Part shown: positions 1 through 64,000 of the stretch, piece after piece
Numbering within the stretch: the stretch's first letter is position 1
How the letters are laid out: the number at the start of each line of letters is the position of its first letter
The notes under the pieces: model-generated
What the model was told of the DNA's origin: nothing
What the model saw: the letters and a program-made list of their open reading frames with translations, nothing else
Databases searched by the model: none
Made by a program: the position numbers and the translations under genes
Origin: an uncultured Lachnospiraceae bacterium
Lineage (GTDB): Bacteria > Bacillota > Clostridia > Lachnospirales > Lachnospiraceae
DNA: 64,000 nt
Reading direction: 5' to 3'
NCBI GenBank assembly: GCA_905235745.1
Contig: CAJOMN010000001.1
Location: 310,001-374,000, forward strand

Positions 1-57
1 GACGGCTCGCGGTGCAGACAGGCTCCTCCCACTTCGTGGGGCCCTCCTATCTGCATA
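1..57 (-). repeat. Dispersed hairpin repeat, copy A (cut by window start)
   Basis: On the minus strand this directly follows the 3' end of tRNA-Thr. It holds a short hairpin (CCCAC-GAA-GTGGG) followed by CTGCACCGCGAG. The same order, hairpin with a GAAG loop then a TGCACCGCGAG-like core, is found at 19552-19649 and 44472-44549, where the core continues into CCCTTCGCCGAAGGCGAA. This copy is truncated by the window edge. It was recognised by comparing the three copies by eye. Confidence 0.6.
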
Positions 58-130
58 TGCTGACGTCGGGAATCGGACCCGAGACCTCCGCACTACCAAT
101 GCGGTGCGCTACCTACTGTGCCACGTCAGC
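58..130 (-). tRNA. tRNA-Thr (anticodon GGT)
   Basis: The minus strand folds as a cloverleaf of 73 nt. The 7-bp acceptor stem is GCTGACG/CGTCAGC, the anticodon stem CCGCA/TGCGG, the anticodon loop TTGGTAG and the T stem TCGGG/CCCGA. The loop gives anticodon GGU, which reads threonine ACC/ACU. The discriminator base is A and no CCA is encoded. A promoter lies just upstream at 143-172. Confidence 0.93.
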
Positions 131-142
131 TAAACCGAAGAA

Positions 143-172
143 ATTTTATCATAGCGTATATATAAAAGTCAA
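143..172 (-). promoter_or_regulatory. Promoter of tRNA-Thr
   Basis: On the minus strand TTGACT (167-172) is separated by 18 nt from TAAAAT (143-148). TG-A directly precedes the -10, giving an extended -10. The -35 overlaps the stop codon of the preceding membrane-protein gene, so the tRNA can be transcribed independently of that operon. Confidence 0.6.
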
Positions 173-2223
173 TTCACAACTTTATAATCGATCTCATGGA
201 TCGTCACGGGCTCGTCAGAATTGAGCCAGACCGCGATATAGCACGGCTCGGTGCGCAAAACATTCAGTGTTGCCGATCCCGCTCCCCTGATGATATCGGT
301 CTTGTCAACCTGCCCCGAGTTTTCATCAAGAAGCATCAGGCTTCCGATCACGTCGTTGTCGTTGCCGGCAGCACTGTCCTCTTCTCCGGTCTTATGTCCG
401 CTCTCGTAATCAAGTGTAACACTGCACCCGGCATACGGAGCGTCCAGCAGAGGGCTTAACAGAACATAATTATCCACTCCGGTTGTTTCCAGATAGCCGT
501 ACAGATCTATATCACCAAGATACCGGTAGCCTTCGGTATAGCAGTAATCTATGCTTTCGTCCATAACGTTATCATTAAGCGGGAAGCCGGATCTGTCATC
601 AAATTTATTGGATCCCGCATGATAAAGGTGATAATCCTTAACATCCCCGACATACTGATAGGAACTGAGCTGGTATTCGCTTAAGACATTCTCCGGCTGC
701 TGGTTCCATGTAACAGCCAGTATATTTTCATCGCCGTAATACGCCCTGTCATGCGCACACATATAGTTCTCTCTTGAGCGAAACGCATATGTCCCGTCAT
801 CATGAGTCTCGATCGATACGACACGCAGCGACGGCTCCAGGCTCAGTGACAGCAGCCCGGCATTATCGTCATTTAAGAAAAATACCGTATCCACCCCGTT
901 TGCTTTGGCATAGTCCAGCACCTCATGTATTCCCTGAAGTACTTCCGCATTTGCCCGGAAGCTTCGTATCACACCATGATCGGATATTGCGGCTGTAACG
1001 AGTACAAGCGCTGCAGTTAAGATAAGCAGCGTCTTCGAGAGGAGCTTCCGGCTTACCTTGTCAAAATAGTCCATTGCCACAGGTACGGACAGGATAAGAG
1101 GAACATATCCGGTAAACAGATACCTTTCCTGATATGCCCAGTCTCCGCTTGAATTGTCCGTAAGGCCAAGGACGAAAATATTCCATACGTAGATAATGGT
1201 CAGATATCGAAGGGCATTGGAATTCTCCTCTTCCCTGAACACATGCTTCAGGTTGAAAATAAGGAGCGCGATCACCGCAAAGGCAAATGCTATTATGATC
1301 AGCATCCGGATACCCTCCGGACTCATTACCTCCGGCTCCGCCCGATCCGCAAAGATACTCAGATGTCCCCAGAACACCGCGGTAAAATTATCAAACATAT
1401 CGCGCGGCAGGACAAGAGAATACCCGGTAACCTTAGGCGCATATCCCGTGATATGGGATACAAGAAGACCAATGGCATAGGATACAACAGTGACGGCTGT
1501 TACGACCAGTTTGGAGCGTTTTATATGCCCCAGTCCCTCTTCAGACAGCACTACCTCAAGCCCGTAGCAGAGTATTATCGGTATCAGCGAGACAAGGAGT
1601 ACGTATGTACCTCTTGAAAAGGCCGTAAGCATCGTAAAGAAGGCGTACAATACCATAAGTGCGATATATTTGCCGCGCCCGGCTCTTCCGTCCGTATCAT
1701 CCGGATACAGGAAGAGATCTATGGCAAGCAGTGTGACAAGTATGCAGACATTATAGAAGCTGCACTCATAAAACAGCATATTCGTATACTGCACCAGTCC
1801 GACCCTGAACGGGATCAGATATATAAGCATCGCAACATACCTGTATGCCTCCTTCACGCAGAGCTTGCGCAGAAGGTCATACATTACCCAGAGGGTCAGA
1901 GTCAGGAACACAACATTCGATATACCGTATGCCAGAAAGATATCATGAGTCAGACCATACAATGGCATGGCAAGCAGACACGACGTGTCAATATGCAGGA
2001 AAGTCTCTTCCTGATAAAACGGCAGGACGTACTTCTTCTGCTCCCACATATACATTGTATGCCGGTATAGCATGGATGCATCATGATCAAGCCACGCATG
2101 GCATTTGAACAGATTCAGGAAAACAATATACAGAAACTGTGCTGCCAAAAGCGCCAGCGCACATAATCTTATGATTTTCTCATAATCCCGGGCAGAACCC
2201 GCGGATAAACCGGATTTACTCAC
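169..2223 (-). CDS. Polytopic membrane protein, GT-C glycosyltransferase-like
   Basis: 684 aa. About ten to twelve hydrophobic segments fill residues 20-440, and a roughly 240-residue polar C-terminal part is probably extracytoplasmic. The loop after the first helix contains a DHDAS acidic motif, as in GT-C enzymes that use polyprenyl-phosphate sugars. That is a fold-level resemblance, not a specific match. The start is GTG and overlaps the stop of the upstream gene by 8 nt, so the two are translationally coupled. It is the last gene of the sigH operon and its stop codon lies inside the tRNA-Thr promoter. Substrate unknown. Confidence 0.7.
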   Translation of the reverse strand: MSKSGLSAGSARDYEKIIRLCALALLAAQFLYIVFLNLFKCHAWLDHDASMLYRHTMYMWEQKKYVLPFYQEETFLHIDTSCLLAMPLYGLTHDIFLAYGISNVVFLTLTLWVMYDLLRKLCVKEAYRYVAMLIYLIPFRVGLVQYTNMLFYECSFYNVCILVTLLAIDLFLYPDDTDGRAGRGKYIALMVLYAFFTMLTAFSRGTYVLLVSLIPIILCYGLEVVLSEEGLGHIKRSKLVVTAVTVVSYAIGLLVSHITGYAPKVTGYSLVLPRDMFDNFTAVFWGHLSIFADRAEPEVMSPEGIRMLIIIAFAFAVIALLIFNLKHVFREEENSNALRYLTIIYVWNIFVLGLTDNSSGDWAYQERYLFTGYVPLILSVPVAMDYFDKVSRKLLSKTLLILTAALVLVTAAISDHGVIRSFRANAEVLQGIHEVLDYAKANGVDTVFFLNDDNAGLLSLSLEPSLRVVSIETHDDGTYAFRSRENYMCAHDRAYYGDENILAVTWNQQPENVLSEYQLSSYQYVGDVKDYHLYHAGSNKFDDRSGFPLNDNVMDESIDYCYTEGYRYLGDIDLYGYLETTGVDNYVLLSPLLDAPYAGCSVTLDYESGHKTGEEDSAAGNDNDVIGSLMLLDENSGQVDKTDIIRGAGSATLNVLRTEPCYIAVWLNSDEPVTIHEIDYKVVN

Positions 2224-4000
2224 TTATTTTCTCAACCCCTTTACTTAATCCTTCCGGAGAAGGTCTGTTGCCCTCGAAGCACTCATGATAAGGCGAAGAG
2301 GGAAAAGCATAATACCAACACTGATCCCCCTCGTTCGGAAGGTAAACTTTATACCCGTACCAGTCAAGCTCCCGGACGTCGGCTGCCGGATAATCAATTT
2401 GTTTTATTAAATAATCCTTGTGGGAAAATCTTCCCTCAGCCTCCTGGTAATCATATTTGATCAGTTCCTTCATGCTGTACAGGGAAGGAATGCTGATAAG
2501 AATAACGCATGCAGCAGATAATACCATAAGGACGATCCCGATCGGTCTCCTCCCGTTTTCCGACGCGGCTTTCAGCACAGACAGCGCGCGGTCGAGTATA
2601 TATCCCGTTACCATGAGAGGCAGCACCAGAACAGGTCCGTAACAGTATCTGATGAGCGGCGCTTTGAACAGATAGAACACAAGGCAGATCGTTATGACCG
2701 CCATCAGGAACTTTAAAAACCACTTTTTTCCGTCAAAAAAGGAGATTACCATTGCCGGAAGGCTTATGAGCATTGATAAGATAAACATTCTCGTCGCAAG
2801 AAACTGATCATGCCACCATGCCGGTATCCAGCCAAACAGGGAGTCGCCTCCGCTTCCGTTCACATTCATTGATTTTGCCCACGAACCTATTTCTCCGGCA
2901 TCCCTTGTCAGAACATCCCTGGTAAACTTCCACGGGACATTAAACAGATCTATACTGTCGACCGGATATACCAGCCATCCGCAAATGATAACGTTTCTGA
3001 TCAGGTACGGTACAATGACCGCAATTACAAGCACTGCGCAGATCACTATGCCTTTTACGTTTTTCTTTTTGATAAGCAGCACAAGCGGCCAGATTGTTAT
3101 CACTGCTATGACCGCGGCAGACAGTTTGTAGCCTACAAGTGCGAACGAACATACGGCAAGGAGACAATAACCCGATAGTTTGTTCCCGTCTGTCTCGTCT
3201 TCATATACCTCGACAAGCCGCAGCAGTATCCATATGATCAGATTGACCGTTATATAATCCGATTCCGGTGACGTTATCTCAAGAATACACACCGCAAAAT
3301 AAACGGGAGCGGCAAACCTTACGCATGTACTTACTATATGGGAGTGCGACGCCCGGCATGATGATCCCCGCGCATCAAGAGCCCTGATCCAGCCATATAT
3401 GCTGTATAGGCAAATGGTCGCAAATATGAATCCGCTGACGCTGTGAAGCGACTGACCTCCTGTAACAAAGCGCATACTGTACAGGGCGCACAGGGGAAAA
3501 TAGGCGCTGTTATAAGCCAGCCTCACATGGATATGTCCGAGACCTTTTATTACTCCGTAATCTTCTATCCAATGGATCGCCTGGGCATGATACAGCCCGG
3601 TATCATAGTGAAACGAGCTTTCAGCCGTAAACATGAGAGCCAGTACGAATAGTGCAATACCGGTAGCGGCAATGAAGTAACTGCCTTTTTTGCGTATTCT
3701 CCCGGAGGCTCCCGGAAGTACCGCACGAAACCGGCTTATCAGATCTTTACGGCACAAAACTGCGATGAGGACGCAGAAGGCTGTCATTATGATATTTGCA
3801 GCAAGACCGACGCCACCTATTAGGCTGAACAGTCCCGCATAGACAGTTGCGGTAACTATCCCCGCTATGACATTATCGCACCAGTTGAATTCGGGTTCCG
3901 AATCCCTGTCTATTTGCTTTGCGATCCTCGGAAGCAGATAATATCCTATCAGATATGATGTTATATAAATATACAACCAATTGCCTAATGTTACTAACAC
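2216..4000 (-). CDS. Large membrane protein, LIC_10190-like
   Basis: About 594 aa with some eleven to twelve predicted membrane helices. The N-terminus (helix followed by YLLPRIAKQ) and the loop FHYDTGLYHAQAIHWI resemble the LIC_10190-type membrane proteins of surface-polysaccharide loci, which are of unknown biochemistry. The open frame extends to a GTG at 4018 directly after the sigH stop, but that codon has no ribosome binding site. The GTG at 4000 has GGGAG six nt upstream and is chosen. It overlaps the downstream membrane-protein gene by 8 nt. It is probably involved in glycan assembly at the outer membrane face; function not established. Confidence 0.66.
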   Translation of the reverse strand: MLVTLGNWLYIYITSYLIGYYLLPRIAKQIDRDSEPEFNWCDNVIAGIVTATVYAGLFSLIGGVGLAANIIMTAFCVLIAVLCRKDLISRFRAVLPGASGRIRKKGSYFIAATGIALFVLALMFTAESSFHYDTGLYHAQAIHWIEDYGVIKGLGHIHVRLAYNSAYFPLCALYSMRFVTGGQSLHSVSGFIFATICLYSIYGWIRALDARGSSCRASHSHIVSTCVRFAAPVYFAVCILEITSPESDYITVNLIIWILLRLVEVYEDETDGNKLSGYCLLAVCSFALVGYKLSAAVIAVITIWPLVLLIKKKNVKGIVICAVLVIAVIVPYLIRNVIICGWLVYPVDSIDLFNVPWKFTRDVLTRDAGEIGSWAKSMNVNGSGGDSLFGWIPAWWHDQFLATRMFILSMLISLPAMVISFFDGKKWFLKFLMAVITICLVFYLFKAPLIRYCYGPVLVLPLMVTGYILDRALSVLKAASENGRRPIGIVLMVLSAACVILISIPSLYSMKELIKYDYQEAEGRFSHKDYLIKQIDYPAADVRELDWYGYKVYLPNEGDQCWYYAFPSSPYHECFEGNRPSPEGLSKGVEKISE

Positions 4001-4018
4001 TATCCGCTCCCTGTGCAC

Positions 4019-4621
4019 TTACCGGCTGAGTATCTTCCTGACCTTGACCTTGATCCTCGAAAGTGCGTTATCCGTTGATTTTTCATCCCGTCCGAGTATT
4101 TTTGCTATATCGGTATACGACAGCCCGGTCAGCTTCAGGTTCAGAACCTTCTGTTCAAAATCACTTAATCCGTCGTATATCTCCCGTTCAAGATTATCGG
4201 CAGTCTCCCTGTCTATGAGCATTTCCTCCGGGCTCTTGCCTGCCGCGGCAAGGAGCATCTCAGGGATCTTTACACCCTCATCCGCGCCTTCTTCGCCCGT
4301 CTCATCCTCATATATCGATATATATGAATTCAAAGGAGCATGCTTCTTGCGGTTCCCGGCCTCTACCGCATTGTACATCTGCCGGGATACGCACAGATCC
4401 GCAAAAGTAGAAAAGCTCGCATCCCTTCCCGGATCATAGTCGCGAACTGCCTTGAACAGTCCTATCATGCCTTCCTGGATCAGATCTTCCTTATCGGCTC
4501 CGAGTATGAACATACTCCCCGCTTTTTTGCGGACAAGCGCTTTATATCTCTCTATGATCTGTTCCATTGCCTTTTGGTCGCCGTCGCGAAGGGCAAGAAT
4601 AAGCTCCAGATCAGATGTCAC
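4019..4621 (-). CDS. sigH: RNA polymerase sporulation sigma factor SigH
   Basis: 200 aa sigma-70 family protein. Region 2 (about residues 20-100) contains the core-binding and -10-recognition stretch around DLIQEGMIGLFKAVRDYDP and FSTFADLCVSRQM. Region 4 (about 145-198) is a helix-turn-helix with LSYTDIAKILGRDEKSTDNAL, close to SigH of Bacillus and Clostridium. SigH directs transition-state and early sporulation genes; many Lachnospiraceae keep it whether or not they sporulate. The GTG start at 4621 has GGGAGG upstream and overlaps the rlmB stop by 11 nt. The order rlmB-sigH is the usual Firmicute arrangement. Confidence 0.9.
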   Translation of the reverse strand: MTSDLELILALRDGDQKAMEQIIERYKALVRKKAGSMFILGADKEDLIQEGMIGLFKAVRDYDPGRDASFSTFADLCVSRQMYNAVEAGNRKKHAPLNSYISIYEDETGEEGADEGVKIPEMLLAAAGKSPEEMLIDRETADNLEREIYDGLSDFEQKVLNLKLTGLSYTDIAKILGRDEKSTDNALSRIKVKVRKILSR

Positions 4622-5369
4622 GATTCCCTCCCATCTGCCTTTGCCTTACCACTTCATACATCAACACGCCGGCTGCGACAGAAGCATTAAGCGAATCTAT
4701 ATTACCTTTCATGGGAACAGAGCAGATCATGTCGCATTTTTCTCGGACAAGACGGCCTACCCCGTCTCCCTCGCTGCCGATAACAAGCGCTATGGGCCCC
4801 GTAAGATCCTGATCATACATTATCTGCCCATCCATATCGGCGCAGGCGATCCATATCCCCTTCTTCTTCAGATCGTCTATCGTCCTCGCTATGTTAGTGA
4901 CCTTTGCGACCGGAACATAGTTAAGCGCTCCCGCGCTTGTCCTGGCGACCGTTGCAGTAAGTCCGACGGCACGGTTCCTCGGTATTATAACGCCGTGTGC
5001 GCCGGCAATATCAGCCGTTCTTATTATCGCACCGAGATTATGCGGATCCTCTATGTTGTCAAGAATGATGACAAACGGTTCCTCGCCTGCATCTTCGGCC
5101 TTCTTTAGTATATCCGAAACCTCGGCATATTCATACGCCGCGCATTTTGCTATCACTCCCTGATGATGTCCGGTCGTGCTCATGCCATCGAGCCTGTCCC
5201 TGCCAACAAACTTAACCTGAACATCCCGCTTTCTGGCCTCGCGCTTAATCGTCGATACGGGGCCGTCATTACATCCGTCAAGTATATACAGTCTGTCTAC
5301 CGGTCTGCCGGCTCTTAAGGCTTCTATGACAGCATTCCGGCCTTCTATTGTATATTCTTCGTATCCCAT
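4611..5369 (-). CDS. rlmB: 23S rRNA (guanosine-2'-O-)-methyltransferase RlmB
   Basis: 252 aa SpoU/TrmH-family (SPOUT) methyltransferase that 2'-O-methylates a guanosine of 23S rRNA (G2251 in E. coli). The N-terminal substrate-binding domain starts at GRNAVIEALRAG. The catalytic knot has the family motifs DNIEDPHNLGAIIRTAD, IALVIGSEGDGV and NASVAAGVLMYE. Length and motifs are normal. It lies between mrnC and sigH in the usual order. Confidence 0.93.
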   Translation of the reverse strand: MGYEEYTIEGRNAVIEALRAGRPVDRLYILDGCNDGPVSTIKREARKRDVQVKFVGRDRLDGMSTTGHHQGVIAKCAAYEYAEVSDILKKAEDAGEEPFVIILDNIEDPHNLGAIIRTADIAGAHGVIIPRNRAVGLTATVARTSAGALNYVPVAKVTNIARTIDDLKKKGIWIACADMDGQIMYDQDLTGPIALVIGSEGDGVGRLVREKCDMICSVPMKGNIDSLNASVAAGVLMYEVVRQRQMGGNRDI

Positions 5370-5418
5370 TTATTATTCCGTGATCTCCCCAATGCGAAAC
5401 ATCACCCGGCACCGGCGG

Positions 5419-5841
5419 TTACGAATCAAGGTAATCAACCGCGGCCTTTGTAAGCTCAAGCACACGCTCCATATCGCCTTTTAAATACAGGTATCCGATA
5501 AGCGCCTCAAGTCCCGTGGCCTTCCTGTAATCCCCGACCGGGGCATTCTTTGCCGAAGTGGGTGATTTTGCGTTCCTGCCGCGCTTATATATTGCCATCT
5601 CCTCGTCCGTAAGAGCATTTGTCTCTATCAGATGATCAGCTGCCTTCGCCTGACTGACGGCCTTGATATACTTGACCGCTTTGTGATCGAGTGTATTTGC
5701 CGGACAGTTCCCGCGAAGTACCACTACAGTCTTGGCAATCGCACCGTATATGCTGTCTCCGATAAACGCAAGCGACAGCGGCGAATACTGCCCGGGGGCA
5801 TCACCCGTGATGGAAAATATCTCTTTAATATCCTGTATCAT
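5419..5841 (-). CDS. mrnC: Mini-ribonuclease 3 (Mini-III)
   Basis: 140 aa protein consisting only of an RNase III catalytic domain, without the dsRNA-binding domain. FIGDSIYGAI carries the catalytic aspartate, and the second acidic patch is in GLEALIGYLYL. In Firmicutes Mini-III trims 23S rRNA precursor ends. It lies directly downstream of cysS, as in Bacillus. Confidence 0.92.
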   Translation of the reverse strand: MIQDIKEIFSITGDAPGQYSPLSLAFIGDSIYGAIAKTVVVLRGNCPANTLDHKAVKYIKAVSQAKAADHLIETNALTDEEMAIYKRGRNAKSPTSAKNAPVGDYRKATGLEALIGYLYLKGDMERVLELTKAAVDYLDS

Positions 5842-5873
5842 TATAATCCGCCGTCATTTATACAGTAAAAGCA

Positions 5874-7301
5874 TTAATTGGAACGTCTGAATATGACTCC
5901 CTGCCGCGTATCTTCAAGCACTATCCCCTCGGAAAGCAGCTGCGAACGAATCTCGTCAGCCAGTTCAAAGTTCTTCTCCTTCTTGGCGGCAGCACGCTCT
6001 GCTATCTTTTCCTCTATATGTGCGATAAGCTCTGGATCGTCAATACCGTCGGCGTTTGCATTAAACTCCTGTGCACCTGCACTGCCCTTTGTCAGATCAA
6101 GCCCCAGAACGCGGTCGTAATCATCTATAACGGCTCTCTTGGTCGCTCCGTTTTGATCGGATTTCAGCACATCATACACAAGAGTCAGTCCCATTGCCGT
6201 GTTCACATCATTTCCGACAGCCTCCGCAAACTTGTCATGCCACTCCCTGACAGCGCTTTCATCAACATTTCCTCCGGCATCAAGCGAAGATATCCTGTTT
6301 CTTAGCTTCTTGTATGTCTTCGCTGTCTGGTCAAGCGCATCATATGTAAACACAAGCGGTTTGCGATAATGGCTCTGCAGTGTGAACAGGCGGTATACAA
6401 GCGGGTCATAGCCTTTTTCTTCCAGGAGCGATACAGTCAGAAATTCACCTTTTGACTTGCTCATCTTGCCCGTCTCATCATTGAGATGGTGCACATGGAA
6501 CCAGTAATTGCACCATTTATGTCCCAGATATGACTCCGACTGCGCGATCTCGTTCGTATGGTGCGGAAACATATTGTCCACGCCGCCGCAGTGGATATCC
6601 ATGTATTCGCCCAGATGCTTCATGCTGATGCACGAACATTCAATGTGCCATCCCGGATAACCTGTGCCCCAGGGACTGTCCCACTTGAGCGCCTGATCCT
6701 CGAACTTCGATTTGGTAAACCACAGGACAAAATCATTCTTGTTGCGTTTGTTCGTATCCTCGGTAACATCTTCTCTTGCGCCTATTACAAGCTCATCCTC
6801 GTTCTGATTGCCGAAAACGTAATAATTATCAAGCTTCGATGTATCAAAATACACATTATCCCCTGCCTTGTAGGCATAGCCCTTATCAAGCAGGACTTCG
6901 ATCATGTGAATGAATTCGGAAATACAGTTGGTCGCGGGTTCCACGACATCGGGAGTCTTGATATTAAGCTTTGCACAATCCGCAAAGAAAGCGTCAGTGT
7001 AGAACTTCGCGATCTCCATGACAGTCTTGTGCTCACGCTTTGCACCCTTCAGCATCTTGTCCTCTCCGGTATCTGCATCGGATGACAGATGCCCCACATC
7101 TGTTATGTTCATGACGCGCTTGACATCGTAACCGCTGTATCTCAACAGCTTTTCAAGGACATCCTCCATTATATAGCTTCGAAGATTGCCGATATGGGCG
7201 TAGTGATATACCGTAGGCCCGCATGTGTACATATTGACCCTGCCGGGCTCGTTCGGCACGAACTCCTCTACCTTCTTGGTCAGTGAATTGTATATCTTCA
7301 T
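5874..7301 (-). CDS. cysS: Cysteinyl-tRNA synthetase
   Basis: 475 aa class I aminoacyl-tRNA synthetase that charges tRNA-Cys in the cytoplasm. The HIGH-type motif is HIGN (about residue 35), preceded by the zinc cysteine in YTCGPTVY. Further zinc ligands lie around HIECSCISMKHLG, and KMSKS is in GKMSKSKGEF (about 270). The C-terminal helical domain is normal in length. It is preceded by ispF with a 27-nt gap. Confidence 0.95.
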   Translation of the reverse strand: MKIYNSLTKKVEEFVPNEPGRVNMYTCGPTVYHYAHIGNLRSYIMEDVLEKLLRYSGYDVKRVMNITDVGHLSSDADTGEDKMLKGAKREHKTVMEIAKFYTDAFFADCAKLNIKTPDVVEPATNCISEFIHMIEVLLDKGYAYKAGDNVYFDTSKLDNYYVFGNQNEDELVIGAREDVTEDTNKRNKNDFVLWFTKSKFEDQALKWDSPWGTGYPGWHIECSCISMKHLGEYMDIHCGGVDNMFPHHTNEIAQSESYLGHKWCNYWFHVHHLNDETGKMSKSKGEFLTVSLLEEKGYDPLVYRLFTLQSHYRKPLVFTYDALDQTAKTYKKLRNRISSLDAGGNVDESAVREWHDKFAEAVGNDVNTAMGLTLVYDVLKSDQNGATKRAVIDDYDRVLGLDLTKGSAGAQEFNANADGIDDPELIAHIEEKIAERAAAKKEKNFELADEIRSQLLSEGIVLEDTRQGVIFRRSN

Positions 7302-7328
7302 AGGAATACTCTCCTGTCTGTTTCTTTG

Positions 7329-7988
7329 CTATTTCTTCTTTTTTCGGGACTTCTTGTCTTTTTTGCTCTTTTTATCTTTCCCGCCGGCTATCTCTTTGCC
7401 GTATATGCCGGTATTGGGCGGATCTGCTGCGATACATCCGCTGCATGTTCCGCACGGGCGTATAACATTACCGTTCACAGCAGTTGCAACTGCAATGCTT
7501 TCATCACGAAGATCTGCCGCAGCAGACAACATACAGACTGCCTGCGAGCTTATTCCTTCACCGTTTCCGGTAAATCCGAGTCCTTCCTCCGTGGTCGCCT
7601 TGACATTAATCTGGGTAACCTCTATTCCGAGTGTCTCGGAAATGCGAAACCTCATCTCATCGATGTACGGTCTCATCTTCGGCTTCTGCGCTATTATCGT
7701 GGCATCAATATTCTCGATGATGAACCCGTTATCCGCTATCAGATCCGCAACGAACCCCAGCAGCTTAAGCGACGATATATCCTTGTATCTCTCATCGGTA
7801 TCCGGAAAATGCTTCCCTATATCCCCCAGGGCCGCCGCCCCGAGCAGAGCATCCATTATCGCATGAAGCAGGACATCGGCATCCGAGTGCCCGATAAGTC
7901 CAAGCTCATACGGTATCTCCACTCCCCCGATCATCAGCTTCCGGCCTGCACCAAGCCGGTGCACGTCATATCCTATCCCTACACGCAT
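7329..7988 (-). CDS. ispF: 2-C-methyl-D-erythritol 2,4-cyclodiphosphate synthase with extra C-terminal tail
   Basis: 219 aa, against about 157 for normal IspF. Residues 1-155 contain every IspF signature: DVHRL and the zinc ligands, [27 protein letters not shown] and [16 protein letters not shown]. It forms MEcPP in the MEP isoprenoid pathway. About 64 extra residues follow, with a CGTCSGC cysteine motif and a lysine-rich end ([14 protein letters not shown]). The extension is in frame with no sign of a frameshift. An SOS-box-like site overlaps its promoter (8038-8069). Confidence 0.9.
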
Positions 7989-8037
7989 ATGTATTCCTCA
8001 TATTTTTCCATTAAATCTCTTCACCGACATTGACACA

Positions 8038-8069
8038 ATTATAGCATCATCGAACGTATGTTCTGTCAA
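8038..8069 (-). promoter_or_regulatory. Promoter of ispF-cysS operon with LexA-box-like operator
   Basis: On the minus strand TTGACA (8064-8069) and TATAAT (8038-8043) are spaced 20 nt apart, which is long, but TGC before the -10 makes it an extended -10. Between them (8051-8064) the plus strand reads CGAACGTATGTTCT. This matches 13 of 14 positions of the Firmicute LexA consensus CGAACRNRYGTTYC. The site is directly after the nadE stop codon. LexA control is an inference from the motif and its position. Confidence 0.5.
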
Positions 8070-8071
8070 TC

Positions 8072-8815
8072 TCAAATGTCTGCTTTAATTGCAATTCCCG
8101 AATCAAAATGCGGCATCGGTTTCAGCTTGAATATATTCGCACGATGCTTCCTGTCTATGATCTCCTTTGTTTCAGTATCATCAATTTCACCGGTTCGAAT
8201 GTAACGATCCAGTACATCATATGTAAATCCGAGATTGTCCTCATCTGTCTTGCCGCACAGACCGTCGATCGGAACTTTCTCGACAAGCGCTTCCGGAAGC
8301 CCGAGATTGTGCCCTATAGCCTTGACTTCCTGAACGGTAAGCTGAGAAAGCGGACTGAAATCGCCGGCCGCGTCGCCGTATCTTGTCGCATATCCTACCC
8401 AGTCCTCTGAAAGATTGCATGTGTTTACAACTCTTCCGTTCATGGTTTGAGAAACCGCATATACAACAGCCATTCTTATTCTCGGGGGGAGGTTGATCGT
8501 GCTTTGCTCCGACAGATCAAACGGAACGGCATTTTTCAGACCGTCAACCGCATCTCTTATATTTACCGTGTAGTTTCTGATCCCGAGATGATCACACAGA
8601 AGATGTGCCATGTCGATATCAGCCTGATCTCCGTTCGGCATAAGGACTCCTATAACCCGGTCGCGTCCAAGCGCCTCGACACAAAGCGCCGCCGATACCG
8701 AAGAATCCTTGCCTCCGGAGATGCCGAGAACGGCGTTGCACCCCTTCCCGTTTTCCTCGAAAAAATCACGTATCCACTTTACACATTCATCTTTTGTCTT
8801 CGCTGCATCAAACAT
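8072..8815 (-). CDS. nadE: NH3-dependent NAD+ synthetase
   Basis: 247 aa adenylate-forming ATP pyrophosphatase that amidates deamido-NAD using free ammonia. The PP-loop is GISGGKDSS (about residue 32). NLSEDWVGYATRYGD and KVPIDGLCGKTDED are typical of short NadE. There is no glutaminase domain. It is inserted between cysE and ispF and starts 5 nt after the cysE stop. Confidence 0.92.
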   Translation of the reverse strand: MFDAAKTKDECVKWIRDFFEENGKGCNAVLGISGGKDSSVSAALCVEALGRDRVIGVLMPNGDQADIDMAHLLCDHLGIRNYTVNIRDAVDGLKNAVPFDLSEQSTINLPPRIRMAVVYAVSQTMNGRVVNTCNLSEDWVGYATRYGDAAGDFSPLSQLTVQEVKAIGHNLGLPEALVEKVPIDGLCGKTDEDNLGFTYDVLDRYIRTGEIDDTETKEIIDRKHRANIFKLKPMPHFDSGIAIKADI

Positions 8816-8819
8816 ACGG

Positions 8820-9488
8820 TTACCCCTCTTTTTGAAGTCTTTTTACCTCGTCTTCAAGGTTAAGCAGCCTTGTTATGAGTTCCGAGTTCTCCTTTTTCAG
8901 TGTCATTATATCTTCCTGTACCGGATCCGGAAGATCGGTCTGGTCAAGCGTCTCCCGCGGCATGGCGGAATCTTTTCTGTCGACTACATGACCCGGTACA
9001 CCCACTACAGTCGAGTGCGGCGGCACCTCTTCCAGTACGACCGACCCGGCGCCTATCTTGGAACCTTCTCCTATCGTAAACGAACCCAGTACCTTTGCGC
9101 CGGCCGATATCATAACATTATCGCATACTGTCGGATGTCTCTTCCCGGACTCCTTACCCGTACCTCCGAGCGTTACTCCCTGATAGAGCGTAACATTGTT
9201 CCCTATCTCCGCAGTTTCTCCGATAACAACACCGGTTCCGTGATCGATAAAGAACCCCTCGCCAATCTTAGCCCCCGGATGGATCTCTATGCCTGTCTTG
9301 CGCGCAGCACGCTGCGATATCCACCTGGCAAGAAAATAATGCTTCTTCAGATACAGTTTGTGGGCGGTTCTGTACCGCAGCATCACACGGAACGACGGAT
9401 ACAGAAATACTTCCATCGAAGAGTGTATCGCGGGATCCCGGTCCCTGACCACCGCCACTTCATTTTTTATCCTGCTTATCAGTCCCAT
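8820..9488 (-). CDS. cysE: Serine O-acetyltransferase (EpsC/CysE type)
   Basis: About 222 aa. It transfers acetyl from acetyl-CoA to L-serine, the first step of cysteine synthesis. Left-handed beta-helix hexapeptide repeats run from about residue 65 to 150 and include the catalytic region HPGAKIGEGFFIDHGTG and YQGVTLGGTG. The C-terminus is a coiled coil (LKKENSELITRLLNLEDEV) as in EpsC-type enzymes. The frame is open to 9551, but homologues begin MGLISRIKNEV, so ATG 9488 is chosen. Grouping with cysS is classical. Confidence 0.9.
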   Translation of the reverse strand: MGLISRIKNEVAVVRDRDPAIHSSMEVFLYPSFRVMLRYRTAHKLYLKKHYFLARWISQRAARKTGIEIHPGAKIGEGFFIDHGTGVVIGETAEIGNNVTLYQGVTLGGTGKESGKRHPTVCDNVMISAGAKVLGSFTIGEGSKIGAGSVVLEEVPPHSTVVGVPGHVVDRKDSAMPRETLDQTDLPDPVQEDIMTLKKENSELITRLLNLEDEVKRLQKEG

Positions 9489-9504
9489 AGAGTTTACCCG
9501 TCCT

Positions 9505-10983
9505 TCATTGCATATAACATACCGTATACTCTTTAAGATACAGATTTCCATAACCCATTGCGGTTAGGTTATCTATTATATCCTGATGCTCCGCCTGATT
9601 AATAATATATACGGTGTTTGGGCTCATATCAGCATCCTCACCGATATTAACCGAAACCTTGCCGAACGTAAAACTTTCTTCATCTTTGAAAGCTTCGTAC
9701 TCGGCAGGTGAGGCACCTGCAAACAGTGCTATCATAAGATTCCTGTGTTCAAAATCATCGGAAATGACCGATATATCCGAATCAGGCAAAGTCTTCATAG
9801 TTGACTTGATCGCTTCCCCTATACTCTTGTCAACTACCACTCCCTGCTCATGATCCACACTGTTATTAACTTCCGAATTGAAGTTTTCATAATAGTAATG
9901 GGTAAATGCCCAAAAACTTATAAAATAAACTGCCAGCACAATAATGTATGTGCCTTTCAGATTTTGAACTATATATATCAGTCCCTCGGTGATCAGAAGA
10001 CTTATCGCAAAAAACAGAGGCGCTGTAGCTTTGATATCAGCATTAGGCGTCATCAGATCGCAAATCAGCACAGCAATGATAAATAGCCACAAAATGATGC
10101 TATGATCATATTCCCTGTTTTTTATTGATCCTATTACTCTTCCGAGTGATACAACTACTCCGACAACTATTACCGGTACGGAAAACACATATATCGTTCC
10201 GAATGCGGAAGATACATTGAACGGATGCGTATCATCCCACAACAGTGCCCGTATATTTATTATGTTATGCCAGATATTTGCTAATCCGGACTGAAAGGTA
10301 AACCCTCCCGTAAAAGCAATTACTCCTGCTCCTATTATTGGGGGAACTACAAGCGCTGCCACTTCTCCGGTACTTGTCCTCCGAACCAGCACAAGGTAAA
10401 CAGCTGCAATTATCAAAAACACAAGAGTGGGTAAGACGGATGTTTCTCCTGTAAACAGAATGAGTGCAAACAATACTCCGGATACAGCAAATGTCCGGAT
10501 ACTCCTTATAGCACCCCCCCTCAGTAGAAAAAAGAAGGCTGCAGGAATCACATACAAAGAATACCAGTCACCTACTCCCGTCCTCTGTGCAATGAAAAAT
10601 ACAGGGAGTACGGTTACAAGCAGAGCCTCCAGAAAAGCATATTTCTTTTTTGCGGTCAGCTGTATTACAACCAGATATGAAAAAAACATACCGAAAAGAC
10701 CTCCGGCTACCGACAGTAGTCTTAACAGTTTGAGCGAAAACAGTCCACCCTTTAGTTTCATTAACAAAGCGTTCAGAATAATCGGCAGATTAACTCCGCT
10801 CATTGAAACTCCTGTTCCGAAATGCGCCAGACAATACGACTCATAGGCCGCCTTAAGTTCATCTATATGCATGTAATAGCATATCTCACCCAGATATTTA
10901 TATCTCGAATGAACAAACAGGACGGCTAACGCCGCAAAAAATAAATAATTATACTTTTCAAAATAATTAACGATCTTACCCAT
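9505..10983 (-). CDS. Membrane glycosyltransferase, PMT/ArnT (GT-C)-like
   Basis: About 492 aa with ten or more membrane helices. After the first helix the loop YYMHIDELKAAYESYCLAHFG followed by NLPI fits the PMT_2/ArnT pattern, where an acidic pair in the first loop binds the polyprenyl-phosphate sugar. The small C-terminal domain (about 390-492) is polar. ATG 10983 is chosen over the longer frame because GGAG sits 7 nt upstream and it overlaps the phosphonopyruvate decarboxylase stop by 8 nt. Coupling to the phosphonate genes suggests it acts on the same surface polymer; this is an inference. Confidence 0.68.
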   Translation of the reverse strand: MGKIVNYFEKYNYLFFAALAVLFVHSRYKYLGEICYYMHIDELKAAYESYCLAHFGTGVSMSGVNLPIILNALLMKLKGGLFSLKLLRLLSVAGGLFGMFFSYLVVIQLTAKKKYAFLEALLVTVLPVFFIAQRTGVGDWYSLYVIPAAFFFLLRGGAIRSIRTFAVSGVLFALILFTGETSVLPTLVFLIIAAVYLVLVRRTSTGEVAALVVPPIIGAGVIAFTGGFTFQSGLANIWHNIINIRALLWDDTHPFNVSSAFGTIYVFSVPVIVVGVVVSLGRVIGSIKNREYDHSIILWLFIIAVLICDLMTPNADIKATAPLFFAISLLITEGLIYIVQNLKGTYIIVLAVYFISFWAFTHYYYENFNSEVNNSVDHEQGVVVDKSIGEAIKSTMKTLPDSDISVISDDFEHRNLMIALFAGASPAEYEAFKDEESFTFGKVSVNIGEDADMSPNTVYIINQAEHQDIIDNLTAMGYGNLYLKEYTVCYMQ

Positions 10984-12094
10984 TAAGATGCTCCATGAAT
11001 CCGATCTTATTTTCCAAAGCAGTTGTTGTCGGACGTCCCAGGTCATCACGTGCCCCTATCTGACATTTGACCTCTATTAAAGTTAATCCATTCCTGTTTT
11101 GAGCAAGACCCAGTTCCCTGTCAAGTTCGTCATAATCTGATACACTTACGGCATTCGGATACCCGCATGCCTTTGCTATTCCGACTACGTCCACCGAAGA
11201 AGCCACCGTCGGCATTCCGCCTACCGTCTCATGGGCTCCGTTGTTGATCACGATATGTATCATATTTTTAGGACAGACTGAGCCGATAACAGCCATTGCT
11301 CCCATGTGCATCAGCATCGCACCGTCTCCGTCAATGCACCAGACCTTTTTTTCAGGTTTGCCTGTCGCAACTCCGAGGGCTATCGACGAGCAATGTCCCA
11401 TGGAACCGACTGTCAGAAAATCAGTCCCATGACCCTGTCCTGCAGCAGTACGTATTTCAAACAGCTCCCGGCTTATCTTGCCTGTCGTGGATATAACCGG
11501 ATCATCTCCCGTAACCTTTGCTATATGTCTAATTACCTCTTCTCTGTTTAACGAATACTCATTACCGTACTTAACCTTGCCATCATACTCAAGGGCTCCT
11601 TTCCGGATAATGAATGCAACCTGTTTCCCGGCATCAAGTAACTCTTTAAAATCACTCATCGCCTCCGATACTTCTTCATCGGTAGTTTCCCTCCCGATAA
11701 CAAAAGTGGAAACATCCATGTCATTCATCAGTTTTTCGGTAACAATACCCTGGAAGATGTGTTGGGGCTCATCATGAATTCCCGGTTCCCCTCTCCACCC
11801 GATAATAAACACAACCGGAATTGCATAAACTCTATCATTTACCAATGAAGCAAGCGGATTGATTATATTCCCCTCTCCGCTGTTTTGCATATATACAACC
11901 GGAATCCGAGAAGTGGCCAGATGGTAGCCCGCTGCCAACGCAAGGCAGTTTCCTTCATTTGCCGCTATTACATGGTGTTCCTTATCTATACCGTATTTTG
12001 ACATAAGAAAATTACACAGTGCCTTAAGCTGGCTGTCCGGCACCCCTGTATAAAACTGTGACCCTATGATCTCAAATAATTTTTCCGCTTTCAT
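10976..12094 (-). CDS. aepY: Phosphonopyruvate decarboxylase
   Basis: 372 aa thiamine-diphosphate enzyme converting phosphonopyruvate to phosphonoacetaldehyde, which pulls the unfavourable PEP mutase step forward. The N-terminal pyrimidine-binding domain has TGVPDSQLK and AANEGNCLALAAGYHL. The C-terminal pyrophosphate domain has CIDGDGAMLMHMGAMA and NNGAHETVGGMPT. Length and motifs match Ppd/AepY. No ribosome binding site precedes the ATG, and TAAAAT lies 8 nt upstream (see promoter). It is separated from the other phosphonate genes by the plus-strand YidC fusion and two minus-strand genes. Confidence 0.93.
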   Translation of the reverse strand: MKAEKLFEIIGSQFYTGVPDSQLKALCNFLMSKYGIDKEHHVIAANEGNCLALAAGYHLATSRIPVVYMQNSGEGNIINPLASLVNDRVYAIPVVFIIGWRGEPGIHDEPQHIFQGIVTEKLMNDMDVSTFVIGRETTDEEVSEAMSDFKELLDAGKQVAFIIRKGALEYDGKVKYGNEYSLNREEVIRHIAKVTGDDPVISTTGKISRELFEIRTAAGQGHGTDFLTVGSMGHCSSIALGVATGKPEKKVWCIDGDGAMLMHMGAMAVIGSVCPKNMIHIVINNGAHETVGGMPTVASSVDVVGIAKACGYPNAVSVSDYDELDRELGLAQNRNGLTLIEVKCQIGARDDLGRPTTTALENKIGFMEHLNG

Positions 12095-12190
12095 GACTAT
12101 TTATTTTATCATAAGAGTACGCTATTTACCATCGCCTATTTTGTACGGTAAAGTATTGAAAACGCTGATAAATAATATATAATAAACGAC
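12095..12190. promoter_or_regulatory. Divergent promoter region between aepY and the YidC fusion gene
   Basis: Rightward: TTGAAA (12156-12161), 16 nt, TATAAT (12178-12183), then 7 nt to the ATG at 12191. Leftward: extended -10 TGA-TAAAAT (TAAAAT at 12103-12108), 8 nt from the aepY ATG at 12094, with only a weak -35 (TGGTAA, 12126-12131). Neither start has a Shine-Dalgarno sequence. Both transcripts are therefore predicted to begin at or next to the start codon. Confidence 0.55.
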
Positions 12191-14815
12191 ATGGGTGAAT
12201 TTCTGTTTTATCTAACAATCAAACCGATATGGCTGCTCTTTGAGATTATATTCCGTACCATTTACAAAATATGTGCCAATCCCGGGATATCAATCCTTGC
12301 GGTAAGCATTGTCATGAATATTCTCGTTCTCCCCATGTATCTTAAGTCCGACGCTCTTCAGGATGCAGAGCGTAAAAAACAGAAGGACATGGAGTACTGG
12401 GTAAAGCACATACGCAAGACGTTCAAAAGCGACGAGAGATTCATGATTCTGTCCGAGTATTACAGGCAAAATGACTATCAGCCTTATTACGTTCTGAAAA
12501 GTTCGCTTTCTCTATTACTTCAGGTACCGTTCTTTGTTGCGGCATATGATTTTCTCTCTAATCTCACTCTGCTTCAGGGAACGCCATTTATGATGATAAA
12601 AGACCTCGGTCAGCCCGATGCTCTGATCCCTTTGGGAAGCATTCATATCAATCTGCTTCCTATACTTATGACTGCGATAAATCTCACGTCTGCGGCAATC
12701 TATACCAGAAAGGGTACAATCAAAGAAAAAGTTCAGACAACGGTTTTTGCTTTGGTATTTCTCGCGCTTTTGTACAAATCACCTTCCGGTCTTGTTTTCT
12801 ATTGGACTCTCAATAACATCTTTTCACTGTGTAAAAACATCGTGATGGATGTTATTTCGCATAACAAAGAATCACACGCCAAAAATAGCGAAGATCGACC
12901 GCTAAAAATGAAAAAATACGAGGATACGCGGAATACCGTGCGGATATGGGCACTTTCTTCCGTCCTTCTTGCGGTCTTTACCGGACTGTCAATACCTCTT
13001 TCCGTGATATCTTCATCTCCGATGGATTTTGCGGAAACACTAAAATATACTGACCCCTCCAGATATGCTCTCCTGTCATTCGGTCTTGCCGCAGGTACTT
13101 TTCTGCTATGGGGATCGGTTATTTTCTTTTTGGGAAACGCTGTTTTTCGAAAGATATGGAGCCGTATAATCTTCTGCTTCTCGCTCCTTGCAATTGTCAA
13201 TCATATGCTTTTTTCAGGGAACTTCGGCATCATCTCCTATACTCTTATGTACGATAATTCTCCGGAATATGATTTTTACAGCGAAATCCTCAATCTTATG
13301 TTCTGGATACTGTCTGCTCTTATACTGATCATCCTGTCCGGGAAAAATGTCAGAATTATGACTAATATACTGACTATTCTCATACTTGGCGAGAGCATTT
13401 TTTCCATCTACAATTTCGTCTCGGTAGAAAAAACCGTCCGATCTTCGTACCTTTATACAGACGAGAATGACACAAGTGTTAAACTTGCCGATATTAATGA
13501 CAAAATACTGAAGTTATCTGCAACAGAGAAAAACGTTGTCGTTATGATGCTCGACCGGTCGATCGGAGCATATATCCCTTACATGGTTGACGAGCGCCCG
13601 GACTTAAAGCGTGCTTTTTCGGGATTTACATACTATCCGAATACGGTATCGACAGGAACCGAGACAATAAATGCCTCGGGCGGACTGTTCGGCGGATATG
13701 AATATATGGTTGCGGAATCAAACAAAAGAAGCGATGTACTGTACAAGGATAAACAGAACGAAGCGCTGAAGCTGATGCCAACTTTGTTTGGAAACGCAGG
13801 ATACCACAGCACTCTTTGCAATCTGCCGGCTGCCAATTTGGAAGGATTTGTGACCGGTCAGGTCATATTTGATGATATGGAAAACTGTGATACCTATCAT
13901 GTTATAAACGGCGAATATGCAAACTACATGACAGAGAAGGAGAAAGCCTGCCTCTCGCTTGAACAGCAGAAGCGTAATTTCTTCTTCTACAGTCTATTCC
14001 GTTCTCTTCCTCTCGTGGCTCAAGAAGGACTATACGACAACGGAGATTACTTGTCTATGACACCCAACAACATCCGTGAGCACTTTATCACGAGCATGGT
14101 TTTTCTCCGTCTTATGCCCGAACTCACCGAAGTTACCGGTGACAGTCACGGAGAACTAATCATGATGCTCAACGATGCTCCCCACGAAAACACGCTGCTA
14201 AATCCGCCGGATTATGAACCTGAGGCATCTGTGCGCCTGTTTGAAATGGAAGATCGTACTCTTCCCGACGGAAGGCAGATGGCTCTTGCCAGAAGAGATC
14301 AGGAAAGTCATTACGATTCAAATATGGCGACTTTTATAGCTATAGGCAAATGGATGGATCATCTGAAAAGGCTGGGGGTATATGACAATACACGAATAAT
14401 CATAGCAGCCGACCACGGCTTCAATCTGGATCAGTTCTCATACCTTGAGATTCCGCAAATTGGGCTTGATGCCGAAAGTGTGAATCCGGTTCTTCTTGTT
14501 AAGGATTTTGGGGCAACAGGCGAAGGATTTGTTACAGACGACTCATTCATGACCAATGCAGACGTTCCTTCCATAGCAATGTCAGGAATAATAGATAATC
14601 CCATCAACCCGTTCACGGGCAATGCTGTAAACAATGACAGGAAATATGAAGCTCCAATCGTTGTGATCGGCGACAAATATGAAGTTAACGCTGATACCGA
14701 TACTGTTTTTGACAGAGAAGATATACCCTGGTATTCGGTGCACGACGATATTTTTAATCCTGATAACTGGGAACTTGTGAGAGAAGCCGATCACTCTTCG
14801 ACATATCCGAAATAG
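12191..14815 (+). CDS. YidC/Oxa1-like domain fused to alkaline-phosphatase-superfamily transferase domain
   Basis: 874 aa. Residues 1-230 resemble YidC/Oxa1: a hydrophobic start, a first core helix with ILVLPMYL, a charged cytoplasmic hairpin (about 52-95), LSLLLQVPFFVAAYDFL, and a final PSGLVFYWTLNNIFS. At the position of the conserved groove arginine of YidC there is Asn43. Residues 245-430 add about five helices. Residues 445-870 form an extracytoplasmic sulfatase/alkaline-phosphatase domain: VVVMMLDRS (metal Asp455), a Thr-rich nucleophile region VSTGTETINAS (486-496) and AADHGFNLD (Asp741, His742). It could place a phospho- or phosphono-group on a surface glycan or lipid. Neighbours make AEP. 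Its 3' end overlaps the convergent gene by 62 bp. Confidence 0.85.
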   Translation: MGEFLFYLTIKPIWLLFEIIFRTIYKICANPGISILAVSIVMNILVLPMYLKSDALQDAERKKQKDMEYWVKHIRKTFKSDERFMILSEYYRQNDYQPYYVLKSSLSLLLQVPFFVAAYDFLSNLTLLQGTPFMMIKDLGQPDALIPLGSIHINLLPILMTAINLTSAAIYTRKGTIKEKVQTTVFALVFLALLYKSPSGLVFYWTLNNIFSLCKNIVMDVISHNKESHAKNSEDRPLKMKKYEDTRNTVRIWALSSVLLAVFTGLSIPLSVISSSPMDFAETLKYTDPSRYALLSFGLAAGTFLLWGSVIFFLGNAVFRKIWSRIIFCFSLLAIVNHMLFSGNFGIISYTLMYDNSPEYDFYSEILNLMFWILSALILIILSGKNVRIMTNILTILILGESIFSIYNFVSVEKTVRSSYLYTDENDTSVKLADINDKILKLSATEKNVVVMMLDRSIGAYIPYMVDERPDLKRAFSGFTYYPNTVSTGTETINASGGLFGGYEYMVAESNKRSDVLYKDKQNEALKLMPTLFGNAGYHSTLCNLPAANLEGFVTGQVIFDDMENCDTYHVINGEYANYMTEKEKACLSLEQQKRNFFFYSLFRSLPLVAQEGLYDNGDYLSMTPNNIREHFITSMVFLRLMPELTEVTGDSHGELIMMLNDAPHENTLLNPPDYEPEASVRLFEMEDRTLPDGRQMALARRDQESHYDSNMATFIAIGKWMDHLKRLGVYDNTRIIIAADHGFNLDQFSYLEIPQIGLDAESVNPVLLVKDFGATGEGFVTDDSFMTNADVPSIAMSGIIDNPINPFTGNAVNNDRKYEAPIVVIGDKYEVNADTDTVFDREDIPWYSVHDDIFNPDNWELVREADHSSTYPK

Positions 14816-16067
14816 TCTCTGCTGAAATCCTCTCAGATGTTTGTATAAGGTAATCCACCGTACGACTGGCCGCCTCTCCCTGATTCGCCCATGTCTCCTT
14901 ACGTGCCTTATCACGCCCCTTTGCAAGGGATTCATCATTAACAGTTTTGTCAATCACTTCTTTGATGTTATCAAAATCCTCTTCCTTGAGCGGAATTCCT
15001 ATATATGGCAGGATCTTAAGAGTCCACATATCTTCTTTAAGCCACGCCGCGTCATAAGGCGACTTGTCAAATTCAATTGCAGCGTAAATAAATGGTCTGT
15101 CAAATATAAGCGCATAATCGAACATAACACCGGAAAAATCAGTGATCATGATATCCGATCTGCTTAGGACATCGAAGTTGTCATTATCACGATTCCAGTG
15201 CATTCTCTCACTTTCCGGAAACTTTGACATAAGACCGTTCATCAGGTCTTTTTCCGACTCAAAAGACTGGGGATGCGGGCGTATAATGATGTTGTATCCC
15301 GTATTGATAAGCGCGGAAATGATCCGTTCACCAAAGCGCGATAAAATAGCGGTCTCACCCCATGTTGGCGCAAGCAGGACTGTCTTGGTTCCGGTATCTT
15401 CCCCGGGATCTTTCATATCCCTTTTTTGCGCATCATATCTGGCCTTCATTGTATCAAGATATGTTATTCCCGTAAGGCACGTATCACGCCTCGGAATGCC
15501 TCTTAATTCTTCTATTTCGCGAAGTTGCTTCTCCTCATACTCTCCGGATATCAATACCGCATCATAATGATCCAGCCCGAACATTCTGTAAAATGTCGTA
15601 TCACCCGGCTGGTGAAGTATATGAACATACCGATCAGCGGTTTTCGATCTCTTCCACTGAAGCACATCCAGCCCGGGTGTAGTAGCAAGAACTACGCCCG
15701 CATTCATGATGTTCAGCTTTGAAAATGCTTTATTTCCTTCACCGATAAACAATGTTTTAACGTGATCGTACTTCTCCAAAAGGGCTGGATCATCCTCCGA
15801 CATGGTCCAATATTGAATATCAATACCTCTTTTTTCAAACTCGTCGCACACAGGCTTGAAAACATTCCAGTACCTCTTACTGTCCGAAAATATAACATAT
15901 GGAATCTTGTCCCCGTCAGCTGATACCGCTTTTCCACCGGATAGCAGGAACTTCAGTTTCAATTTAAATTTCTGTAATACAAAGAAACCGGCAGATACAG
16001 CACCGATTATTATAGTAAAAAGCATGCTTCCCGTTCCGGGATCTATGTACAATAATACCTGACTCAT
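14754..16067 (-). CDS. CDP-glycerol glycerophosphotransferase-family protein (TagB/TagF-like)
   Basis: 437 aa. It starts with a membrane anchor, LYIDPGTGSMLFTIIIG. From about residue 50 it shows the TagB/TagF fold: DSKRYWNVFKPVCDEFEKRG, HILHQPGDTTFYRM, LLAPTWGE, IIIRPHPQSFESE and SDIMITDFSGVMFDYAL. Known members transfer glycerol- or ribitol-phosphate from CDP-alcohols to teichoic acid. The window has no CDP-glycerol or CDP-ribitol genes, but a CMP-phosphonate synthase candidate lies directly upstream. A CMP-AEP-type donor is therefore a reasonable, untested alternative. It is cytoplasmic-facing and peripheral. Confidence 0.82.
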   Translation of the reverse strand: MSQVLLYIDPGTGSMLFTIIIGAVSAGFFVLQKFKLKLKFLLSGGKAVSADGDKIPYVIFSDSKRYWNVFKPVCDEFEKRGIDIQYWTMSEDDPALLEKYDHVKTLFIGEGNKAFSKLNIMNAGVVLATTPGLDVLQWKRSKTADRYVHILHQPGDTTFYRMFGLDHYDAVLISGEYEEKQLREIEELRGIPRRDTCLTGITYLDTMKARYDAQKRDMKDPGEDTGTKTVLLAPTWGETAILSRFGERIISALINTGYNIIIRPHPQSFESEKDLMNGLMSKFPESERMHWNRDNDNFDVLSRSDIMITDFSGVMFDYALIFDRPFIYAAIEFDKSPYDAAWLKEDMWTLKILPYIGIPLKEEDFDNIKEVIDKTVNDESLAKGRDKARKETWANQGEAASRTVDYLIQTSERISAETISDMSKSDRLLSQVPSYQD

Positions 16068-16097
16068 CTATTCACCACGCAATTAGTCGAAATACTA

Positions 16098-16811
16098 TTA
16101 CATAATCTCATTTAAATATGAAGGATCAACAGCGCACAGTTCCTCTACGGAATCAATCTCTGTTACTGACTCATTATCAATGGGATGTACCGAAAGGCTC
16201 AGTTTGTCCAGATTGTTGTTAACGACATCATCCCAGAACATCTCTTCATATCCGCCCGTTTTATACATATCATCTATCGCATCGGCAAGGATTGCCGAAT
16301 CTTTTTGCATAAAATATGCAAGACCACACATATTATAGCAGTCATCTCCGACCTTTCCAACCCGGGTTATCCTTCCGTTACTGTCAAGATCAAAAACCCA
16401 GTCATCAGAATGACCCTCGACAAATTTTGCGAAATAGCAGGATGAATCAATATTCTTCTTAAATATCTCCGGATTAGAAATATACAGGTCGGCTTCACAT
16501 ATAAAAGTGTCCCGTCCCCTGATAATGTCGGTAACAACCTTGATGGAAGAGATATTATTTACAGTCTCAAACTCCCTGTTATAAACTATATACAGACCAG
16601 GATACTTTTGCTCAAGGTAGGAAAAGCGGCCTCCCAAATATCCTGTAATGACATATATTTCTTCAACATTACGGAACTTTAGACCCTCAATGATCGTTTC
16701 GATCATCGGAGTGCCGCAAACCTTAATGAGTGGCTTCGGAGTATTGATTGTAAGTGGTCTCATTCTCGTCCCGAGTCCTGCCGCCATTAAAACCGCAATT
16801 TCACCATTCAT
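16098..16811 (-). CDS. LicC/PntC-like phosphonate (or phosphocholine) cytidylyltransferase
   Basis: About 237 aa nucleotidyltransferase with the signature VLMAAGLGTRMRPLTINTPKPL near the N-terminus and metal-binding acids in ICEADLYI. The later part (WVFDLDSNGRITRVGKVGDDCYNMCGLAYF) fits the LicC/PntC group. PntC enzymes join CTP and AEP (or a related phosphonate) to make CMP-phosphonate; LicC uses phosphocholine. Position between PEP mutase and a TagF-like transferase favours the PntC role. ATG 16811 has AGAGG just upstream and is preferred to GTG 16817. Confidence 0.85.
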   Translation of the reverse strand: MNGEIAVLMAAGLGTRMRPLTINTPKPLIKVCGTPMIETIIEGLKFRNVEEIYVITGYLGGRFSYLEQKYPGLYIVYNREFETVNNISSIKVVTDIIRGRDTFICEADLYISNPEIFKKNIDSSCYFAKFVEGHSDDWVFDLDSNGRITRVGKVGDDCYNMCGLAYFMQKDSAILADAIDDMYKTGGYEEMFWDDVVNNNLDKLSLSVHPIDNESVTEIDSVEELCAVDPSYLNEIM

Positions 16812-16837
16812 AACCACCTCTCGGTATGTACAGATAT

Positions 16838-18133
16838 TTACAGTTCATCTATCAAAGTAATAATATCCTTAAATGGCATCAGTTGCGAGTCAACCTCATA
16901 TGCTCTGTGATTTTTCAGTATTTCCTCGGCAGTCTGAACCATTACGGGAAATGCAGCACGCATGAGTTGATTGGCATATATCACGATGTTAATTCCGTGC
17001 GCAGATAACTCTTCTTCTGTAACCTGATTAAACGATGTAGGTACAACAACTAACGGCGTATCTTTATCCCCGTTTCTGAAACTGTCACAGAATTCAAATA
17101 TCTCAGCGGGATCTTTTTTTCGGCTGTGTATCATGATCCCGTCTGCTCCCGCATCACGGAACGCATACGCACGTTTTAAGGCGTCCTCCATACCTCGTTC
17201 AAGAATAAGAGATTCTATACGCGCTATTATCATAAAATCTTCCGTCAACTGTGCCCGTTTACCGGCTGCAATCTTTGCCGAGAAGTTCTCTATGGAGTCC
17301 TGAGTCTGCTCGACTTCGGTTCCAAAAAGCGAATTCTTCTTGAGTCCACATTTATCCTCTATAATTACCGCAGAGACACCCATTCTCTCAAGTGTCCTGA
17401 CATTATAAACAAAATGTTCGGTAAGACCGCCCGTATCACCATCAAGTATTATCGGTTTGGTTGTTACCTCCATTATATCGTTAACCGTACGCATACGCGA
17501 TGTCATATCAACAAGTTCAATATCAGGCTTTCCTCTGTCGGTACTGTCACAAAGCGATGATATCCACATTCCGTCAAACTGGTCTAGCCTGCCGTTTTTT
17601 TCTACAACGGTTTTTTCGGTTATAAGCCCCGTAAGACCGCTGTGAGCCTCCATTATCTTGACAATCGGGCATATTTCGATAAGCCGGCGCAGCCGCTTTC
17701 TTCTGTATTCGGGCATAGCAAGCTTCTCTTTAAGCAGAAGATCGGCTTTTGATACGGTCTCATTATATGTATATCCGACTTCAATCAACTCCCCGCCCGT
17801 TTTCTCAAGTGCCTTTAAACAATTCTCCCGAAGCGCCCTCTCCGGTCCCGTTTTCCAGTTGTCACCATGGATAATTATGTCAGGTCTGATCCTATCGACA
17901 ATGTCATCATATGTCATATCATCCTGAACTACCACATCATCAACACCTTCTAGTGTGCGGTACAGAGATATCCTGTCCTCAAGCGATACGGTAGGAAATC
18001 TGTTATAGCGTATAAGTGCCTTGTCGGAAAGTGCACCTACGGTAACTCTTCCGTATTTTCCTGCTTCCCTGAGAATATTCAAATGCCCTTCATGAATTAT
18101 ATCGGTTGTAAAACATGTGTATACTTTCTTCAC
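16838..18133 (-). CDS. aepX: Phosphoenolpyruvate mutase with N-terminal HxGH nucleotidyltransferase domain
   Basis: About 431 aa. Residues 1-135 form a TagD-like nucleotidylyltransferase domain (YTCFTTDIIHEGHLNILR with the HEGH motif, then DIIIHGDNW). Residues 145-431 are PEP mutase, which rearranges PEP to phosphonopyruvate and forms the C-P bond. The diagnostic loop EDKCGLKKNS is at 259-268, and the metal and barrel motif LDGDTGG precedes it. An upstream in-frame ATG (18172) would overlap the transaminase, but GTG 18133 has GGAG 8 nt before it and is chosen. With the LicC/PntC-like gene downstream, two unrelated nucleotidyltransferase folds serve one pathway. Confidence 0.92.
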   Translation of the reverse strand: MKKVYTCFTTDIIHEGHLNILREAGKYGRVTVGALSDKALIRYNRFPTVSLEDRISLYRTLEGVDDVVVQDDMTYDDIVDRIRPDIIIHGDNWKTGPERALRENCLKALEKTGGELIEVGYTYNETVSKADLLLKEKLAMPEYRRKRLRRLIEICPIVKIMEAHSGLTGLITEKTVVEKNGRLDQFDGMWISSLCDSTDRGKPDIELVDMTSRMRTVNDIMEVTTKPIILDGDTGGLTEHFVYNVRTLERMGVSAVIIEDKCGLKKNSLFGTEVEQTQDSIENFSAKIAAGKRAQLTEDFMIIARIESLILERGMEDALKRAYAFRDAGADGIMIHSRKKDPAEIFEFCDSFRNGDKDTPLVVVPTSFNQVTEEELSAHGINIVIYANQLMRAAFPVMVQTAEEILKNHRAYEVDSQLMPFKDIITLIDEL

Positions 18134-18155
18134 GGGATAATCTCCATCTGCAGTG

Positions 18156-19292
18156 TTACCGCTGCATGTCATATTTTACGGGAACACTGACTCCCACAAA
18201 TCCTAATGCCTCTTCGAATACCTTCCAGAAGTCCTTAATGTCTCCTTCATCTATCGCGCCGAGGGCACACAGTCTGAATGTTCCTTTGTTTTGCATCTTT
18301 CCGGGATATATCGTAAAGCCTCTTTCGTAACAGTAGTCGTGTATTTTCTCAAAATCCCACCCCGGATCATCCGGATATTCAACAGCAGCAACAAGTCCCG
18401 CCTGAACTTCTCTTCTCAAAGCCTCACGGAGCCCTAAATCATCTATCCCTTTACGAATGGCATTCATTACTCTCGTATGCCTTTTCCACTTTTCTTCCTC
18501 ACTCTCTTCAAAATACTCGATAAGGGCCTGCTTTGCGGCGTAGATGGTCTGAACCGGAGGGGTAAAATGCATCTCTCCCGTCGACTCGAAATACTCATAC
18601 TGCATGTAGAGATTGCAGTAATATGACCTCTTCGGATAATTCTTTGACTGTTCAATTATGTCTCTTTTTCCGATGATATATGACAGGCCGGTCATACCCA
18701 TGATACCTTTTTGGGCTGAGGCCATGCAAAAATCGATGTTATCTTCATATACGTTTATGGGGATCATGGCATAGGCGCTTGTTGTGTCCGTAATCAAAAA
18801 AGCTCCGTATCTATGGGCAAGTGTCCCGATCTCTCTTACAGGGTTTAACAGTCCCGTACCGGTCTCATGATACGTGACATACACGTACCCTATATCCTTA
18901 TTTTCTTTCAGCGCTTTTTCAATAACGGACAGATCCGGCTTGTCATCTATAGGCTGCTTAATCTCTACAAGCGGCATATTGTAGTATTTACACACATCAC
19001 ATGCCCTTTGCGAGTACGATCCGTTATTAATGATGAGAGCCTTTTTCCCTTCCGCAAGAAGCGAATTAAGTGCTACGTCTATACAGATTGTTCCGGATCC
19101 GCAAAACAGAACAGCCGTATACTCTTTTGTATCGCCGTGAACTATACGCACCAGATCATCTCTCATAGGCGCCATAATACCGGCAAACTCTTTTTCTCTC
19201 GGACAGATATCCGGTACTACCTGTGCCATCTTAACCGTGTCAGTCGTCGTTGACGGACCCGGATTTAATAGAATATTCCTCTTAATATCCAT
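18156..19292 (-). CDS. 2-aminoethylphosphonate aminotransferase (AEP-forming)
   Basis: 378 aa class V (fold type I) PLP enzyme related to PhnW. Markers are NPGPSTTT at the N-terminus, FCGSGTICIDVALNS, the cofactor aspartate region ITDTTSAYAM, and the PLP lysine Lys195 in SAQKGIMG. In this setting it should run as the biosynthetic enzyme, aminating phosphonoacetaldehyde to AEP. It is the first gene of the leftward aepT-aepX-pntC-tagF-like operon. AAGGGA precedes the ATG. No phnX or C-P lyase gene, which would point to degradation, is present. Confidence 0.9.
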   Translation of the reverse strand: MDIKRNILLNPGPSTTTDTVKMAQVVPDICPREKEFAGIMAPMRDDLVRIVHGDTKEYTAVLFCGSGTICIDVALNSLLAEGKKALIINNGSYSQRACDVCKYYNMPLVEIKQPIDDKPDLSVIEKALKENKDIGYVYVTYHETGTGLLNPVREIGTLAHRYGAFLITDTTSAYAMIPINVYEDNIDFCMASAQKGIMGMTGLSYIIGKRDIIEQSKNYPKRSYYCNLYMQYEYFESTGEMHFTPPVQTIYAAKQALIEYFEESEEEKWKRHTRVMNAIRKGIDDLGLREALRREVQAGLVAAVEYPDDPGWDFEKIHDYCYERGFTIYPGKMQNKGTFRLCALGAIDEGDIKDFWKVFEEALGFVGVSVPVKYDMQR

Positions 19293-19331
19293 ATGATCAT
19301 TCCCTTTTTATACAAATCACTATTTTTAATA

Positions 19332-19380
19332 ATATCAAAAAATCCCAAAAAATCATATATTAAACATGATTTTTGGGATT
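19332..19380 (-). terminator. Intrinsic terminator after the tRNA-Val/tRNA-Met unit
   Basis: Inverted repeat 19341-19356 (AATCCCAAAAAATCAT) and 19366-19380 (ATGATTTTTGGGATT), with one unpaired base and a 9-nt loop. In the leftward direction it is followed by TTTTGATAT. It ends tRNA transcription just upstream of the transaminase gene. Confidence 0.7.
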
Positions 19381-19389
19381 AATACCAAA

Positions 19390-19463
19390 TAGCGAGGGAG
19401 AGACTTGAACTCTCAACCTCCCGGGTATGAACCGGACGCTCTAGCCAGTTGAGCCACCTCGCC
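19390..19463 (-). tRNA. tRNA-Met (anticodon CAT)
   Basis: Minus-strand cloverleaf of 74 nt: acceptor GGCGAGG/CCTCGCT with a terminal G-U pair, D arm GCTC...GAGC, anticodon stem TCCGG/CCGGG, loop TTCATAC and T arm GAGAG-TTCAAGT-CTCTC. Anticodon CAU is read here as elongator methionine. A tRNA-Ile2 whose C34 is modified to lysidine cannot be ruled out from sequence alone. It is downstream of tRNA-Val, probably in the same transcript. Confidence 0.85.
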
Positions 19464-19551
19464 ATATGTCACGATCCGTACCGGATCCTGATACGGCGAC
19501 ATCGCGAAGAGATGCTGGTTCTATATCAGGTCGATACACTCCGAACAAGGA

Positions 19552-19649
19552 CGCTCGTGCATTAGATTCGCCTTCGGCGAAGGGCACTCGCAGTGGGGCA
19601 AGAACTCTTCCCAATTCACTTCGTGAATCGGACCCCTTCTCGCTCCATA
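19552..19649 (-). repeat. Dispersed hairpin repeat, copy B, in the tRNA spacer
   Basis: The 186-bp spacer between the tRNA-Val and tRNA-Met genes holds a repeat that begins directly at the tRNA-Val 3' end. On the minus strand it has hairpin 1 (GATTCAC-GAA-GTGAATT), then a CACTGCGAG core, then hairpin 2 (CTTCGCC-GAA-GGCGAA), then TCTAATG and CGAGCG. Copy C (44472) shares 20 or more consecutive bases across hairpin 2, and copy A shares the proximal half. The rest of the spacer (19464-19551) has only a short GATCC/GGATC hairpin and no gene. Confidence 0.65.
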
Positions 19650-19722
19650 TGGGACCTATAGGGCTCGAACCTATGACCCTCTGCTTGTAAGGCAGATGCT
19701 CTCCCAGCTGAGCTAAGATCCC
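19650..19722 (-). tRNA. tRNA-Val (anticodon TAC)
   Basis: Minus-strand cloverleaf of 73 nt: acceptor GGGATCT/AGGTCCC (one G-U), D arm GCTC...GAGC, anticodon stem TCTGC/GCAGA, loop CTTACAA (anticodon UAC, valine GUA/GUG) and T arm ATAGG-TTCGAGC-CCTAT. A near-perfect promoter lies directly upstream. Confidence 0.95.
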
Positions 19723-19748
19723 TTTTGTTCCGTTGCAGAACATTTGAA

Positions 19749-19777
19749 ATTATATAAGATGCCCCTCTGGTTGTCAA
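19749..19777 (-). promoter_or_regulatory. Consensus sigma-A promoter of the tRNA-Val/tRNA-Met unit
   Basis: On the minus strand TTGACA (19772-19777), 17-nt spacer, TATAAT (19749-19754). This is a perfect match at optimal spacing, 26 nt before the mature tRNA 5' end. It is the best promoter in the window, as expected for a stable-RNA gene. Confidence 0.88.
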
Positions 19778-19803
19778 GAGGCGATTTTACCGCCTAGTGG
19801 TTC

Positions 19804-20766
19804 TTAATCCTTCTCGTCATCCGCCTCAGTCAGCTTCTCATCAACGAAATATCTTGGTCGTTCTTTCGTTTCAATATATGTCTTTGCCACATACTGCCCT
19901 ACAACTCCGATCGACATCGTAAGAATGCCCCCTATTATCCACACCGAAAGCATCAAGGATGTCCATCCGGGAACTACCTCGCCTCTTACTTTCCTGAATA
20001 TTGAATAACCCAGAGCTATGATACTTACAATTATCATGAGTATTCCAGAAGCGACTATGATGCTCATTGGTCTTACAGAGAAAGAAGTTATACCGTCAAG
20101 GGCAAAACCTATCATCTTTCGTGGAGTATACTTAGAGACTCCGGCCATCCGCTTTTTTCTTTCGTAATACACGCACTCATATTTAAATCCCATTGAAGGA
20201 ATCAGACCTCTTAAAAAAAGATTCCTTTCTTTATATTCAGATAAAGCTTCAATCGCTTTTTTACTCATAAGTCTGTAATCAGCATGATTATAAATACTGT
20301 CAATACCAAGCTTTCTTTGGAATCTGTAGAATGTCTGCGCCGTAAATCTTTTGAAAAATGTGTCAGTTTCCCTTGACGATCTGACCCCATATACAATATC
20401 ACAACCTCTATTGTAATAGTCAATCATCTCCTTCATTGCCTGTTCGTCATCCTGTAGATCCGCATCGATGGAAATTGCCATGTCACATGAACTCTTTGTC
20501 TCCATGAGTCCGGCAATAAGAGCATTCTGATGCCCAACATTCCCGGCAAGTTTAATCCCCCTCACATATTTGTTTGTCTTATTATTCTCGGATATAATAT
20601 CCCATGTTCTGTCTGTACTTCCGTCATCCACAAATAGTATATAGCTGTCAGGACAAAGATCCTTTTCCGGGATCATTTCGTCCAAAAGGAGCGACAGTGA
20701 TTCTATTGTTGATCGAAGAACCGCCTCTTCGTTATAGCACGGAACCACTATTGCAAGTTTATTCAT
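19804..20766 (-). CDS. GT2 glycosyltransferase, CsbB/GtrB/DPM1-like
   Basis: 320 aa. An N-terminal GT-A domain (VPCYNEEAVL, FVDDGSTDRTWD, SIDADLQDD) is followed by two C-terminal membrane helices (about 235-300). Such enzymes put a sugar on undecaprenyl phosphate on the cytoplasmic side. It overlaps the YfhO-family gene by 4 nt, and AGGAGG-like GGGAGG precedes its ATG. CsbB-YfhO pairs are known to glycosylate lipoteichoic acid in Bacillus and Listeria, so this pair probably does a comparable surface glycosylation. Confidence 0.87.
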   Translation of the reverse strand: MNKLAIVVPCYNEEAVLRSTIESLSLLLDEMIPEKDLCPDSYILFVDDGSTDRTWDIISENNKTNKYVRGIKLAGNVGHQNALIAGLMETKSSCDMAISIDADLQDDEQAMKEMIDYYNRGCDIVYGVRSSRETDTFFKRFTAQTFYRFQRKLGIDSIYNHADYRLMSKKAIEALSEYKERNLFLRGLIPSMGFKYECVYYERKKRMAGVSKYTPRKMIGFALDGITSFSVRPMSIIVASGILMIIVSIIALGYSIFRKVRGEVVPGWTSLMLSVWIIGGILTMSIGVVGQYVAKTYIETKERPRYFVDEKLTEADDEKD

Positions 20767-23453
20767 CTGATAAACCTCCCAACCAAAACCAACATCGCGT
20801 AAATCACAGGAATTATATAAATAACAAACATCATGGCCAAGTATATGACATCAAAGACCGTTTGCGAGAATCGATCCGCAATAAGCGGCACCGTCCCAGA
20901 CATTTTAACAAACAATACCGCGATAACGATAGAAATAAAGGATACTATGGCGCCGGCCTTCATTCCACGCGGCACAAATGTCATAATGATCTCATTATCC
21001 CCTGTAACCGCCGGGATGCCGGTAAACAACCCCGCATATCTGTAGTGCCCGGTCTTAGTGCCGTTGTTTGTCACTTCAAAGCCCTCGTCATATGCAAGCG
21101 GTATCACTATATCCGTATCCTTATCGGGAATATATTTATTAATGATGATACTGCTGCCATCGGTCTTTATGTCTTCCTCATAAGAGATACTGTCGCACAG
21201 TCCGCGAAGTTTATCAAGATCTATAGTCATTATCCTGATCGTATACTCCTCATCCTTGTTGCTTACATCGGATAATATCTCGATCTGCGCCGTTTCATCC
21301 TCAAAAGTCCCCAGATATACCGCATTGCAGTTAAAATAGGCAGGATATAGGGTATTGTCATATTCACCTATACTGGGGATCAGGACGTCTTGTCCGTTAA
21401 CCTTAATGGTAGTATTCCTGTATTCCTGATCGACGCATTCTCCCATCATATAACAGGCTTTCTTACCGCTTAAATCGAGACCGATCTTTTTATCGGCGCA
21501 CGCCGTATATTCAGCAACATATTCCGCAATATCGCCCTCACCTCCGAGTACAGCGAATGCTTTATTATGTATTGTAACGGTATTTTCATCTTTGTATTCT
21601 GTATCAGACCCGGTACCTACTGTATTAACCCACGGAAGAACATACATGGGCTCATACAGATAATATGTTACCCGTCCACCCGACGCGTCCTCTATATCCG
21701 CCTTGTCCTTGAGGATATAGAGTTTCTCATCCATTGGGATTCTCGTAATGATCTGACGGATTCCTATAAGAGCATCGGAAAAGACCGTTCCTCCCGCATC
21801 AAGAAGCCGTGTATACTGGATAGTATACCCCCATGTCTGCGCCGCTCTCTGAAGATCCGGAGACACCATATGTGTCCAATTGGAAAGAACAGGTCTTCTA
21901 ATAACAAGACCGTAATTTGCGTTAAGTGACTCATCCGGATTCTTCATCCTGTATATGTTTTCGGGAGCAAGGTCAAAGGCTTCCGCCAGTTCATTGCAAA
22001 GCTTTATATATTCACCGTTCTGTTCGTAACCTTCTGTATAGCCTGTCACAAATGTCGGCTGTCCGATAAAAACATAACCGTACAGTATGATCTCGGCAAC
22101 AACCAGAATGGATGAGAAATGCGCACAGCTTCCCTTTTTGTATAGTATAAGAAAAAGGTATACGGCAAACGTGAAGATCATAACAACAACCTGCATGTGA
22201 AACACCTTTCGAACGTCCATTCCGGGATGATTCGAATAATAGCATATACCGAATACACATATAACAGCAGATAAGATGAATACCATACCACCGATGACAG
22301 GTCTTGAAACAGTCACGCTACCAGTCCCGTCAGAAGTCTTTGATACCGAAGATACATCATCCGACAGCAGATATCCCGCACACATGGCAAACGTAACATA
22401 TATCATAAATCCATTACGGATCGGATACTGGACATAGGAGCCGAAATGCCAGATAAGGTTGGTGCTTTCCAGGAAGATCTCAAGCGCAACTATGAAGCAT
22501 GACATGCATATATTAAAGACCAGTTTCCTGTTCTTGCGGTTCCGGACGAGTCCGACTGCTATGACGGCGGATGAAAAGGAAAGACCCAGAAGCGCAAACC
22601 ACCTTGTAGTATAGGCGGGCTCTATTGTGTTTAATATACTTATATATTTTGCTAAAATGCCTCCCCCACTCTCATTATTGAACCGTGAGGACGTAAGTGT
22701 CTGAATGAGCTGCGGGAAGAGTATGAATGCCGATATCCCGATACTTGCAGCGGTTCCGATCCCAAGGCTGAACAAATGATAGTTTCTGTCTTTTTCTTTG
22801 AATATACGATCCGATATAAGCTTTGTTCCGAGAATGAGTACCACATACATCAGTATCATAAAGGAAAGATAATATGAATTGATAAGGGAAAGCGACAGGA
22901 ATATAACATAGATCGCCGGCCTGTTGTCACACACCAGCCTCTTAAGTCCGACAAGGATAAGAGGAAACAGAAAAGCAACATCCATCCACTGGTTAGTCAT
23001 ATAGAGTGTCAGCACAAAACCGCAAAATCCGTAGCCTACACTCATTATGACATGAGCGTAGGATCTTATCCCTTTATTTAAGGAGAGCAGGACGTACATG
23101 GACATTGCCATGCATACCATCTTAATCAAAAGAAAGACTGACAGGCTCTCGAGCAGCCTGTCCCTCTTCACAAATAAAAAGAACAGGTTGAAAACGCTCA
23201 GATTGCTGCATCCCGATGTACTCATTGCCTGATTGGAGCCGAGCGCTGTGTAATAGTCATAAAATATCGGCTTAGTTCCATGCAGAAAATCATATACATG
23301 ATAGTAGAACGCCGCAATCTGCTGACCCATGTCATGATAATCAATAGTGTTTGCGCCAAACGGGTATATATGCTTAACAGCGAGGATGACAAGTCCCATC
23401 AGCATGGTTATGGCAATCGTATAAGAGATCTTTATGCATTCTGTGCGCTTCAT
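20763..23453 (-). CDS. YfhO-family membrane glycosyltransferase
   Basis: 896 aa with about 12-14 membrane helices and a large extracytoplasmic domain (about residues 490-840), then two more helices at the C-terminus. The first loop, GANTIDYHDMGQQIAAFYYHVYDFL, is typical of YfhO proteins, which are GT-C-fold enzymes that take sugar from undecaprenyl phosphate outside the membrane. It is translationally coupled to the downstream CsbB-like GT2. The acceptor is unknown. Confidence 0.88.
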   Translation of the reverse strand: MKRTECIKISYTIAITMLMGLVILAVKHIYPFGANTIDYHDMGQQIAAFYYHVYDFLHGTKPIFYDYYTALGSNQAMSTSGCSNLSVFNLFFLFVKRDRLLESLSVFLLIKMVCMAMSMYVLLSLNKGIRSYAHVIMSVGYGFCGFVLTLYMTNQWMDVAFLFPLILVGLKRLVCDNRPAIYVIFLSLSLINSYYLSFMILMYVVLILGTKLISDRIFKEKDRNYHLFSLGIGTAASIGISAFILFPQLIQTLTSSRFNNESGGGILAKYISILNTIEPAYTTRWFALLGLSFSSAVIAVGLVRNRKNRKLVFNICMSCFIVALEIFLESTNLIWHFGSYVQYPIRNGFMIYVTFAMCAGYLLSDDVSSVSKTSDGTGSVTVSRPVIGGMVFILSAVICVFGICYYSNHPGMDVRKVFHMQVVVMIFTFAVYLFLILYKKGSCAHFSSILVVAEIILYGYVFIGQPTFVTGYTEGYEQNGEYIKLCNELAEAFDLAPENIYRMKNPDESLNANYGLVIRRPVLSNWTHMVSPDLQRAAQTWGYTIQYTRLLDAGGTVFSDALIGIRQIITRIPMDEKLYILKDKADIEDASGGRVTYYLYEPMYVLPWVNTVGTGSDTEYKDENTVTIHNKAFAVLGGEGDIAEYVAEYTACADKKIGLDLSGKKACYMMGECVDQEYRNTTIKVNGQDVLIPSIGEYDNTLYPAYFNCNAVYLGTFEDETAQIEILSDVSNKDEEYTIRIMTIDLDKLRGLCDSISYEEDIKTDGSSIIINKYIPDKDTDIVIPLAYDEGFEVTNNGTKTGHYRYAGLFTGIPAVTGDNEIIMTFVPRGMKAGAIVSFISIVIAVLFVKMSGTVPLIADRFSQTVFDVIYLAMMFVIYIIPVIYAMLVLVGRFIR

Positions 23454-23470
23454 GTCATATATTCCCCGAA

Positions 23471-25507
23471 TTATTTCCAGTTCAGATAATCTTCCTTGTA
23501 CATACTAATATACTCGTACCTTGTCCTGTAGAAATCTTTCAGATTCTCAACACTATCTTCAAATGACTCTGCCGCTTCTTCGCGGCTGCAGTTTGTATAT
23601 CTCATTTTATCAAGCACTATCTGTTCCCGGATCTGTTCATAAGTTTTGTCAATGAACTCAAGCACTTTATCCGGGTTGAACTCTTCCATGCTCATCTCAT
23701 CAATCTTATTGACCAGTTCCTCCCTGAAGCCGGCATCATCCGACACCGTCTCGAAAGGCGGGAACCGTTCCAGAAGATACTCAAATGAATTAAAATCCGG
23801 ACTCTTCATCGACTCAGAGTTCATATCATAAATGACCGGCCGGTATTTTGCGTCGCCGTAGATCGTCCCCTCATCTTCCGAAGTTCCCCATATCCTGAAG
23901 TTCATGTGCGGCCAGTCGCCTTCATGGGCAGTGATAATGTTCGCCGCATAATACTCGATAAGGCTTTCCCGGTCAAACTGTTCCATAGGCCAGTCGGCAT
24001 ATCTTTCAAATTCATCAGTGTCAATAAAGATTACGTCATCTTTATCAACGCCATACCGGTCAGCCATGTAGCTTCTGTCAAAGCGCTCGGACAGCCAGTA
24101 AAAGCCCCAGTACTCCCCGTCCAGGAAGAGACAGCACGGAATCCGTCTGACGGTGGCACAGTCACTATAGTACATACAATGCTCCGCTATCGAATCCACC
24201 ATTTTCGAACCAGTATCCTGTCCACACTTATCAATGGCAAATGAATGAAGTTCAAAGTCATTACCCCCAAGCGTGAAGCTTTCCGAATATTTCCCTCCTA
24301 CTGCCCGGTGAAAAGTGACGGCGAAACTCTTTTGTATATTCCACCTCGAGGACAACCCTTTCAGTCTCAATCCCGCCGTTGTATCAAGCACTTTTCTATG
24401 CAGCTCATCAAATACGGTAACACTTGCTTCTACTTCCGTGCGTCTGCCTCTCGTACAGAAGTTGGCTTTGTAACCGTTATACTCCTGCGGCGATCCGGCA
24501 GATACATACTCGTCATATCGTTCCCCGAGAACCATTATTCCGTTTTCATACGAAAATAAATCTTCGGGATCGGTCGTAACGGAAACTACAGCCATGTTGT
24601 CATATGCAGGTCTGTCATCATATCCGATGAAATAGACATAATAACTTGTATCCGTGTACCCGCCCTGCGGTTCCTTTGCCACTGCCTTAATGACCGTGCA
24701 TTTGTCCACGGGAAAGGACGGGAGCGATACTTCACTATTAACATATTCCAGTGAAACCTCCGGAATGACCGAATATACATTATCTTCCCCTGACCGGTCA
24801 TATATTCTGATCGACCCGTCATATAATATCCCGTTAGTTACGGGATCGCTGCCGTCCGTTGTATAATATATGCTTCTTCCCGCAGCAGAAGACTGCAGCT
24901 TCAGATCAAATTCCCCGCCGTAGAATCCGGATCCGGCGGAAGCGTACACTGTTCCGTCCACTATCTGATACAGGCTTTTCCCGCCGCTGTTCTCCCAGCC
25001 GCATGTCGGTTCTTTTATCTCCCACCGGGGATCACCGTCAGATATCCTTGCATATACTGTGTCATACTTTAATTTCGGAACAACAACCCGGTCTGTATAT
25101 TTCCCTTTTCCGTCGGCAAGGGTTATGATACACCCGTCCGAAGATAAAGCAAAACCGGGATCACATACATAGTATGTGCCCGGGTCAATCTGGGTTCCGG
25201 CAGGTATGACAAATTTTCCTTTTTCGGGATCGGATGACTTGTAAACGGTATATCCGGACAGATCAATAGCGTGGTCTGTCGGGTTATACAATTCGATCCA
25301 GTCGGGATAATCACCGTTATCATCCTTTACGCATGTAACGTTTGATGTACATACTTCATTTATCACTACATTGCCGTCATCTGCGGGATCGCGGTCTGCG
25401 GCAATAAGAGCCGGAATAACCGCGGCGGCAATTATGAGGCTGAATACTATCGGCAAATATCTTTTTGCCGGCCTTTTCAGTGATGAAACAGTCTCACTTT
25501 GTTGCAT
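23471..25507 (-). CDS. CotH-family kinase with lamin-tail domain (secreted or membrane-anchored)
   Basis: 678 aa. An N-terminal hydrophobic segment (about 20-33) is a signal or anchor. A lamin-tail domain follows (about 48-150, VINEVCTSNVT...WIELYNPTDHAIDLSGY), then a chitobiase-like beta module (about 205-240, IYYTTDGSDP), and a CotH kinase domain from about 330 (RLKGLSSRWNIQKSFAV, FLDGEYWGFYWLSERFD, YDMNSES). CotH of Bacillus is an atypical kinase of spore coat proteins; other members act outside cells on unknown targets. The start overlaps the AICAR transformylase by 31 nt. A TTG further in cannot be excluded. Confidence 0.86.
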   Translation of the reverse strand: MQQSETVSSLKRPAKRYLPIVFSLIIAAAVIPALIAADRDPADDGNVVINEVCTSNVTCVKDDNGDYPDWIELYNPTDHAIDLSGYTVYKSSDPEKGKFVIPAGTQIDPGTYYVCDPGFALSSDGCIITLADGKGKYTDRVVVPKLKYDTVYARISDGDPRWEIKEPTCGWENSGGKSLYQIVDGTVYASAGSGFYGGEFDLKLQSSAAGRSIYYTTDGSDPVTNGILYDGSIRIYDRSGEDNVYSVIPEVSLEYVNSEVSLPSFPVDKCTVIKAVAKEPQGGYTDTSYYVYFIGYDDRPAYDNMAVVSVTTDPEDLFSYENGIMVLGERYDEYVSAGSPQEYNGYKANFCTRGRRTEVEASVTVFDELHRKVLDTTAGLRLKGLSSRWNIQKSFAVTFHRAVGGKYSESFTLGGNDFELHSFAIDKCGQDTGSKMVDSIAEHCMYYSDCATVRRIPCCLFLDGEYWGFYWLSERFDRSYMADRYGVDKDDVIFIDTDEFERYADWPMEQFDRESLIEYYAANIITAHEGDWPHMNFRIWGTSEDEGTIYGDAKYRPVIYDMNSESMKSPDFNSFEYLLERFPPFETVSDDAGFREELVNKIDEMSMEEFNPDKVLEFIDKTYEQIREQIVLDKMRYTNCSREEAAESFEDSVENLKDFYRTRYEYISMYKEDYLNWK

Positions 25508-26655
25508 ACCATTACCATTCCGTATTCATCACACGCTTCGATAACAAGATCGTCTCTTACCGAACCACCGGGCTGTACGATATATGACACCCCACTCTTG
25601 GCGCCCCTGTCAATGCTGTCGCGGAACGGGAAGAATGCGTCAGAACCAAGTGATACTCCGCTCATCTGATCAAGCCATTCTCTCTTTTCTTCCGCAGTAT
25701 ACACATCTGGGCGCACCGCAAAATACTTCTGCCACACGTTATCCCCGATAACATCCATGTATGTATCGCCAATATAGTTATCAATCGCATTATCACGGTC
25801 TGCGCGCCCTATCCCTTCAGCAAACTGAAGCTCCATAACCTTCGGGCTCTGACGGAGCAGCCAGTTGTCTGCCTTCTGTCCCGCCAGACGCGCGCAGTGG
25901 ACTCTTGACTGCTGTCCGGCGCCTATGCCTATCGCCTGCCCGTCCTTGACATAGCAGACGGAATTGGACTGGGTGTATTTCAGGGTGATTAGCGATATCA
26001 GAAGATCATGCTTTGCATCTTCCGGAATATCCCTGTTCTTTGTAACGATATTGTCAAGCAGCGATTCGTTGATCTCTATCTCATTTCTTCCCTGCTCGAA
26101 CGTTACCCCGAATACCTCTTTATGCTCGACCGGTGCCGGCCTGTATTCCGGATCGATCTGAATAACAGCATAGTTACCATTCTTCTTGGCAGACAGTATT
26201 TCAAGTGCTTCCGGTTCATATCCGGGAGCTATGATACCGTCTGACACTTCCCTTTTTAATATCCTGGCAGTAGGCACATCGCAGACATCCGATAATGCCA
26301 CAAAATCACCGAATGAGGACATCCTGTCAGCACCCCTTGCCCTTGCATACGCACACGCAAGCGGTGAGAGTTCTCCGAGATCATCGACAAAATATATCTT
26401 CTTCAATGTATCGGAAAGAGGCTTTCCGATTGCGGCACCGGCAGGACTGACATGCTTAAATGAAGTTGCTGCGGGATACCCCGTTGCAGCCTTAAGCTCA
26501 CTGACAAGCTGCCATCCGTTAAACGCGTCAAGCAGATTGATATATCCGGGGCGGCCGTTAAGCACTGTTATCGGAAGTTCTCCTCCATCTGCCCTGTATA
26601 TTCTTGAAGGCTTCTGATTGGGGTTGCAACCGTACTTTAGTTCCAGTTCTTTCAT
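25477..26655 (-). CDS. AICAR formyltransferase, stand-alone (PurH C-terminal activity only)
   Basis: 392 aa. It carries only the AICAR transformylase half of PurH: LKYGCNPNQKPSRIY, FKHVSPAGAA, the SFGDFVALSDVCD region and AFFPFRDSIDRGAKSGV. The N-terminal IMP cyclohydrolase (MGS-like) half is missing. It uses 10-formyl-THF to form FAICAR in purine synthesis. The missing ring-closure activity is supplied by the PurO-like gene 19 nt upstream. AAGGAG precedes the ATG. Confidence 0.9.
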   Translation of the reverse strand: MKELELKYGCNPNQKPSRIYRADGGELPITVLNGRPGYINLLDAFNGWQLVSELKAATGYPAATSFKHVSPAGAAIGKPLSDTLKKIYFVDDLGELSPLACAYARARGADRMSSFGDFVALSDVCDVPTARILKREVSDGIIAPGYEPEALEILSAKKNGNYAVIQIDPEYRPAPVEHKEVFGVTFEQGRNEIEINESLLDNIVTKNRDIPEDAKHDLLISLITLKYTQSNSVCYVKDGQAIGIGAGQQSRVHCARLAGQKADNWLLRQSPKVMELQFAEGIGRADRDNAIDNYIGDTYMDVIGDNVWQKYFAVRPDVYTAEEKREWLDQMSGVSLGSDAFFPFRDSIDRGAKSGVSYIVQPGGSVRDDLVIEACDEYGMVMVCNKVRLFHH

Positions 26656-26673
26656 GATGATCTCCTTGTTTTC

Positions 26674-27387
26674 TTAAGAATTCTTATTGCAGATCCGCGT
26701 CTTGACCTCGCCCGTTGCAATATCAATATATCTCACAAACAATGAAACCTTGTTGTCCAGATTAAGGCTCTCCCATACCTTCCCGGTAAATGTATCAATA
26801 TCTCCCTCCATTGCAACAAACTTGGGCTCTCCTTCAAATGAAGGAAGCGGATTGCCGTCCTTCATGTATGTATGGATAAAATGTCCCTCGCCGGCAAGAG
26901 GATTATCATACGAGTATGTATATCTAAGGCACTGCTCGGGATTGCCGTTATCACTCTTCAATATGGAAAGCGCGTATGTATATTTGCCTTTTTCGATCTC
27001 CATCACAGCGGAAATACGCGGTGTGTAATTCGGTGCATCCGGCTCAAATTCACGGCTTCTTAATGACTGCTCGAACGTCTTTCCCTCTTTTAGTCCGTCA
27101 TATATTGTATCTGTCTGGTCTCCGTTAGTTATTATCGTAGTATTCCCCAACACTCTTACCGGTGCATATATGATAAGCGAAGGATCCTCAAGACTGCCTG
27201 CGTCAAACGCCTGTGTCCTGATACCGTCGCCATCCGTGACAAACACGCGGTTTCTCGAATTGGAGCTTCTCCCCATAATAAAATAAGCCGTCACTGCATA
27301 CTTACCGTCAGCAGAACGGCCTGTCACAATACCCCTCCCGGGATAAGAATTCGAATCGAGTTCTTTGTACAAATTGATCTTCTGCAT
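26674..27387 (-). CDS. purO: IMP cyclohydrolase, archaeal PurO type
   Basis: About 237 aa. YPGRGIVTGRSADGKYAVTAYFIMGRSSNSRNR is characteristic of the PurO-type IMP cyclohydrolase family, first described in archaea and unrelated to the PurH N-terminal domain. It closes FAICAR to IMP, the last de novo step. ATG 27387 has AGGTGA 6 nt before it; the GTG at 27396 is itself part of that site. It is paired with the stand-alone transformylase downstream and follows the GGDEF/EAL gene by 18 nt. Confidence 0.85.
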   Translation of the reverse strand: MQKINLYKELDSNSYPGRGIVTGRSADGKYAVTAYFIMGRSSNSRNRVFVTDGDGIRTQAFDAGSLEDPSLIIYAPVRVLGNTTIITNGDQTDTIYDGLKEGKTFEQSLRSREFEPDAPNYTPRISAVMEIEKGKYTYALSILKSDNGNPEQCLRYTYSYDNPLAGEGHFIHTYMKDGNPLPSFEGEPKFVAMEGDIDTFTGKVWESLNLDNKVSLFVRYIDIATGEVKTRICNKNS

Positions 27388-27405
27388 TAATATCACCTCG
27401 TATTT

Positions 27406-30060
27406 CTATTTCAGATACTTGTCTTCAAATGCGTCCCTCGGCATCGGCCTGTCGAAATAGAACCCCTGAACCATGCGGACGTTCATGTTTTCAAGCGCTT
27501 TGAACTGCTCCGCCGTCTCAATTCCTTCGACGCAGACCTTGACTCCGAGCGCTTCGGCCAATTCACCGATCATCCTGACGAATGACTGCGCATACTGATC
27601 CGTGGCAAGATTGGTAACAAATGTCTGATCTACCTTTATGACATCGAGAGGTATCTCCCTGATATGATTGAGCGATGAATATCCCGTTCCAAAATCATCA
27701 AGCGCAATGCGTATCCCAAGCTTCTTGATATCTCCGAGGATCCTCTTCATTCGCTCCATATCATTGATCGCGAGCGATTCGGTAACTTCAAGCGTAAGAT
27801 TTCTGGGGTTGACGCCGACTTCATTGACAGTATTCGATATAGTCTCGACTATGTCATTCTGCATCAGCTGCACGACTGAAAGGTTCACATTGACCTTGTA
27901 ATACGGATGTCCGTTCTCGTTCCAGTACTTGACCGCCTCGCATGCCTTCCTGAGAACATGATGACCGATAGGATTGATCAGCCCCAGATACTCGGCGAGC
28001 GGGATAAAATCAGCCGGCGATATGAATCCGAGCTCCTCGGAATTCCACCTGATAAGCGCTTCGGCACCGGTACACGGATTCCCGGGCTTGGTAATATCCA
28101 CGATAGGCTGGTAATAAACCTCAAACTGGTCATAGTTTGTTGCTGTCGCGGCACGCATGCTCTTTTCCATATCGAGCCGCTTGTATGCTTCCTCATCGGA
28201 AGAGTCCGTATAGTGCGCGATCTTGTTCTTACCGGACTTCTTGGCGGTATACATCGCAATATCGGCCTTGCGGATCAGATCCTGAACCGTCTCGCCTTCA
28301 TCGGGAAACGTAACTACGCCGATACTGGACGTGCAGTAGTAGTCGGCTCCCTTCAGGAACCAGGGCTTATTGAAAACAACCCTTATTCCCTCGATTATAT
28401 CCTCGAATTTGTCATAGCTCGTATGCGGAACCAGAATTACGAACTCATCGCCGCCCATACGGTAGCACGTATTCTCAACGCCGTTAATGCGCGTAAGGCT
28501 GCTTGATATCGCCTTCAGGAGCACATCACCGTACTGGTGCCCCAGACCGTCATTGATATGTTTAAAATCATCCAGATCAAGGTAAATGACCGCTCCCTTG
28601 CCGCCGCACTCTTTTGCCTCATCAACGATCCGCAGAAGATCTCTCTCACAGCACATTCTGTTGTACAGACCCGTGAGAAAATCATTGTTCGCCTGCTGCT
28701 CTATCTTCTTCTGATACTGTTTCTTCTCGGTAACGTCTATGATCGCGTAGAGAACGACCCTACGGCCGTCGACCCACGTCATGTTCGTTGAAGTAACATC
28801 ATACCAGCGGTTACGTTCGGTGTAATTGACTTCGCGATAGCTCGATGCGGTGTTGTACCTGCTCGATTCTTCAAACAACCCGACTATCGCGCCGCTTTTG
28901 ATCTCTTTCTCAAATGTATTCCTGCACATCCTGTTTACGTATACGATGTTCGAAGAATTGACATCACGTACATAAATGGCGGAACCCACGTTATCAAGTA
29001 TCGTCTCGAGCGACTTGTATGAGCTTGTGATGGAATTGCGCTGTATGCGGTTCGTAGCGCTTGACTGTATGACTTTTGTCGCATCACCGAAGAACTTGAC
29101 TTCATCAATGCCCCATTCGCGGTTGATCTTGTTGTCGACATAGAAAGCATACATCGCCGTCTTGCCGTTTATCGATATCGGAATGGCGACTGCGGCCGAT
29201 ATCCCTATGGAATCCATCCAGTCACGGTTTTTCTCATCTATCCTTGTACGATAGGAAATGATCTTCGTCTGATCCCCGATCTCGGCCAGAAATGACTGGG
29301 ACATTATATCTATGACCGGATCGAGAGCGGATTCACCGGTAGCGGTATAGCTTCCGATTATATCAATCCCGTTTCCATCCTTGTTGGGGCGAAGAACGTA
29401 CGCATGCGATATATCGGCGTATCTGCCGGTGTAATCAAGCACTCTGTTGGCGATGACCTCGAATGAATCGTCAGAGGCAAGCTGGGAAACTACGCCGGTC
29501 ATTGCCTCGGAACGCTTTAAGGCATTTTGAACCTCTTCCGTGGCAGAGATGGCTCTCTTGGCATCCGCGGCGGCATTTGCCGCATTATATGTCTCTCCGT
29601 AGATCCGGTTGGAAACTTCACGTATCAGGTCCACCGATGCGTTAAACTTGTATAGCGGGATCGTGCTTTCGAAATTGGTTATATCGTTCTCGCCGCCTTC
29701 ATCGGGACCAATTCCGCATATAAACCATGCAAACGCCGGAACGTCGCCGATCCTGACTCCGACGGTGGCGATCTTCATGTTACGGTACTCGGTGTTCTCT
29801 ATGACCTGTTCCTCGACAGTATTAAACAGCACCCTGTTGATCGCAGCTCTTATCTGCATTTCGTCGAGAAGCGATACGACTCTTCCGATCTCATCGGGAT
29901 TACCGGACATCTCGGTAACACGCTTGCCCGTATCATCCACACAAAAAATAAACAGGTTCGCAACCTGCGCATACACGTCCTGAAGCTCCTGCAGACGCAC
30001 CGTATCTATCATGTATTTGCCGGAAAGATTGCTTTCCTTTTGCTTATTATCAACACTCAT
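27406..30060 (-). CDS. GGDEF-EAL cyclic-di-GMP protein with sensory N-terminus
   Basis: About 884 aa, soluble. An N-terminal PocR-like sensor region (about 15-170) is followed by a GAF-like domain (about 185-335) and a PAS-like domain (about 345-445). GGDEF follows (about 455-610, intact RMGGDEFVIL) and EAL (about 630-875, GAEALIRW, NVNLS, EVTES, DDFGTGYSS, KVDQTFV). Both catalytic motifs look intact, so it could make and break c-di-GMP. ATG 30060 lies exactly 7 nt after TATAAT and has no ribosome binding site. TTG 30066 with AAGG upstream is the alternative start. Confidence 0.9.
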   Translation of the reverse strand: MSVDNKQKESNLSGKYMIDTVRLQELQDVYAQVANLFIFCVDDTGKRVTEMSGNPDEIGRVVSLLDEMQIRAAINRVLFNTVEEQVIENTEYRNMKIATVGVRIGDVPAFAWFICGIGPDEGGENDITNFESTIPLYKFNASVDLIREVSNRIYGETYNAANAAADAKRAISATEEVQNALKRSEAMTGVVSQLASDDSFEVIANRVLDYTGRYADISHAYVLRPNKDGNGIDIIGSYTATGESALDPVIDIMSQSFLAEIGDQTKIISYRTRIDEKNRDWMDSIGISAAVAIPISINGKTAMYAFYVDNKINREWGIDEVKFFGDATKVIQSSATNRIQRNSITSSYKSLETILDNVGSAIYVRDVNSSNIVYVNRMCRNTFEKEIKSGAIVGLFEESSRYNTASSYREVNYTERNRWYDVTSTNMTWVDGRRVVLYAIIDVTEKKQYQKKIEQQANNDFLTGLYNRMCCERDLLRIVDEAKECGGKGAVIYLDLDDFKHINDGLGHQYGDVLLKAISSSLTRINGVENTCYRMGGDEFVILVPHTSYDKFEDIIEGIRVVFNKPWFLKGADYYCTSSIGVVTFPDEGETVQDLIRKADIAMYTAKKSGKNKIAHYTDSSDEEAYKRLDMEKSMRAATATNYDQFEVYYQPIVDITKPGNPCTGAEALIRWNSEELGFISPADFIPLAEYLGLINPIGHHVLRKACEAVKYWNENGHPYYKVNVNLSVVQLMQNDIVETISNTVNEVGVNPRNLTLEVTESLAINDMERMKRILGDIKKLGIRIALDDFGTGYSSLNHIREIPLDVIKVDQTFVTNLATDQYAQSFVRMIGELAEALGVKVCVEGIETAEQFKALENMNVRMVQGFYFDRPMPRDAFEDKYLK

Positions 30061-30067
30061 ATGCAAG

Positions 30068-30096
30068 ATTATACCTTATATCAACATGTTTTTCCA
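30068..30096 (-). promoter_or_regulatory. Promoter of the GGDEF/purO operon, probably leaderless
   Basis: On the minus strand TGGAAA (30091-30096), 17 nt, TATAAT (30068-30073), then 7 nt to the ATG at 30060. The usual start 6-8 nt after the -10 would fall on the ATG. Confidence 0.5.
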
Positions 30097-30120
30097 CAAC
30101 CGGAAACCGATTGAGTCCGA

Positions 30121-31658
30121 TCAATCGGCAAATTTCACTACAAGCGTATTATCGACCATTTGAACCGAGCCATCATCGGGATATACCGGCATGGCTTCTA
30201 TCACTTCCACAGAAACATCTCCGGGTTCCGCCTTTACGGGCGAAAATCCACACCAAAGCGCCATAGTCTCTTCCCATGCGTAATCATTGATTATCGAATT
30301 CCTGTGATAAGGCGGCAGATAGATAGGATCAAACAGTTTCTCCCCGTTAAAATCTTCATCATTCTTCGAACGATCTTGCCAGTAGAGGACAGGCGTGTCT
30401 ATTGTATATCCGGGTGTCTCCTGTATCCTCGCGATCAATACATCATAATAACTGACTGCTTCCGCCTGCATTACTTCGGCCTTGAGGTAGCAGACATTTG
30501 CATAGCGGGCAGATACGACCCCGATCAGGAACATAAGGGCGACCGATATCCATGCCGTAACATTCATCAGGCGCCCGCCATATCCGTCTTCATGCAGCCG
30601 GGAAATGACATATAACGGAATAAAGAACATAAATACCTCACCGTAAGTCATAAGACCGTGTATCTCATCTTCACTTACCATCACATAGATCAGGTAGGCA
30701 AACAGCGGACTTATTGCGATCAGGATCCCTGCTTCCGCCATCCTCCTGAAGCTGCCCAGTTTCCTGGCGAATATAGCGATCATGACAAGCGATACGATTA
30801 TGAGACAGATATGATAGTACTTGAGGCTCCACGGAAACATGTTGGCCGACACTCCCTGACGCCCGACGTAATCTACCGGTCTTATAAACCTCTTATATGC
30901 GGTTATCACTCGCATAATATAATCCACCGGAGTCGTCAGACCGAAAGTGCTGACATCCTTATAATCCGACAGACCCATTCCTTTGATCTTAAGGGCGAGC
31001 GAGTTCGACAGAACATACTCTGCCATAAAGCAGATGCAGATCAGTATATTCTTGAGTGCAAGTATACAGTAATCCTTCCATTTCATATCGGAGGTGTACA
31101 CCTCGTCGAGCATAAACAGAAGGAGGACCATAAGGTCAATGGGTATGTTCGCCTGATACAGTGCAGTCGAAAACGCCATCAGAACGGTGCAGGCCAGAAA
31201 TGTTGATTTTTTTCTGTCGGAATAGTATATATATGCCCCGAGAACGCCCAGAAAAGAGCCGAAATAGAAATACGGCGCTACAAACATGAACCCGAACATT
31301 CCGGTCACCGCCGGAAATGACACCGCTACTCCCGTAAGTGCAATGATCATAACAGTATTGTCTATTCTGAGCCTGCGGCAGACCAGCCAGATCATCAGCG
31401 CTATACAGGCTATCGTTATAAAGCCGAAAAATACCGGAAGGCTGCTGTGTTTGCCGCCGAACAACCTGCTCGTGAATAACCCCATGACGGCACGACCCCA
31501 TCTTCCGAGACCATATGTGTCAATATCGTTAAAACCGTCGACCCATATCGCATCATCATGGTAAGAGTATTTATTAAACAGCATCATGCCGTGAGCGATC
31601 ACGCCCCAGATGAAACTGCTGAGCATTATAAGGGATAATCTTTTGTCTTTCAGAATCT

Positions 31659-31668
<10 letters not shown>
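30121..31668 (-). CDS. GtrII-like membrane glucosyltransferase
   Basis: 515 aa with about eleven membrane helices and a polar C-terminus of about 110 residues. The loop after helix 1 reads YSYHDDAIWVDGF followed by GRWGRAVMG, which fits the glucosyltransferase GtrII family. That family adds glucose from a polyprenyl-phosphate donor to surface polysaccharide. It overlaps the upstream membrane protein by 10 nt. The sugar specificity cannot be read from sequence. Confidence 0.76.
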
Positions 31669-34400
<2,732 letters not shown>

Positions 34401-34445
34401 ATTCTTCCTCCGCGGGGCATATAATTCTTTAACCCTGACATAATA

Positions 34446-34474
34446 ATCATAATATCCGTTTTAATGTTTAGCAA
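34446..34474 (-). promoter_or_regulatory. Promoter of the DUF6106-guaB operon
   Basis: On the minus strand TTGCTA (34469-34474), 17 nt, TATGAT (34446-34451). A leader of about 40 nt with a good ribosome binding site follows. Confidence 0.65.
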
Positions 34475-34494
34475 TAGTAAAAATCACCTATAAT

Positions 34495-36450
34495 CTAATG
34501 AACAGGAGTAAGAGTTTTGTCACCGTTTATCCTGTCGACCCGGTAAAGCACACCCTCGCGAAGCGGATTATTATCTGCCGTAACCTCTGCCGTTTCCTGC
34601 CATTCGCCCTCATATGCGTCCTCTGCGCCGATAGCAATATACATATAGCTTTCCATATACTCATATATGAATCCGGAAAGCTTTCCTTTCTCAACGGCAG
34701 GTACGTTCAGTATGCGGTCAATGGGCTGCGGTACGGCCTCATATTCAACAAACTGCATAGTCTCGTCCCATGCATTACCCACAACAGTCAGCCGTGCAGT
34801 ACCGTCATGGGCAAGGTTCATTTCCGTAATTCCCGATAGTCTCCATTCATCTGCGGCATTTTGCGACATCGTGGCATACTCGTTTGCAAACATGGCTTCA
34901 TAGTTTTGCGGTACAAGGTACTGCTTCATATCATTGTAGGGAAGAAGCGCCATAAATATTACGACCGAAACCGCCGTCACTATCTTTCCGGCAGTATTCG
35001 TTCCAGCCTTCCCCGTCCGATCCGGATTGATAAGGATGCACGCAAATACATACAATATCCCCCCGAGATATTGAGTGATATACCTGTCATACTCAAGCAG
35101 CCCATGAGCCTCCCATTCATCAAACACGAACAGGTACATGCTTATGTGCGCAGCGCAAAATACCGCAAGTCCCGCCAGCGAGCATACCAGAAGTGCTGTA
35201 TATACCCTTGTATGCACTCCCTGGTTTTTCAGGGAAAAGGTTACAATATAAACGGCTATGATAAATATCGCAAGCAAGAATGCCGTTGCCCCGATATTGT
35301 TCCTTGTAAGAGGATATGTGAAAAAATGGTTGACATAATTCCTAATGACTTCACCGGTATAAGGCGGGAACGAAAGCGCTCTGCCCGTAATCCCGTCCTT
35401 TACCCGGTTTGACAGATATCCGTTATTCCACGAGTAATGCAGAAACAGCTGCCATGATAAATATGGTCCGACGGCAAATAGCAATAACAACATGGTCTTC
35501 ATACCTGTTATCCTGATCTTTTTACCGTCATCAGAGTATTTTCCTGCAACAGCCTCCTTGACCGCAAACATGACGATCGCAAGGATGCCAAGCACTATAC
35601 CGCTTGACTTGATAAGCACCAGAAATGCAAGACCTGTAACAATGCATCCGATCCTGAACACTTCATCCCTGCCCGTGTATATGATCGCATCTTCTGATTC
35701 ATTATTTCCCGATAATGCCGGTCCGTATCCGTTAAAGAGGTAAGAATAATACAACACATATCCGAAAGTCAGCGCCAGAAGCAGATCGACTCCCAGTCTG
35801 TAATAGAACTGCGCAGTCAGAATATGCGGAAAGATCGCATATAATACGACGGCAGCCGCCCTTTCGAACCTACCGGCGCTGTCATTACCGAAGATGCTCA
35901 GCATCGGCAGCAGCAGAATGTATATAAGGCACACATTTGTACGGAACAGGGCAGGCTCTGAAAAAGACCGCCGCCCGAACAGGGCAATATACTGCAGTAT
36001 CTGGATTATCGGTGTATAGTCTTTGTAGTCGACCGAGCAGTTTTCAAACAGATGCGGGAGCCTGTCGATCGCAAAGATGTTCTTCGTATAGAGTGCCCAG
36101 TAGCTCAGGTCATCATAATAGAACACCCGGCGGTTGCCAAGAAGTACGCAGAATATAATGCAAATCACCGCCGGCACTATATATGGAACAAGCCGCCTCT
36201 TACTCTTTGGCCGGGGCAGTCCCCTTACGGGAAAGTCCCTGCGCACACATATGTATATACTCCATGCGGCGCATATCAGTATTAATACCAAAGTAATATA
36301 TACTGCAGCATTTAATGGCAAAAATAAAGCGAGTACATATACCGTAAGCGTTGTGATAAACAGTGCCGGTGGCAGTGACTCGTATATCTTTCTTCCAAAT
36401 ATTGCAGATATGGCTATCGAGGCCGATATAATCATCAAAATAGCAATCAT
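34495..36450 (-). CDS. Polytopic membrane protein, GT-C-like
   Basis: 651 aa with about twelve to thirteen membrane helices to residue 500, then a polar C-terminal domain (about 510-651). The first large loop, FYYDDLSYWALYTKNIF, has the acidic pair typical of GT-C folds. No specific family is recognised. The ATG has no ribosome binding site and lies 6 nt from an extended -10 (TGA-TATAAT, 36457-36462), so the message should be leaderless. It is divergent to the GT2-GtrA operon with only 39 bp between starts. Confidence 0.68.
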   Translation of the reverse strand: MIAILMIISASIAISAIFGRKIYESLPPALFITTLTVYVLALFLPLNAAVYITLVLILICAAWSIYICVRRDFPVRGLPRPKSKRRLVPYIVPAVICIIFCVLLGNRRVFYYDDLSYWALYTKNIFAIDRLPHLFENCSVDYKDYTPIIQILQYIALFGRRSFSEPALFRTNVCLIYILLLPMLSIFGNDSAGRFERAAAVVLYAIFPHILTAQFYYRLGVDLLLALTFGYVLYYSYLFNGYGPALSGNNESEDAIIYTGRDEVFRIGCIVTGLAFLVLIKSSGIVLGILAIVMFAVKEAVAGKYSDDGKKIRITGMKTMLLLLFAVGPYLSWQLFLHYSWNNGYLSNRVKDGITGRALSFPPYTGEVIRNYVNHFFTYPLTRNNIGATAFLLAIFIIAVYIVTFSLKNQGVHTRVYTALLVCSLAGLAVFCAAHISMYLFVFDEWEAHGLLEYDRYITQYLGGILYVFACILINPDRTGKAGTNTAGKIVTAVSVVIFMALLPYNDMKQYLVPQNYEAMFANEYATMSQNAADEWRLSGITEMNLAHDGTARLTVVGNAWDETMQFVEYEAVPQPIDRILNVPAVEKGKLSGFIYEYMESYMYIAIGAEDAYEGEWQETAEVTADNNPLREGVLYRVDRINGDKTLTPVH

Positions 36451-36489
36451 GTGTTGATTATATCACAAATTTAGTTTATAAACTTAATT
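36451..36489. promoter_or_regulatory. Overlapping divergent promoters in a 39-bp gap
   Basis: Rightward: TTGATT (36454-36459), 17 nt, TATAAA (36477-36482), 7 nt, ATG 36490. Leftward: extended -10 TGA-TATAAT (TATAAT at 36457-36462), 6 nt, ATG 36450. The rightward -35 overlaps the leftward -10, so the two promoters probably exclude each other. No ribosome binding site is possible in either leader. Confidence 0.58.
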
Positions 36490-37584
36490 ATGAATTATCT
36501 GATAGTAATCCCCGCTCTTAATCCGAAGAGAGAACTTATAGAATATGTGGATACCCTTCTTCGGCACGGGTACCCCGGAGTGCTGGTAGTCGACGACGGA
36601 AGCCGCGATGACTGCCGGTCTATTTTTGATGAGATAGCCGACAAGCCCGGCTGCAGGATACTGCGGCATCAGGCTAATATGGGAAAGGGCAGGGCCCTCA
36701 AAGATGCCATGCGCTTTTATATTGACAACTGCCTGAGCGATGATAATGAAAATGTCCGTTTTGACGGCATTATAACAGTCGACTCCGACGGGCAGCATGT
36801 TGCAATGGATGTCGACAAGGTGTCAGCTGCCATGTCGGAACACCCGGGGGCGCTAATACTTGGAGCAAGGGATTTTGGACACAGGGATGTGCCACGGAAG
36901 AGCAGTTTCGGAAACCGCTGCACCGTTGTTGCATTAAAGCTGTTTATCGGTGGGAGCATATGCGACACCCAGACAGGACTTCGCGGAATACCGAACGAGC
37001 TGATCTCCCGGTTCAGTGAGCTTCGCGGAGAGAGGTTTGAATACGAAACGGTCATGCTTATAGACGCGATCCAGTCCAACACCGACATAGTGGAGGTTCC
37101 CATCAGAACCGTATATATAGACAATAACAGTGAGACACACTTCAATCCGGTCAGGGACTCCGTCAGGATATACCGGATAATACTCGGAACATTCCTGAAA
37201 TATGCTCTGTCATCATTATCTTCATTTATAGTTGATTATGCGATTTTCTGCGGAGCGTACTATGTCATTACCAAAGGCGGGGCTGCAGACAGCCGGGCAG
37301 TGTGGATATCCACGATCGCGGCAAGAATATGTTCTTCTCTGTTTAATTATACAGTCAACAAGAAGGTTGTATTTAAGAGTAACCGCGGTCCGGAAACGCT
37401 TGTCATGTACTATTGTCTGTGCATTGTCCAGATGGCATGCTCCGCAGCGCTTGTTAATCTTGTAAGCTTATCAGGCGTAATACCCGTACAGATTGCCAAG
37501 ATAATAGTAGATACGCTTTTGTTCCTGGTAAGCTACCATATACAGAAAAAGTTCATTTTTAAAGAGGAGACCGCGAATGGATAA
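36490..37584 (+). CDS. GT2 glycosyltransferase fused to GtrA flippase domain
   Basis: 364 aa. Residues 1-225 are a GT-A glycosyltransferase (VIPALNPKRELIEYV, VVDDGSRDDC, TVDSDGQH). Residues 235-360 are a four-helix GtrA domain (KYALSSLSSFIVDYAIFCGAYY, FNYTVNKKVVFK). GtrA proteins are thought to flip polyprenyl-phosphate sugars across the membrane. The fusion is a known Firmicute arrangement. It has no ribosome binding site and is predicted leaderless. It overlaps the next GT2 gene by 8 nt. Confidence 0.88.
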   Translation: MNYLIVIPALNPKRELIEYVDTLLRHGYPGVLVVDDGSRDDCRSIFDEIADKPGCRILRHQANMGKGRALKDAMRFYIDNCLSDDNENVRFDGIITVDSDGQHVAMDVDKVSAAMSEHPGALILGARDFGHRDVPRKSSFGNRCTVVALKLFIGGSICDTQTGLRGIPNELISRFSELRGERFEYETVMLIDAIQSNTDIVEVPIRTVYIDNNSETHFNPVRDSVRIYRIILGTFLKYALSSLSSFIVDYAIFCGAYYVITKGGAADSRAVWISTIAARICSSLFNYTVNKKVVFKSNRGPETLVMYYCLCIVQMACSAALVNLVSLSGVIPVQIAKIIVDTLLFLVSYHIQKKFIFKEETANG

Positions 37585-38587
37585 AACCTCGGAAAACCGC
37601 GATCACCCTGTCCTTGTCCTTGTAGTTCCATGCTACAACGAGGAAGCGGTGATCGAAAAGACAGCCGGAGTACTGGCCGGTAAGCTTGAAAGGCTTGCTT
37701 CTGCCGGCGCCATCTCCGCAGACAGCCGCATTTTATTCGTGGATGACGGCAGCAAAGATGACACATTTGACATACTGTACAGACTGTCCGGGCAGGATCC
37801 GGTCTGCTCGGTATTAAAGCTTGCCGGAAACAGCGGGCATCAGAATGCGATACTTGCAGGCATGATGACTGCAAAGGACTACGCTGATATCGTAGTCACG
37901 ATCGACGCGGATCTGCAGCAGGACATTGAAGTGCTGGATGATTTTATCGCGAAATACAAGGAAGGGTGTGAGGTCGTCTACGGCGTCAGAAATGACAGGA
38001 ATTCCGACGGACTGTTAAAGAAGGCGACCGCTACAATGTATTACAGGCTGATGCGGGTTATGGGAAGCAGCGTGATACCGAATCACGCGGATTACCGGCT
38101 TGTATCATCAAAGGTTCTGGGCGCTCTGGCAGAATATTCCGAGGTCAATCTGTTCCTGCGTGGACTCATCCCGACGATGGGATTTACGTCCGATATCGTG
38201 TACTTTGATGTTAAGGAGCGGGAAGCCGGAACATCCAAATATACTCTCAGAAAAATGATGCGTCTGGCCGCGGATGGAATAACATCGTTCAGTGCCAGAC
38301 CCCTCCATCTGATCGGTGCTGCGGGAGGCCTTGTCATCCTGTGGGGCATCATCATGTTCATAATAACGCTCGTCGATTGGATCAAAGGCAGAAACGTTCC
38401 CGGATATACAACGCTCCTGACAGTTATACTCATAGTCGGAGGAGCTATTCTGTTTTCGCTCGGAGTCATCGGCGAATACATTGCCAAGGTATATATGGAG
38501 ACCAAACGGCGTCCGCTATATATAATCGACTCGGTAATATGGCACGGTCCGTCCGGCGCCACGGACGATAAAGGTAAGGAACAGTGA
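37577..38587 (+). CDS. GT2 glycosyltransferase, GtrB/DPM1-like
   Basis: 336 aa. GT-A domain with VPCYNEEAVIEK, FVDDGSKDDTFD and TIDADLQQD, followed by two C-terminal membrane helices (about 240-310). It is a paralogue of 19804-20766. It probably charges undecaprenyl phosphate with a sugar that the GtrA domain of its neighbour flips. GAGGAG lies before the ATG. It is coupled to both neighbours by overlaps. Confidence 0.88.
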   Translation: MDKTSENRDHPVLVLVVPCYNEEAVIEKTAGVLAGKLERLASAGAISADSRILFVDDGSKDDTFDILYRLSGQDPVCSVLKLAGNSGHQNAILAGMMTAKDYADIVVTIDADLQQDIEVLDDFIAKYKEGCEVVYGVRNDRNSDGLLKKATATMYYRLMRVMGSSVIPNHADYRLVSSKVLGALAEYSEVNLFLRGLIPTMGFTSDIVYFDVKEREAGTSKYTLRKMMRLAADGITSFSARPLHLIGAAGGLVILWGIIMFIITLVDWIKGRNVPGYTTLLTVILIVGGAILFSLGVIGEYIAKVYMETKRRPLYIIDSVIWHGPSGATDDKGKEQ

Positions 38588-39543
38588 AGCAGTCTGATAT
38601 CACAATAGATATACATGCGGACGACTATGCTCTTACCGTCAACACATCCCGTGAAATACTCGGGCTGATAAGGGACGGCGTACTTGACAGCATAAGTATC
38701 GTTCCCAACATGGATTGTTTTGATGAATGCATGGATCTGCTAAAAAGCGAGATCCCCCATCTGACAACCCTTCCCAAAATGTCCGTTCACTTAAATCTTG
38801 TAGAAGGCCTGCAGCTGTCCGGAGCCGCAGACGGGTCAAACAGCGTATTGATCAGTTCGACATGGAAGAGTCTGTTTCTGGCATCATATAACCCGCTGCA
38901 AAGAAATACCGTTAAACAGTATGTAAAAAAAGAAATATCGGCACAGATCGGGCGTGTGCAGCCGGTAATAGAAGAATGCATCAATATCGCGCAGCAGAAC
39001 AATGTCCGCTTTGATCAGACATCCCTTCGGATCGACAGTCACCAGCACACACACATGATCCCTGTCGTATGGTATGCGCTTTGCGAATACCTTGCCGAGA
39101 ATAACCTTACTCCCGAATATATCAGGAACTCCAAAGAACCGCTGATGCCTTTTATTGCATCTGTGTCTCTTTGGAAAACCTATTCTCCGGTAAACATTGT
39201 CAAGAACCGTATACTGAACTTCTACTCCGGAAAATGTGACAGATATTACCGCAGGAACGGGCATAAACCTATGTATCTGTGGGGTCTTGTAATGAGCGGC
39301 AGGATGGATCAGGACAGAATAGAGCAGCTGTATCCGTCTCTTATACGTGTAGCCGGGGAAAAAAGCCGCTCGCTTGAGATACTGTTTCACCCGGGGCGTA
39401 TGCTCGCCGAAGAGAGCCGGGAAGGTATCCCGGAAGACGCCGCAAATGATTTTTACCTGTCGGATAACAGAGATACGGAGAAGGACGGCGCAAGATGCGC
39501 CGGAGGGCTAACGGATCAGATGCCATTCGACCGGCTAACGTAA
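38584..39543 (+). CDS. ChbG/YdjC-family carbohydrate deacetylase
   Basis: 319 aa. The metal motif HADDYALT is at the N-terminus, with a second ligand set in DSHQHTHMIP and LEILFHPG near the end. The family removes N-acetyl groups from chito-oligosaccharides or hopanoid-linked GlcNAc. Here it may deacetylate the lipid-linked sugar made by the two upstream GT2 proteins (inference). The GTG start overlaps the upstream stop as GTGA. Its 3' end overlaps the convergent CotH gene by 9 bp. Confidence 0.84.
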   Translation: MKQSDITIDIHADDYALTVNTSREILGLIRDGVLDSISIVPNMDCFDECMDLLKSEIPHLTTLPKMSVHLNLVEGLQLSGAADGSNSVLISSTWKSLFLASYNPLQRNTVKQYVKKEISAQIGRVQPVIEECINIAQQNNVRFDQTSLRIDSHQHTHMIPVVWYALCEYLAENNLTPEYIRNSKEPLMPFIASVSLWKTYSPVNIVKNRILNFYSGKCDRYYRRNGHKPMYLWGLVMSGRMDQDRIEQLYPSLIRVAGEKSRSLEILFHPGRMLAEESREGIPEDAANDFYLSDNRDTEKDGARCAGGLTDQMPFDRLT

Positions 39544-41337
39544 TTCAAGTCTTGTATCTTCGTAAACGGGCAGATATTCACTGAATTCTCTTGCTGTATA
39601 CTCATATACCCATCCGTAATACTCATCATCGTCATATTCCGGAAGCTGATCCGCTCCAAGACATTGCCCGTCCGGTACTCTGATCTCGAAGAGTCTGTCC
39701 GGGTAGCAAAATGTCACTGTATGGATACTGCCGGAAGAATCGGGAGGATCAAGCGCCATCTTCTCGCCTGTCAGCATTTCATCCATCATTAATATCCGGT
39801 TATACATATAGTATTTCAGGTATTTTTCCGTGCTATCATAGTTCCGGTACTGTCCGGAATCGGCAAGATTCTCCGATTCTGCCCACCTGATCTTATCCAT
39901 AATTACGGAATTTCGCACAGTATCACAATATCTGCCGGCCTTCTTCTCATACAGGTCAACAAACAGGGGACGCAGCTGTTTATATTTGTCCGTTAGATAT
40001 GATCTGTACTCCGGGATTTCAAGCAGCATTTTATCCCATCTTAATGCTTCATCCGAATCACGCAATTGTCCGATCTGCGTTATGCTTTGTGTGTAATCCA
40101 GAAACACTCCGTTTGATTCGCCGAACGTACCGTCATAATCCCACCCGGGTCCGGCATACAGCCTGGGATCTTTTGATCTGTAGTGGAAATACCAGCTCGT
40201 CATCCCGGCATCGGAATTGAATCCAAATTCTTCTATAAGGAAACGTGTGGCAAATGAATCTATATCTATTAACTTCATTACTTCAGGATCCTTATTCCTT
40301 ATCATTTCATCAATATTCCGGAATCGGTCCTGAAGATATGCTGCCTCATCTAATGTAAGATTGTTCGGATATTTCACGGAAAAAGCATAATCTCCCAGTG
40401 TGAATCCGAGCGGAGCATCATCATAATAGTTTAAGATATCCTTTTCAATTATGTATACGCCTGAAATATCTTTGGGATTATCATCCGAATAATAACCGCT
40501 GATCCCCCGGCTTTCGTCATTAACAATTCTGTTGCTTGCGTATGCCTTGTTCTTCTTTTGAAGCTTTTGCCCAAGCACATCAACGCCGTGGTCTACCTGC
40601 TCACATACAGTGTATACCCCGCGATAATATCCGTTGATATACAGATCGGCAAATTCGGAATCGATCGTATAATCCATTCCCGCTTCTTTATTCAGATCAA
40701 ACATCAGCTTGCTCAGTACTTTTGTTCCGTCATAATGATTTGCGAGAAGGATAAATTTCTTATCGGGTCTCATCCCCGCAAGGGATACCTTATCATCAAA
40801 CGACAGGATATATGGCTGTTTGTCCGTATACCATGTACTGTTTCCTCTTCCCTTGATCATGACCGGACAAGCATTTAGTTCATCTACGCCGTGTCTGTCG
40901 GTAACCCTTATCCATCCACTGATATATTCCTCTTTATTGATAGCCGCGGCTTCCAATCCATCAGGCAGTGACAGATTAATGGTATATATGCTGCTTCCCC
41001 TGTGAACGCATATATCATCTTCATGGACATTTCCATATTCATCGGTAATATGTATGTGCACAGTCTTCTCATAATCGACTCTCGCTATCTTCTCTCCGTA
41101 TGCATATACATATCTTACCCTGACAAAGCCCGGGGTGAACAAATGTACCACTCCGTCCGCTTCCCATGTTCCGTATAACTGCTCGTCATCGGTCAACGAA
41201 TAAAAATACTCCCCGTTGATCGTCAACAGATCAATATCCCTAATATCTTGATCCGGGAAATGTAGCGCCAAAATGCCTGCGCCAGCCAGAATAAGAGTAA
41301 GGATAAGTATTAATATCACCCGCGTAGCTTTGTTCAT
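39535..41337 (-). CDS. CotH-family kinase, membrane-anchored
   Basis: About 600 aa. One N-terminal membrane helix (about 5-22), a beta-rich region to about 150, then the CotH kinase domain: IKGRGNSTWYTDKQPYI, LANHYDGTKVLSK, LYINGYYRGVYTVCEQVD and GPGWDYDGTFGESNGVF with the DYD acidic pair. It is closer to standard CotH than the copy at 23471, and lacks the lamin-tail domain. The frame is open from TTG 41355, but ATG 41337 begins a normal signal-anchor. Target unknown. Confidence 0.87.
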   Translation of the reverse strand: MNKATRVILILILTLILAGAGILALHFPDQDIRDIDLLTINGEYFYSLTDDEQLYGTWEADGVVHLFTPGFVRVRYVYAYGEKIARVDYEKTVHIHITDEYGNVHEDDICVHRGSSIYTINLSLPDGLEAAAINKEEYISGWIRVTDRHGVDELNACPVMIKGRGNSTWYTDKQPYILSFDDKVSLAGMRPDKKFILLANHYDGTKVLSKLMFDLNKEAGMDYTIDSEFADLYINGYYRGVYTVCEQVDHGVDVLGQKLQKKNKAYASNRIVNDESRGISGYYSDDNPKDISGVYIIEKDILNYYDDAPLGFTLGDYAFSVKYPNNLTLDEAAYLQDRFRNIDEMIRNKDPEVMKLIDIDSFATRFLIEEFGFNSDAGMTSWYFHYRSKDPRLYAGPGWDYDGTFGESNGVFLDYTQSITQIGQLRDSDEALRWDKMLLEIPEYRSYLTDKYKQLRPLFVDLYEKKAGRYCDTVRNSVIMDKIRWAESENLADSGQYRNYDSTEKYLKYYMYNRILMMDEMLTGEKMALDPPDSSGSIHTVTFCYPDRLFEIRVPDGQCLGADQLPEYDDDEYYGWVYEYTAREFSEYLPVYEDTRLELR

Positions 41338-41347
41338 GTCTTTGCTG

Positions 41348-42067
41348 TTATTCAATGAGGAACTTCAGGAATTCGACCGCATGATCCGTTCTGTTTGAAT
41401 TGGCGGCTATCGTAAAGACCGGCCTTTCGCCTTCCGTTTCGGCAACCGGATACGCGCCGGAATCTCCCATGTTGTTAAGGTAGGAACAATTATCAAGATA
41501 TATGCCCGCCCAATATGGCGTAAGATCATCGCCCTCATAGTCCTCTATCTCATCTGCGGACGGGTCAAAATAATAGAATTCATAACCCCTGTCAGCAAGC
41601 TCATCTGCCAGATCATCGTCTATTAGTGTGTTAAAATCCGCATATGCGTCGCAATTGGCAGGACGTTCCATGATATCCTTCGGACCTATGACTACATCGA
41701 TCTGACCGGCAGAATAGTTTGCTGCAAGCCGCTGCTGGAAAGCCATCATCGTAGTATTGAAATCATCGACCGCAAGAGTCATCTCAGTGCCGATCGTAAG
41801 GTGCTCCCGGGTTAGATCGATCCCTGCACACCTTACAAAATCATCATACAGTGTATTGGCACCGTCAGTATCATACCCCAGATAAGAGTTCAGCATTTCC
41901 GCATACAGATATGTCGGTTTGGAATTCTCGCGGTAATCCCTCATAAAAACCGTCAAGGCAATGATTACCGCTATAACGCCTATTATCCACCATTTATAGT
42001 AATCCCAGATGTATCCGGCCTTCTTCCTGCCGGACAGTTCCAGAAACTTCTCAAGTTCTATTTTCAT
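41348..42067 (-). CDS. Membrane-anchored protein of unknown function
   Basis: About 239 aa. A cytoplasmic start (KIELEKFLELSGRKKAGYIWDYYKWW) is followed by one membrane helix (about 27-43) and an acidic extracytoplasmic domain. That domain vaguely recalls a solute-binding fold (GQIDVVIGPKDIM, HAVEFLKFLIE near the end). I do not recognise the family. It is sandwiched between rfbH and the CotH gene with overlaps or short gaps, which suggests a partner or sensor role at the surface. ATG 42067 is preferred to TTG 42085. Confidence 0.66.
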   Translation of the reverse strand: MKIELEKFLELSGRKKAGYIWDYYKWWIIGVIAVIIALTVFMRDYRENSKPTYLYAEMLNSYLGYDTDGANTLYDDFVRCAGIDLTREHLTIGTEMTLAVDDFNTTMMAFQQRLAANYSAGQIDVVIGPKDIMERPANCDAYADFNTLIDDDLADELADRGYEFYYFDPSADEIEDYEGDDLTPYWAGIYLDNCSYLNNMGDSGAYPVAETEGERPVFTIAANSNRTDHAVEFLKFLIE

Positions 42068-42081
42068 GTTCTCTAGAGTTC

Positions 42082-43485
42082 TCAAGCAGTTATAATAGCA
42101 TTAACAATGGTCGTGGACATATAGTCAAGCATCTCATCTGTCATTCCGGGATATACTCCTACCCAGAACGAGCGCTCCATTATCTCGTCAGTGTTATGAA
42201 GGTCACCGACAATCCTGAATCCCTTTCCGGTTCTTCTCATCTCATCAAAGCACGGGTGTTTAGTAAGATTTCCCGCAAACAAAGCTCTTGTCTGGATACC
42301 TGCCTTCTCAATCTTCTCTACGACTTCTTTACGGCCAGCCCCTTCGCGGCATGTCATCATGAACCCGAACCAGCTCGGATCTGAGTGTTTGCCTGCCTTG
42401 GGAAGAATCAGCTTATCCTCTATAGCAAATCCCTTTGCAGCAGATTGTTCCTTCAGACCATCATACAGACGCTTAAAGTTCTTCTTTCTCTTTTCTACAA
42501 ATGACGGGAATTTATCAAGCTGGGCGCATCCGACCGCAGCCTGCATATCTGTCGCCTTAAGGTTATAACCGAAGTGCGAATACACATATTTATGGTCATA
42601 TCCGAACGGAAGTTCTCCATACAGCCCGTCAAAGCGGTGACCGCACAGATTATCCCTTCCCGAAGGGCATACACAGTCTCTTCCCCAGTCACGAAGACTC
42701 CTTGCTATCTTGTTAAGCAGCGGATCGTCCGTATAAACGGCACCGCCCTCGCCCATTGTCATATGGTGTGGCGGATAGAAGCTCGAAGTTCCGATGTCTC
42801 CCACTGTCCCGGTAAAGTGCCATCCGTCTTCCATTTCATAGCGGCTTCCGAGTGCATCGCAGTTATCCTCGATAAGCCACAGACCATGCTTGTCGCAAAA
42901 CGCCTTCACAGACCTCAAATCAAACGGATTACCGAGAGTATGTGCTACCATTACCGCACGTGTCTTATCCGAAAGGGCATCTTCAAGCTTTGACACATCT
43001 ATGTTGTATTCGGGGATCGTTACATCAACAAACACCGGAACAGCCCCATACTGGATTATCGGAGCTACCGTTGTGGGAAAGCCTGCTGCAACGGTTATTA
43101 TCTCGTCTCCGGGGAGTACTCTTTTTTTGAGCTCTCTTCCTTTTCCATCGTTTCCCGTATTTTCATCAAGCAGCGGCGAAGTCAGCGTCATGAAAGCAAG
43201 AAGATTGGCACTCGACCCGGAATTAACGAGAGAACAAAAGCGTACACCAAGATAGTTGGCAAATGACTTTTCAAACTGCTCGGTGTAATGTCCGGCAGTC
43301 AGCCAGAACTCAAGCGCCGAATCGACAAGATTTGTCATCTCTTCCCTGTCATAGACACGGGAAGCGTATGTGATCCGGTCTCCCGGCTCGAACTCCTTCT
43401 TCGTGTTATGATATTTCTCGCAATACTCGCCGACACTGTCAAGTATCTGCTGCCTTGCTTCTTCTTCGGTCATGTTTTCGTACAT
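42082..43485 (-). CDS. rfbH: CDP-6-deoxy-D-xylo-4-hexulose-3-dehydrase (E1)
   Basis: About 467 aa DegT/AspC-type enzyme. It removes the C-3 hydroxyl of CDP-4-keto-6-deoxyglucose on the way to 3,6-dideoxyhexoses. The usual PLP lysine is replaced by histidine in SSFYPPHHMTMGEGGAV, which is diagnostic for E1/RfbH. Cysteines near DWGRDCVCPSGRDNLCGH fit the iron-sulfur cluster of this family. The start is ATG 43485 with GGGCGGG upstream. The E3 reductase partner (RfbI type) is not in the window. Confidence 0.92.
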   Translation of the reverse strand: MYENMTEEEARQQILDSVGEYCEKYHNTKKEFEPGDRITYASRVYDREEMTNLVDSALEFWLTAGHYTEQFEKSFANYLGVRFCSLVNSGSSANLLAFMTLTSPLLDENTGNDGKGRELKKRVLPGDEIITVAAGFPTTVAPIIQYGAVPVFVDVTIPEYNIDVSKLEDALSDKTRAVMVAHTLGNPFDLRSVKAFCDKHGLWLIEDNCDALGSRYEMEDGWHFTGTVGDIGTSSFYPPHHMTMGEGGAVYTDDPLLNKIARSLRDWGRDCVCPSGRDNLCGHRFDGLYGELPFGYDHKYVYSHFGYNLKATDMQAAVGCAQLDKFPSFVEKRKKNFKRLYDGLKEQSAAKGFAIEDKLILPKAGKHSDPSWFGFMMTCREGAGRKEVVEKIEKAGIQTRALFAGNLTKHPCFDEMRRTGKGFRIVGDLHNTDEIMERSFWVGVYPGMTDEMLDYMSTTIVNAIITA

Positions 43486-43515
43486 ATCCCGCCCTTTTTT
43501 CCACACTTTTCATTG

Positions 43516-44454
43516 TCAATTACAGTACTTGATCGTACGCCTTATACCTTCCCGGAATTCCACTTCCGGCTCAAATCCCGTGTCCGCATGAAGTGCCGAG
43601 ATATCCGCACACAGATGCATGACCTGCTTGTCGGAATATGGCACCTCTCCAAAACCAAGGGGAAGCTTGGGATTGATCTCATCCCTTATGATCTCGATGT
43701 ACTCCCGAAGCGGTCTTGCATTTCCGGAGCCAACAGGATAGATGTTGCCATCCTTCCCTTTTTCGGCAAGAAGCAGCAACGCATTGGCTGCATCTTCGCA
43801 ATACAGATAATCCCATAACTGCTCTCCGGCAGTAAGAGACGGTTTTTCACCTGCCAGCAGTTTCCTTATCACTGACATTACCATTGTACCTTCGCCGTCA
43901 TAGGGACCGTATATACTGAGAATCCTTGTCCAGATATGCCTGATTCCCAACTCCCCACACAGTTTGCGGGTTTCATCAGACGCTCGCAGTTTCGCCCTTC
44001 CGTACTCATTTTCGGGATTGCATGGTGTATCAGGTGTCAGCACCCCCGATACTCTTCCGTACTCTGCCTGCGAGCCGGCACCGACAAATACCCTGCATCC
44101 AAGGCGCTTCGCCAGCCTAACGGCGTCAAGAGCATACGATACGTTTCTGTCCTGCAATTCCCTGTTGTTACGGGCATCTCCGAATGTACCGCCCCATGCA
44201 AGATGCAGGAAGACATCGGCAGATATACCGCTTCCGTGTTCTATCTCATTTATCCCTATACTCTTTGCAGTAGCTTCCGCCAGATCATCAAGCCCGCATT
44301 TTATAATCCTCACAAGCGGATCATTCGGAATCCTGTCAAGCCGCGAACTTCCCGGATTAACAAGCGCTACTACTTCAGTTTTCGACTGTATGCATTTACT
44401 GATAAGCGCCATTCCGATCGTTCCGGTGGCACCGGTGACTATTACTCTACGCAT
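43516..44454 (-). CDS. NAD-dependent epimerase/reductase of a CDP-deoxysugar
   Basis: 312 aa extended SDR: GATGTIGMALISK for cofactor binding, the GSQAEYGRVSG and NEYGRAKLRA catalytic Tyr/Lys segment, and YLYCEDAANALLLL. In rfbF-rfbH clusters this position is held by the final 4-reductase (abequose, paratose or similar synthase). Which sugar is made cannot be told from sequence. It lies directly downstream of the hairpin repeat C. Confidence 0.82.
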   Translation of the reverse strand: MRRVIVTGATGTIGMALISKCIQSKTEVVALVNPGSSRLDRIPNDPLVRIIKCGLDDLAEATAKSIGINEIEHGSGISADVFLHLAWGGTFGDARNNRELQDRNVSYALDAVRLAKRLGCRVFVGAGSQAEYGRVSGVLTPDTPCNPENEYGRAKLRASDETRKLCGELGIRHIWTRILSIYGPYDGEGTMVMSVIRKLLAGEKPSLTAGEQLWDYLYCEDAANALLLLAEKGKDGNIYPVGSGNARPLREYIEIIRDEINPKLPLGFGEVPYSDKQVMHLCADISALHADTGFEPEVEFREGIRRTIKYCN

Positions 44455-44471
44455 ATCTTCTTCGAATAGGT

Positions 44472-44549
44472 CGCTCGGACATTAGATTCGCCTTCGGCGA
44501 AGGGTCCTCGCGGTGCAGGCAGGGTCCCACCGCTTCGCGATTCCCCCTA
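44472..44549 (-). repeat. Dispersed hairpin repeat, copy C, between rfbF and the SDR gene
   Basis: On the minus strand it begins at the rfbF stop codon with a hairpin (ATCGC-GAAG-CGGT, imperfect), then TGCACCGCGAG, then the conserved CCCTTCGCCGAAGGCGAA hairpin, TCTAATG and CGAGCG. It matches copies A and B. Unlike those copies it sits inside an operon, not after a tRNA. It could act as an mRNA processing or stability element. Confidence 0.65.
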
Positions 44550-45323
44550 CCAGCATTTCCAAGGTGCTTTGCCCGAATCCCACATTTCCTCAAGCATATC
44601 GTGCTCGCGCTTCGTGTCCATGCACTGCCAGAATCCGTCGTAGCAGTATCCCATGAGGTTACCTTCGCGGGCAAGCTGCATCATTGGTCCCTTCTCGAAT
44701 ACAGTCCGGTCTCCCTCGGTAATGTACTCAAATATCCCGGGTTCTAATACCATAAACCCGCCGCTTACGCGCGAATTGTCCGATGGATCCTTCTCGCGGA
44801 ATGACCTGATGCTGTTGTCACTTTCCATATCAAGAATACCGAACCGCTGATTGACGGAAATAGCGGTAACGGTTGCAAGCTTCCCGTGCTTTCTATGGTA
44901 TGCCAGCACTTCATTGGGATCCAAATCCGAAACGGCATCACCGTATGTCATCATGAACGTTTCATCCCCGACATACTTCTGCACACGCTTGATGCGGCCG
45001 CCGGTCATGGTGTCTATTCCCGTATCAACGAGCGTGACGCGCCATGGTTCGGACTCATTGTTATGCACCGTCATATGATTTTCTCTCGTAAAATCAAACG
45101 TGACATCACTGTTGTACAGATAATAGTTGGCGAACCACTCCTTGATCATATGCTGCTTGTATCCGCAGCAGATGATAAAATCATTGTATCCTCTCGCACT
45201 GTAACCCTTCATGATATGCCATAATATCGGCTTTTCTCCGATCTCGATCATCGGTTTGGGTCGTAAATGACTCTCTTCACTGATTCTTGTGCCGTATCCG
45301 CCGGCAAGTATAACAACCTTCAT
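44547..45323 (-). CDS. rfbF: Glucose-1-phosphate cytidylyltransferase
   Basis: 258 aa. It makes CDP-glucose from CTP and glucose-1-phosphate, the entry to CDP-dideoxy sugars. LAGGYGTRISEESHLRPKPMIEIG and the ICCGYKQHMIKEWF segment are specific for RfbF. AAGGAG precedes the ATG. The next enzyme, rfbG, is not adjacent; its 3' part appears at the right end of the window. Confidence 0.93.
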   Translation of the reverse strand: MKVVILAGGYGTRISEESHLRPKPMIEIGEKPILWHIMKGYSARGYNDFIICCGYKQHMIKEWFANYYLYNSDVTFDFTRENHMTVHNNESEPWRVTLVDTGIDTMTGGRIKRVQKYVGDETFMMTYGDAVSDLDPNEVLAYHRKHGKLATVTAISVNQRFGILDMESDNSIRSFREKDPSDNSRVSGGFMVLEPGIFEYITEGDRTVFEKGPMMQLAREGNLMGYCYDGFWQCMDTKREHDMLEEMWDSGKAPWKCW

Positions 45324-45337
45324 AAGCCACTCCTTCT

Positions 45338-46390
45338 CTATAGGTTATCATATTCATTTCTCGCAATCGCGTATTCACGGAATCTTGGAAGTAGCAGGCC
45401 TATGTATCCGTATCTCGAAATATCAACCAGTCCTTTTCTGATCAGTTTGTCACGATACGTCGAAAACAGTCCTGAACTCATGCCGAGAGTATCGCGTAGA
45501 TCCCGGACTTTTACAAAACCCTCGGTTTCACATATGGCAAGAACTACTTTTTTGTCCTTCTCACTAAGTTCATGCCATATTTTATCATAAACATATTCCG
45601 ACAAATACTGATCGTACTCAGGCATAAGCGAGTCAAGCGATTTTCCTTTATGCTTCCACTGAATATACCCCAAGAGTTGAAACGCAAACGGATAACCATT
45701 TGTCAGTTTTGCCATTCTCATTGATTCATCGGAATCCAAATCAAAAACAGACGCATAATTTGACGCTACAGCCCTTATATTAAGCGGTTCAAGGGTTATC
45801 CTGGGAGCGCGATACAAAAACGTTAACGTCTTTTCATTCTGGAGATTATATATGTTCTCGTACAATCCTGTCATAACAAGATAAATAGGATACTTCTGAC
45901 GAATAAGAATCTGGAATGAGTGGGCGAACCGTCTGACATACTCATTATTAGATACTTCGTCGATAGTCACAAGCAGTCTCTTTTTATGTTTTGACATGAT
46001 CTCAAGCATCTTCTCAATTGCTACTTCGCTTGTGATTCCCGGGTCAACTCTCTCGAACGAGACACCACTTCCTCCGAATGAAATGCTGAGTTTTGATTTT
46101 ATAAACAGAGGCTTCACTTTTTCAATATTATATAGTTTTGCAGTAAGGCTCTCCATAAGATCACCTTCCGGATTAAGCTCTACTGTGACCCATTCGTCGC
46201 GGTCTCTTACTTTTTCTGAAAGTTCAGTTAGCATAACCGTCTTTCCGGATCCCCTGACTCCTGTGATCATGTATGTCCCGGAACTTGGTCTTTCAGATAA
46301 AAAATCATCCAAAATCCGGTTTGTCATCACCGGTCTGGAAATAAAGTGTTCCGGAAGAGCGCCAAATGTCAATGTAAACGGATTGTTCAC
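45338..46390 (-). CDS. AAA-family ATPase with C-terminal winged helix
   Basis: About 350 aa. The N-terminus NNPFTLTFG is typical of a Firmicute/archaeal-type ATPase family. Walker A is GVRGSGKT (about residue 45) and Walker B is LLVTIDEVSN (about 140). From about 285 a winged-helix domain follows (VKVRDLRDTLGMSSGLFSTY). GTG 46390 is chosen because AGGTGG lies 5 nt upstream. The tandem repeat 46391-46477 directly abuts the start. It is inserted in a sugar operon with no obvious metabolic link, so autoregulation or a mobile or defence origin is possible. Confidence 0.78.
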   Translation of the reverse strand: MNNPFTLTFGALPEHFISRPVMTNRILDDFLSERPSSGTYMITGVRGSGKTVMLTELSEKVRDRDEWVTVELNPEGDLMESLTAKLYNIEKVKPLFIKSKLSISFGGSGVSFERVDPGITSEVAIEKMLEIMSKHKKRLLVTIDEVSNNEYVRRFAHSFQILIRQKYPIYLVMTGLYENIYNLQNEKTLTFLYRAPRITLEPLNIRAVASNYASVFDLDSDESMRMAKLTNGYPFAFQLLGYIQWKHKGKSLDSLMPEYDQYLSEYVYDKIWHELSEKDKKVVLAICETEGFVKVRDLRDTLGMSSGLFSTYRDKLIRKGLVDISRYGYIGLLLPRFREYAIARNEYDNL

Positions 46391-46477
46391 TATAACCACC
46401 TATAACTTATTATAATTACTATAACTCGCTATAACCTGCTATAACTTTTTATAATCACTATAACTTACTATAACTTC
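46391..46477 (-). repeat. Nine tandem 10-bp repeats (GTTATAGnrr) leading into the ATPase start
   Basis: On the plus strand TATAA begins units at 46391, 46401, 46411, 46420, 46430, 46440, 46450, 46459 and 46469, with spacing 10 or 9 bp. The minus-strand unit is GTTATAG plus three variable bases. The last two units contain the Shine-Dalgarno AGGTGG and abut the GTG start. Near one helical turn per unit suits cooperative protein binding along one DNA face. Confidence 0.85.
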
Positions 46478-48652
46478 TTAGTCAATCCTCTTATATACCC
46501 TTACCCCGACTATCATTAGGGATGCTATCCACAGACCATACGACAGTGAGCACGCAAGCGTCATGTACCATGGAACATGATACCACATTCTGATTATAAA
46601 CGGGGCATCTGTTGTCTTCAGGTATACGCGGGTCCTGTTCCTGTCGCCTTTATATACCGGAACATCATCGCCCATTTCATCCTCGGCAACATACCCGTCA
46701 TAGTAGAACCTCGGAAACTCGACATATGCACCGTCCCTGCTGTTAGTATACGAATAATAAATATATGTTCCCTCGCGCTCATAGGCAAGCGATGACACTG
46801 CATCTTCGTCCGATATGTAACCGGCATCGCTGTCATACCATTCCGACTCCGTTCCTGCCGGCAGATAGTCGTCCTGCCGGAATTCTATGTCTCCAATAAC
46901 TGCATCATAATACAGGGGGCGCTTGGTCGTAAAATACTCACGATTGGTCAGCAGATAGCTTACGATACATATGGATAATACGACCGCATATGATGCCGCA
47001 ATGGTCATGACTGCACGCATTCTTCCGTTGCCGGGAATGACCTCCTCAAGCAGCCGGCAGACGCAAAAGATCAGAAAAACGTTGGCTAATGTTATGAACC
47101 GGAATGAATCCTGAAGCATGTTGGTGTAATACTCAATCGCAGGGATTCTTCTAAGCACTGCCCACGGAAACGCCTTCGTTGACATCCAGAACAAAACCGC
47201 CCCACAGACAAACGCAGGCACTACATAAGAGTTCCTGATATTGGATAATCGTCCTCCCTCGATTATCATCACAAGGCAGATGCAGCATATGACAAACAGC
47301 GCAATGATGAATATCCACTTTCTGTCATCATAGGTGGTCCCTCTTGGCCAAAGTGTACCCAAGAAGTTCTCCCACTGAAGCTTTCCCTGTCCCCAGTCGG
47401 TAAAATAGAAACTGAGGAAGCACACTGCGGTTCCGAGTATTAGTCCCGCAAACAGTGCAAGCGTCTTGCCGATGGTACGAAATATAGTAATATCCTTAAA
47501 CCGTGGCAGACAGCACAGTGCAAAAACCACTATTCCGATGCATATGATCGTGGCGGACACAATGTGGCTGCAGAACACTCCGGCAACTCCGTACGCAAGA
47601 AGATACCATTTCCTCCTGTTATGGAAAAATACCTCCACAAGCCCGGCAACAACGAGCGGATAGAACATCTCTGCAAGCAGCGCACCGCCGATACGACCGT
47701 CGCCGAGAAGATCGAACAGCCTCATATTATCAAGGCATATCACTATAATGGTAAGGCATATCTGCCAGTCCCGTTTAAAAATAGTGCGTGCGCTTGCAAG
47801 CGCAATAACAGCCGACGCAATGATAACAAGACATATGAACATCTTGCACGCGCCAAGCTGCGACATTCCAAGCAGCCGCAGAACAGCGGGGATATACAGA
47901 AACAGATTCGGGTACAGTACTCCTATCTGTCCGTAAGAATTGTTCCATTCGGGATATATGACTACGGGAAACTGCCCGTCAATAAGGCCGTAATATATCC
48001 CCTCTATCCGCATCATATGACCTCTTGTATCCACACCAAGGTTAAGACCCGATCTTAATATAAAAGGCGCTATCTGTATTATGACCATCGCCAGCGCCGT
48101 AATAAGCGCCGCTTTGTGCGTACTCCTGTTATAAAAATAAACTCCCAGCCATACAAAAGGTATCAGCAGCAGGAGCAGTATTCCGGATATCGGTCCGTCA
48201 TAATATAGAGGCTTGTCTGATGTGATCGTAATAAACGCTAATTTCAGTTCTCCCCCGGCAGGATAGATAAAATCGATCATTCCGCGGTCTGTTCCCGTAC
48301 CGAGGTCAAACCTGTAATTCCTCGTTGCGGCGTTTTCGAATGTTGGGGGCATCTCATCCGCCAGGTAATTATCATTTCCAAGGGATATCCCGACCTTTGA
48401 CGCGGAGTCGGAAACATATCCGACGGTTATATCATATGTGCCCTTTCGCAGCGAAATGCCGCGCAGCATCATATGCCCGCTCCCGTCCTCATCGGTAACC
48501 TCGCTTATTGCCCGAAAATCAACATCATAGGAATATGCATTCCTTACTGATCTTATCTGCCAGACGGCGGCAATGATCAGGCAGGCTGTAACCGCACAGC
48601 ATGCCAGCATCTGAACAATACTGTAATTAGAACGGAAACTTTTCCTTGTCAT
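46478..48652 (-). CDS. Polytopic membrane protein, GT-C / PTPS-related-like
   Basis: 724 aa. One helix (about 12-30), a beta-rich extracytoplasmic domain (about 38-155), then about eleven helices, and a polar C-terminal part (about 590-690) closed by a last helix. The loop NLGVDTRGHMMRIEGIYYGLIDGQFPVVIYPEWNN fits the PTPS-related membrane protein pattern (a GT-C-like group of unknown function). The ATG lies inside the end of manC (26-nt overlap). Probably a transferase using lipid-linked sugars. Confidence 0.68.
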   Translation of the reverse strand: MTRKSFRSNYSIVQMLACCAVTACLIIAAVWQIRSVRNAYSYDVDFRAISEVTDEDGSGHMMLRGISLRKGTYDITVGYVSDSASKVGISLGNDNYLADEMPPTFENAATRNYRFDLGTGTDRGMIDFIYPAGGELKLAFITITSDKPLYYDGPISGILLLLLIPFVWLGVYFYNRSTHKAALITALAMVIIQIAPFILRSGLNLGVDTRGHMMRIEGIYYGLIDGQFPVVIYPEWNNSYGQIGVLYPNLFLYIPAVLRLLGMSQLGACKMFICLVIIASAVIALASARTIFKRDWQICLTIIVICLDNMRLFDLLGDGRIGGALLAEMFYPLVVAGLVEVFFHNRRKWYLLAYGVAGVFCSHIVSATIICIGIVVFALCCLPRFKDITIFRTIGKTLALFAGLILGTAVCFLSFYFTDWGQGKLQWENFLGTLWPRGTTYDDRKWIFIIALFVICCICLVMIIEGGRLSNIRNSYVVPAFVCGAVLFWMSTKAFPWAVLRRIPAIEYYTNMLQDSFRFITLANVFLIFCVCRLLEEVIPGNGRMRAVMTIAASYAVVLSICIVSYLLTNREYFTTKRPLYYDAVIGDIEFRQDDYLPAGTESEWYDSDAGYISDEDAVSSLAYEREGTYIYYSYTNSRDGAYVEFPRFYYDGYVAEDEMGDDVPVYKGDRNRTRVYLKTTDAPFIIRMWYHVPWYMTLACSLSYGLWIASLMIVGVRVYKRID

Positions 48653-50087
48653 CTACGCTTATCTCTTCTCCGATCTGCACTTCGATGATCTTAAGCTCAC
48701 TGTCCGCAATGACCTTGTGCTTTTGTCCGGCTCGCATTCTGAGGACATCCCCCGGCTTTACCCGGTATACGATCTCGTCTATGATCGCTGTTCCCTCTCC
48801 GGAGATCACTGTCCACACTTCATCCCGCAGCTTGTGGGAATGATAATGCATCCCATGGCCGGGATTGAGCGTAACCATTACAGTCATACTGCCTTCTTCA
48901 ACGGCGATCACGCGATAGCTTCCCCAGCTCTTCTCCGAGAACATAATTCGGTCGTCGATCTTGTCGACAAACGGCTTGATATAACTTGACTGCTGCATGT
49001 CAGATACAAGGATTCCCTGCGCCGATGCACAGATAACGGCATTTTTGATTCCCATGGCAAGAACAGGGACGTTGAGTTCATTGATCACATAAGCGTCTTC
49101 ACACTTGTCATTAAGTATGGCCTCTCCGATAACCGGCTCTTCCATCGCCTCCGTCAGCGTGTTCCATGTTCCGAGATCCTTCCACTTGCCGGAAAATCGC
49201 ATGACCTCGATATCCGGTTCCTTCTCAACGACTGCATAGTCGAAGGATATCTTATCCAGTATCCCGTACTTTGCAAGAAGATCGTTGTAATCGGTAAAAT
49301 CGATCAGTTCGTGGGCTTTATTCAGGACATATGATAACCTGTATGCGAAGACGCCGCCGTTCCAGAGGGCGCCCTGGGCGAGGTAGGATCTGGCGGTTTC
49401 GAGGTCGGGTTTTTCCCTAAATTCTGATACTTTTGAGAAGATTTCGCCTAGGGGATTATAGTTGCATTTTCCCAAAAGGCGCTCCCGCTCGTTTCCAAGC
49501 GTCGCGTTACCAGACTCGTGGGACACCTCGTCAGGTAACGACGCTTTCCAAGTCTTTTGGGAAAAAGCAACTTCATCCCCAGGCTCGTTAACTTGATCTG
49601 CAGCCAACATAATGTAACCGTATTTCTCACTCGGGTAGGTCGGTTCCATACCCATGAGTACAAGGTTGGCGCTTCCGGTGGCTGCGCGTTCGCAAAGTAT
49701 CTTCAGGGCTTCAAAATAATCTTCTTCAACGTAGGGGTCAACGGGGCAGACGACAACCGCCTCATCAGCAGGAACATGCATGACATCCGTAAGATATGCC
49801 GTGGCAAGTGCAATTGCCGGAAACGTATCCCTTCTGCATGGCTCTATAGATATCCCGACATCTTCACCAAGCTGGTTATTGATCGCGGATACCTGAGTCT
49901 TACTGGTTGCTATCGTAACGGTCGCATCAGGATCGACGGTTTTGATCTGACGGTACATACGCTGCACCATTGATTCATATGTTCCGTCTTTACTTTTAAA
50001 TATCTTGATGAACTGTTTGGATCTTATGTCATTTGAAAGCGGCCACAGGCGCTTGCCCGAGCCGCCGGATAATAGAATTATATTCAT
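48627..50087 (-). CDS. manC: Mannose-1-phosphate guanylyltransferase with cupin domain, carrying an in-frame insertion
   Basis: 486 aa. It makes GDP-mannose for the gmd-fcl genes upstream. The nucleotidyltransferase domain has LLSGGSGKRLWPLS, SKQFIKIF and CPVDPYVEE. The C-terminal cupin has EKSWGSYRVIAVEEG and HYHSHKLRDEVW. Between EKYGYI and VSEFREKPD, normally close together, lie about 60 extra residues. Residues 173-209 of these are encoded by a 111-bp palindromic element (49461-49571). The reading frame is kept. The start overlaps the fcl stop as ATGA. Confidence 0.9.
   Translation of the reverse strand: MNIILLSGGSGKRLWPLSNDIRSKQFIKIFKSKDGTYESMVQRMYRQIKTVDPDATVTIATSKTQVSAINNQLGEDVGISIEPCRRDTFPAIALATAYLTDVMHVPADEAVVVCPVDPYVEEDYFEALKILCERAATGSANLVLMGMEPTYPSEKYGYIMLAADQVNEPGDEVAFSQKTWKASLPDEVSHESGNATLGNERERLLGKCNYNPLGEIFSKVSEFREKPDLETARSYLAQGALWNGGVFAYRLSYVLNKAHELIDFTDYNDLLAKYGILDKISFDYAVVEKEPDIEVMRFSGKWKDLGTWNTLTEAMEEPVIGEAILNDKCEDAYVINELNVPVLAMGIKNAVICASAQGILVSDMQQSSYIKPFVDKIDDRIMFSEKSWGSYRVIAVEEGSMTVMVTLNPGHGMHYHSHKLRDEVWTVISGEGTAIIDEIVYRVKPGDVLRMRAGQKHKVIADSELKIIEVQIGEEISVDDKEKFPF
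49461..49571. repeat. Palindromic element inserted in frame within manC
   Basis: Outer arms 49461-49478 (GTTGCATTTTCCCAAAAG) and 49554-49571 are complementary over 18 bp with one mismatch. Inner arms 49499-49511 (GCGTCGCGTTACC) and 49534-49544 (GGTAACGACGC) pair with a 2-nt bulge. Total 111 bp, exactly 37 codons with no stop in the manC frame. This is the structure of a small non-autonomous palindromic element (compare Rickettsia RPEs). Confidence 0.75.
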
Positions 50088-51025
50088 CTTTCAGCTCTCA
50101 TGGGATTATTGAGGAAATCTTCGTAACTTAATCTGATCCCGTCTTCCAGTTCCGTCTTGTATGTCCATCCGAGCGCGGTTGCCTTGGAAACATCAAGAAG
50201 CTTTCTCGGGGTTCCGTTCGGCATTGAAGGATCCCATTTTATATCGCCCGTATATCCGATGACTTTTGCTACAAGTTCCGTAAGATCCTTGATGGTGATC
50301 TCCTTGCCGGTTCCGGCATTTACAGTCTCGTTGCCACTGTAATTGTTCATCAGGAATACGCAGAGGTTTGCAAGATCATCAACATACAGGAATTCCCGAA
50401 GCGGAGAGCCGTCTCCCCAGCATGTTACCTCCGTAAGACCCTGCTCTTTGGCTTCATGGAATCGTCTGATAAGTGCGGGAAGCACATGCGAATGCCTCGG
50501 ATGATAGTTGTCATTCGGTCCGTACAGGTTGGTCGGCATTACACTGATATAATCAGTCCCGTACTGACGGTTCAGGAATTCGCAGTATTTAAGCCCCGAT
50601 ATCTTGGCAAGGGCATATGCCTCATTGGTCTTCTCAAGCTCCCCTGTAAGCAGGCATGACTCCTTCATGGGCTGCGGTGCAAGTCTCGGATATATGCACG
50701 AACTTCCGAGAAATTCAAGCTTCTTACAGCCGTTAACCCACGCCGAATGGATCACGTTCATCTCGAGAACCATGTTCTCATACATGAAGTCCGCAAGCGC
50801 CTCGTTATTGGCTGCGATCCCCCCGACCTTAGCCGCCGCAAGGAACACATACTCCGGCCGCTCTTCATCGAAGAAGCGCTCAACTGCCTTCTGATCACAC
50901 AGATCCAGCTCATTATGCGTCCTTGTGATTATATTCGTATATCCCTGTCTCTCCAGTTCCCTAACGATCGCAGAGCCCACCATTCCGTAGTGTCCCGCAA
51001 CGTATATCTTCGCGCTTTTCTCCAT
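50084..51025 (-). CDS. fcl: GDP-L-fucose synthase
   Basis: 313 aa SDR epimerase-reductase converting GDP-4-keto-6-deoxymannose to GDP-L-fucose. VAGHYGMVGSAIVREL binds NADPH. The GSSCIYPRLAPQPMKES and NEAYALAKISGL segments hold the catalytic residues, and NLYGPNDNYHPRHSHVLPALIRRFHEA is diagnostic. The start ATG shares a base with the gmd stop (TGATG). Confidence 0.94.
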   Translation of the reverse strand: MEKSAKIYVAGHYGMVGSAIVRELERQGYTNIITRTHNELDLCDQKAVERFFDEERPEYVFLAAAKVGGIAANNEALADFMYENMVLEMNVIHSAWVNGCKKLEFLGSSCIYPRLAPQPMKESCLLTGELEKTNEAYALAKISGLKYCEFLNRQYGTDYISVMPTNLYGPNDNYHPRHSHVLPALIRRFHEAKEQGLTEVTCWGDGSPLREFLYVDDLANLCVFLMNNYSGNETVNAGTGKEITIKDLTELVAKVIGYTGDIKWDPSMPNGTPRKLLDVSKATALGWTYKTELEDGIRLSYEDFLNNPMRAER

Positions 51026-52116
51026 CACTTAACTACACCCTTCTCCAGATACTCCTCGAGATTGAGCCTTATGTGCTCTCCGGCACGTTCTACAGCAACC
51101 TTTGCCATGTCATGATCGACCATGATCTTAACAAGCTCTTCAAACGTTGTAGACTGCGGATTCCAGCCGAGCTTCTCCTTAGCCTTGGTCGGATCTCCGA
51201 ACAGATTCACTACATCCGTGGGTCTGTAGAAATCGGGCGATACCTCAACAAGTACCTTCCCCGTTGCCTTATCGATACCCTTCTCATCCATTCCCTCACC
51301 GGTAAACTCAAGCTCAATTCCGGCATAATGAAATGCAAGCTCACAAAACTCCCTTACCGAATGCTGTACACCGGACGCTATGACAAAATCTTCAGGCTGA
51401 TCCTGCTGCAATATCAGCCACATACACTCAACATAGTCCTTGGCATACCCCCAATCACGAAGAGAAGAAAGGTTCCCGAGGTACAGCTTGTCCTGCTTAC
51501 CTTGAGCGATACGCGCCGCTGCAAGCGTAATCTTACGCGTTACAAACGTCTCGCCGCGGCGTTCCGACTCATGATTAAACAAAATGCCGCTGCAGCAGAA
51601 CATGTTATAGGCCTCGCGGTATTCTCTGACAATCCAGTAACCGTACTGCTTGGCAACAGCATACGGACTGTACGGATGGAACGGTGTCTCCTCATTCTGG
51701 GGAACCTCTTCTACCTTGCCGTACAGCTCGGATGTAGATGCCTGATATATCCTGCAAGTATCTGCAAGTCCGCAGTTTCTGACCGCCTCAAGCACACGGA
51801 GCACACCGGTTGCATCCACATCGGCAGTAAATTCGGGCGAATCAAAACTTACCTGGACATGGGACTGTGCCGCCAGATTATATATCTCGTCAGGTCGTAC
51901 AGATCCCACTACAGATACGATACTCATGGAATCCCCGAGATCTCCGTATCTTAAATGAAAATGCGGCTTTCCTTCAAGATGGGCTATCCTCTCACGGTAA
52001 TCGACCGATGAGCGCCGTATCATCCCATAAACCTCATATCCCTTATCAAGCAGAAACTCCGCAAGATAAGATCCGTCCTGCCCGGTCACGCCTGTTATTA
52101 ATGCTTTTTTAGCCAT
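51025..52116 (-). CDS. gmd: GDP-mannose 4,6-dehydratase
   Basis: 363 aa [24 protein letters not shown] binds NADP, and the catalytic region is [17 protein letters not shown] with [10 protein letters not shown]. It feeds fcl directly downstream, and manC in the same operon supplies the substrate. AAGGAG precedes the ATG. Length is normal for the family. Confidence 0.95.
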
Positions 52117-52139
52117 AACAACTCCTTAAACGTTTTTAT

Positions 52140-52772
52140 TTACTCAACAAGTTCAAAATCACTTGCCGGGTGTTTGCATATCTCACAGATATAATCATCC
52201 GGCAGAGTCTCTCCGATATATTCAAACCCACATATCTTGCAGCGCCACTTATGCATTCCCGGGGGAAGTGCATTGGCATCGTCCTTCTTCTCCTGCGGCT
52301 TTGGCTTGATATGCTCCTGATAGTATGTATATGTCGCCGATGGAGTATCAGCAAGAACCTCCATATCAGTTACTGCTCCGATAAAGAGCGTATGTGTACC
52401 CAGATCAACGGTCTGCTCCACATCAACGGATATATAAGCATTAGTCCCCTCGGTAACATACATCAGTCCATTCGAAGACATTTTACATGCGCTGTATCCG
52501 GCGAACTTATCCACATCCTTGCCGGACTGGAACCCGAAATGCTTGAAGGTATCAAAGCTTGCCTTCTCGCTAAGGATTGATACATTAAACTTCTTCGTAT
52601 CCATCACCATATCATGCGTATAGTTAGCCTTGTTGATGGCAACCGCTATACGGTTTGGCTCGCTTGTCACCTGAATAGCCGTATTGGTGATGCATCCGTT
52701 GTCCTTGTCGTCCCTTTTTGCCGTCAGAACAAACAATCCATAACTTAACTTGAACATTGCCTTGTTATCCAT
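52140..52772 (-). CDS. Flavin reductase-rubredoxin fusion protein
   Basis: 210 aa. Residues 1-165 are an FMN-binding split-barrel (flavin reductase-like: LTAKRDDKDNGCITNTAIQVTS). Residues 172-210 are a short rubredoxin with two CxxC pairs (WRCKICGFEYIG...ICEICKHPASDFE). Similar high-molecular-weight rubredoxins in anaerobic Firmicutes pass electrons to oxygen- or NO-detoxifying flavoproteins. GGAGG precedes the ATG. It is the first gene before gmd, with no obvious link to sugar synthesis. Confidence 0.88.
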   Translation of the reverse strand: MDNKAMFKLSYGLFVLTAKRDDKDNGCITNTAIQVTSEPNRIAVAINKANYTHDMVMDTKKFNVSILSEKASFDTFKHFGFQSGKDVDKFAGYSACKMSSNGLMYVTEGTNAYISVDVEQTVDLGTHTLFIGAVTDMEVLADTPSATYTYYQEHIKPKPQEKKDDANALPPGMHKWRCKICGFEYIGETLPDDYICEICKHPASDFELVE

Positions 52773-52901
52773 AGATATACCTCCGTTTCCCTCTGAAACC
52801 GTAATAAAATCAAGCTTTACACACTAAATTAGATTTTATCATATATAAGTTTCAAATACCACTTTATATATATCTTCAGCATCAGGCTTGGAAACAGTGC
52901 C

Positions 52902-54182
52902 CTACTCTTCGCAGGGTTTGCCGATCCCTCTTACGTACAGATAATAGAATACATAATAATATGCAAACAGAGCAGCCATTACTATAAGATATCCCACCGA
53001 GGCACCGACCGTCCCGGCATATCTGACCGCAGTGTACATTATTATGGTTCCCAATACGAGTGCAAACAGATATCCCCGCAGGATTACGTTCTGCTTCCTC
53101 ATGATGGTCAGGATTACATTGAAATATCCGGATAATGCCAAAAAACCACCGGCAAGCTGCAGAATTACCAATTCCTTCCAATATCCCGTAAGGTCGGTAT
53201 TATATATAAAAGATAGCACCGGAATCCCGAAAGCTCCGGCACCGACAACGCATGCAACCATAATCCCCGCCACTTCAAACATCTGATGTTTTACATTTTC
53301 TCTGAATGCTGATATCTTTCCGTCAGTATACTCTCTGGCAAGTCTCGCTACCGTCGGCTGATATATGAACTGATTAAGAAGCCCGATAACAAACACAGGC
53401 ATTGCCACAAATCCATAGCATGCCTGTATTTCGTCATTCAAATACCTGTCTATAGCAAATTTGGGGACATTGTTGATAAAGAGCGAACAGAACCCTGCAG
53501 CAAATAGAGGAAAAGTGCCGGCTGTGAGCGAAACAAACCATCTGGTTCCGGGAGAACCTGCTCCAATAACCGAATGACAACTATCATTTATAAGGCGTCT
53601 GTATACGATAACGACGATCCAGGTCACAAACACGATCGTTCCTGCTATCGCACCTGCCCCCAGAGCCTTTATCATGTCATTCAATATCATCATAGAAACC
53701 GTAAATACCGCTATGACTGCAGCCCAACGGGAGCAGAACATCCGTGCTCCTATATAGAGCATATCTTTTGACTGAAAATAGCCCCAAATACAGTTTTCAA
53801 CGACCTCGATCATATATATGTATGCCAACAGCGCAACAGACCAGGCTTTTTCACTTTCAAATCCGGAAATTGATAAATATAATACCAGCGACACGATCAT
53901 GAGGCCCAGTGAACAAAACCTGTGTATCAGATACATTTTAAATGTATACTGTCTGTTTACATCCGTAGCCTGAAACATCCTGCCACCAAATGCTCCTATA
54001 GACATCAGTACATTTGCTACGGCAAATGCAAATGAGAGCACTCCGGCGTCAGACAGCTTCCCAAAGCGCATCACGATCATGGACATCAGAATAACTTCGG
54101 CAGCATTTATTACGCCTGCAGCAGTGTTCCATGCATAATCCTTTCGTTTTGATATGGCTCCGGAACAATTATCAGTACTCAA
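52902..54182 (-). CDS. Wzx-type polysaccharide flippase
   Basis: 426 aa with about twelve membrane helices, MATE/Wzx-like (MOP superfamily). The N-terminus AWNTAAGVINAAEVILMSMIVMRFG is typical of oligosaccharide flippases that move lipid-linked repeat units outwards. The TTG start has GGGTGA upstream and overlaps the previous gene's stop by 11 nt. It is the likely exporter for the glycan built by this locus. Confidence 0.82.
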   Translation of the reverse strand: MSTDNCSGAISKRKDYAWNTAAGVINAAEVILMSMIVMRFGKLSDAGVLSFAFAVANVLMSIGAFGGRMFQATDVNRQYTFKMYLIHRFCSLGLMIVSLVLYLSISGFESEKAWSVALLAYIYMIEVVENCIWGYFQSKDMLYIGARMFCSRWAAVIAVFTVSMMILNDMIKALGAGAIAGTIVFVTWIVVIVYRRLINDSCHSVIGAGSPGTRWFVSLTAGTFPLFAAGFCSLFINNVPKFAIDRYLNDEIQACYGFVAMPVFVIGLLNQFIYQPTVARLAREYTDGKISAFRENVKHQMFEVAGIMVACVVGAGAFGIPVLSFIYNTDLTGYWKELVILQLAGGFLALSGYFNVILTIMRKQNVILRGYLFALVLGTIIMYTAVRYAGTVGASVGYLIVMAALFAYYYVFYYLYVRGIGKPCEE

Positions 54183-55701
54183 GTATTATCACCCGGTCAT
54201 CTCTGTAGAGGATATTGTGGGGATGCAGATCAGCATCTCTTTGCTCATACTCATCAACTTCCAGCAGTACAAATTCCGGTGTTCTGTTTTTGAACGATCG
54301 TTGAGTATTCCACTCAAAGAACGTATAGTCATCATCATTGTTGACCGGAGCTACCTGAATCTGTCCGTTCGATGCAAATATTGTTGTGTTGGCATTCCAA
54401 TATGTTGAAATGCCAAATGTATATCCATTTTCAACAAGGAAGTCTATGTAAGTCTGTCGCCATGAAACTGGTTCACGACCATAATTTTTGACATTGTCAA
54501 ATTCCCAGAAGAAAATAGCCAAAACTGATACAATTATTACACCGCAATTAAAACAATCCTTTACCCGTATCGGAGAACTAAATTCAACAGTCATGGTAAA
54601 CAGTGGAATTTGGACAAAAGTCGAAACAGAGAAATATCTATACCTGTATAACATCTCTTCATTGGATTGTGTCAAAACCATAAAAGCAATATTAGCCGTA
54701 GCACAAACCAACGCAAACAATGCGATTAACCTTGTCCTGCTATCCTGATTATTCTTTCGAAGCAATGTAATATTATTAATGAATATAACGCCCCAGAGTA
54801 ATAATTCCGCAAAAATAACTCCGGCATAGAAAACACTCTTTGTTCTTGAGAAATTAATATTCAGCCCGTCTATAAGCGTTTGTGGTATTGAAAGAATGTT
54901 TCGATTAACATCTTGGGACGAATTCAATGATACCCCAATCCCCAACAATGATCCGTTAGCATACATAGGTACAAGAAGTAAACTATATACCGCAAATCCT
55001 ACAATTGCAATAATAAAACAGCATAAAACCAGTTTAATGAATGCATTATGAAGAATACCGATTTCCTTATCATACGAATCAATAAATATCGTTAAGAGAA
55101 GCGGAATAAATACGATCATAAACATACGGATTCCGCATAAACCTGCAAGAAATGAAACTATAAGAGCAATCGCTACATCTCTTCTGGAAACAGCCCTTTC
55201 ACAGGAATAATTCTTAAGCAATGTTCCCACTAAAACAAACGCCAGTAAATAATAGAACAGGTACCCGTGAAACCACACCGAAAAAGACATCTGAAACGTC
55301 ATGATTGGGTTCATAAACAGAACAACCGCCAATATCGATCTAATCATCGAGGAATCCAATATGCGCATAAAGTAGTATATTGAAGCGCTCATCAGCAGAA
55401 AGGCAATAACCGAAGTTGCAATCCAAGTTGACTTATAGTTTTTGAAAACTTTGAACAGAGGAGTCATTATAATCTGATGATGGATTACGTATAGCTCTGT
55501 AGTAGGATACCAGTCAGTTGAAAAGATATATTTTCCGCTATCTGCCAAGTGTTTAGCAAACACAGCATCGCCGGCATAATCCGAATTAATTCCTTCCACC
55601 AAAAAGTACTTCGCTGTGTACCAAATATTGGTAAAGAACTCCCAAATCCAGGTGACTGAGAGAAGCAGAATTATAACTGTTTTATTCTTGGTCTTTTTCA
55701 A
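54172..55701 (-). CDS. Polytopic membrane protein, GT-C-like
   Basis: About 509 aa with ten or more helices and a polar C-terminus of about 90 residues. The loop after helix 1 (EGINSDYAGDAVFAKHLADSG) is a GT-C-like acidic loop. The frame is open to ATG 55740, but that codon overlaps the -10 box of a good promoter. TTG 55701 with AAGGAG upstream gives a natural start (KKTKNKTVIILLL). AT-richer than the genes to its left. Function unknown. Confidence 0.66.
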   Translation of the reverse strand: MKKTKNKTVIILLLSVTWIWEFFTNIWYTAKYFLVEGINSDYAGDAVFAKHLADSGKYIFSTDWYPTTELYVIHHQIIMTPLFKVFKNYKSTWIATSVIAFLLMSASIYYFMRILDSSMIRSILAVVLFMNPIMTFQMSFSVWFHGYLFYYLLAFVLVGTLLKNYSCERAVSRRDVAIALIVSFLAGLCGIRMFMIVFIPLLLTIFIDSYDKEIGILHNAFIKLVLCCFIIAIVGFAVYSLLLVPMYANGSLLGIGVSLNSSQDVNRNILSIPQTLIDGLNINFSRTKSVFYAGVIFAELLLWGVIFINNITLLRKNNQDSRTRLIALFALVCATANIAFMVLTQSNEEMLYRYRYFSVSTFVQIPLFTMTVEFSSPIRVKDCFNCGVIIVSVLAIFFWEFDNVKNYGREPVSWRQTYIDFLVENGYTFGISTYWNANTTIFASNGQIQVAPVNNDDDYTFFEWNTQRSFKNRTPEFVLLEVDEYEQRDADLHPHNILYRDDRVIILEY

Positions 55702-55738
55702 TATCGATTGTTCTCCTTCGCTATCAATAACAGATATC

Positions 55739-55768
55739 ATTATAATAGTATATGATTTAGAGTGTCAA
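55739..55768 (-). promoter_or_regulatory. Promoter of the 54172 membrane protein-flippase operon
   Basis: On the minus strand TTGACA (55763-55768), 18 nt, TATAAT (55739-55744). The predicted transcript starts near 55731, downstream of the upstream-most ATG (55740), so that ATG cannot be the start. Confidence 0.75.
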
Positions 55769-55868
55769 ACTCCATAAAAATCATAATCTGTCACGTATAT
55801 GGTTTCTTTTTTGATATGGATGAAATATAATCTGATATGTACTTACAGATAATAAGGAGACACCCTTT

Positions 55869-57293
55869 ATGAGTTATACATCATTTTATTATTATGTGAT
55901 GATACTCTTACTATTACCCATATACTATCTCGTTCCATTAAAACACAGGTGGATTGTCCTGTTATGCGGCAGTTCGTGTTTTATCTCTCAAATCATGACG
56001 AACAGATTCCAGATCATGATTTTCGTATCCTCCGTTTTATTTGGATACCTGTTTGGTATTCTCCTTCACAAATATAGTAAAATAAGAGCCTCTCTAAAGA
56101 TGGTACTGTTAATCTGTGGCATTACAGCATCTGTTTTACCGCTATTATTCGTAAAGATTTCTGATTATTTTGCTCCTTCAACATATATAAACAGATTATC
56201 CTTTGTCATTCCGGTCGGTCTGTCGTTTTATTCACTGCAACTGATCGCGTACCTTATAGATATTTACGAATGTAGAATAATTCCACAGACAAACCCGTTT
56301 AAATTCGCCCTTTTTATTTCATTCTTCCCACAGATTATTCAGGGCCCCATTCCCAGATATGCCCAACTTTGTGATGATCTATTCAATGGAAATAAATATG
56401 AACCGGATAATATAGTAAAAGGAATACAACTCATCATTTGGGGGTTTTTTCTTAAATTCATGATAGCTGACAAAACAGCTGTAATTGTTAATGAAGTTTT
56501 TGATAATTACCAGGCATATGCCGGTATATATGTTTGGTTTGCGGCATTTTTGTACAGCATCCAACTTTATACTGATTTTCTTTCATGTACCACTTTAGCG
56601 CAAGGGGTTGCTCAGTTATTTGGAGTTAATGTGACAGATAATTTTAATCATCCCTATTTTTCGAAATCAATCAAGGAATTCTGGCATCGATGGCATATTT
56701 CACTTAGCACATGGCTCCGGGATTACATTTATATTCCCCTTGGTGGAAACAGGCACGGAAAATCCTTTAAATGGCTGAATATATCGATTACATTCTTGTT
56801 AAGCGGTATATGGCACGGCAACGGGTATAGTTTTCTTGTTTGGGGTTTATTACACGCATGTTATCAAATTCTTGAAGATGGTAGACAACTATGCATAAAA
56901 AAGTCTAAATCAGGCTCCTCTGCGTTCCAATTGTCCAAAACCTTTTTGCTTGTAATGTTTGGCTGGATCATTTTCAGAGCTCCAACATTAAAAGCAGCGG
57001 CAGAACTTATAAAAAACATGTTCTCTGTCTTTAACCCCTGGATTCTTTTTGATGGATCTTTATTTAGACTTGGGCTCGATCATAAGGAATTCTTTATTCT
57101 GGTGCTATCCCTTATGATCCTGCTAACCGTAAGCTTCTATCAGGAAAAAGGGATCCGGATCAGAGATTGGATTTTATCTCAAAATATTGCTGTCAGATGG
57201 GGGATAATGCTTTTGGCGATCTGGTCCATTTGGATATTCGGAACTTATGGGTATGGTTTTGACGTTCATAATTTTATATATGGAGGATTCTGA
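55869..57293 (+). CDS. MBOAT-family O-acyltransferase (AlgI/DltB-like)
   Basis: 474 aa, about ten to twelve helices. MBOAT signatures: FISFFPQIIQGPIPRYAQL, YTDFLSCTTLAQGVAQLFG, FWHRWHISLSTWLRDYIYIPLGG and the catalytic histidine in SGIWHGNGYSFLVWG. It moves an acyl group (usually acetyl) through the membrane to a surface polymer with an SGNH partner, the next gene. AAGGAG precedes the ATG. Confidence 0.9.
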   Translation: MSYTSFYYYVMILLLLPIYYLVPLKHRWIVLLCGSSCFISQIMTNRFQIMIFVSSVLFGYLFGILLHKYSKIRASLKMVLLICGITASVLPLLFVKISDYFAPSTYINRLSFVIPVGLSFYSLQLIAYLIDIYECRIIPQTNPFKFALFISFFPQIIQGPIPRYAQLCDDLFNGNKYEPDNIVKGIQLIIWGFFLKFMIADKTAVIVNEVFDNYQAYAGIYVWFAAFLYSIQLYTDFLSCTTLAQGVAQLFGVNVTDNFNHPYFSKSIKEFWHRWHISLSTWLRDYIYIPLGGNRHGKSFKWLNISITFLLSGIWHGNGYSFLVWGLLHACYQILEDGRQLCIKKSKSGSSAFQLSKTFLLVMFGWIIFRAPTLKAAAELIKNMFSVFNPWILFDGSLFRLGLDHKEFFILVLSLMILLTVSFYQEKGIRIRDWILSQNIAVRWGIMLLAIWSIWIFGTYGYGFDVHNFIYGGF

Positions 57294-57298
57294 ATCCG

Positions 57299-58777
57299 AT
57301 GAAACGCTTTGAAAATCCCGCCAAATTCATATCATTTTCATTGATTCTGATCATTTCGCTTATCGAGATCAATAAGATTCTGGAACCAAAATTTATTCTG
57401 CAAAACAGCGAATGGCCAACAACCTCTTCATATAACCAGTTCTATAAGATGAATAGAGAAAGTATAGACGTTATTTTTCTGGGATCAAGCGTTGCGGCAA
57501 GCGCCTTTATACCGCAGGAAATATACAATGATTTTGGGATAACCAGTTATAATCTTGCAAGCGAGCAGCAAAGCATTTTCCTCAGTTACTACTGGCTTAA
57601 GGAGGCTCTTCGATATCAGAATCCCAAGATAGTTATTCTTGATGCCAGATTTGTCAGTAAACTTCACCCCGAATCTCCAATAAACACAACAGAAGGGTTG
57701 ACTAGAAAATGCCTTGATCCAATGAAGTGGTCCGGTGTAAAGAGAGAGGCCGTTCATAAATTGTGTGAATTGGATACGACACAATCCGAACTAAGTTATT
57801 ATTTAACCAATATCAGATTTCACACCAGATGGTCCGACCTTAAGGAATGCGATTTTAACAAAAAAATGAGCGAATCCTCTTATGATATGCGTGGATACGT
57901 ACCAATCACTTCAGACGGGCCTGAGACATATATTACATATGAGCAAGAAGATACGGAGATTCGAGCCGAGTTCCACCCTCTAATGATGGAATATCTTGAT
58001 AAAACAGTTAATCTATGCAAGCAGAATAATATCCACCTTATCCTCGTTGACCTTCCCGGCAATAATATGATGAATGACGGTGTCAACAATTCATTGACAG
58101 AGTATGCAAGTGACAAGGGAATTGACTATTATAACCTGTGCAAAACAGAATACTATAACAGAATCGGTGCAGTATTGCCCCATGAAAACATCATAATTCA
58201 CGAAAACGTGTGGGGTGCGATTAAGCTCAGTAAATTCATCGGAGATATGCTGTTGAATGATTATGGGTTGGAACCGGTAATGGATGAACAATATGAAACT
58301 ACCAAACCAAATTACGAACATACAATCAATAATGCTAATCTCGTTCGGATCACCGATCCTGTTGAGTATTTACAGAATTTAAAAGATCAAAACTATGCTG
58401 TGTTTATCGTTGCCCATGGCGATAGTTCGAGAGTATTGGCACATGCACCAATAACAAATGCAATGATCGACCTCGGTCTGCAATGTTCTTTCGTCAATAA
58501 TCCCAAATGTTCGTATGTAGCAGTAATTAATGGTGAGGGCATTGAATATGAAGAAGTTTCTGAAGAACCGATCAAATACACGGGATGTATTAAAAAACCG
58601 CGATTATTATTTGAATTGGAAAGCGACGGATCGTCTTCAAAAGCTTCAAGTTCTGTTATTATTGGCGGAGAGCAAAGCAGTAAGATGAACCAAGGGCTGA
58701 ATATTGTAGTATATGATAAGGCTACATATAGAATTATAGACAGTGTCACATTTAACACTGATCATATTATAAGATAG
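57299..58777 (+). CDS. SGNH/DltD-AlgJ-like partner of MBOAT
   Basis: 492 aa. One N-terminal helix (about 10-25) and an extracytoplasmic SGNH domain. The nucleophile serine is in VIFLGSSVAASAF (about residue 62). The catalytic histidine appears in IIHENVWGA (about 300). In the paralogue at 59477 an Asp precedes this His by six residues; here that position is His next to Glu, so the triad may be altered. A C-terminal domain of about 150 residues (from about 345) is of unknown role. GGAGG lies 12 nt upstream. Confidence 0.74.
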   Translation: MKRFENPAKFISFSLILIISLIEINKILEPKFILQNSEWPTTSSYNQFYKMNRESIDVIFLGSSVAASAFIPQEIYNDFGITSYNLASEQQSIFLSYYWLKEALRYQNPKIVILDARFVSKLHPESPINTTEGLTRKCLDPMKWSGVKREAVHKLCELDTTQSELSYYLTNIRFHTRWSDLKECDFNKKMSESSYDMRGYVPITSDGPETYITYEQEDTEIRAEFHPLMMEYLDKTVNLCKQNNIHLILVDLPGNNMMNDGVNNSLTEYASDKGIDYYNLCKTEYYNRIGAVLPHENIIIHENVWGAIKLSKFIGDMLLNDYGLEPVMDEQYETTKPNYEHTINNANLVRITDPVEYLQNLKDQNYAVFIVAHGDSSRVLAHAPITNAMIDLGLQCSFVNNPKCSYVAVINGEGIEYEEVSEEPIKYTGCIKKPRLLFELESDGSSSKASSSVIIGGEQSSKMNQGLNIVVYDKATYRIIDSVTFNTDHIIR

Positions 58778-59462
58778 ATATACTACTTTCGTGCCTTTTT
58801 TGAGCAACTCCCCATAAATTAGGGAACGACCCCAAAGGCATTCTCTGAAACACAAATAAAACCACGCCCGCAAATGCCCCGATCTTCTTCCTTAATTTAT
58901 TTCTGTTATGTACTGAGTCAAGAGTGTTTTTTTCTATCTTAATGTTAATAAATCCAGCATTATCAAGTAAACGGCGTAATTGTCCCGGAGTCTGCAGACT
59001 GCAATGATACTTCTTCCACTTGGTAAGAGATTTGGTATTTATCGTCTCATAAATAGGATTGATCCTTCCGTTTGGAGTTTGAAAAATAAGCATACCTCCC
59101 GGTTTAAGAATCCGATAAACATCATTTTTCAAGTAATCCTCCACATCCGGGATATGCTCTATCACATCAAACATAGTAACAATGTCATAGCTGCGATCCT
59201 CAATATTCCTGAGATTGTCCCCCACAACGAACAAATGATCCGCTATTTCACTGTAGTTTTCCTTTCCGGTATTAATTGTATCATCCCTTATATCTGCGCC
59301 ATCCATATATACGTGAAGGTTTTTAAATACCATGTGTGGAAGAGTACCAAAATTAGTTCCTATATCCAGCATACTGACATCAGATGTATTTATATTCCAA
59401 ACCTTCAACTGCTCAACAAGATAATCATAACTTAATTCAATGTTTCCACTTTCAAAGATCAT
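58767..59462 (-). CDS. SAM-dependent methyltransferase
   Basis: About 231 aa class I methyltransferase: MLDIGTNFGTLPHMVF (SAM-binding motif I), YDIVTMFDVIEHIPD (motif II region), LKPGGMLIFQTPN and a UbiG-like C-terminal part. It probably methylates a sugar or the chain end of the glycan. ATG 59462 has AGGGGA 7 nt upstream and is chosen over 59480. The 3' end overlaps the convergent SGNH gene by 11 bp. Confidence 0.82.
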   Translation of the reverse strand: MIFESGNIELSYDYLVEQLKVWNINTSDVSMLDIGTNFGTLPHMVFKNLHVYMDGADIRDDTINTGKENYSEIADHLFVVGDNLRNIEDRSYDIVTMFDVIEHIPDVEDYLKNDVYRILKPGGMLIFQTPNGRINPIYETINTKSLTKWKKYHCSLQTPGQLRRLLDNAGFINIKIEKNTLDSVHNRNKLRKKIGAFAGVVLFVFQRMPLGSFPNLWGVAQKRHESSISIL

Positions 59463-59476
59463 TGTCTGTCCCCTGA

Positions 59477-60928
59477 TCATTCCTCTGTTAATCCGAATTC
59501 TTTCAGATCAACAACATTTCCGTCATTCATAACAATTATCTGAATTCCAAGTATATCATCGCTACTGTAATCCGTTATCTTTTCATTGTCAATCAGTATT
59601 TCTATGTCATTCTGACCTTTGTCAACCAAGCAGATGTCTCCGAGAGGGGTTGAGTGCACGGAATTGATACAATCCCTCATGTCATACGTTACCGAATCGC
59701 TCTCAGGTATATTCAAAACTATCATGTTATTGTCTTGAACATCCGATCCGTTAATACCAAGATTTTCGAATAAATCTATCGTTTTATCCGTCATAAAGTC
59801 ATTTGTATCATTTATCATGAATATCACACTATAATCCTGTGCATACATCATCATAAGGTATATATCTATATTGTCGCACTCACTCATCATCCTGATCTTA
59901 CTTTCCGAATACATTGTAGAGTCATCATACCACTTTTTGTAGTCACTATCCTTCCTGTGATCTTGGAGAGAGTACTTTTCAGAAAGATAATTTCCTAGAT
60001 AATCCGTTAATTTTTGTGCACCCGAAAAGTTAACATGCGTATTAGTTCCTGTATCCCGCAAATCTGTGTCATAATCAAGTATATCTGTCTGTGTAAAATC
60101 TATGTAAGGAATATTTTTCTTTTCAATAATATCGTATACGGAATCGGCAAATGCCTTCGATTCATCACTGCAGTCAATCCCTGTATTTATCAATAACAAT
60201 TCGATGTCATTATCTTCGCACAAAGAAATTATTCTATCTAAATAGTTCAAGGAAGTACTATCATTTTCATCAATTCTATAATCATTATCGTATTGATGCT
60301 CTATACGCTTAGTTACTCCTCGAAGCAGTGATGCTCCTTTCCATGTCCTTGATTGTTTGATACGGTCTCTTTTTGTTACGAAATCATGCTCTGTCAGTTC
60401 ATCCCATCTTGAATGATATGCTCCCAGGCTAAATATTAATTCTCCTCTCTTGTTATATACCGTATTCCCCTTGCCATCAGTGAGGCTTTCATCAGAAAAC
60501 AGTTCCTCTATCATCCTGTACTTATTGATGCTCAGTGGAATGGCATCCACAGAATAGTGAACCTGACCCCATGATGATGCAAATACTCTTCCCGGCCAAT
60601 TATTGTATATATCCATAACAACAACCTTGGGCTTGTGATAATCAAGCGCATTAACAAGAATCCAATATGAAACGGGGATTGTATTACCATCTCCCGCTAT
60701 ATTATATGATGTGATCCCATATTTTTGCCATAATTCCATTGGGAGAAAAGCGTACCTTACATGACTGGATCCCACAAAAAAAACGTCGTATTCATCTTCT
60801 TCCTCGTAAAAAGAAGCGTACCGCCTGCTACTTTCCTTATCTTCCAGTAAATACGTTATGCCTACCACGCTTACCGATAATGTGACCAGCATCACAATGA
60901 CATATAATACCTTTTTCATTTGATACAA
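59477..60928 (-). CDS. SGNH/DltD-AlgJ-like partner of MBOAT, second copy
   Basis: About 483 aa. One N-terminal helix and an extracytoplasmic SGNH domain with YDVFFVGSSHVRYAF (nucleophile serine) and DTGTNTHVNFSGAQ (Asp and His in the usual order). The C-terminal region from about residue 345 is related to that of the copy at 57299. The start is uncertain: the frame is open from GTG 60937, but AAAGG fits TTG 60928 best. It lies 3-13 nt from the upstream MBOAT gene. Confidence 0.76.
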   Translation of the reverse strand: MYQMKKVLYVIVMLVTLSVSVVGITYLLEDKESSRRYASFYEEEDEYDVFFVGSSHVRYAFLPMELWQKYGITSYNIAGDGNTIPVSYWILVNALDYHKPKVVVMDIYNNWPGRVFASSWGQVHYSVDAIPLSINKYRMIEELFSDESLTDGKGNTVYNKRGELIFSLGAYHSRWDELTEHDFVTKRDRIKQSRTWKGASLLRGVTKRIEHQYDNDYRIDENDSTSLNYLDRIISLCEDNDIELLLINTGIDCSDESKAFADSVYDIIEKKNIPYIDFTQTDILDYDTDLRDTGTNTHVNFSGAQKLTDYLGNYLSEKYSLQDHRKDSDYKKWYDDSTMYSESKIRMMSECDNIDIYLMMMYAQDYSVIFMINDTNDFMTDKTIDLFENLGINGSDVQDNNMIVLNIPESDSVTYDMRDCINSVHSTPLGDICLVDKGQNDIEILIDNEKITDYSSDDILGIQIIVMNDGNVVDLKEFGLTEE

Positions 60929-60940
60929 ACAGTTCACCTT

Positions 60941-62407
60941 TCAGAATTGAAAATAAATAAAACTTTCAGTATTATATACAGAGCCCCACATTCCCCATAT
61001 AAGTATTATGAGAATAATCATATCAATCATTATTACCCTTATGGGAAACGCCTGTTTAACAAGGATGTCCCTAATACGAATTTCTTTTGCCTTACATAAA
61101 TCAGCAATAAACAGTACAAAAACCGCCATTATCAACACATGAAAATTACCGGCTGACAAACCGCAATTATATAAAGATCCATCTACCAGGACCCAAGGGT
61201 TGTGGGTGAAGAACATGGACTTTATAATATTTATTGCCTCCAGCGTATAGTTTGCCCTAAAAAAAACCCACGAAAAATCAACAAGTATAAAAGTAAGCAA
61301 AACCCTAATCAATTTAATACCCAAACTATTAGAATCAACTCTGAAATAATATACTATATATTTCTTAAATGGGGTCAAAAGCTCTCCAATAATCTGATAT
61401 ATAGCATTTATAACACCCCATATGACAAATGTTACAGATGCTCCATGCCACAATCCACTCACAAGAAAAACTATAAATACATTTATATATTTTCTGACCT
61501 TGCCCTTTCTGCTGCCTCCCAACGGAATATACAAATAATCCCTGAACCAGCCCGTCAGTGAAATATGCCATTTTCTCCAAAAATCAGCCACTGACAAGGA
61601 TAAATATGGCGAGTCAAAATTCTCCATCAGCTCAACGCCCAGTATTTTGGCTGCTCCTATGGCAATGGCGGAATAGCCAGCAAAATCACAATAAATCTGA
61701 AAGCCAAATAATACTGTCGCAACTACAATATAATAACCGGGATAATTCACATAGTCCCCATACACGCAGTCAACATAAACCGCTGCTCTATCAGCTATCA
61801 CAAGCTTTAAAAAGTAGCCCCAGAGCATAATTAAGAATCCATCTCGAGCCTTCTCATAATCAAATCTCTTTTCGCAGTTCAATTGAGGGAGTAGGTTTTT
61901 CGATCGTTCAATAGGACCGGCAACAAGTTGCGGAAAGAAAGAAACAAATAGGGCGTATTTAATAAAATTATTTTCCGGTTCAATATCTCCCCGATAAACA
62001 TCCACAGTATAGCCCAAAGCCTGGAATGTGTAAAATGAAATACCGACCGGAAGCAGTATATCCATCTGCGGAATCCTTATCGGAACACCTATGAAACCAA
62101 AAATTGTATCAATGATATAAATAAAGTAATTAGAATACTTAAAGTAAACAAGTATAAGAAGATTAGTAATCAAACTGAAAATAAGAATTATGTTTCTGTA
62201 TTTTCGAAATCTCCGAATTGCAATTCCGGTGAAAAAAGTGATGATTGTACTTGCTAAAATAAGAAGCGAATACTTGATATTCCAGCACATATAAAAGTAA
62301 TAGGATGACATCAACAGCCAAAATACCTTTAACTTCGCCGGTATGATATAGTAGATTATGACAACTATTGGAAAGAAGATTAAAAAATCTATTGAATTGA
62401 AGAGCAT
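60941..62407 (-). CDS. MBOAT-family O-acyltransferase, second copy
   Basis: 488 aa, about eleven helices. MBOAT motifs FVSFFPQLVAGPIERSKNLLPQ, YCDFAGYSAIAIGAAKILG, FWRKWHISLTGWFRDYLYIPLGG and SGLWHGASVTFVIWG with the catalytic His. It is closer to the standard AlgI group than the copy at 55869. AAGGA precedes the ATG. It pairs with the SGNH gene downstream. Confidence 0.92.
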   Translation of the reverse strand: MLFNSIDFLIFFPIVVIIYYIIPAKLKVFWLLMSSYYFYMCWNIKYSLLILASTIITFFTGIAIRRFRKYRNIILIFSLITNLLILVYFKYSNYFIYIIDTIFGFIGVPIRIPQMDILLPVGISFYTFQALGYTVDVYRGDIEPENNFIKYALFVSFFPQLVAGPIERSKNLLPQLNCEKRFDYEKARDGFLIMLWGYFLKLVIADRAAVYVDCVYGDYVNYPGYYIVVATVLFGFQIYCDFAGYSAIAIGAAKILGVELMENFDSPYLSLSVADFWRKWHISLTGWFRDYLYIPLGGSRKGKVRKYINVFIVFLVSGLWHGASVTFVIWGVINAIYQIIGELLTPFKKYIVYYFRVDSNSLGIKLIRVLLTFILVDFSWVFFRANYTLEAINIIKSMFFTHNPWVLVDGSLYNCGLSAGNFHVLIMAVFVLFIADLCKAKEIRIRDILVKQAFPIRVIMIDMIILIILIWGMWGSVYNTESFIYFQF

Positions 62408-62441
62408 AAGGTAAATCCTTTAATAATAGTTTTTAATATTA

Positions 62442-63428
62442 CTATCTAAATGACTTATAATTCATACCTAAAACCCCAAAAATGCGTCTACTCACAACCT
62501 TTACCTTATCATATCCATACTCTAAAACAGCCGAAGCAATTATTATAACAATCATTGGCACAATAATCGATACTATTTGAGTTGTTTGCATCTTATTAAT
62601 AATAATATATCCAATATTTTGATGGATTAAAAATAACATATATGAAATATTACCCACGGCTACAATGGGTGTGAATTCTAAAAGTGTTACTTTATTGTTC
62701 ACACACAGCAAAACAAGAACTACACAAATAATCAATACTAAAACATACTCATATCCTGAAGTAAAATAATAATACAGTCCACAAATCACCAAAGTGGTGA
62801 TGTTTACCACATTAATATTATTCAATAACATTCCAACAATTATGATTGGCGTATTAGTATCAAATACAAACCCTTGAAGAATTGTTGCCACAGCATTAAT
62901 ATGCTCATTGACTAAAACTCCGCTACTTCCTGTAACAAATCTTACTACTCTCAATATTGCCACGCATACTACCCATATGAGATATATCCAATTCTTCTTA
63001 TACTCAGAAACACTATATATAGCAGCGCATAAAACAGTAGCGGTTAAAACCGGTTTTAAAAACCAATGGGCACCATCAACATATGGTGTTCCAATAAAAG
63101 CATTAATAAACGGAATGCAAAGAAGATACTCTGTAAATGTTACTGTTCTATTTTGAAGTTCAAAAAAACGAGTAATAATAAATATCATAGTTATTGAAAT
63201 AAAATATCTGGGATACAAAGAATCGAATCTTCTCCGTAGCAGCTCACCCCTCCCATGATACGTCGTATTATTCAAATAATATCCTGATATAAGAAAAAAA
63301 TTTGCAACTCCAAATGAACAAAGAAAATCAAAGTATGAATAACCTAAAAAACGCGAGTAATGAAACAACATTATGAATAGGATAGAAATACCTCGCAATC
63401 CTTGTACTTGTTTATTTTTTTGAGTCAT
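62442..63428 (-). CDS. Acyltransferase-3 family membrane protein
   Basis: 328 aa with about ten helices. The N-terminus QVQGLRGISILFIMLFHYSRF followed by FFLISGYYL is characteristic of the acyltransferase-3 (OafA/NodX) family, which O-acetylates surface sugars. It is very AT-rich compared with the left part of the window. It lies 50 bp after rfbG with a weak promoter (TACTAT near the start). Confidence 0.86.
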   Translation of the reverse strand: MTQKNKQVQGLRGISILFIMLFHYSRFLGYSYFDFLCSFGVANFFLISGYYLNNTTYHGRGELLRRRFDSLYPRYFISITMIFIITRFFELQNRTVTFTEYLLCIPFINAFIGTPYVDGAHWFLKPVLTATVLCAAIYSVSEYKKNWIYLIWVVCVAILRVVRFVTGSSGVLVNEHINAVATILQGFVFDTNTPIIIVGMLLNNINVVNITTLVICGLYYYFTSGYEYVLVLIICVVLVLLCVNNKVTLLEFTPIVAVGNISYMLFLIHQNIGYIIINKMQTTQIVSIIVPMIVIIIASAVLEYGYDKVKVVSRRIFGVLGMNYKSFR

Positions 63429-63478
63429 TTACTATAGTATCCTTTTTCCATTATCAGTTTAAAATAAGGCTGCTTATT

Positions 63479-64000
63479 CTATTTGTAATTGAATACGAAT
63501 TCATTTATCTGCCTATCCATCTCATCTAAAAGTATCTTATTATCACCAGATGACATTCTGGCGTCAAGTACCTCTGTAAAACTGATAATCTCCTTAATAC
63601 TCTTCTCTATATGCCACCTTTGCCGCCAGCCCAATACCGTCTGAATTCTGCCGCAATCAAGCGTTACGTAGTTTGACTCAAACGGAGCATTGGGATCTAT
63701 CTTATCGACTCTCTCCATTTTTTTCTCAGGATTTGAATCGTTCCAGGCATTTATAAACATATCCGCAAGATCTCCTGTAGTTACGCAATCTGCCTCAATA
63801 GGACCAACATTATAGCTGCCCACATATCGATCATCTTCGTATTGTGACTTTGCAATCAGCAAATAAGCGAACAGCGGATCAAGTACATATTGATATGGCC
63901 TTACCGATTGTGGATTTCGTAGAACCACCTGCCGCTTACCGCTGTCCGATAAAGCTATCCGAACGCAATCAGGTATTATCCTGTTAGCAGCAAAATCGCC
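63479..64000 (-). CDS. rfbG: CDP-glucose 4,6-dehydratase, C-terminal part (runs off the window)
   Basis: At least 174 codons; the frame is open to the last base of the window, so the 5' half lies outside. The translation begins GDFAANRIIPDCVRIAL and continues RNPQSVRPYQYVLDPLFAYL, SYNVGPIEADC and LGWRQRWHIEKS, which are signatures of RfbG. It makes CDP-4-keto-6-deoxyglucose, the substrate of RfbH. It is 18 kb from rfbF and rfbH. Confidence 0.9.
   Translation of the reverse strand, partial: GDFAANRIIPDCVRIALSDSGKRQVVLRNPQSVRPYQYVLDPLFAYLLIAKSQYEDDRYVGSYNVGPIEADCVTTGDLADMFINAWNDSNPEKKMERVDKIDPNAPFESNYVTLDCGRIQTVLGWRQRWHIEKSIKEIISFTEVLDARMSSGDNKILLDEMDRQINEFVFNYK

Follow-up and report, generated by a model that had tools for sequence, protein, structure and literature searches.

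The window, the whole stretch of 64,000 nucleotides that was analysed, carries a gene whose product joins a YidC/Oxa1-like module to a domain of the alkaline-phosphatase (AP) superfamily; this YidC-AP protein is called the fusion below. The gene lies between 2-aminoethylphosphonate (AEP) genes, as the first-pass annotation had placed it, with phosphonopyruvate decarboxylase on one side and PEP mutase and the aminotransferase on the other. The features are as follows.

10976..12094, minus strand: phosphonopyruvate decarboxylase (Ppd; TIGR03297, 456.7 bits)
12191-14815, plus strand: fusion gene (ATG start, open frame, 874 aa)
12191..12880, plus strand: YidC/Oxa1-like module of the fusion, residues 1-230 (PF02096, 72.8 bits; Foldseek to YidC 3wo6 and 6al2)
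12926..13441, plus strand: five further transmembrane helices, residues 246-417 (secondary structure of the model; hydropathy)
13508..14782, plus strand: extracytoplasmic AP-superfamily domain, residues 440-864 (PF00884, 33.4 bits; Foldseek; seven invariant residues)
14754..16067, minus strand: CDP-glycerol glycerophosphotransferase-like protein of PF04464 (GPT) with an N-terminal YIDPGTGSM segment (62.7 bits; co-occurrence)
16098..16817, minus strand: LicC/PntC-like nucleotidyltransferase (PF00483, 44.1 bits; PF12804, 36.2 bits)
16838..18172, minus strand: cytidylyltransferase-like domain fused to PEP mutase (PepM) (PF01467 and PF13714; TIGR02320, 415.7 bits)
18156..19292, minus strand: AEP aminotransferase (TIGR03301, 424.9 bits)

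The decarboxylase gene is divergent from the fusion gene at a distance of 96 bp. The GPT gene is convergent with it, with 3' ends overlapping by 62 bp, and this arrangement, which is not co-directional, was counted against the relay proposed below. The nucleotidyltransferase at 16098..16817 is the probable enzyme of CMP-AEP synthesis, by analogy with the pathway in the main text of PMC6697681.

Architecture and active site of the fusion

In Pfam scans, PF02096 (60KD_IMP) matched residues 32-219 of the fusion at 72.8 bits (cut-off 35) and PF00884 (Sulfatase) matched at 33.4 bits (cut-off 25). The full-length protein was modelled by AlphaFold2 from an 80-row alignment with a mean pLDDT of 89.6 and a pTM of 0.82. 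Both the Oxa1-fold membrane part and the five additional helices read from the sequence by the first-pass annotation were recovered: residues 1-232, modelled alone, were superposed by Foldseek on YidC 3wo6 with TM scores of 0.69/0.74, at 3.5 A over 223 columns, and the helices between the two domains span residues 246-275, 290-314, 317-340, 362-385 and 387-417. Lysines and arginines were found mostly on the loops inferred to be cytoplasmic from hydropathy, and these loop charges agree with a predicted topology in which the C1 hairpin and the linker would lie inside and the AP domain outside. The profile of the 80-row alignment reached YidC structures at E 3e-12 and AP-superfamily structures more weakly, the best being a choline-sulfatase (9e-6), with LtaS at 0.003.

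Both parts were matched by at least one frame in each of 79 related loci (best 80 of at least 568 stretches; see below), so the fusion is not a chance or chimeric frame; it is confirmed as one conserved two-part membrane protein. Seven plasmid records matched it, none over 80% of the query; in the five that were listed, the match fell in the YidC part and covered 24-26% of the query with an identity of about 27%.

The C-terminal part grouped with PbgA, phosphonate monoester hydrolases, LtaS, EptA, MCR-1 and sulfatases among the 50 of 560 Foldseek matches listed, in alignments of 10-15% identity with large whole-chain rmsd. LtaS and EptA have a five-helix layout, and the fusion shares with LtaS, EptA, MCR-1 and PbgA the order of five transmembrane helices followed by an AP domain that, from the model and the loop charges, faces outwards. 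Seven residues, D455, T492, H665, D741, H742, K771 and D791, were invariant in 80/80 rows, one for the window and 79 for relatives. D455, T492, H665 and D741-H742, which we take to be equivalent to the metal and active-site set of LtaS, supply the Glu/Asp, Thr, His and Asp-His of LtaS/EptA-type enzymes in all 80 rows; the Asp-Thr-His-Asp-His set would thus presumably be shared with LtaS, EptA, MCR-1 and PbgA. Unlike these proteins, the fusion has an N-terminal Oxa1 module, shows only the low identity given above and matches no LtaS or EptA model of NCBIfam.

The positions of N43, D455, STGTET and D741-H742 were those given at first pass, and the proposal of a sulfatase/AP-superfamily domain with an EptA-like threonine was upheld by PF00884, by the LtaS and EptA neighbours in Foldseek and by the invariance of T492. 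As a nucleophile motif, STGTET stood only in its last threonine: T492 is its sole invariant position (80/80), whereas the remainder varies, T490 being Thr in 13/80 rows. T492 is therefore supported as the candidate nucleophile of an LtaS/EptA-like AP domain. Among the curated NCBIfam models searched at E 0.1, neither LTA synthase nor EptA matched, and the sole AP-type match was PehA, at 14.9 bits against a cut-off of 900. S1 sulfatases carry a formylglycine Cys/Ser in C/S-x-P-x-R; the nucleophile position is Thr in 80/80 rows here, and C/S-x-P-x-R is absent from the window's stretch. The fusion was filed among the membrane AP-superfamily phosphotransferases.

With the YidC/Oxa1/Alb3 insertases, the N-terminal module shares the fold (B. 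halodurans YidC, 3wo6) and a P-S/A-G-L..YW motif conserved in the last helix. Unlike them, it has Asn, Ser or Gln at the groove position and is fused to an AP domain. It was compared with 31 housekeeping YidCs from the same family, namely the window's own and those of the 30 loci that scored best in a draw of 60 genomes: D54 lies in a stretch where these 31 have a gap, N164 replaces their Q, and N208 their G/S/T. Phylogenetically, the YidC part is set apart as a long-branch clade with 100/100 support. It narrowly missed TIGR03592 (yidC_oxa1_cterm, a YidC subfamily domain model), with 79.4 against 84.3 bits, which counts against a plain YidC label. A separate housekeeping YidC with 142.1 bits for PF02096 is encoded in the same genome at C14:98611; therefore, the fusion is not the housekeeping copy, in line with the first-pass view that it was an unlikely housekeeping insertase.

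The argument then offered for that view, the replacement of the groove arginine by Asn43, did not hold. A positive charge at this position is called strictly conserved in PMC8920935. In the fusion, the position (N43, 12317-12319) is N in 72 rows, S in 7 and Q in 1, with a positive charge in 0/80; in the 31 housekeeping YidCs it is Y in 13, K in 9, N in 5 and R in 4, so that 13/31 are positively charged and 18/31 are not. The lack of a groove arginine is thus not diagnostic, and the asparagine was ruled out as proof of a lost insertase function.

Neighbouring genes and the GPT partner

A scan of genome contigs confirmed at least 568 stretches, of which the best 80 were kept, giving 79 loci; this best-80 sample, to which all counts per locus refer, is biased to the window's sequence, includes loci that lie on one contig or in one genome, and has many that are truncated at contig ends. 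GPT was present in 62/79 of these loci, against 9/79 for PepM; Ppd was likewise found in 9/79, and the AEP aminotransferase was matched in 8/79. Within the same best-80 sample, a GPT gene lay within 200 bp of 65 of the 101 distinct fusion copies, always on the same strand (65/65), 45 times upstream and 20 times downstream. Five of the 17 best-80 loci lacking GPT extend over 22 kb, the rest being shorter, and these loci were counted against the relay.

The genes for headgroup activation varied. Among the 79 best-80 loci, 11 were of choline type and 9 of AEP type, a nucleotidyltransferase-aminotransferase fusion was found in 8 (two of them also counted as choline or AEP), a nucleotidyltransferase alone was found in 8, and 45 had no recognised headgroup gene within reach, which was also counted against our reading. 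These family assignments come from Pfam scans of representatives, which revealed a choline kinase, an EamA transporter, here taken as LicB-like, a BCCT transporter and nucleotidyltransferases. Among the loci of the nucleotidyltransferase-aminotransferase type are L078 and L061, from Butyrivibrio sp. MB2005 and Lachnospiraceae bacterium XBD2001, respectively. One locus (L045) has five fusion copies with one GPT. In genome G004, GPT lies inside a Ppd-NTP-PepM-GPT-aminotransferase run that has no adjacent fusion gene; the fusions of this genome are found on different contigs. In G052, a CTP_transf gene, which we read as TagD-like, sits between GPT and a fusion that keeps the active-site residues yet has no Sulfatase match, the latter being counted against.

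The presence of the fusion was also followed across genomes. Full-length fusions were found in 7/150 genomes of the window's family, four more having partial or weak matches, and fusions at E < 1e-30 in 11/341 genomes of the class, 8 of the 11 from one genus. At E < 1e-100, GPT was detected in 7/7 carriers and 0/143 other genomes of the family draw (Fisher p 3e-12) and in 10/11 carriers and 0/330 others of the class draw (p 2e-18), both p values ignoring relatedness. Two other family genomes matched GPT at about 1e-30, and two further class genomes at 1e-31 to 1e-34, in each case through YidC-GPT proteins (see below). As G000 and G022 are carriers in both draws, there are 16 distinct carriers, 15 with GPT; the remaining one, G389, has PepM but no GPT match at 1e-30, and was counted against. 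PepM was over its cut-off in 5/7 carriers against 10/143 others in the family draw, and in 9/11 against 19/330 in the class draw. Phosphonate synthesis is therefore a frequent companion of the fusion, and GPT a near-constant one.

Homologues that occur independently of phosphonate or teichoic acid genes, which would have spoken against the first-pass proposal, did not appear in this survey, with PF04464 in 15/16 carriers and PepM in G389. The proposal itself, a role in moving or attaching an amino-phosphonate group, stood in part: PepM is enriched in carriers, but an AEP-only role is too narrow, since PepM was present in only 9/79 loci of the best-80 sample and choline-type loci exist. LicD (PF04991) was detected in 16/21 genomes carrying either this architecture or the YidC-GPT one and was undetected in 5/21, three of which (G036, G284 and G383) carry PepM. 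LicD is therefore not the general transferase, although it could do the transfer in the 16/21 genomes that have it, a point counted against the relay.

AEP-associated copies (11/110 rows, two identical) are spread over the fusion tree, with 8 changes against a shuffled mean of 10.6, and are weakly clustered (1/500 shuffles as low); a phosphonate-specific fusion was rejected as a general rule on this ground. Labels were assigned per locus and are shared by its copies, which inflates the clustering, and L059 and L091, with two labels, as well as unlabelled loci, were excluded from the following counts. In 31 labelled fusion rows, AEP required 4 changes (shuffled 9.8; 0/500 as low), choline 5 (10.3; 0/500) and the nucleotidyltransferase-aminotransferase 5 (5.6; 167/500). 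In 25 GPT rows, the respective values were 5 (7.1; 34/500), 6 (8.5; 34/500) and 6 (5.6; 500/500). Neither tree sorts cleanly by headgroup, which was counted against the relay.

The YidC-GPT mirror architecture

Among the weaker GPT matches, frames of 632-710 aa were found that start with YidC and continue into GPT. Both PF02096 (107.6-117.8 bits) and PF04464 (36.6-57.3 bits) were over cut-off in one protein in 5/5 scanned, and such a YidC-GPT frame was present in six of the nine regions fetched, the copy of L161 by phmmer only. In three of the six loci (L160, L164 and L165), the gene next to YidC-GPT encodes a stand-alone AP protein (551-756 aa), with Sulfatase scores of 33.7, 19.9 and 52.4 bits, respectively (cut-off 25). 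The L164 protein is thus under the cut-off, which was counted against, though its active-site residues are kept; four stand-alone AP proteins, when aligned, kept all seven invariant residues (D/T/H/DH/K/D). AEP genes adjoin YidC-GPT in L162 and L163, and L161 reaches no further than the YidC-GPT gene.

In the family draw, YidC-GPT was found in 4/150 genomes (G022, G051, G086 and G135), six more matching the query only through a window-type GPT. The stand-alone AP protein was detected in 3/4 of these genomes and in 0/146 others, apart from the fusion protein of G052. With one query, it was not found in G051, where the contig ends at the gene, or in G383, both having YidC-GPT, and this was counted against.

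GPT shares its catalytic domain with TagB, TagF and TarL (PF04464). Unlike them, it has an N-terminal YIDPGTGS segment in 47/64 frames, and in the mirror architecture this segment is replaced by the YidC module. In L160 and L161, YidC-GPT is followed by a protein of 87-88 aa with a YIDPS motif, similar to the segment at the N terminus of the window-type GPT. The YidC parts of YidC-AP and YidC-GPT each form one side of a 100/100 branch, each on a long branch, and a single grouping of the two was not rejected (p-AU 0.302).

YidC-like, AP and GPT parts stay together while the fusions change, the pattern expected of one machine. The mirror architecture is the strongest of the new evidence.

Proposed relay and its alternatives

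We consider it rather probable that the fusion is an AP-type surface transferase working with GPT. This reading builds on what was computed, namely the domain composition, the folds, the conserved AP residues, the coupling to GPT, the variable headgroup genes and the YidC-GPT architecture; that the enzyme would be a transferase rather than a hydrolase, with a lipid-linked donor and a surface acceptor, is what we infer in addition. In the proposed relay, a cytidylyltransferase would make a CDP- or CMP-activated headgroup, AEP in the window's genome and choline or others in the relatives. The membrane-anchored GPT would then use this headgroup on the cytoplasmic face, most likely charging a lipid, for which an isoprenoid phosphate or diacylglycerol would be candidates; it could equally make a polymer instead of a lipid donor. 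The Oxa1-fold module would offer the charged lipid a hydrated groove by which it may pass to the outer leaflet. There the AP domain, acting like LtaS or EptA via a metal-bound Thr492, would remove the headgroup (phospho- or phosphono-) from the lipid and attach it to an acceptor at the surface, either a glycan or a polymer of teichoic type.

With a cytoplasmic CDP-alcohol enzyme and an extracytoplasmic phosphotransferase, ferrying an intermediate across the membrane would be a natural job for the Oxa1 part, and scrambling of phospholipids by E. coli YidC has been reported for liposomes in vitro (PMC10491306, preprint). Taken on its own, lipid flipping by this module is put forward tentatively. 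Equally tentative is the wider model, in which an Oxa1-family module may have been recruited as a dedicated headgroup-donor flippase and fused to the consumer (YidC-AP) or the producer (YidC-GPT), depending on the lineage; in combination with a cytidylyltransferase and GPT, such a module would constitute an undescribed LicD-free route by which AEP, phosphocholine and similar zwitterionic groups reach the cell surface.

The role of the Oxa1 part is the only point on which the relay differs from an overlapping and more doubtful explanation, according to which this part serves in assembly or folding, docking GPT or inserting the helices that follow, while the AP domain acts alone. YidC has chaperone roles (PMC7618853), and relatives of the AP part do occur without a fused YidC; nevertheless, YidC is in frame in 79/79 loci (best 80 of at least 568 stretches) and is fused to GPT in six loci in which it is not joined to AP, so that the module is linked to both chemical steps. 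It is unlikely that the AP domain is instead an LtaS-like polymerase building a teichoic-type polymer, which GPT would prime or extend in the cytoplasm and the AEP or choline genes decorate. Teichoic acid enzymes are included in PF04464, with TarF and TarL weakly named among the NCBIfam matches of GPT, LtaS structures are among the Foldseek matches listed, the TagD-like gene of G052 sits between GPT and the fusion, and the 45/79 loci of the best-80 sample without a recognised headgroup gene would also fit a polymerase. The headgroup-activation genes beside the fusion-GPT pair nevertheless vary, an NCBIfam match to LTA synthase is absent, and several fusion copies per locus, such as the five with one GPT in L045, are easier to reconcile with several acceptors than with a single polymer.

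Phosphonate monoester hydrolases are among the top neighbours of the AP domain by structure and by sequence, as would be expected if it trimmed phospho- or phosphono-diesters off glycans or lipids at the cell surface. Such a hydrolase is improbable next to genes for PepM, which forms the C-P bond, and for cytidylyltransferases, and both the membrane-tethered layout and the position of the Thr nucleophile resemble LtaS and EptA. The true YidC fold and the uncharged groove of 18/31 housekeeping YidCs, which makes such a groove compatible with insertase activity, would suit a second YidC specialised in the insertion of envelope proteins, with the AP domain as a passenger. That the presence of the fusion follows GPT, and that its YidC part is a long-branch clade of its own with full support, makes this very improbable.

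In the LicABC-D phosphocholine and Pnt phosphonyl-tailoring pathways (PMC6697681), choline or AEP is activated by a cytidylyltransferase for surface glycans, as in the relay proposed here, from which they differ in that LicD was undetected in 5/21 carriers of either architecture. In the same source, phosphonyl tailoring after C-P bond formation is called enigmatic and further common cluster genes are said to be undescribed; its main text contains no mention of YidC, sulfatase or glycerophosphotransferase. Among the titles and abstract openings listed from the open-access literature, no YidC-sulfatase or YidC-glycerophosphotransferase fusion was described. The domains are known; what was absent from these listed papers is their joining as YidC-AP, the partnership with GPT and the mirror fusion.

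As concrete candidates for the transfer step that is missing in Clostridia, the fusion and GPT can be put to the test, and they occur in choline-type loci as well. The results suggest that a bare label of "membrane protein insertase YidC" on such genes would mislead. If the relay is correct, a YidC-fold module would take part in surface chemistry instead of inserting proteins, and the scrambling of lipids by Oxa1-family proteins that is reported in PMC10491306 would acquire a physiological meaning.

Groove position in housekeeping YidC proteins

A positive charge at the groove position of YidC is strictly conserved, according to PMC8920935. When this position was counted in the housekeeping YidC proteins of 31 same-family genomes (L001 1216-2529 and loci L130-L159), it was occupied by Tyr in 13, Lys in 9, Asn in 5 and Arg in 4.

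Architectures and copy number

Both the fusion (YidC-AP) with its CDP-glycerol glycerophosphotransferase-like partner (GPT) and the mirror YidC-GPT with a stand-alone AP gene were observed in a single genome, G022 (L102, L160). Genome G135 carried only one YidC-GPT match versus five AP paralogues, each on a separate contig and one with a stop in its frame (L183, L187-L190), and at locus L045 a single GPT was surrounded by five YidC-AP copies; L051 belongs to the same set of loci.

Two YidC-GPT genes were adjoined by a small protein of 87-88 aa with the motif YIDPSV(V/I)TY:

L160 7696-7959, YIDPS protein
L161 5268-5528, YIDPS protein

This protein is similar to the YIDPGTGSM segment at the N-terminus of the window-type GPT and is a possible fourth part of the system, provided in trans.

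Neighbouring genes

The following genes were found near the fusion, the GPT or the AEP cluster, or elsewhere in the window:

L022 9218-9940, VTC-domain gene (PF09359, 133.3 bits)
L167 1494-7275 (G004:C45), run of Ppd, nucleotidyltransferase, PepM, GPT and AEP aminotransferase
L061 6921-8723 and L164 4717-6576, nucleotidyltransferase and class I/II aminotransferase-fold domain in one protein, near GPT or fusion
Window 2216-4018, membrane protein of the LIC_10190 family (253 bits for NF047510, cut-off 100)
Window 20763-23453, YfhO-type membrane protein, close to the AEP cluster
Window 23471-25507, CotH-kinase protein with lamin-tail domain, close to the AEP cluster

The VTC-domain gene, with members of the same cluster in L033 and L099, lies immediately 5' of a fusion that has no local GPT. 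No fusion adjoins the L167 run, the three fusions of G004 being on other contigs. Proteins like that of L061 were also present in L025, L059, L072, L078 and L091, and their product might, at a guess, be CDP-ethanolamine or a comparable headgroup.

The window 9505-11049 protein, judged hydrophobic by eye, had zero matches in Pfam or NCBIfam. A relative adjoins Ppd and the fusion in L024, and the protein is possibly a glycosyltransferase acting in the same pathway.
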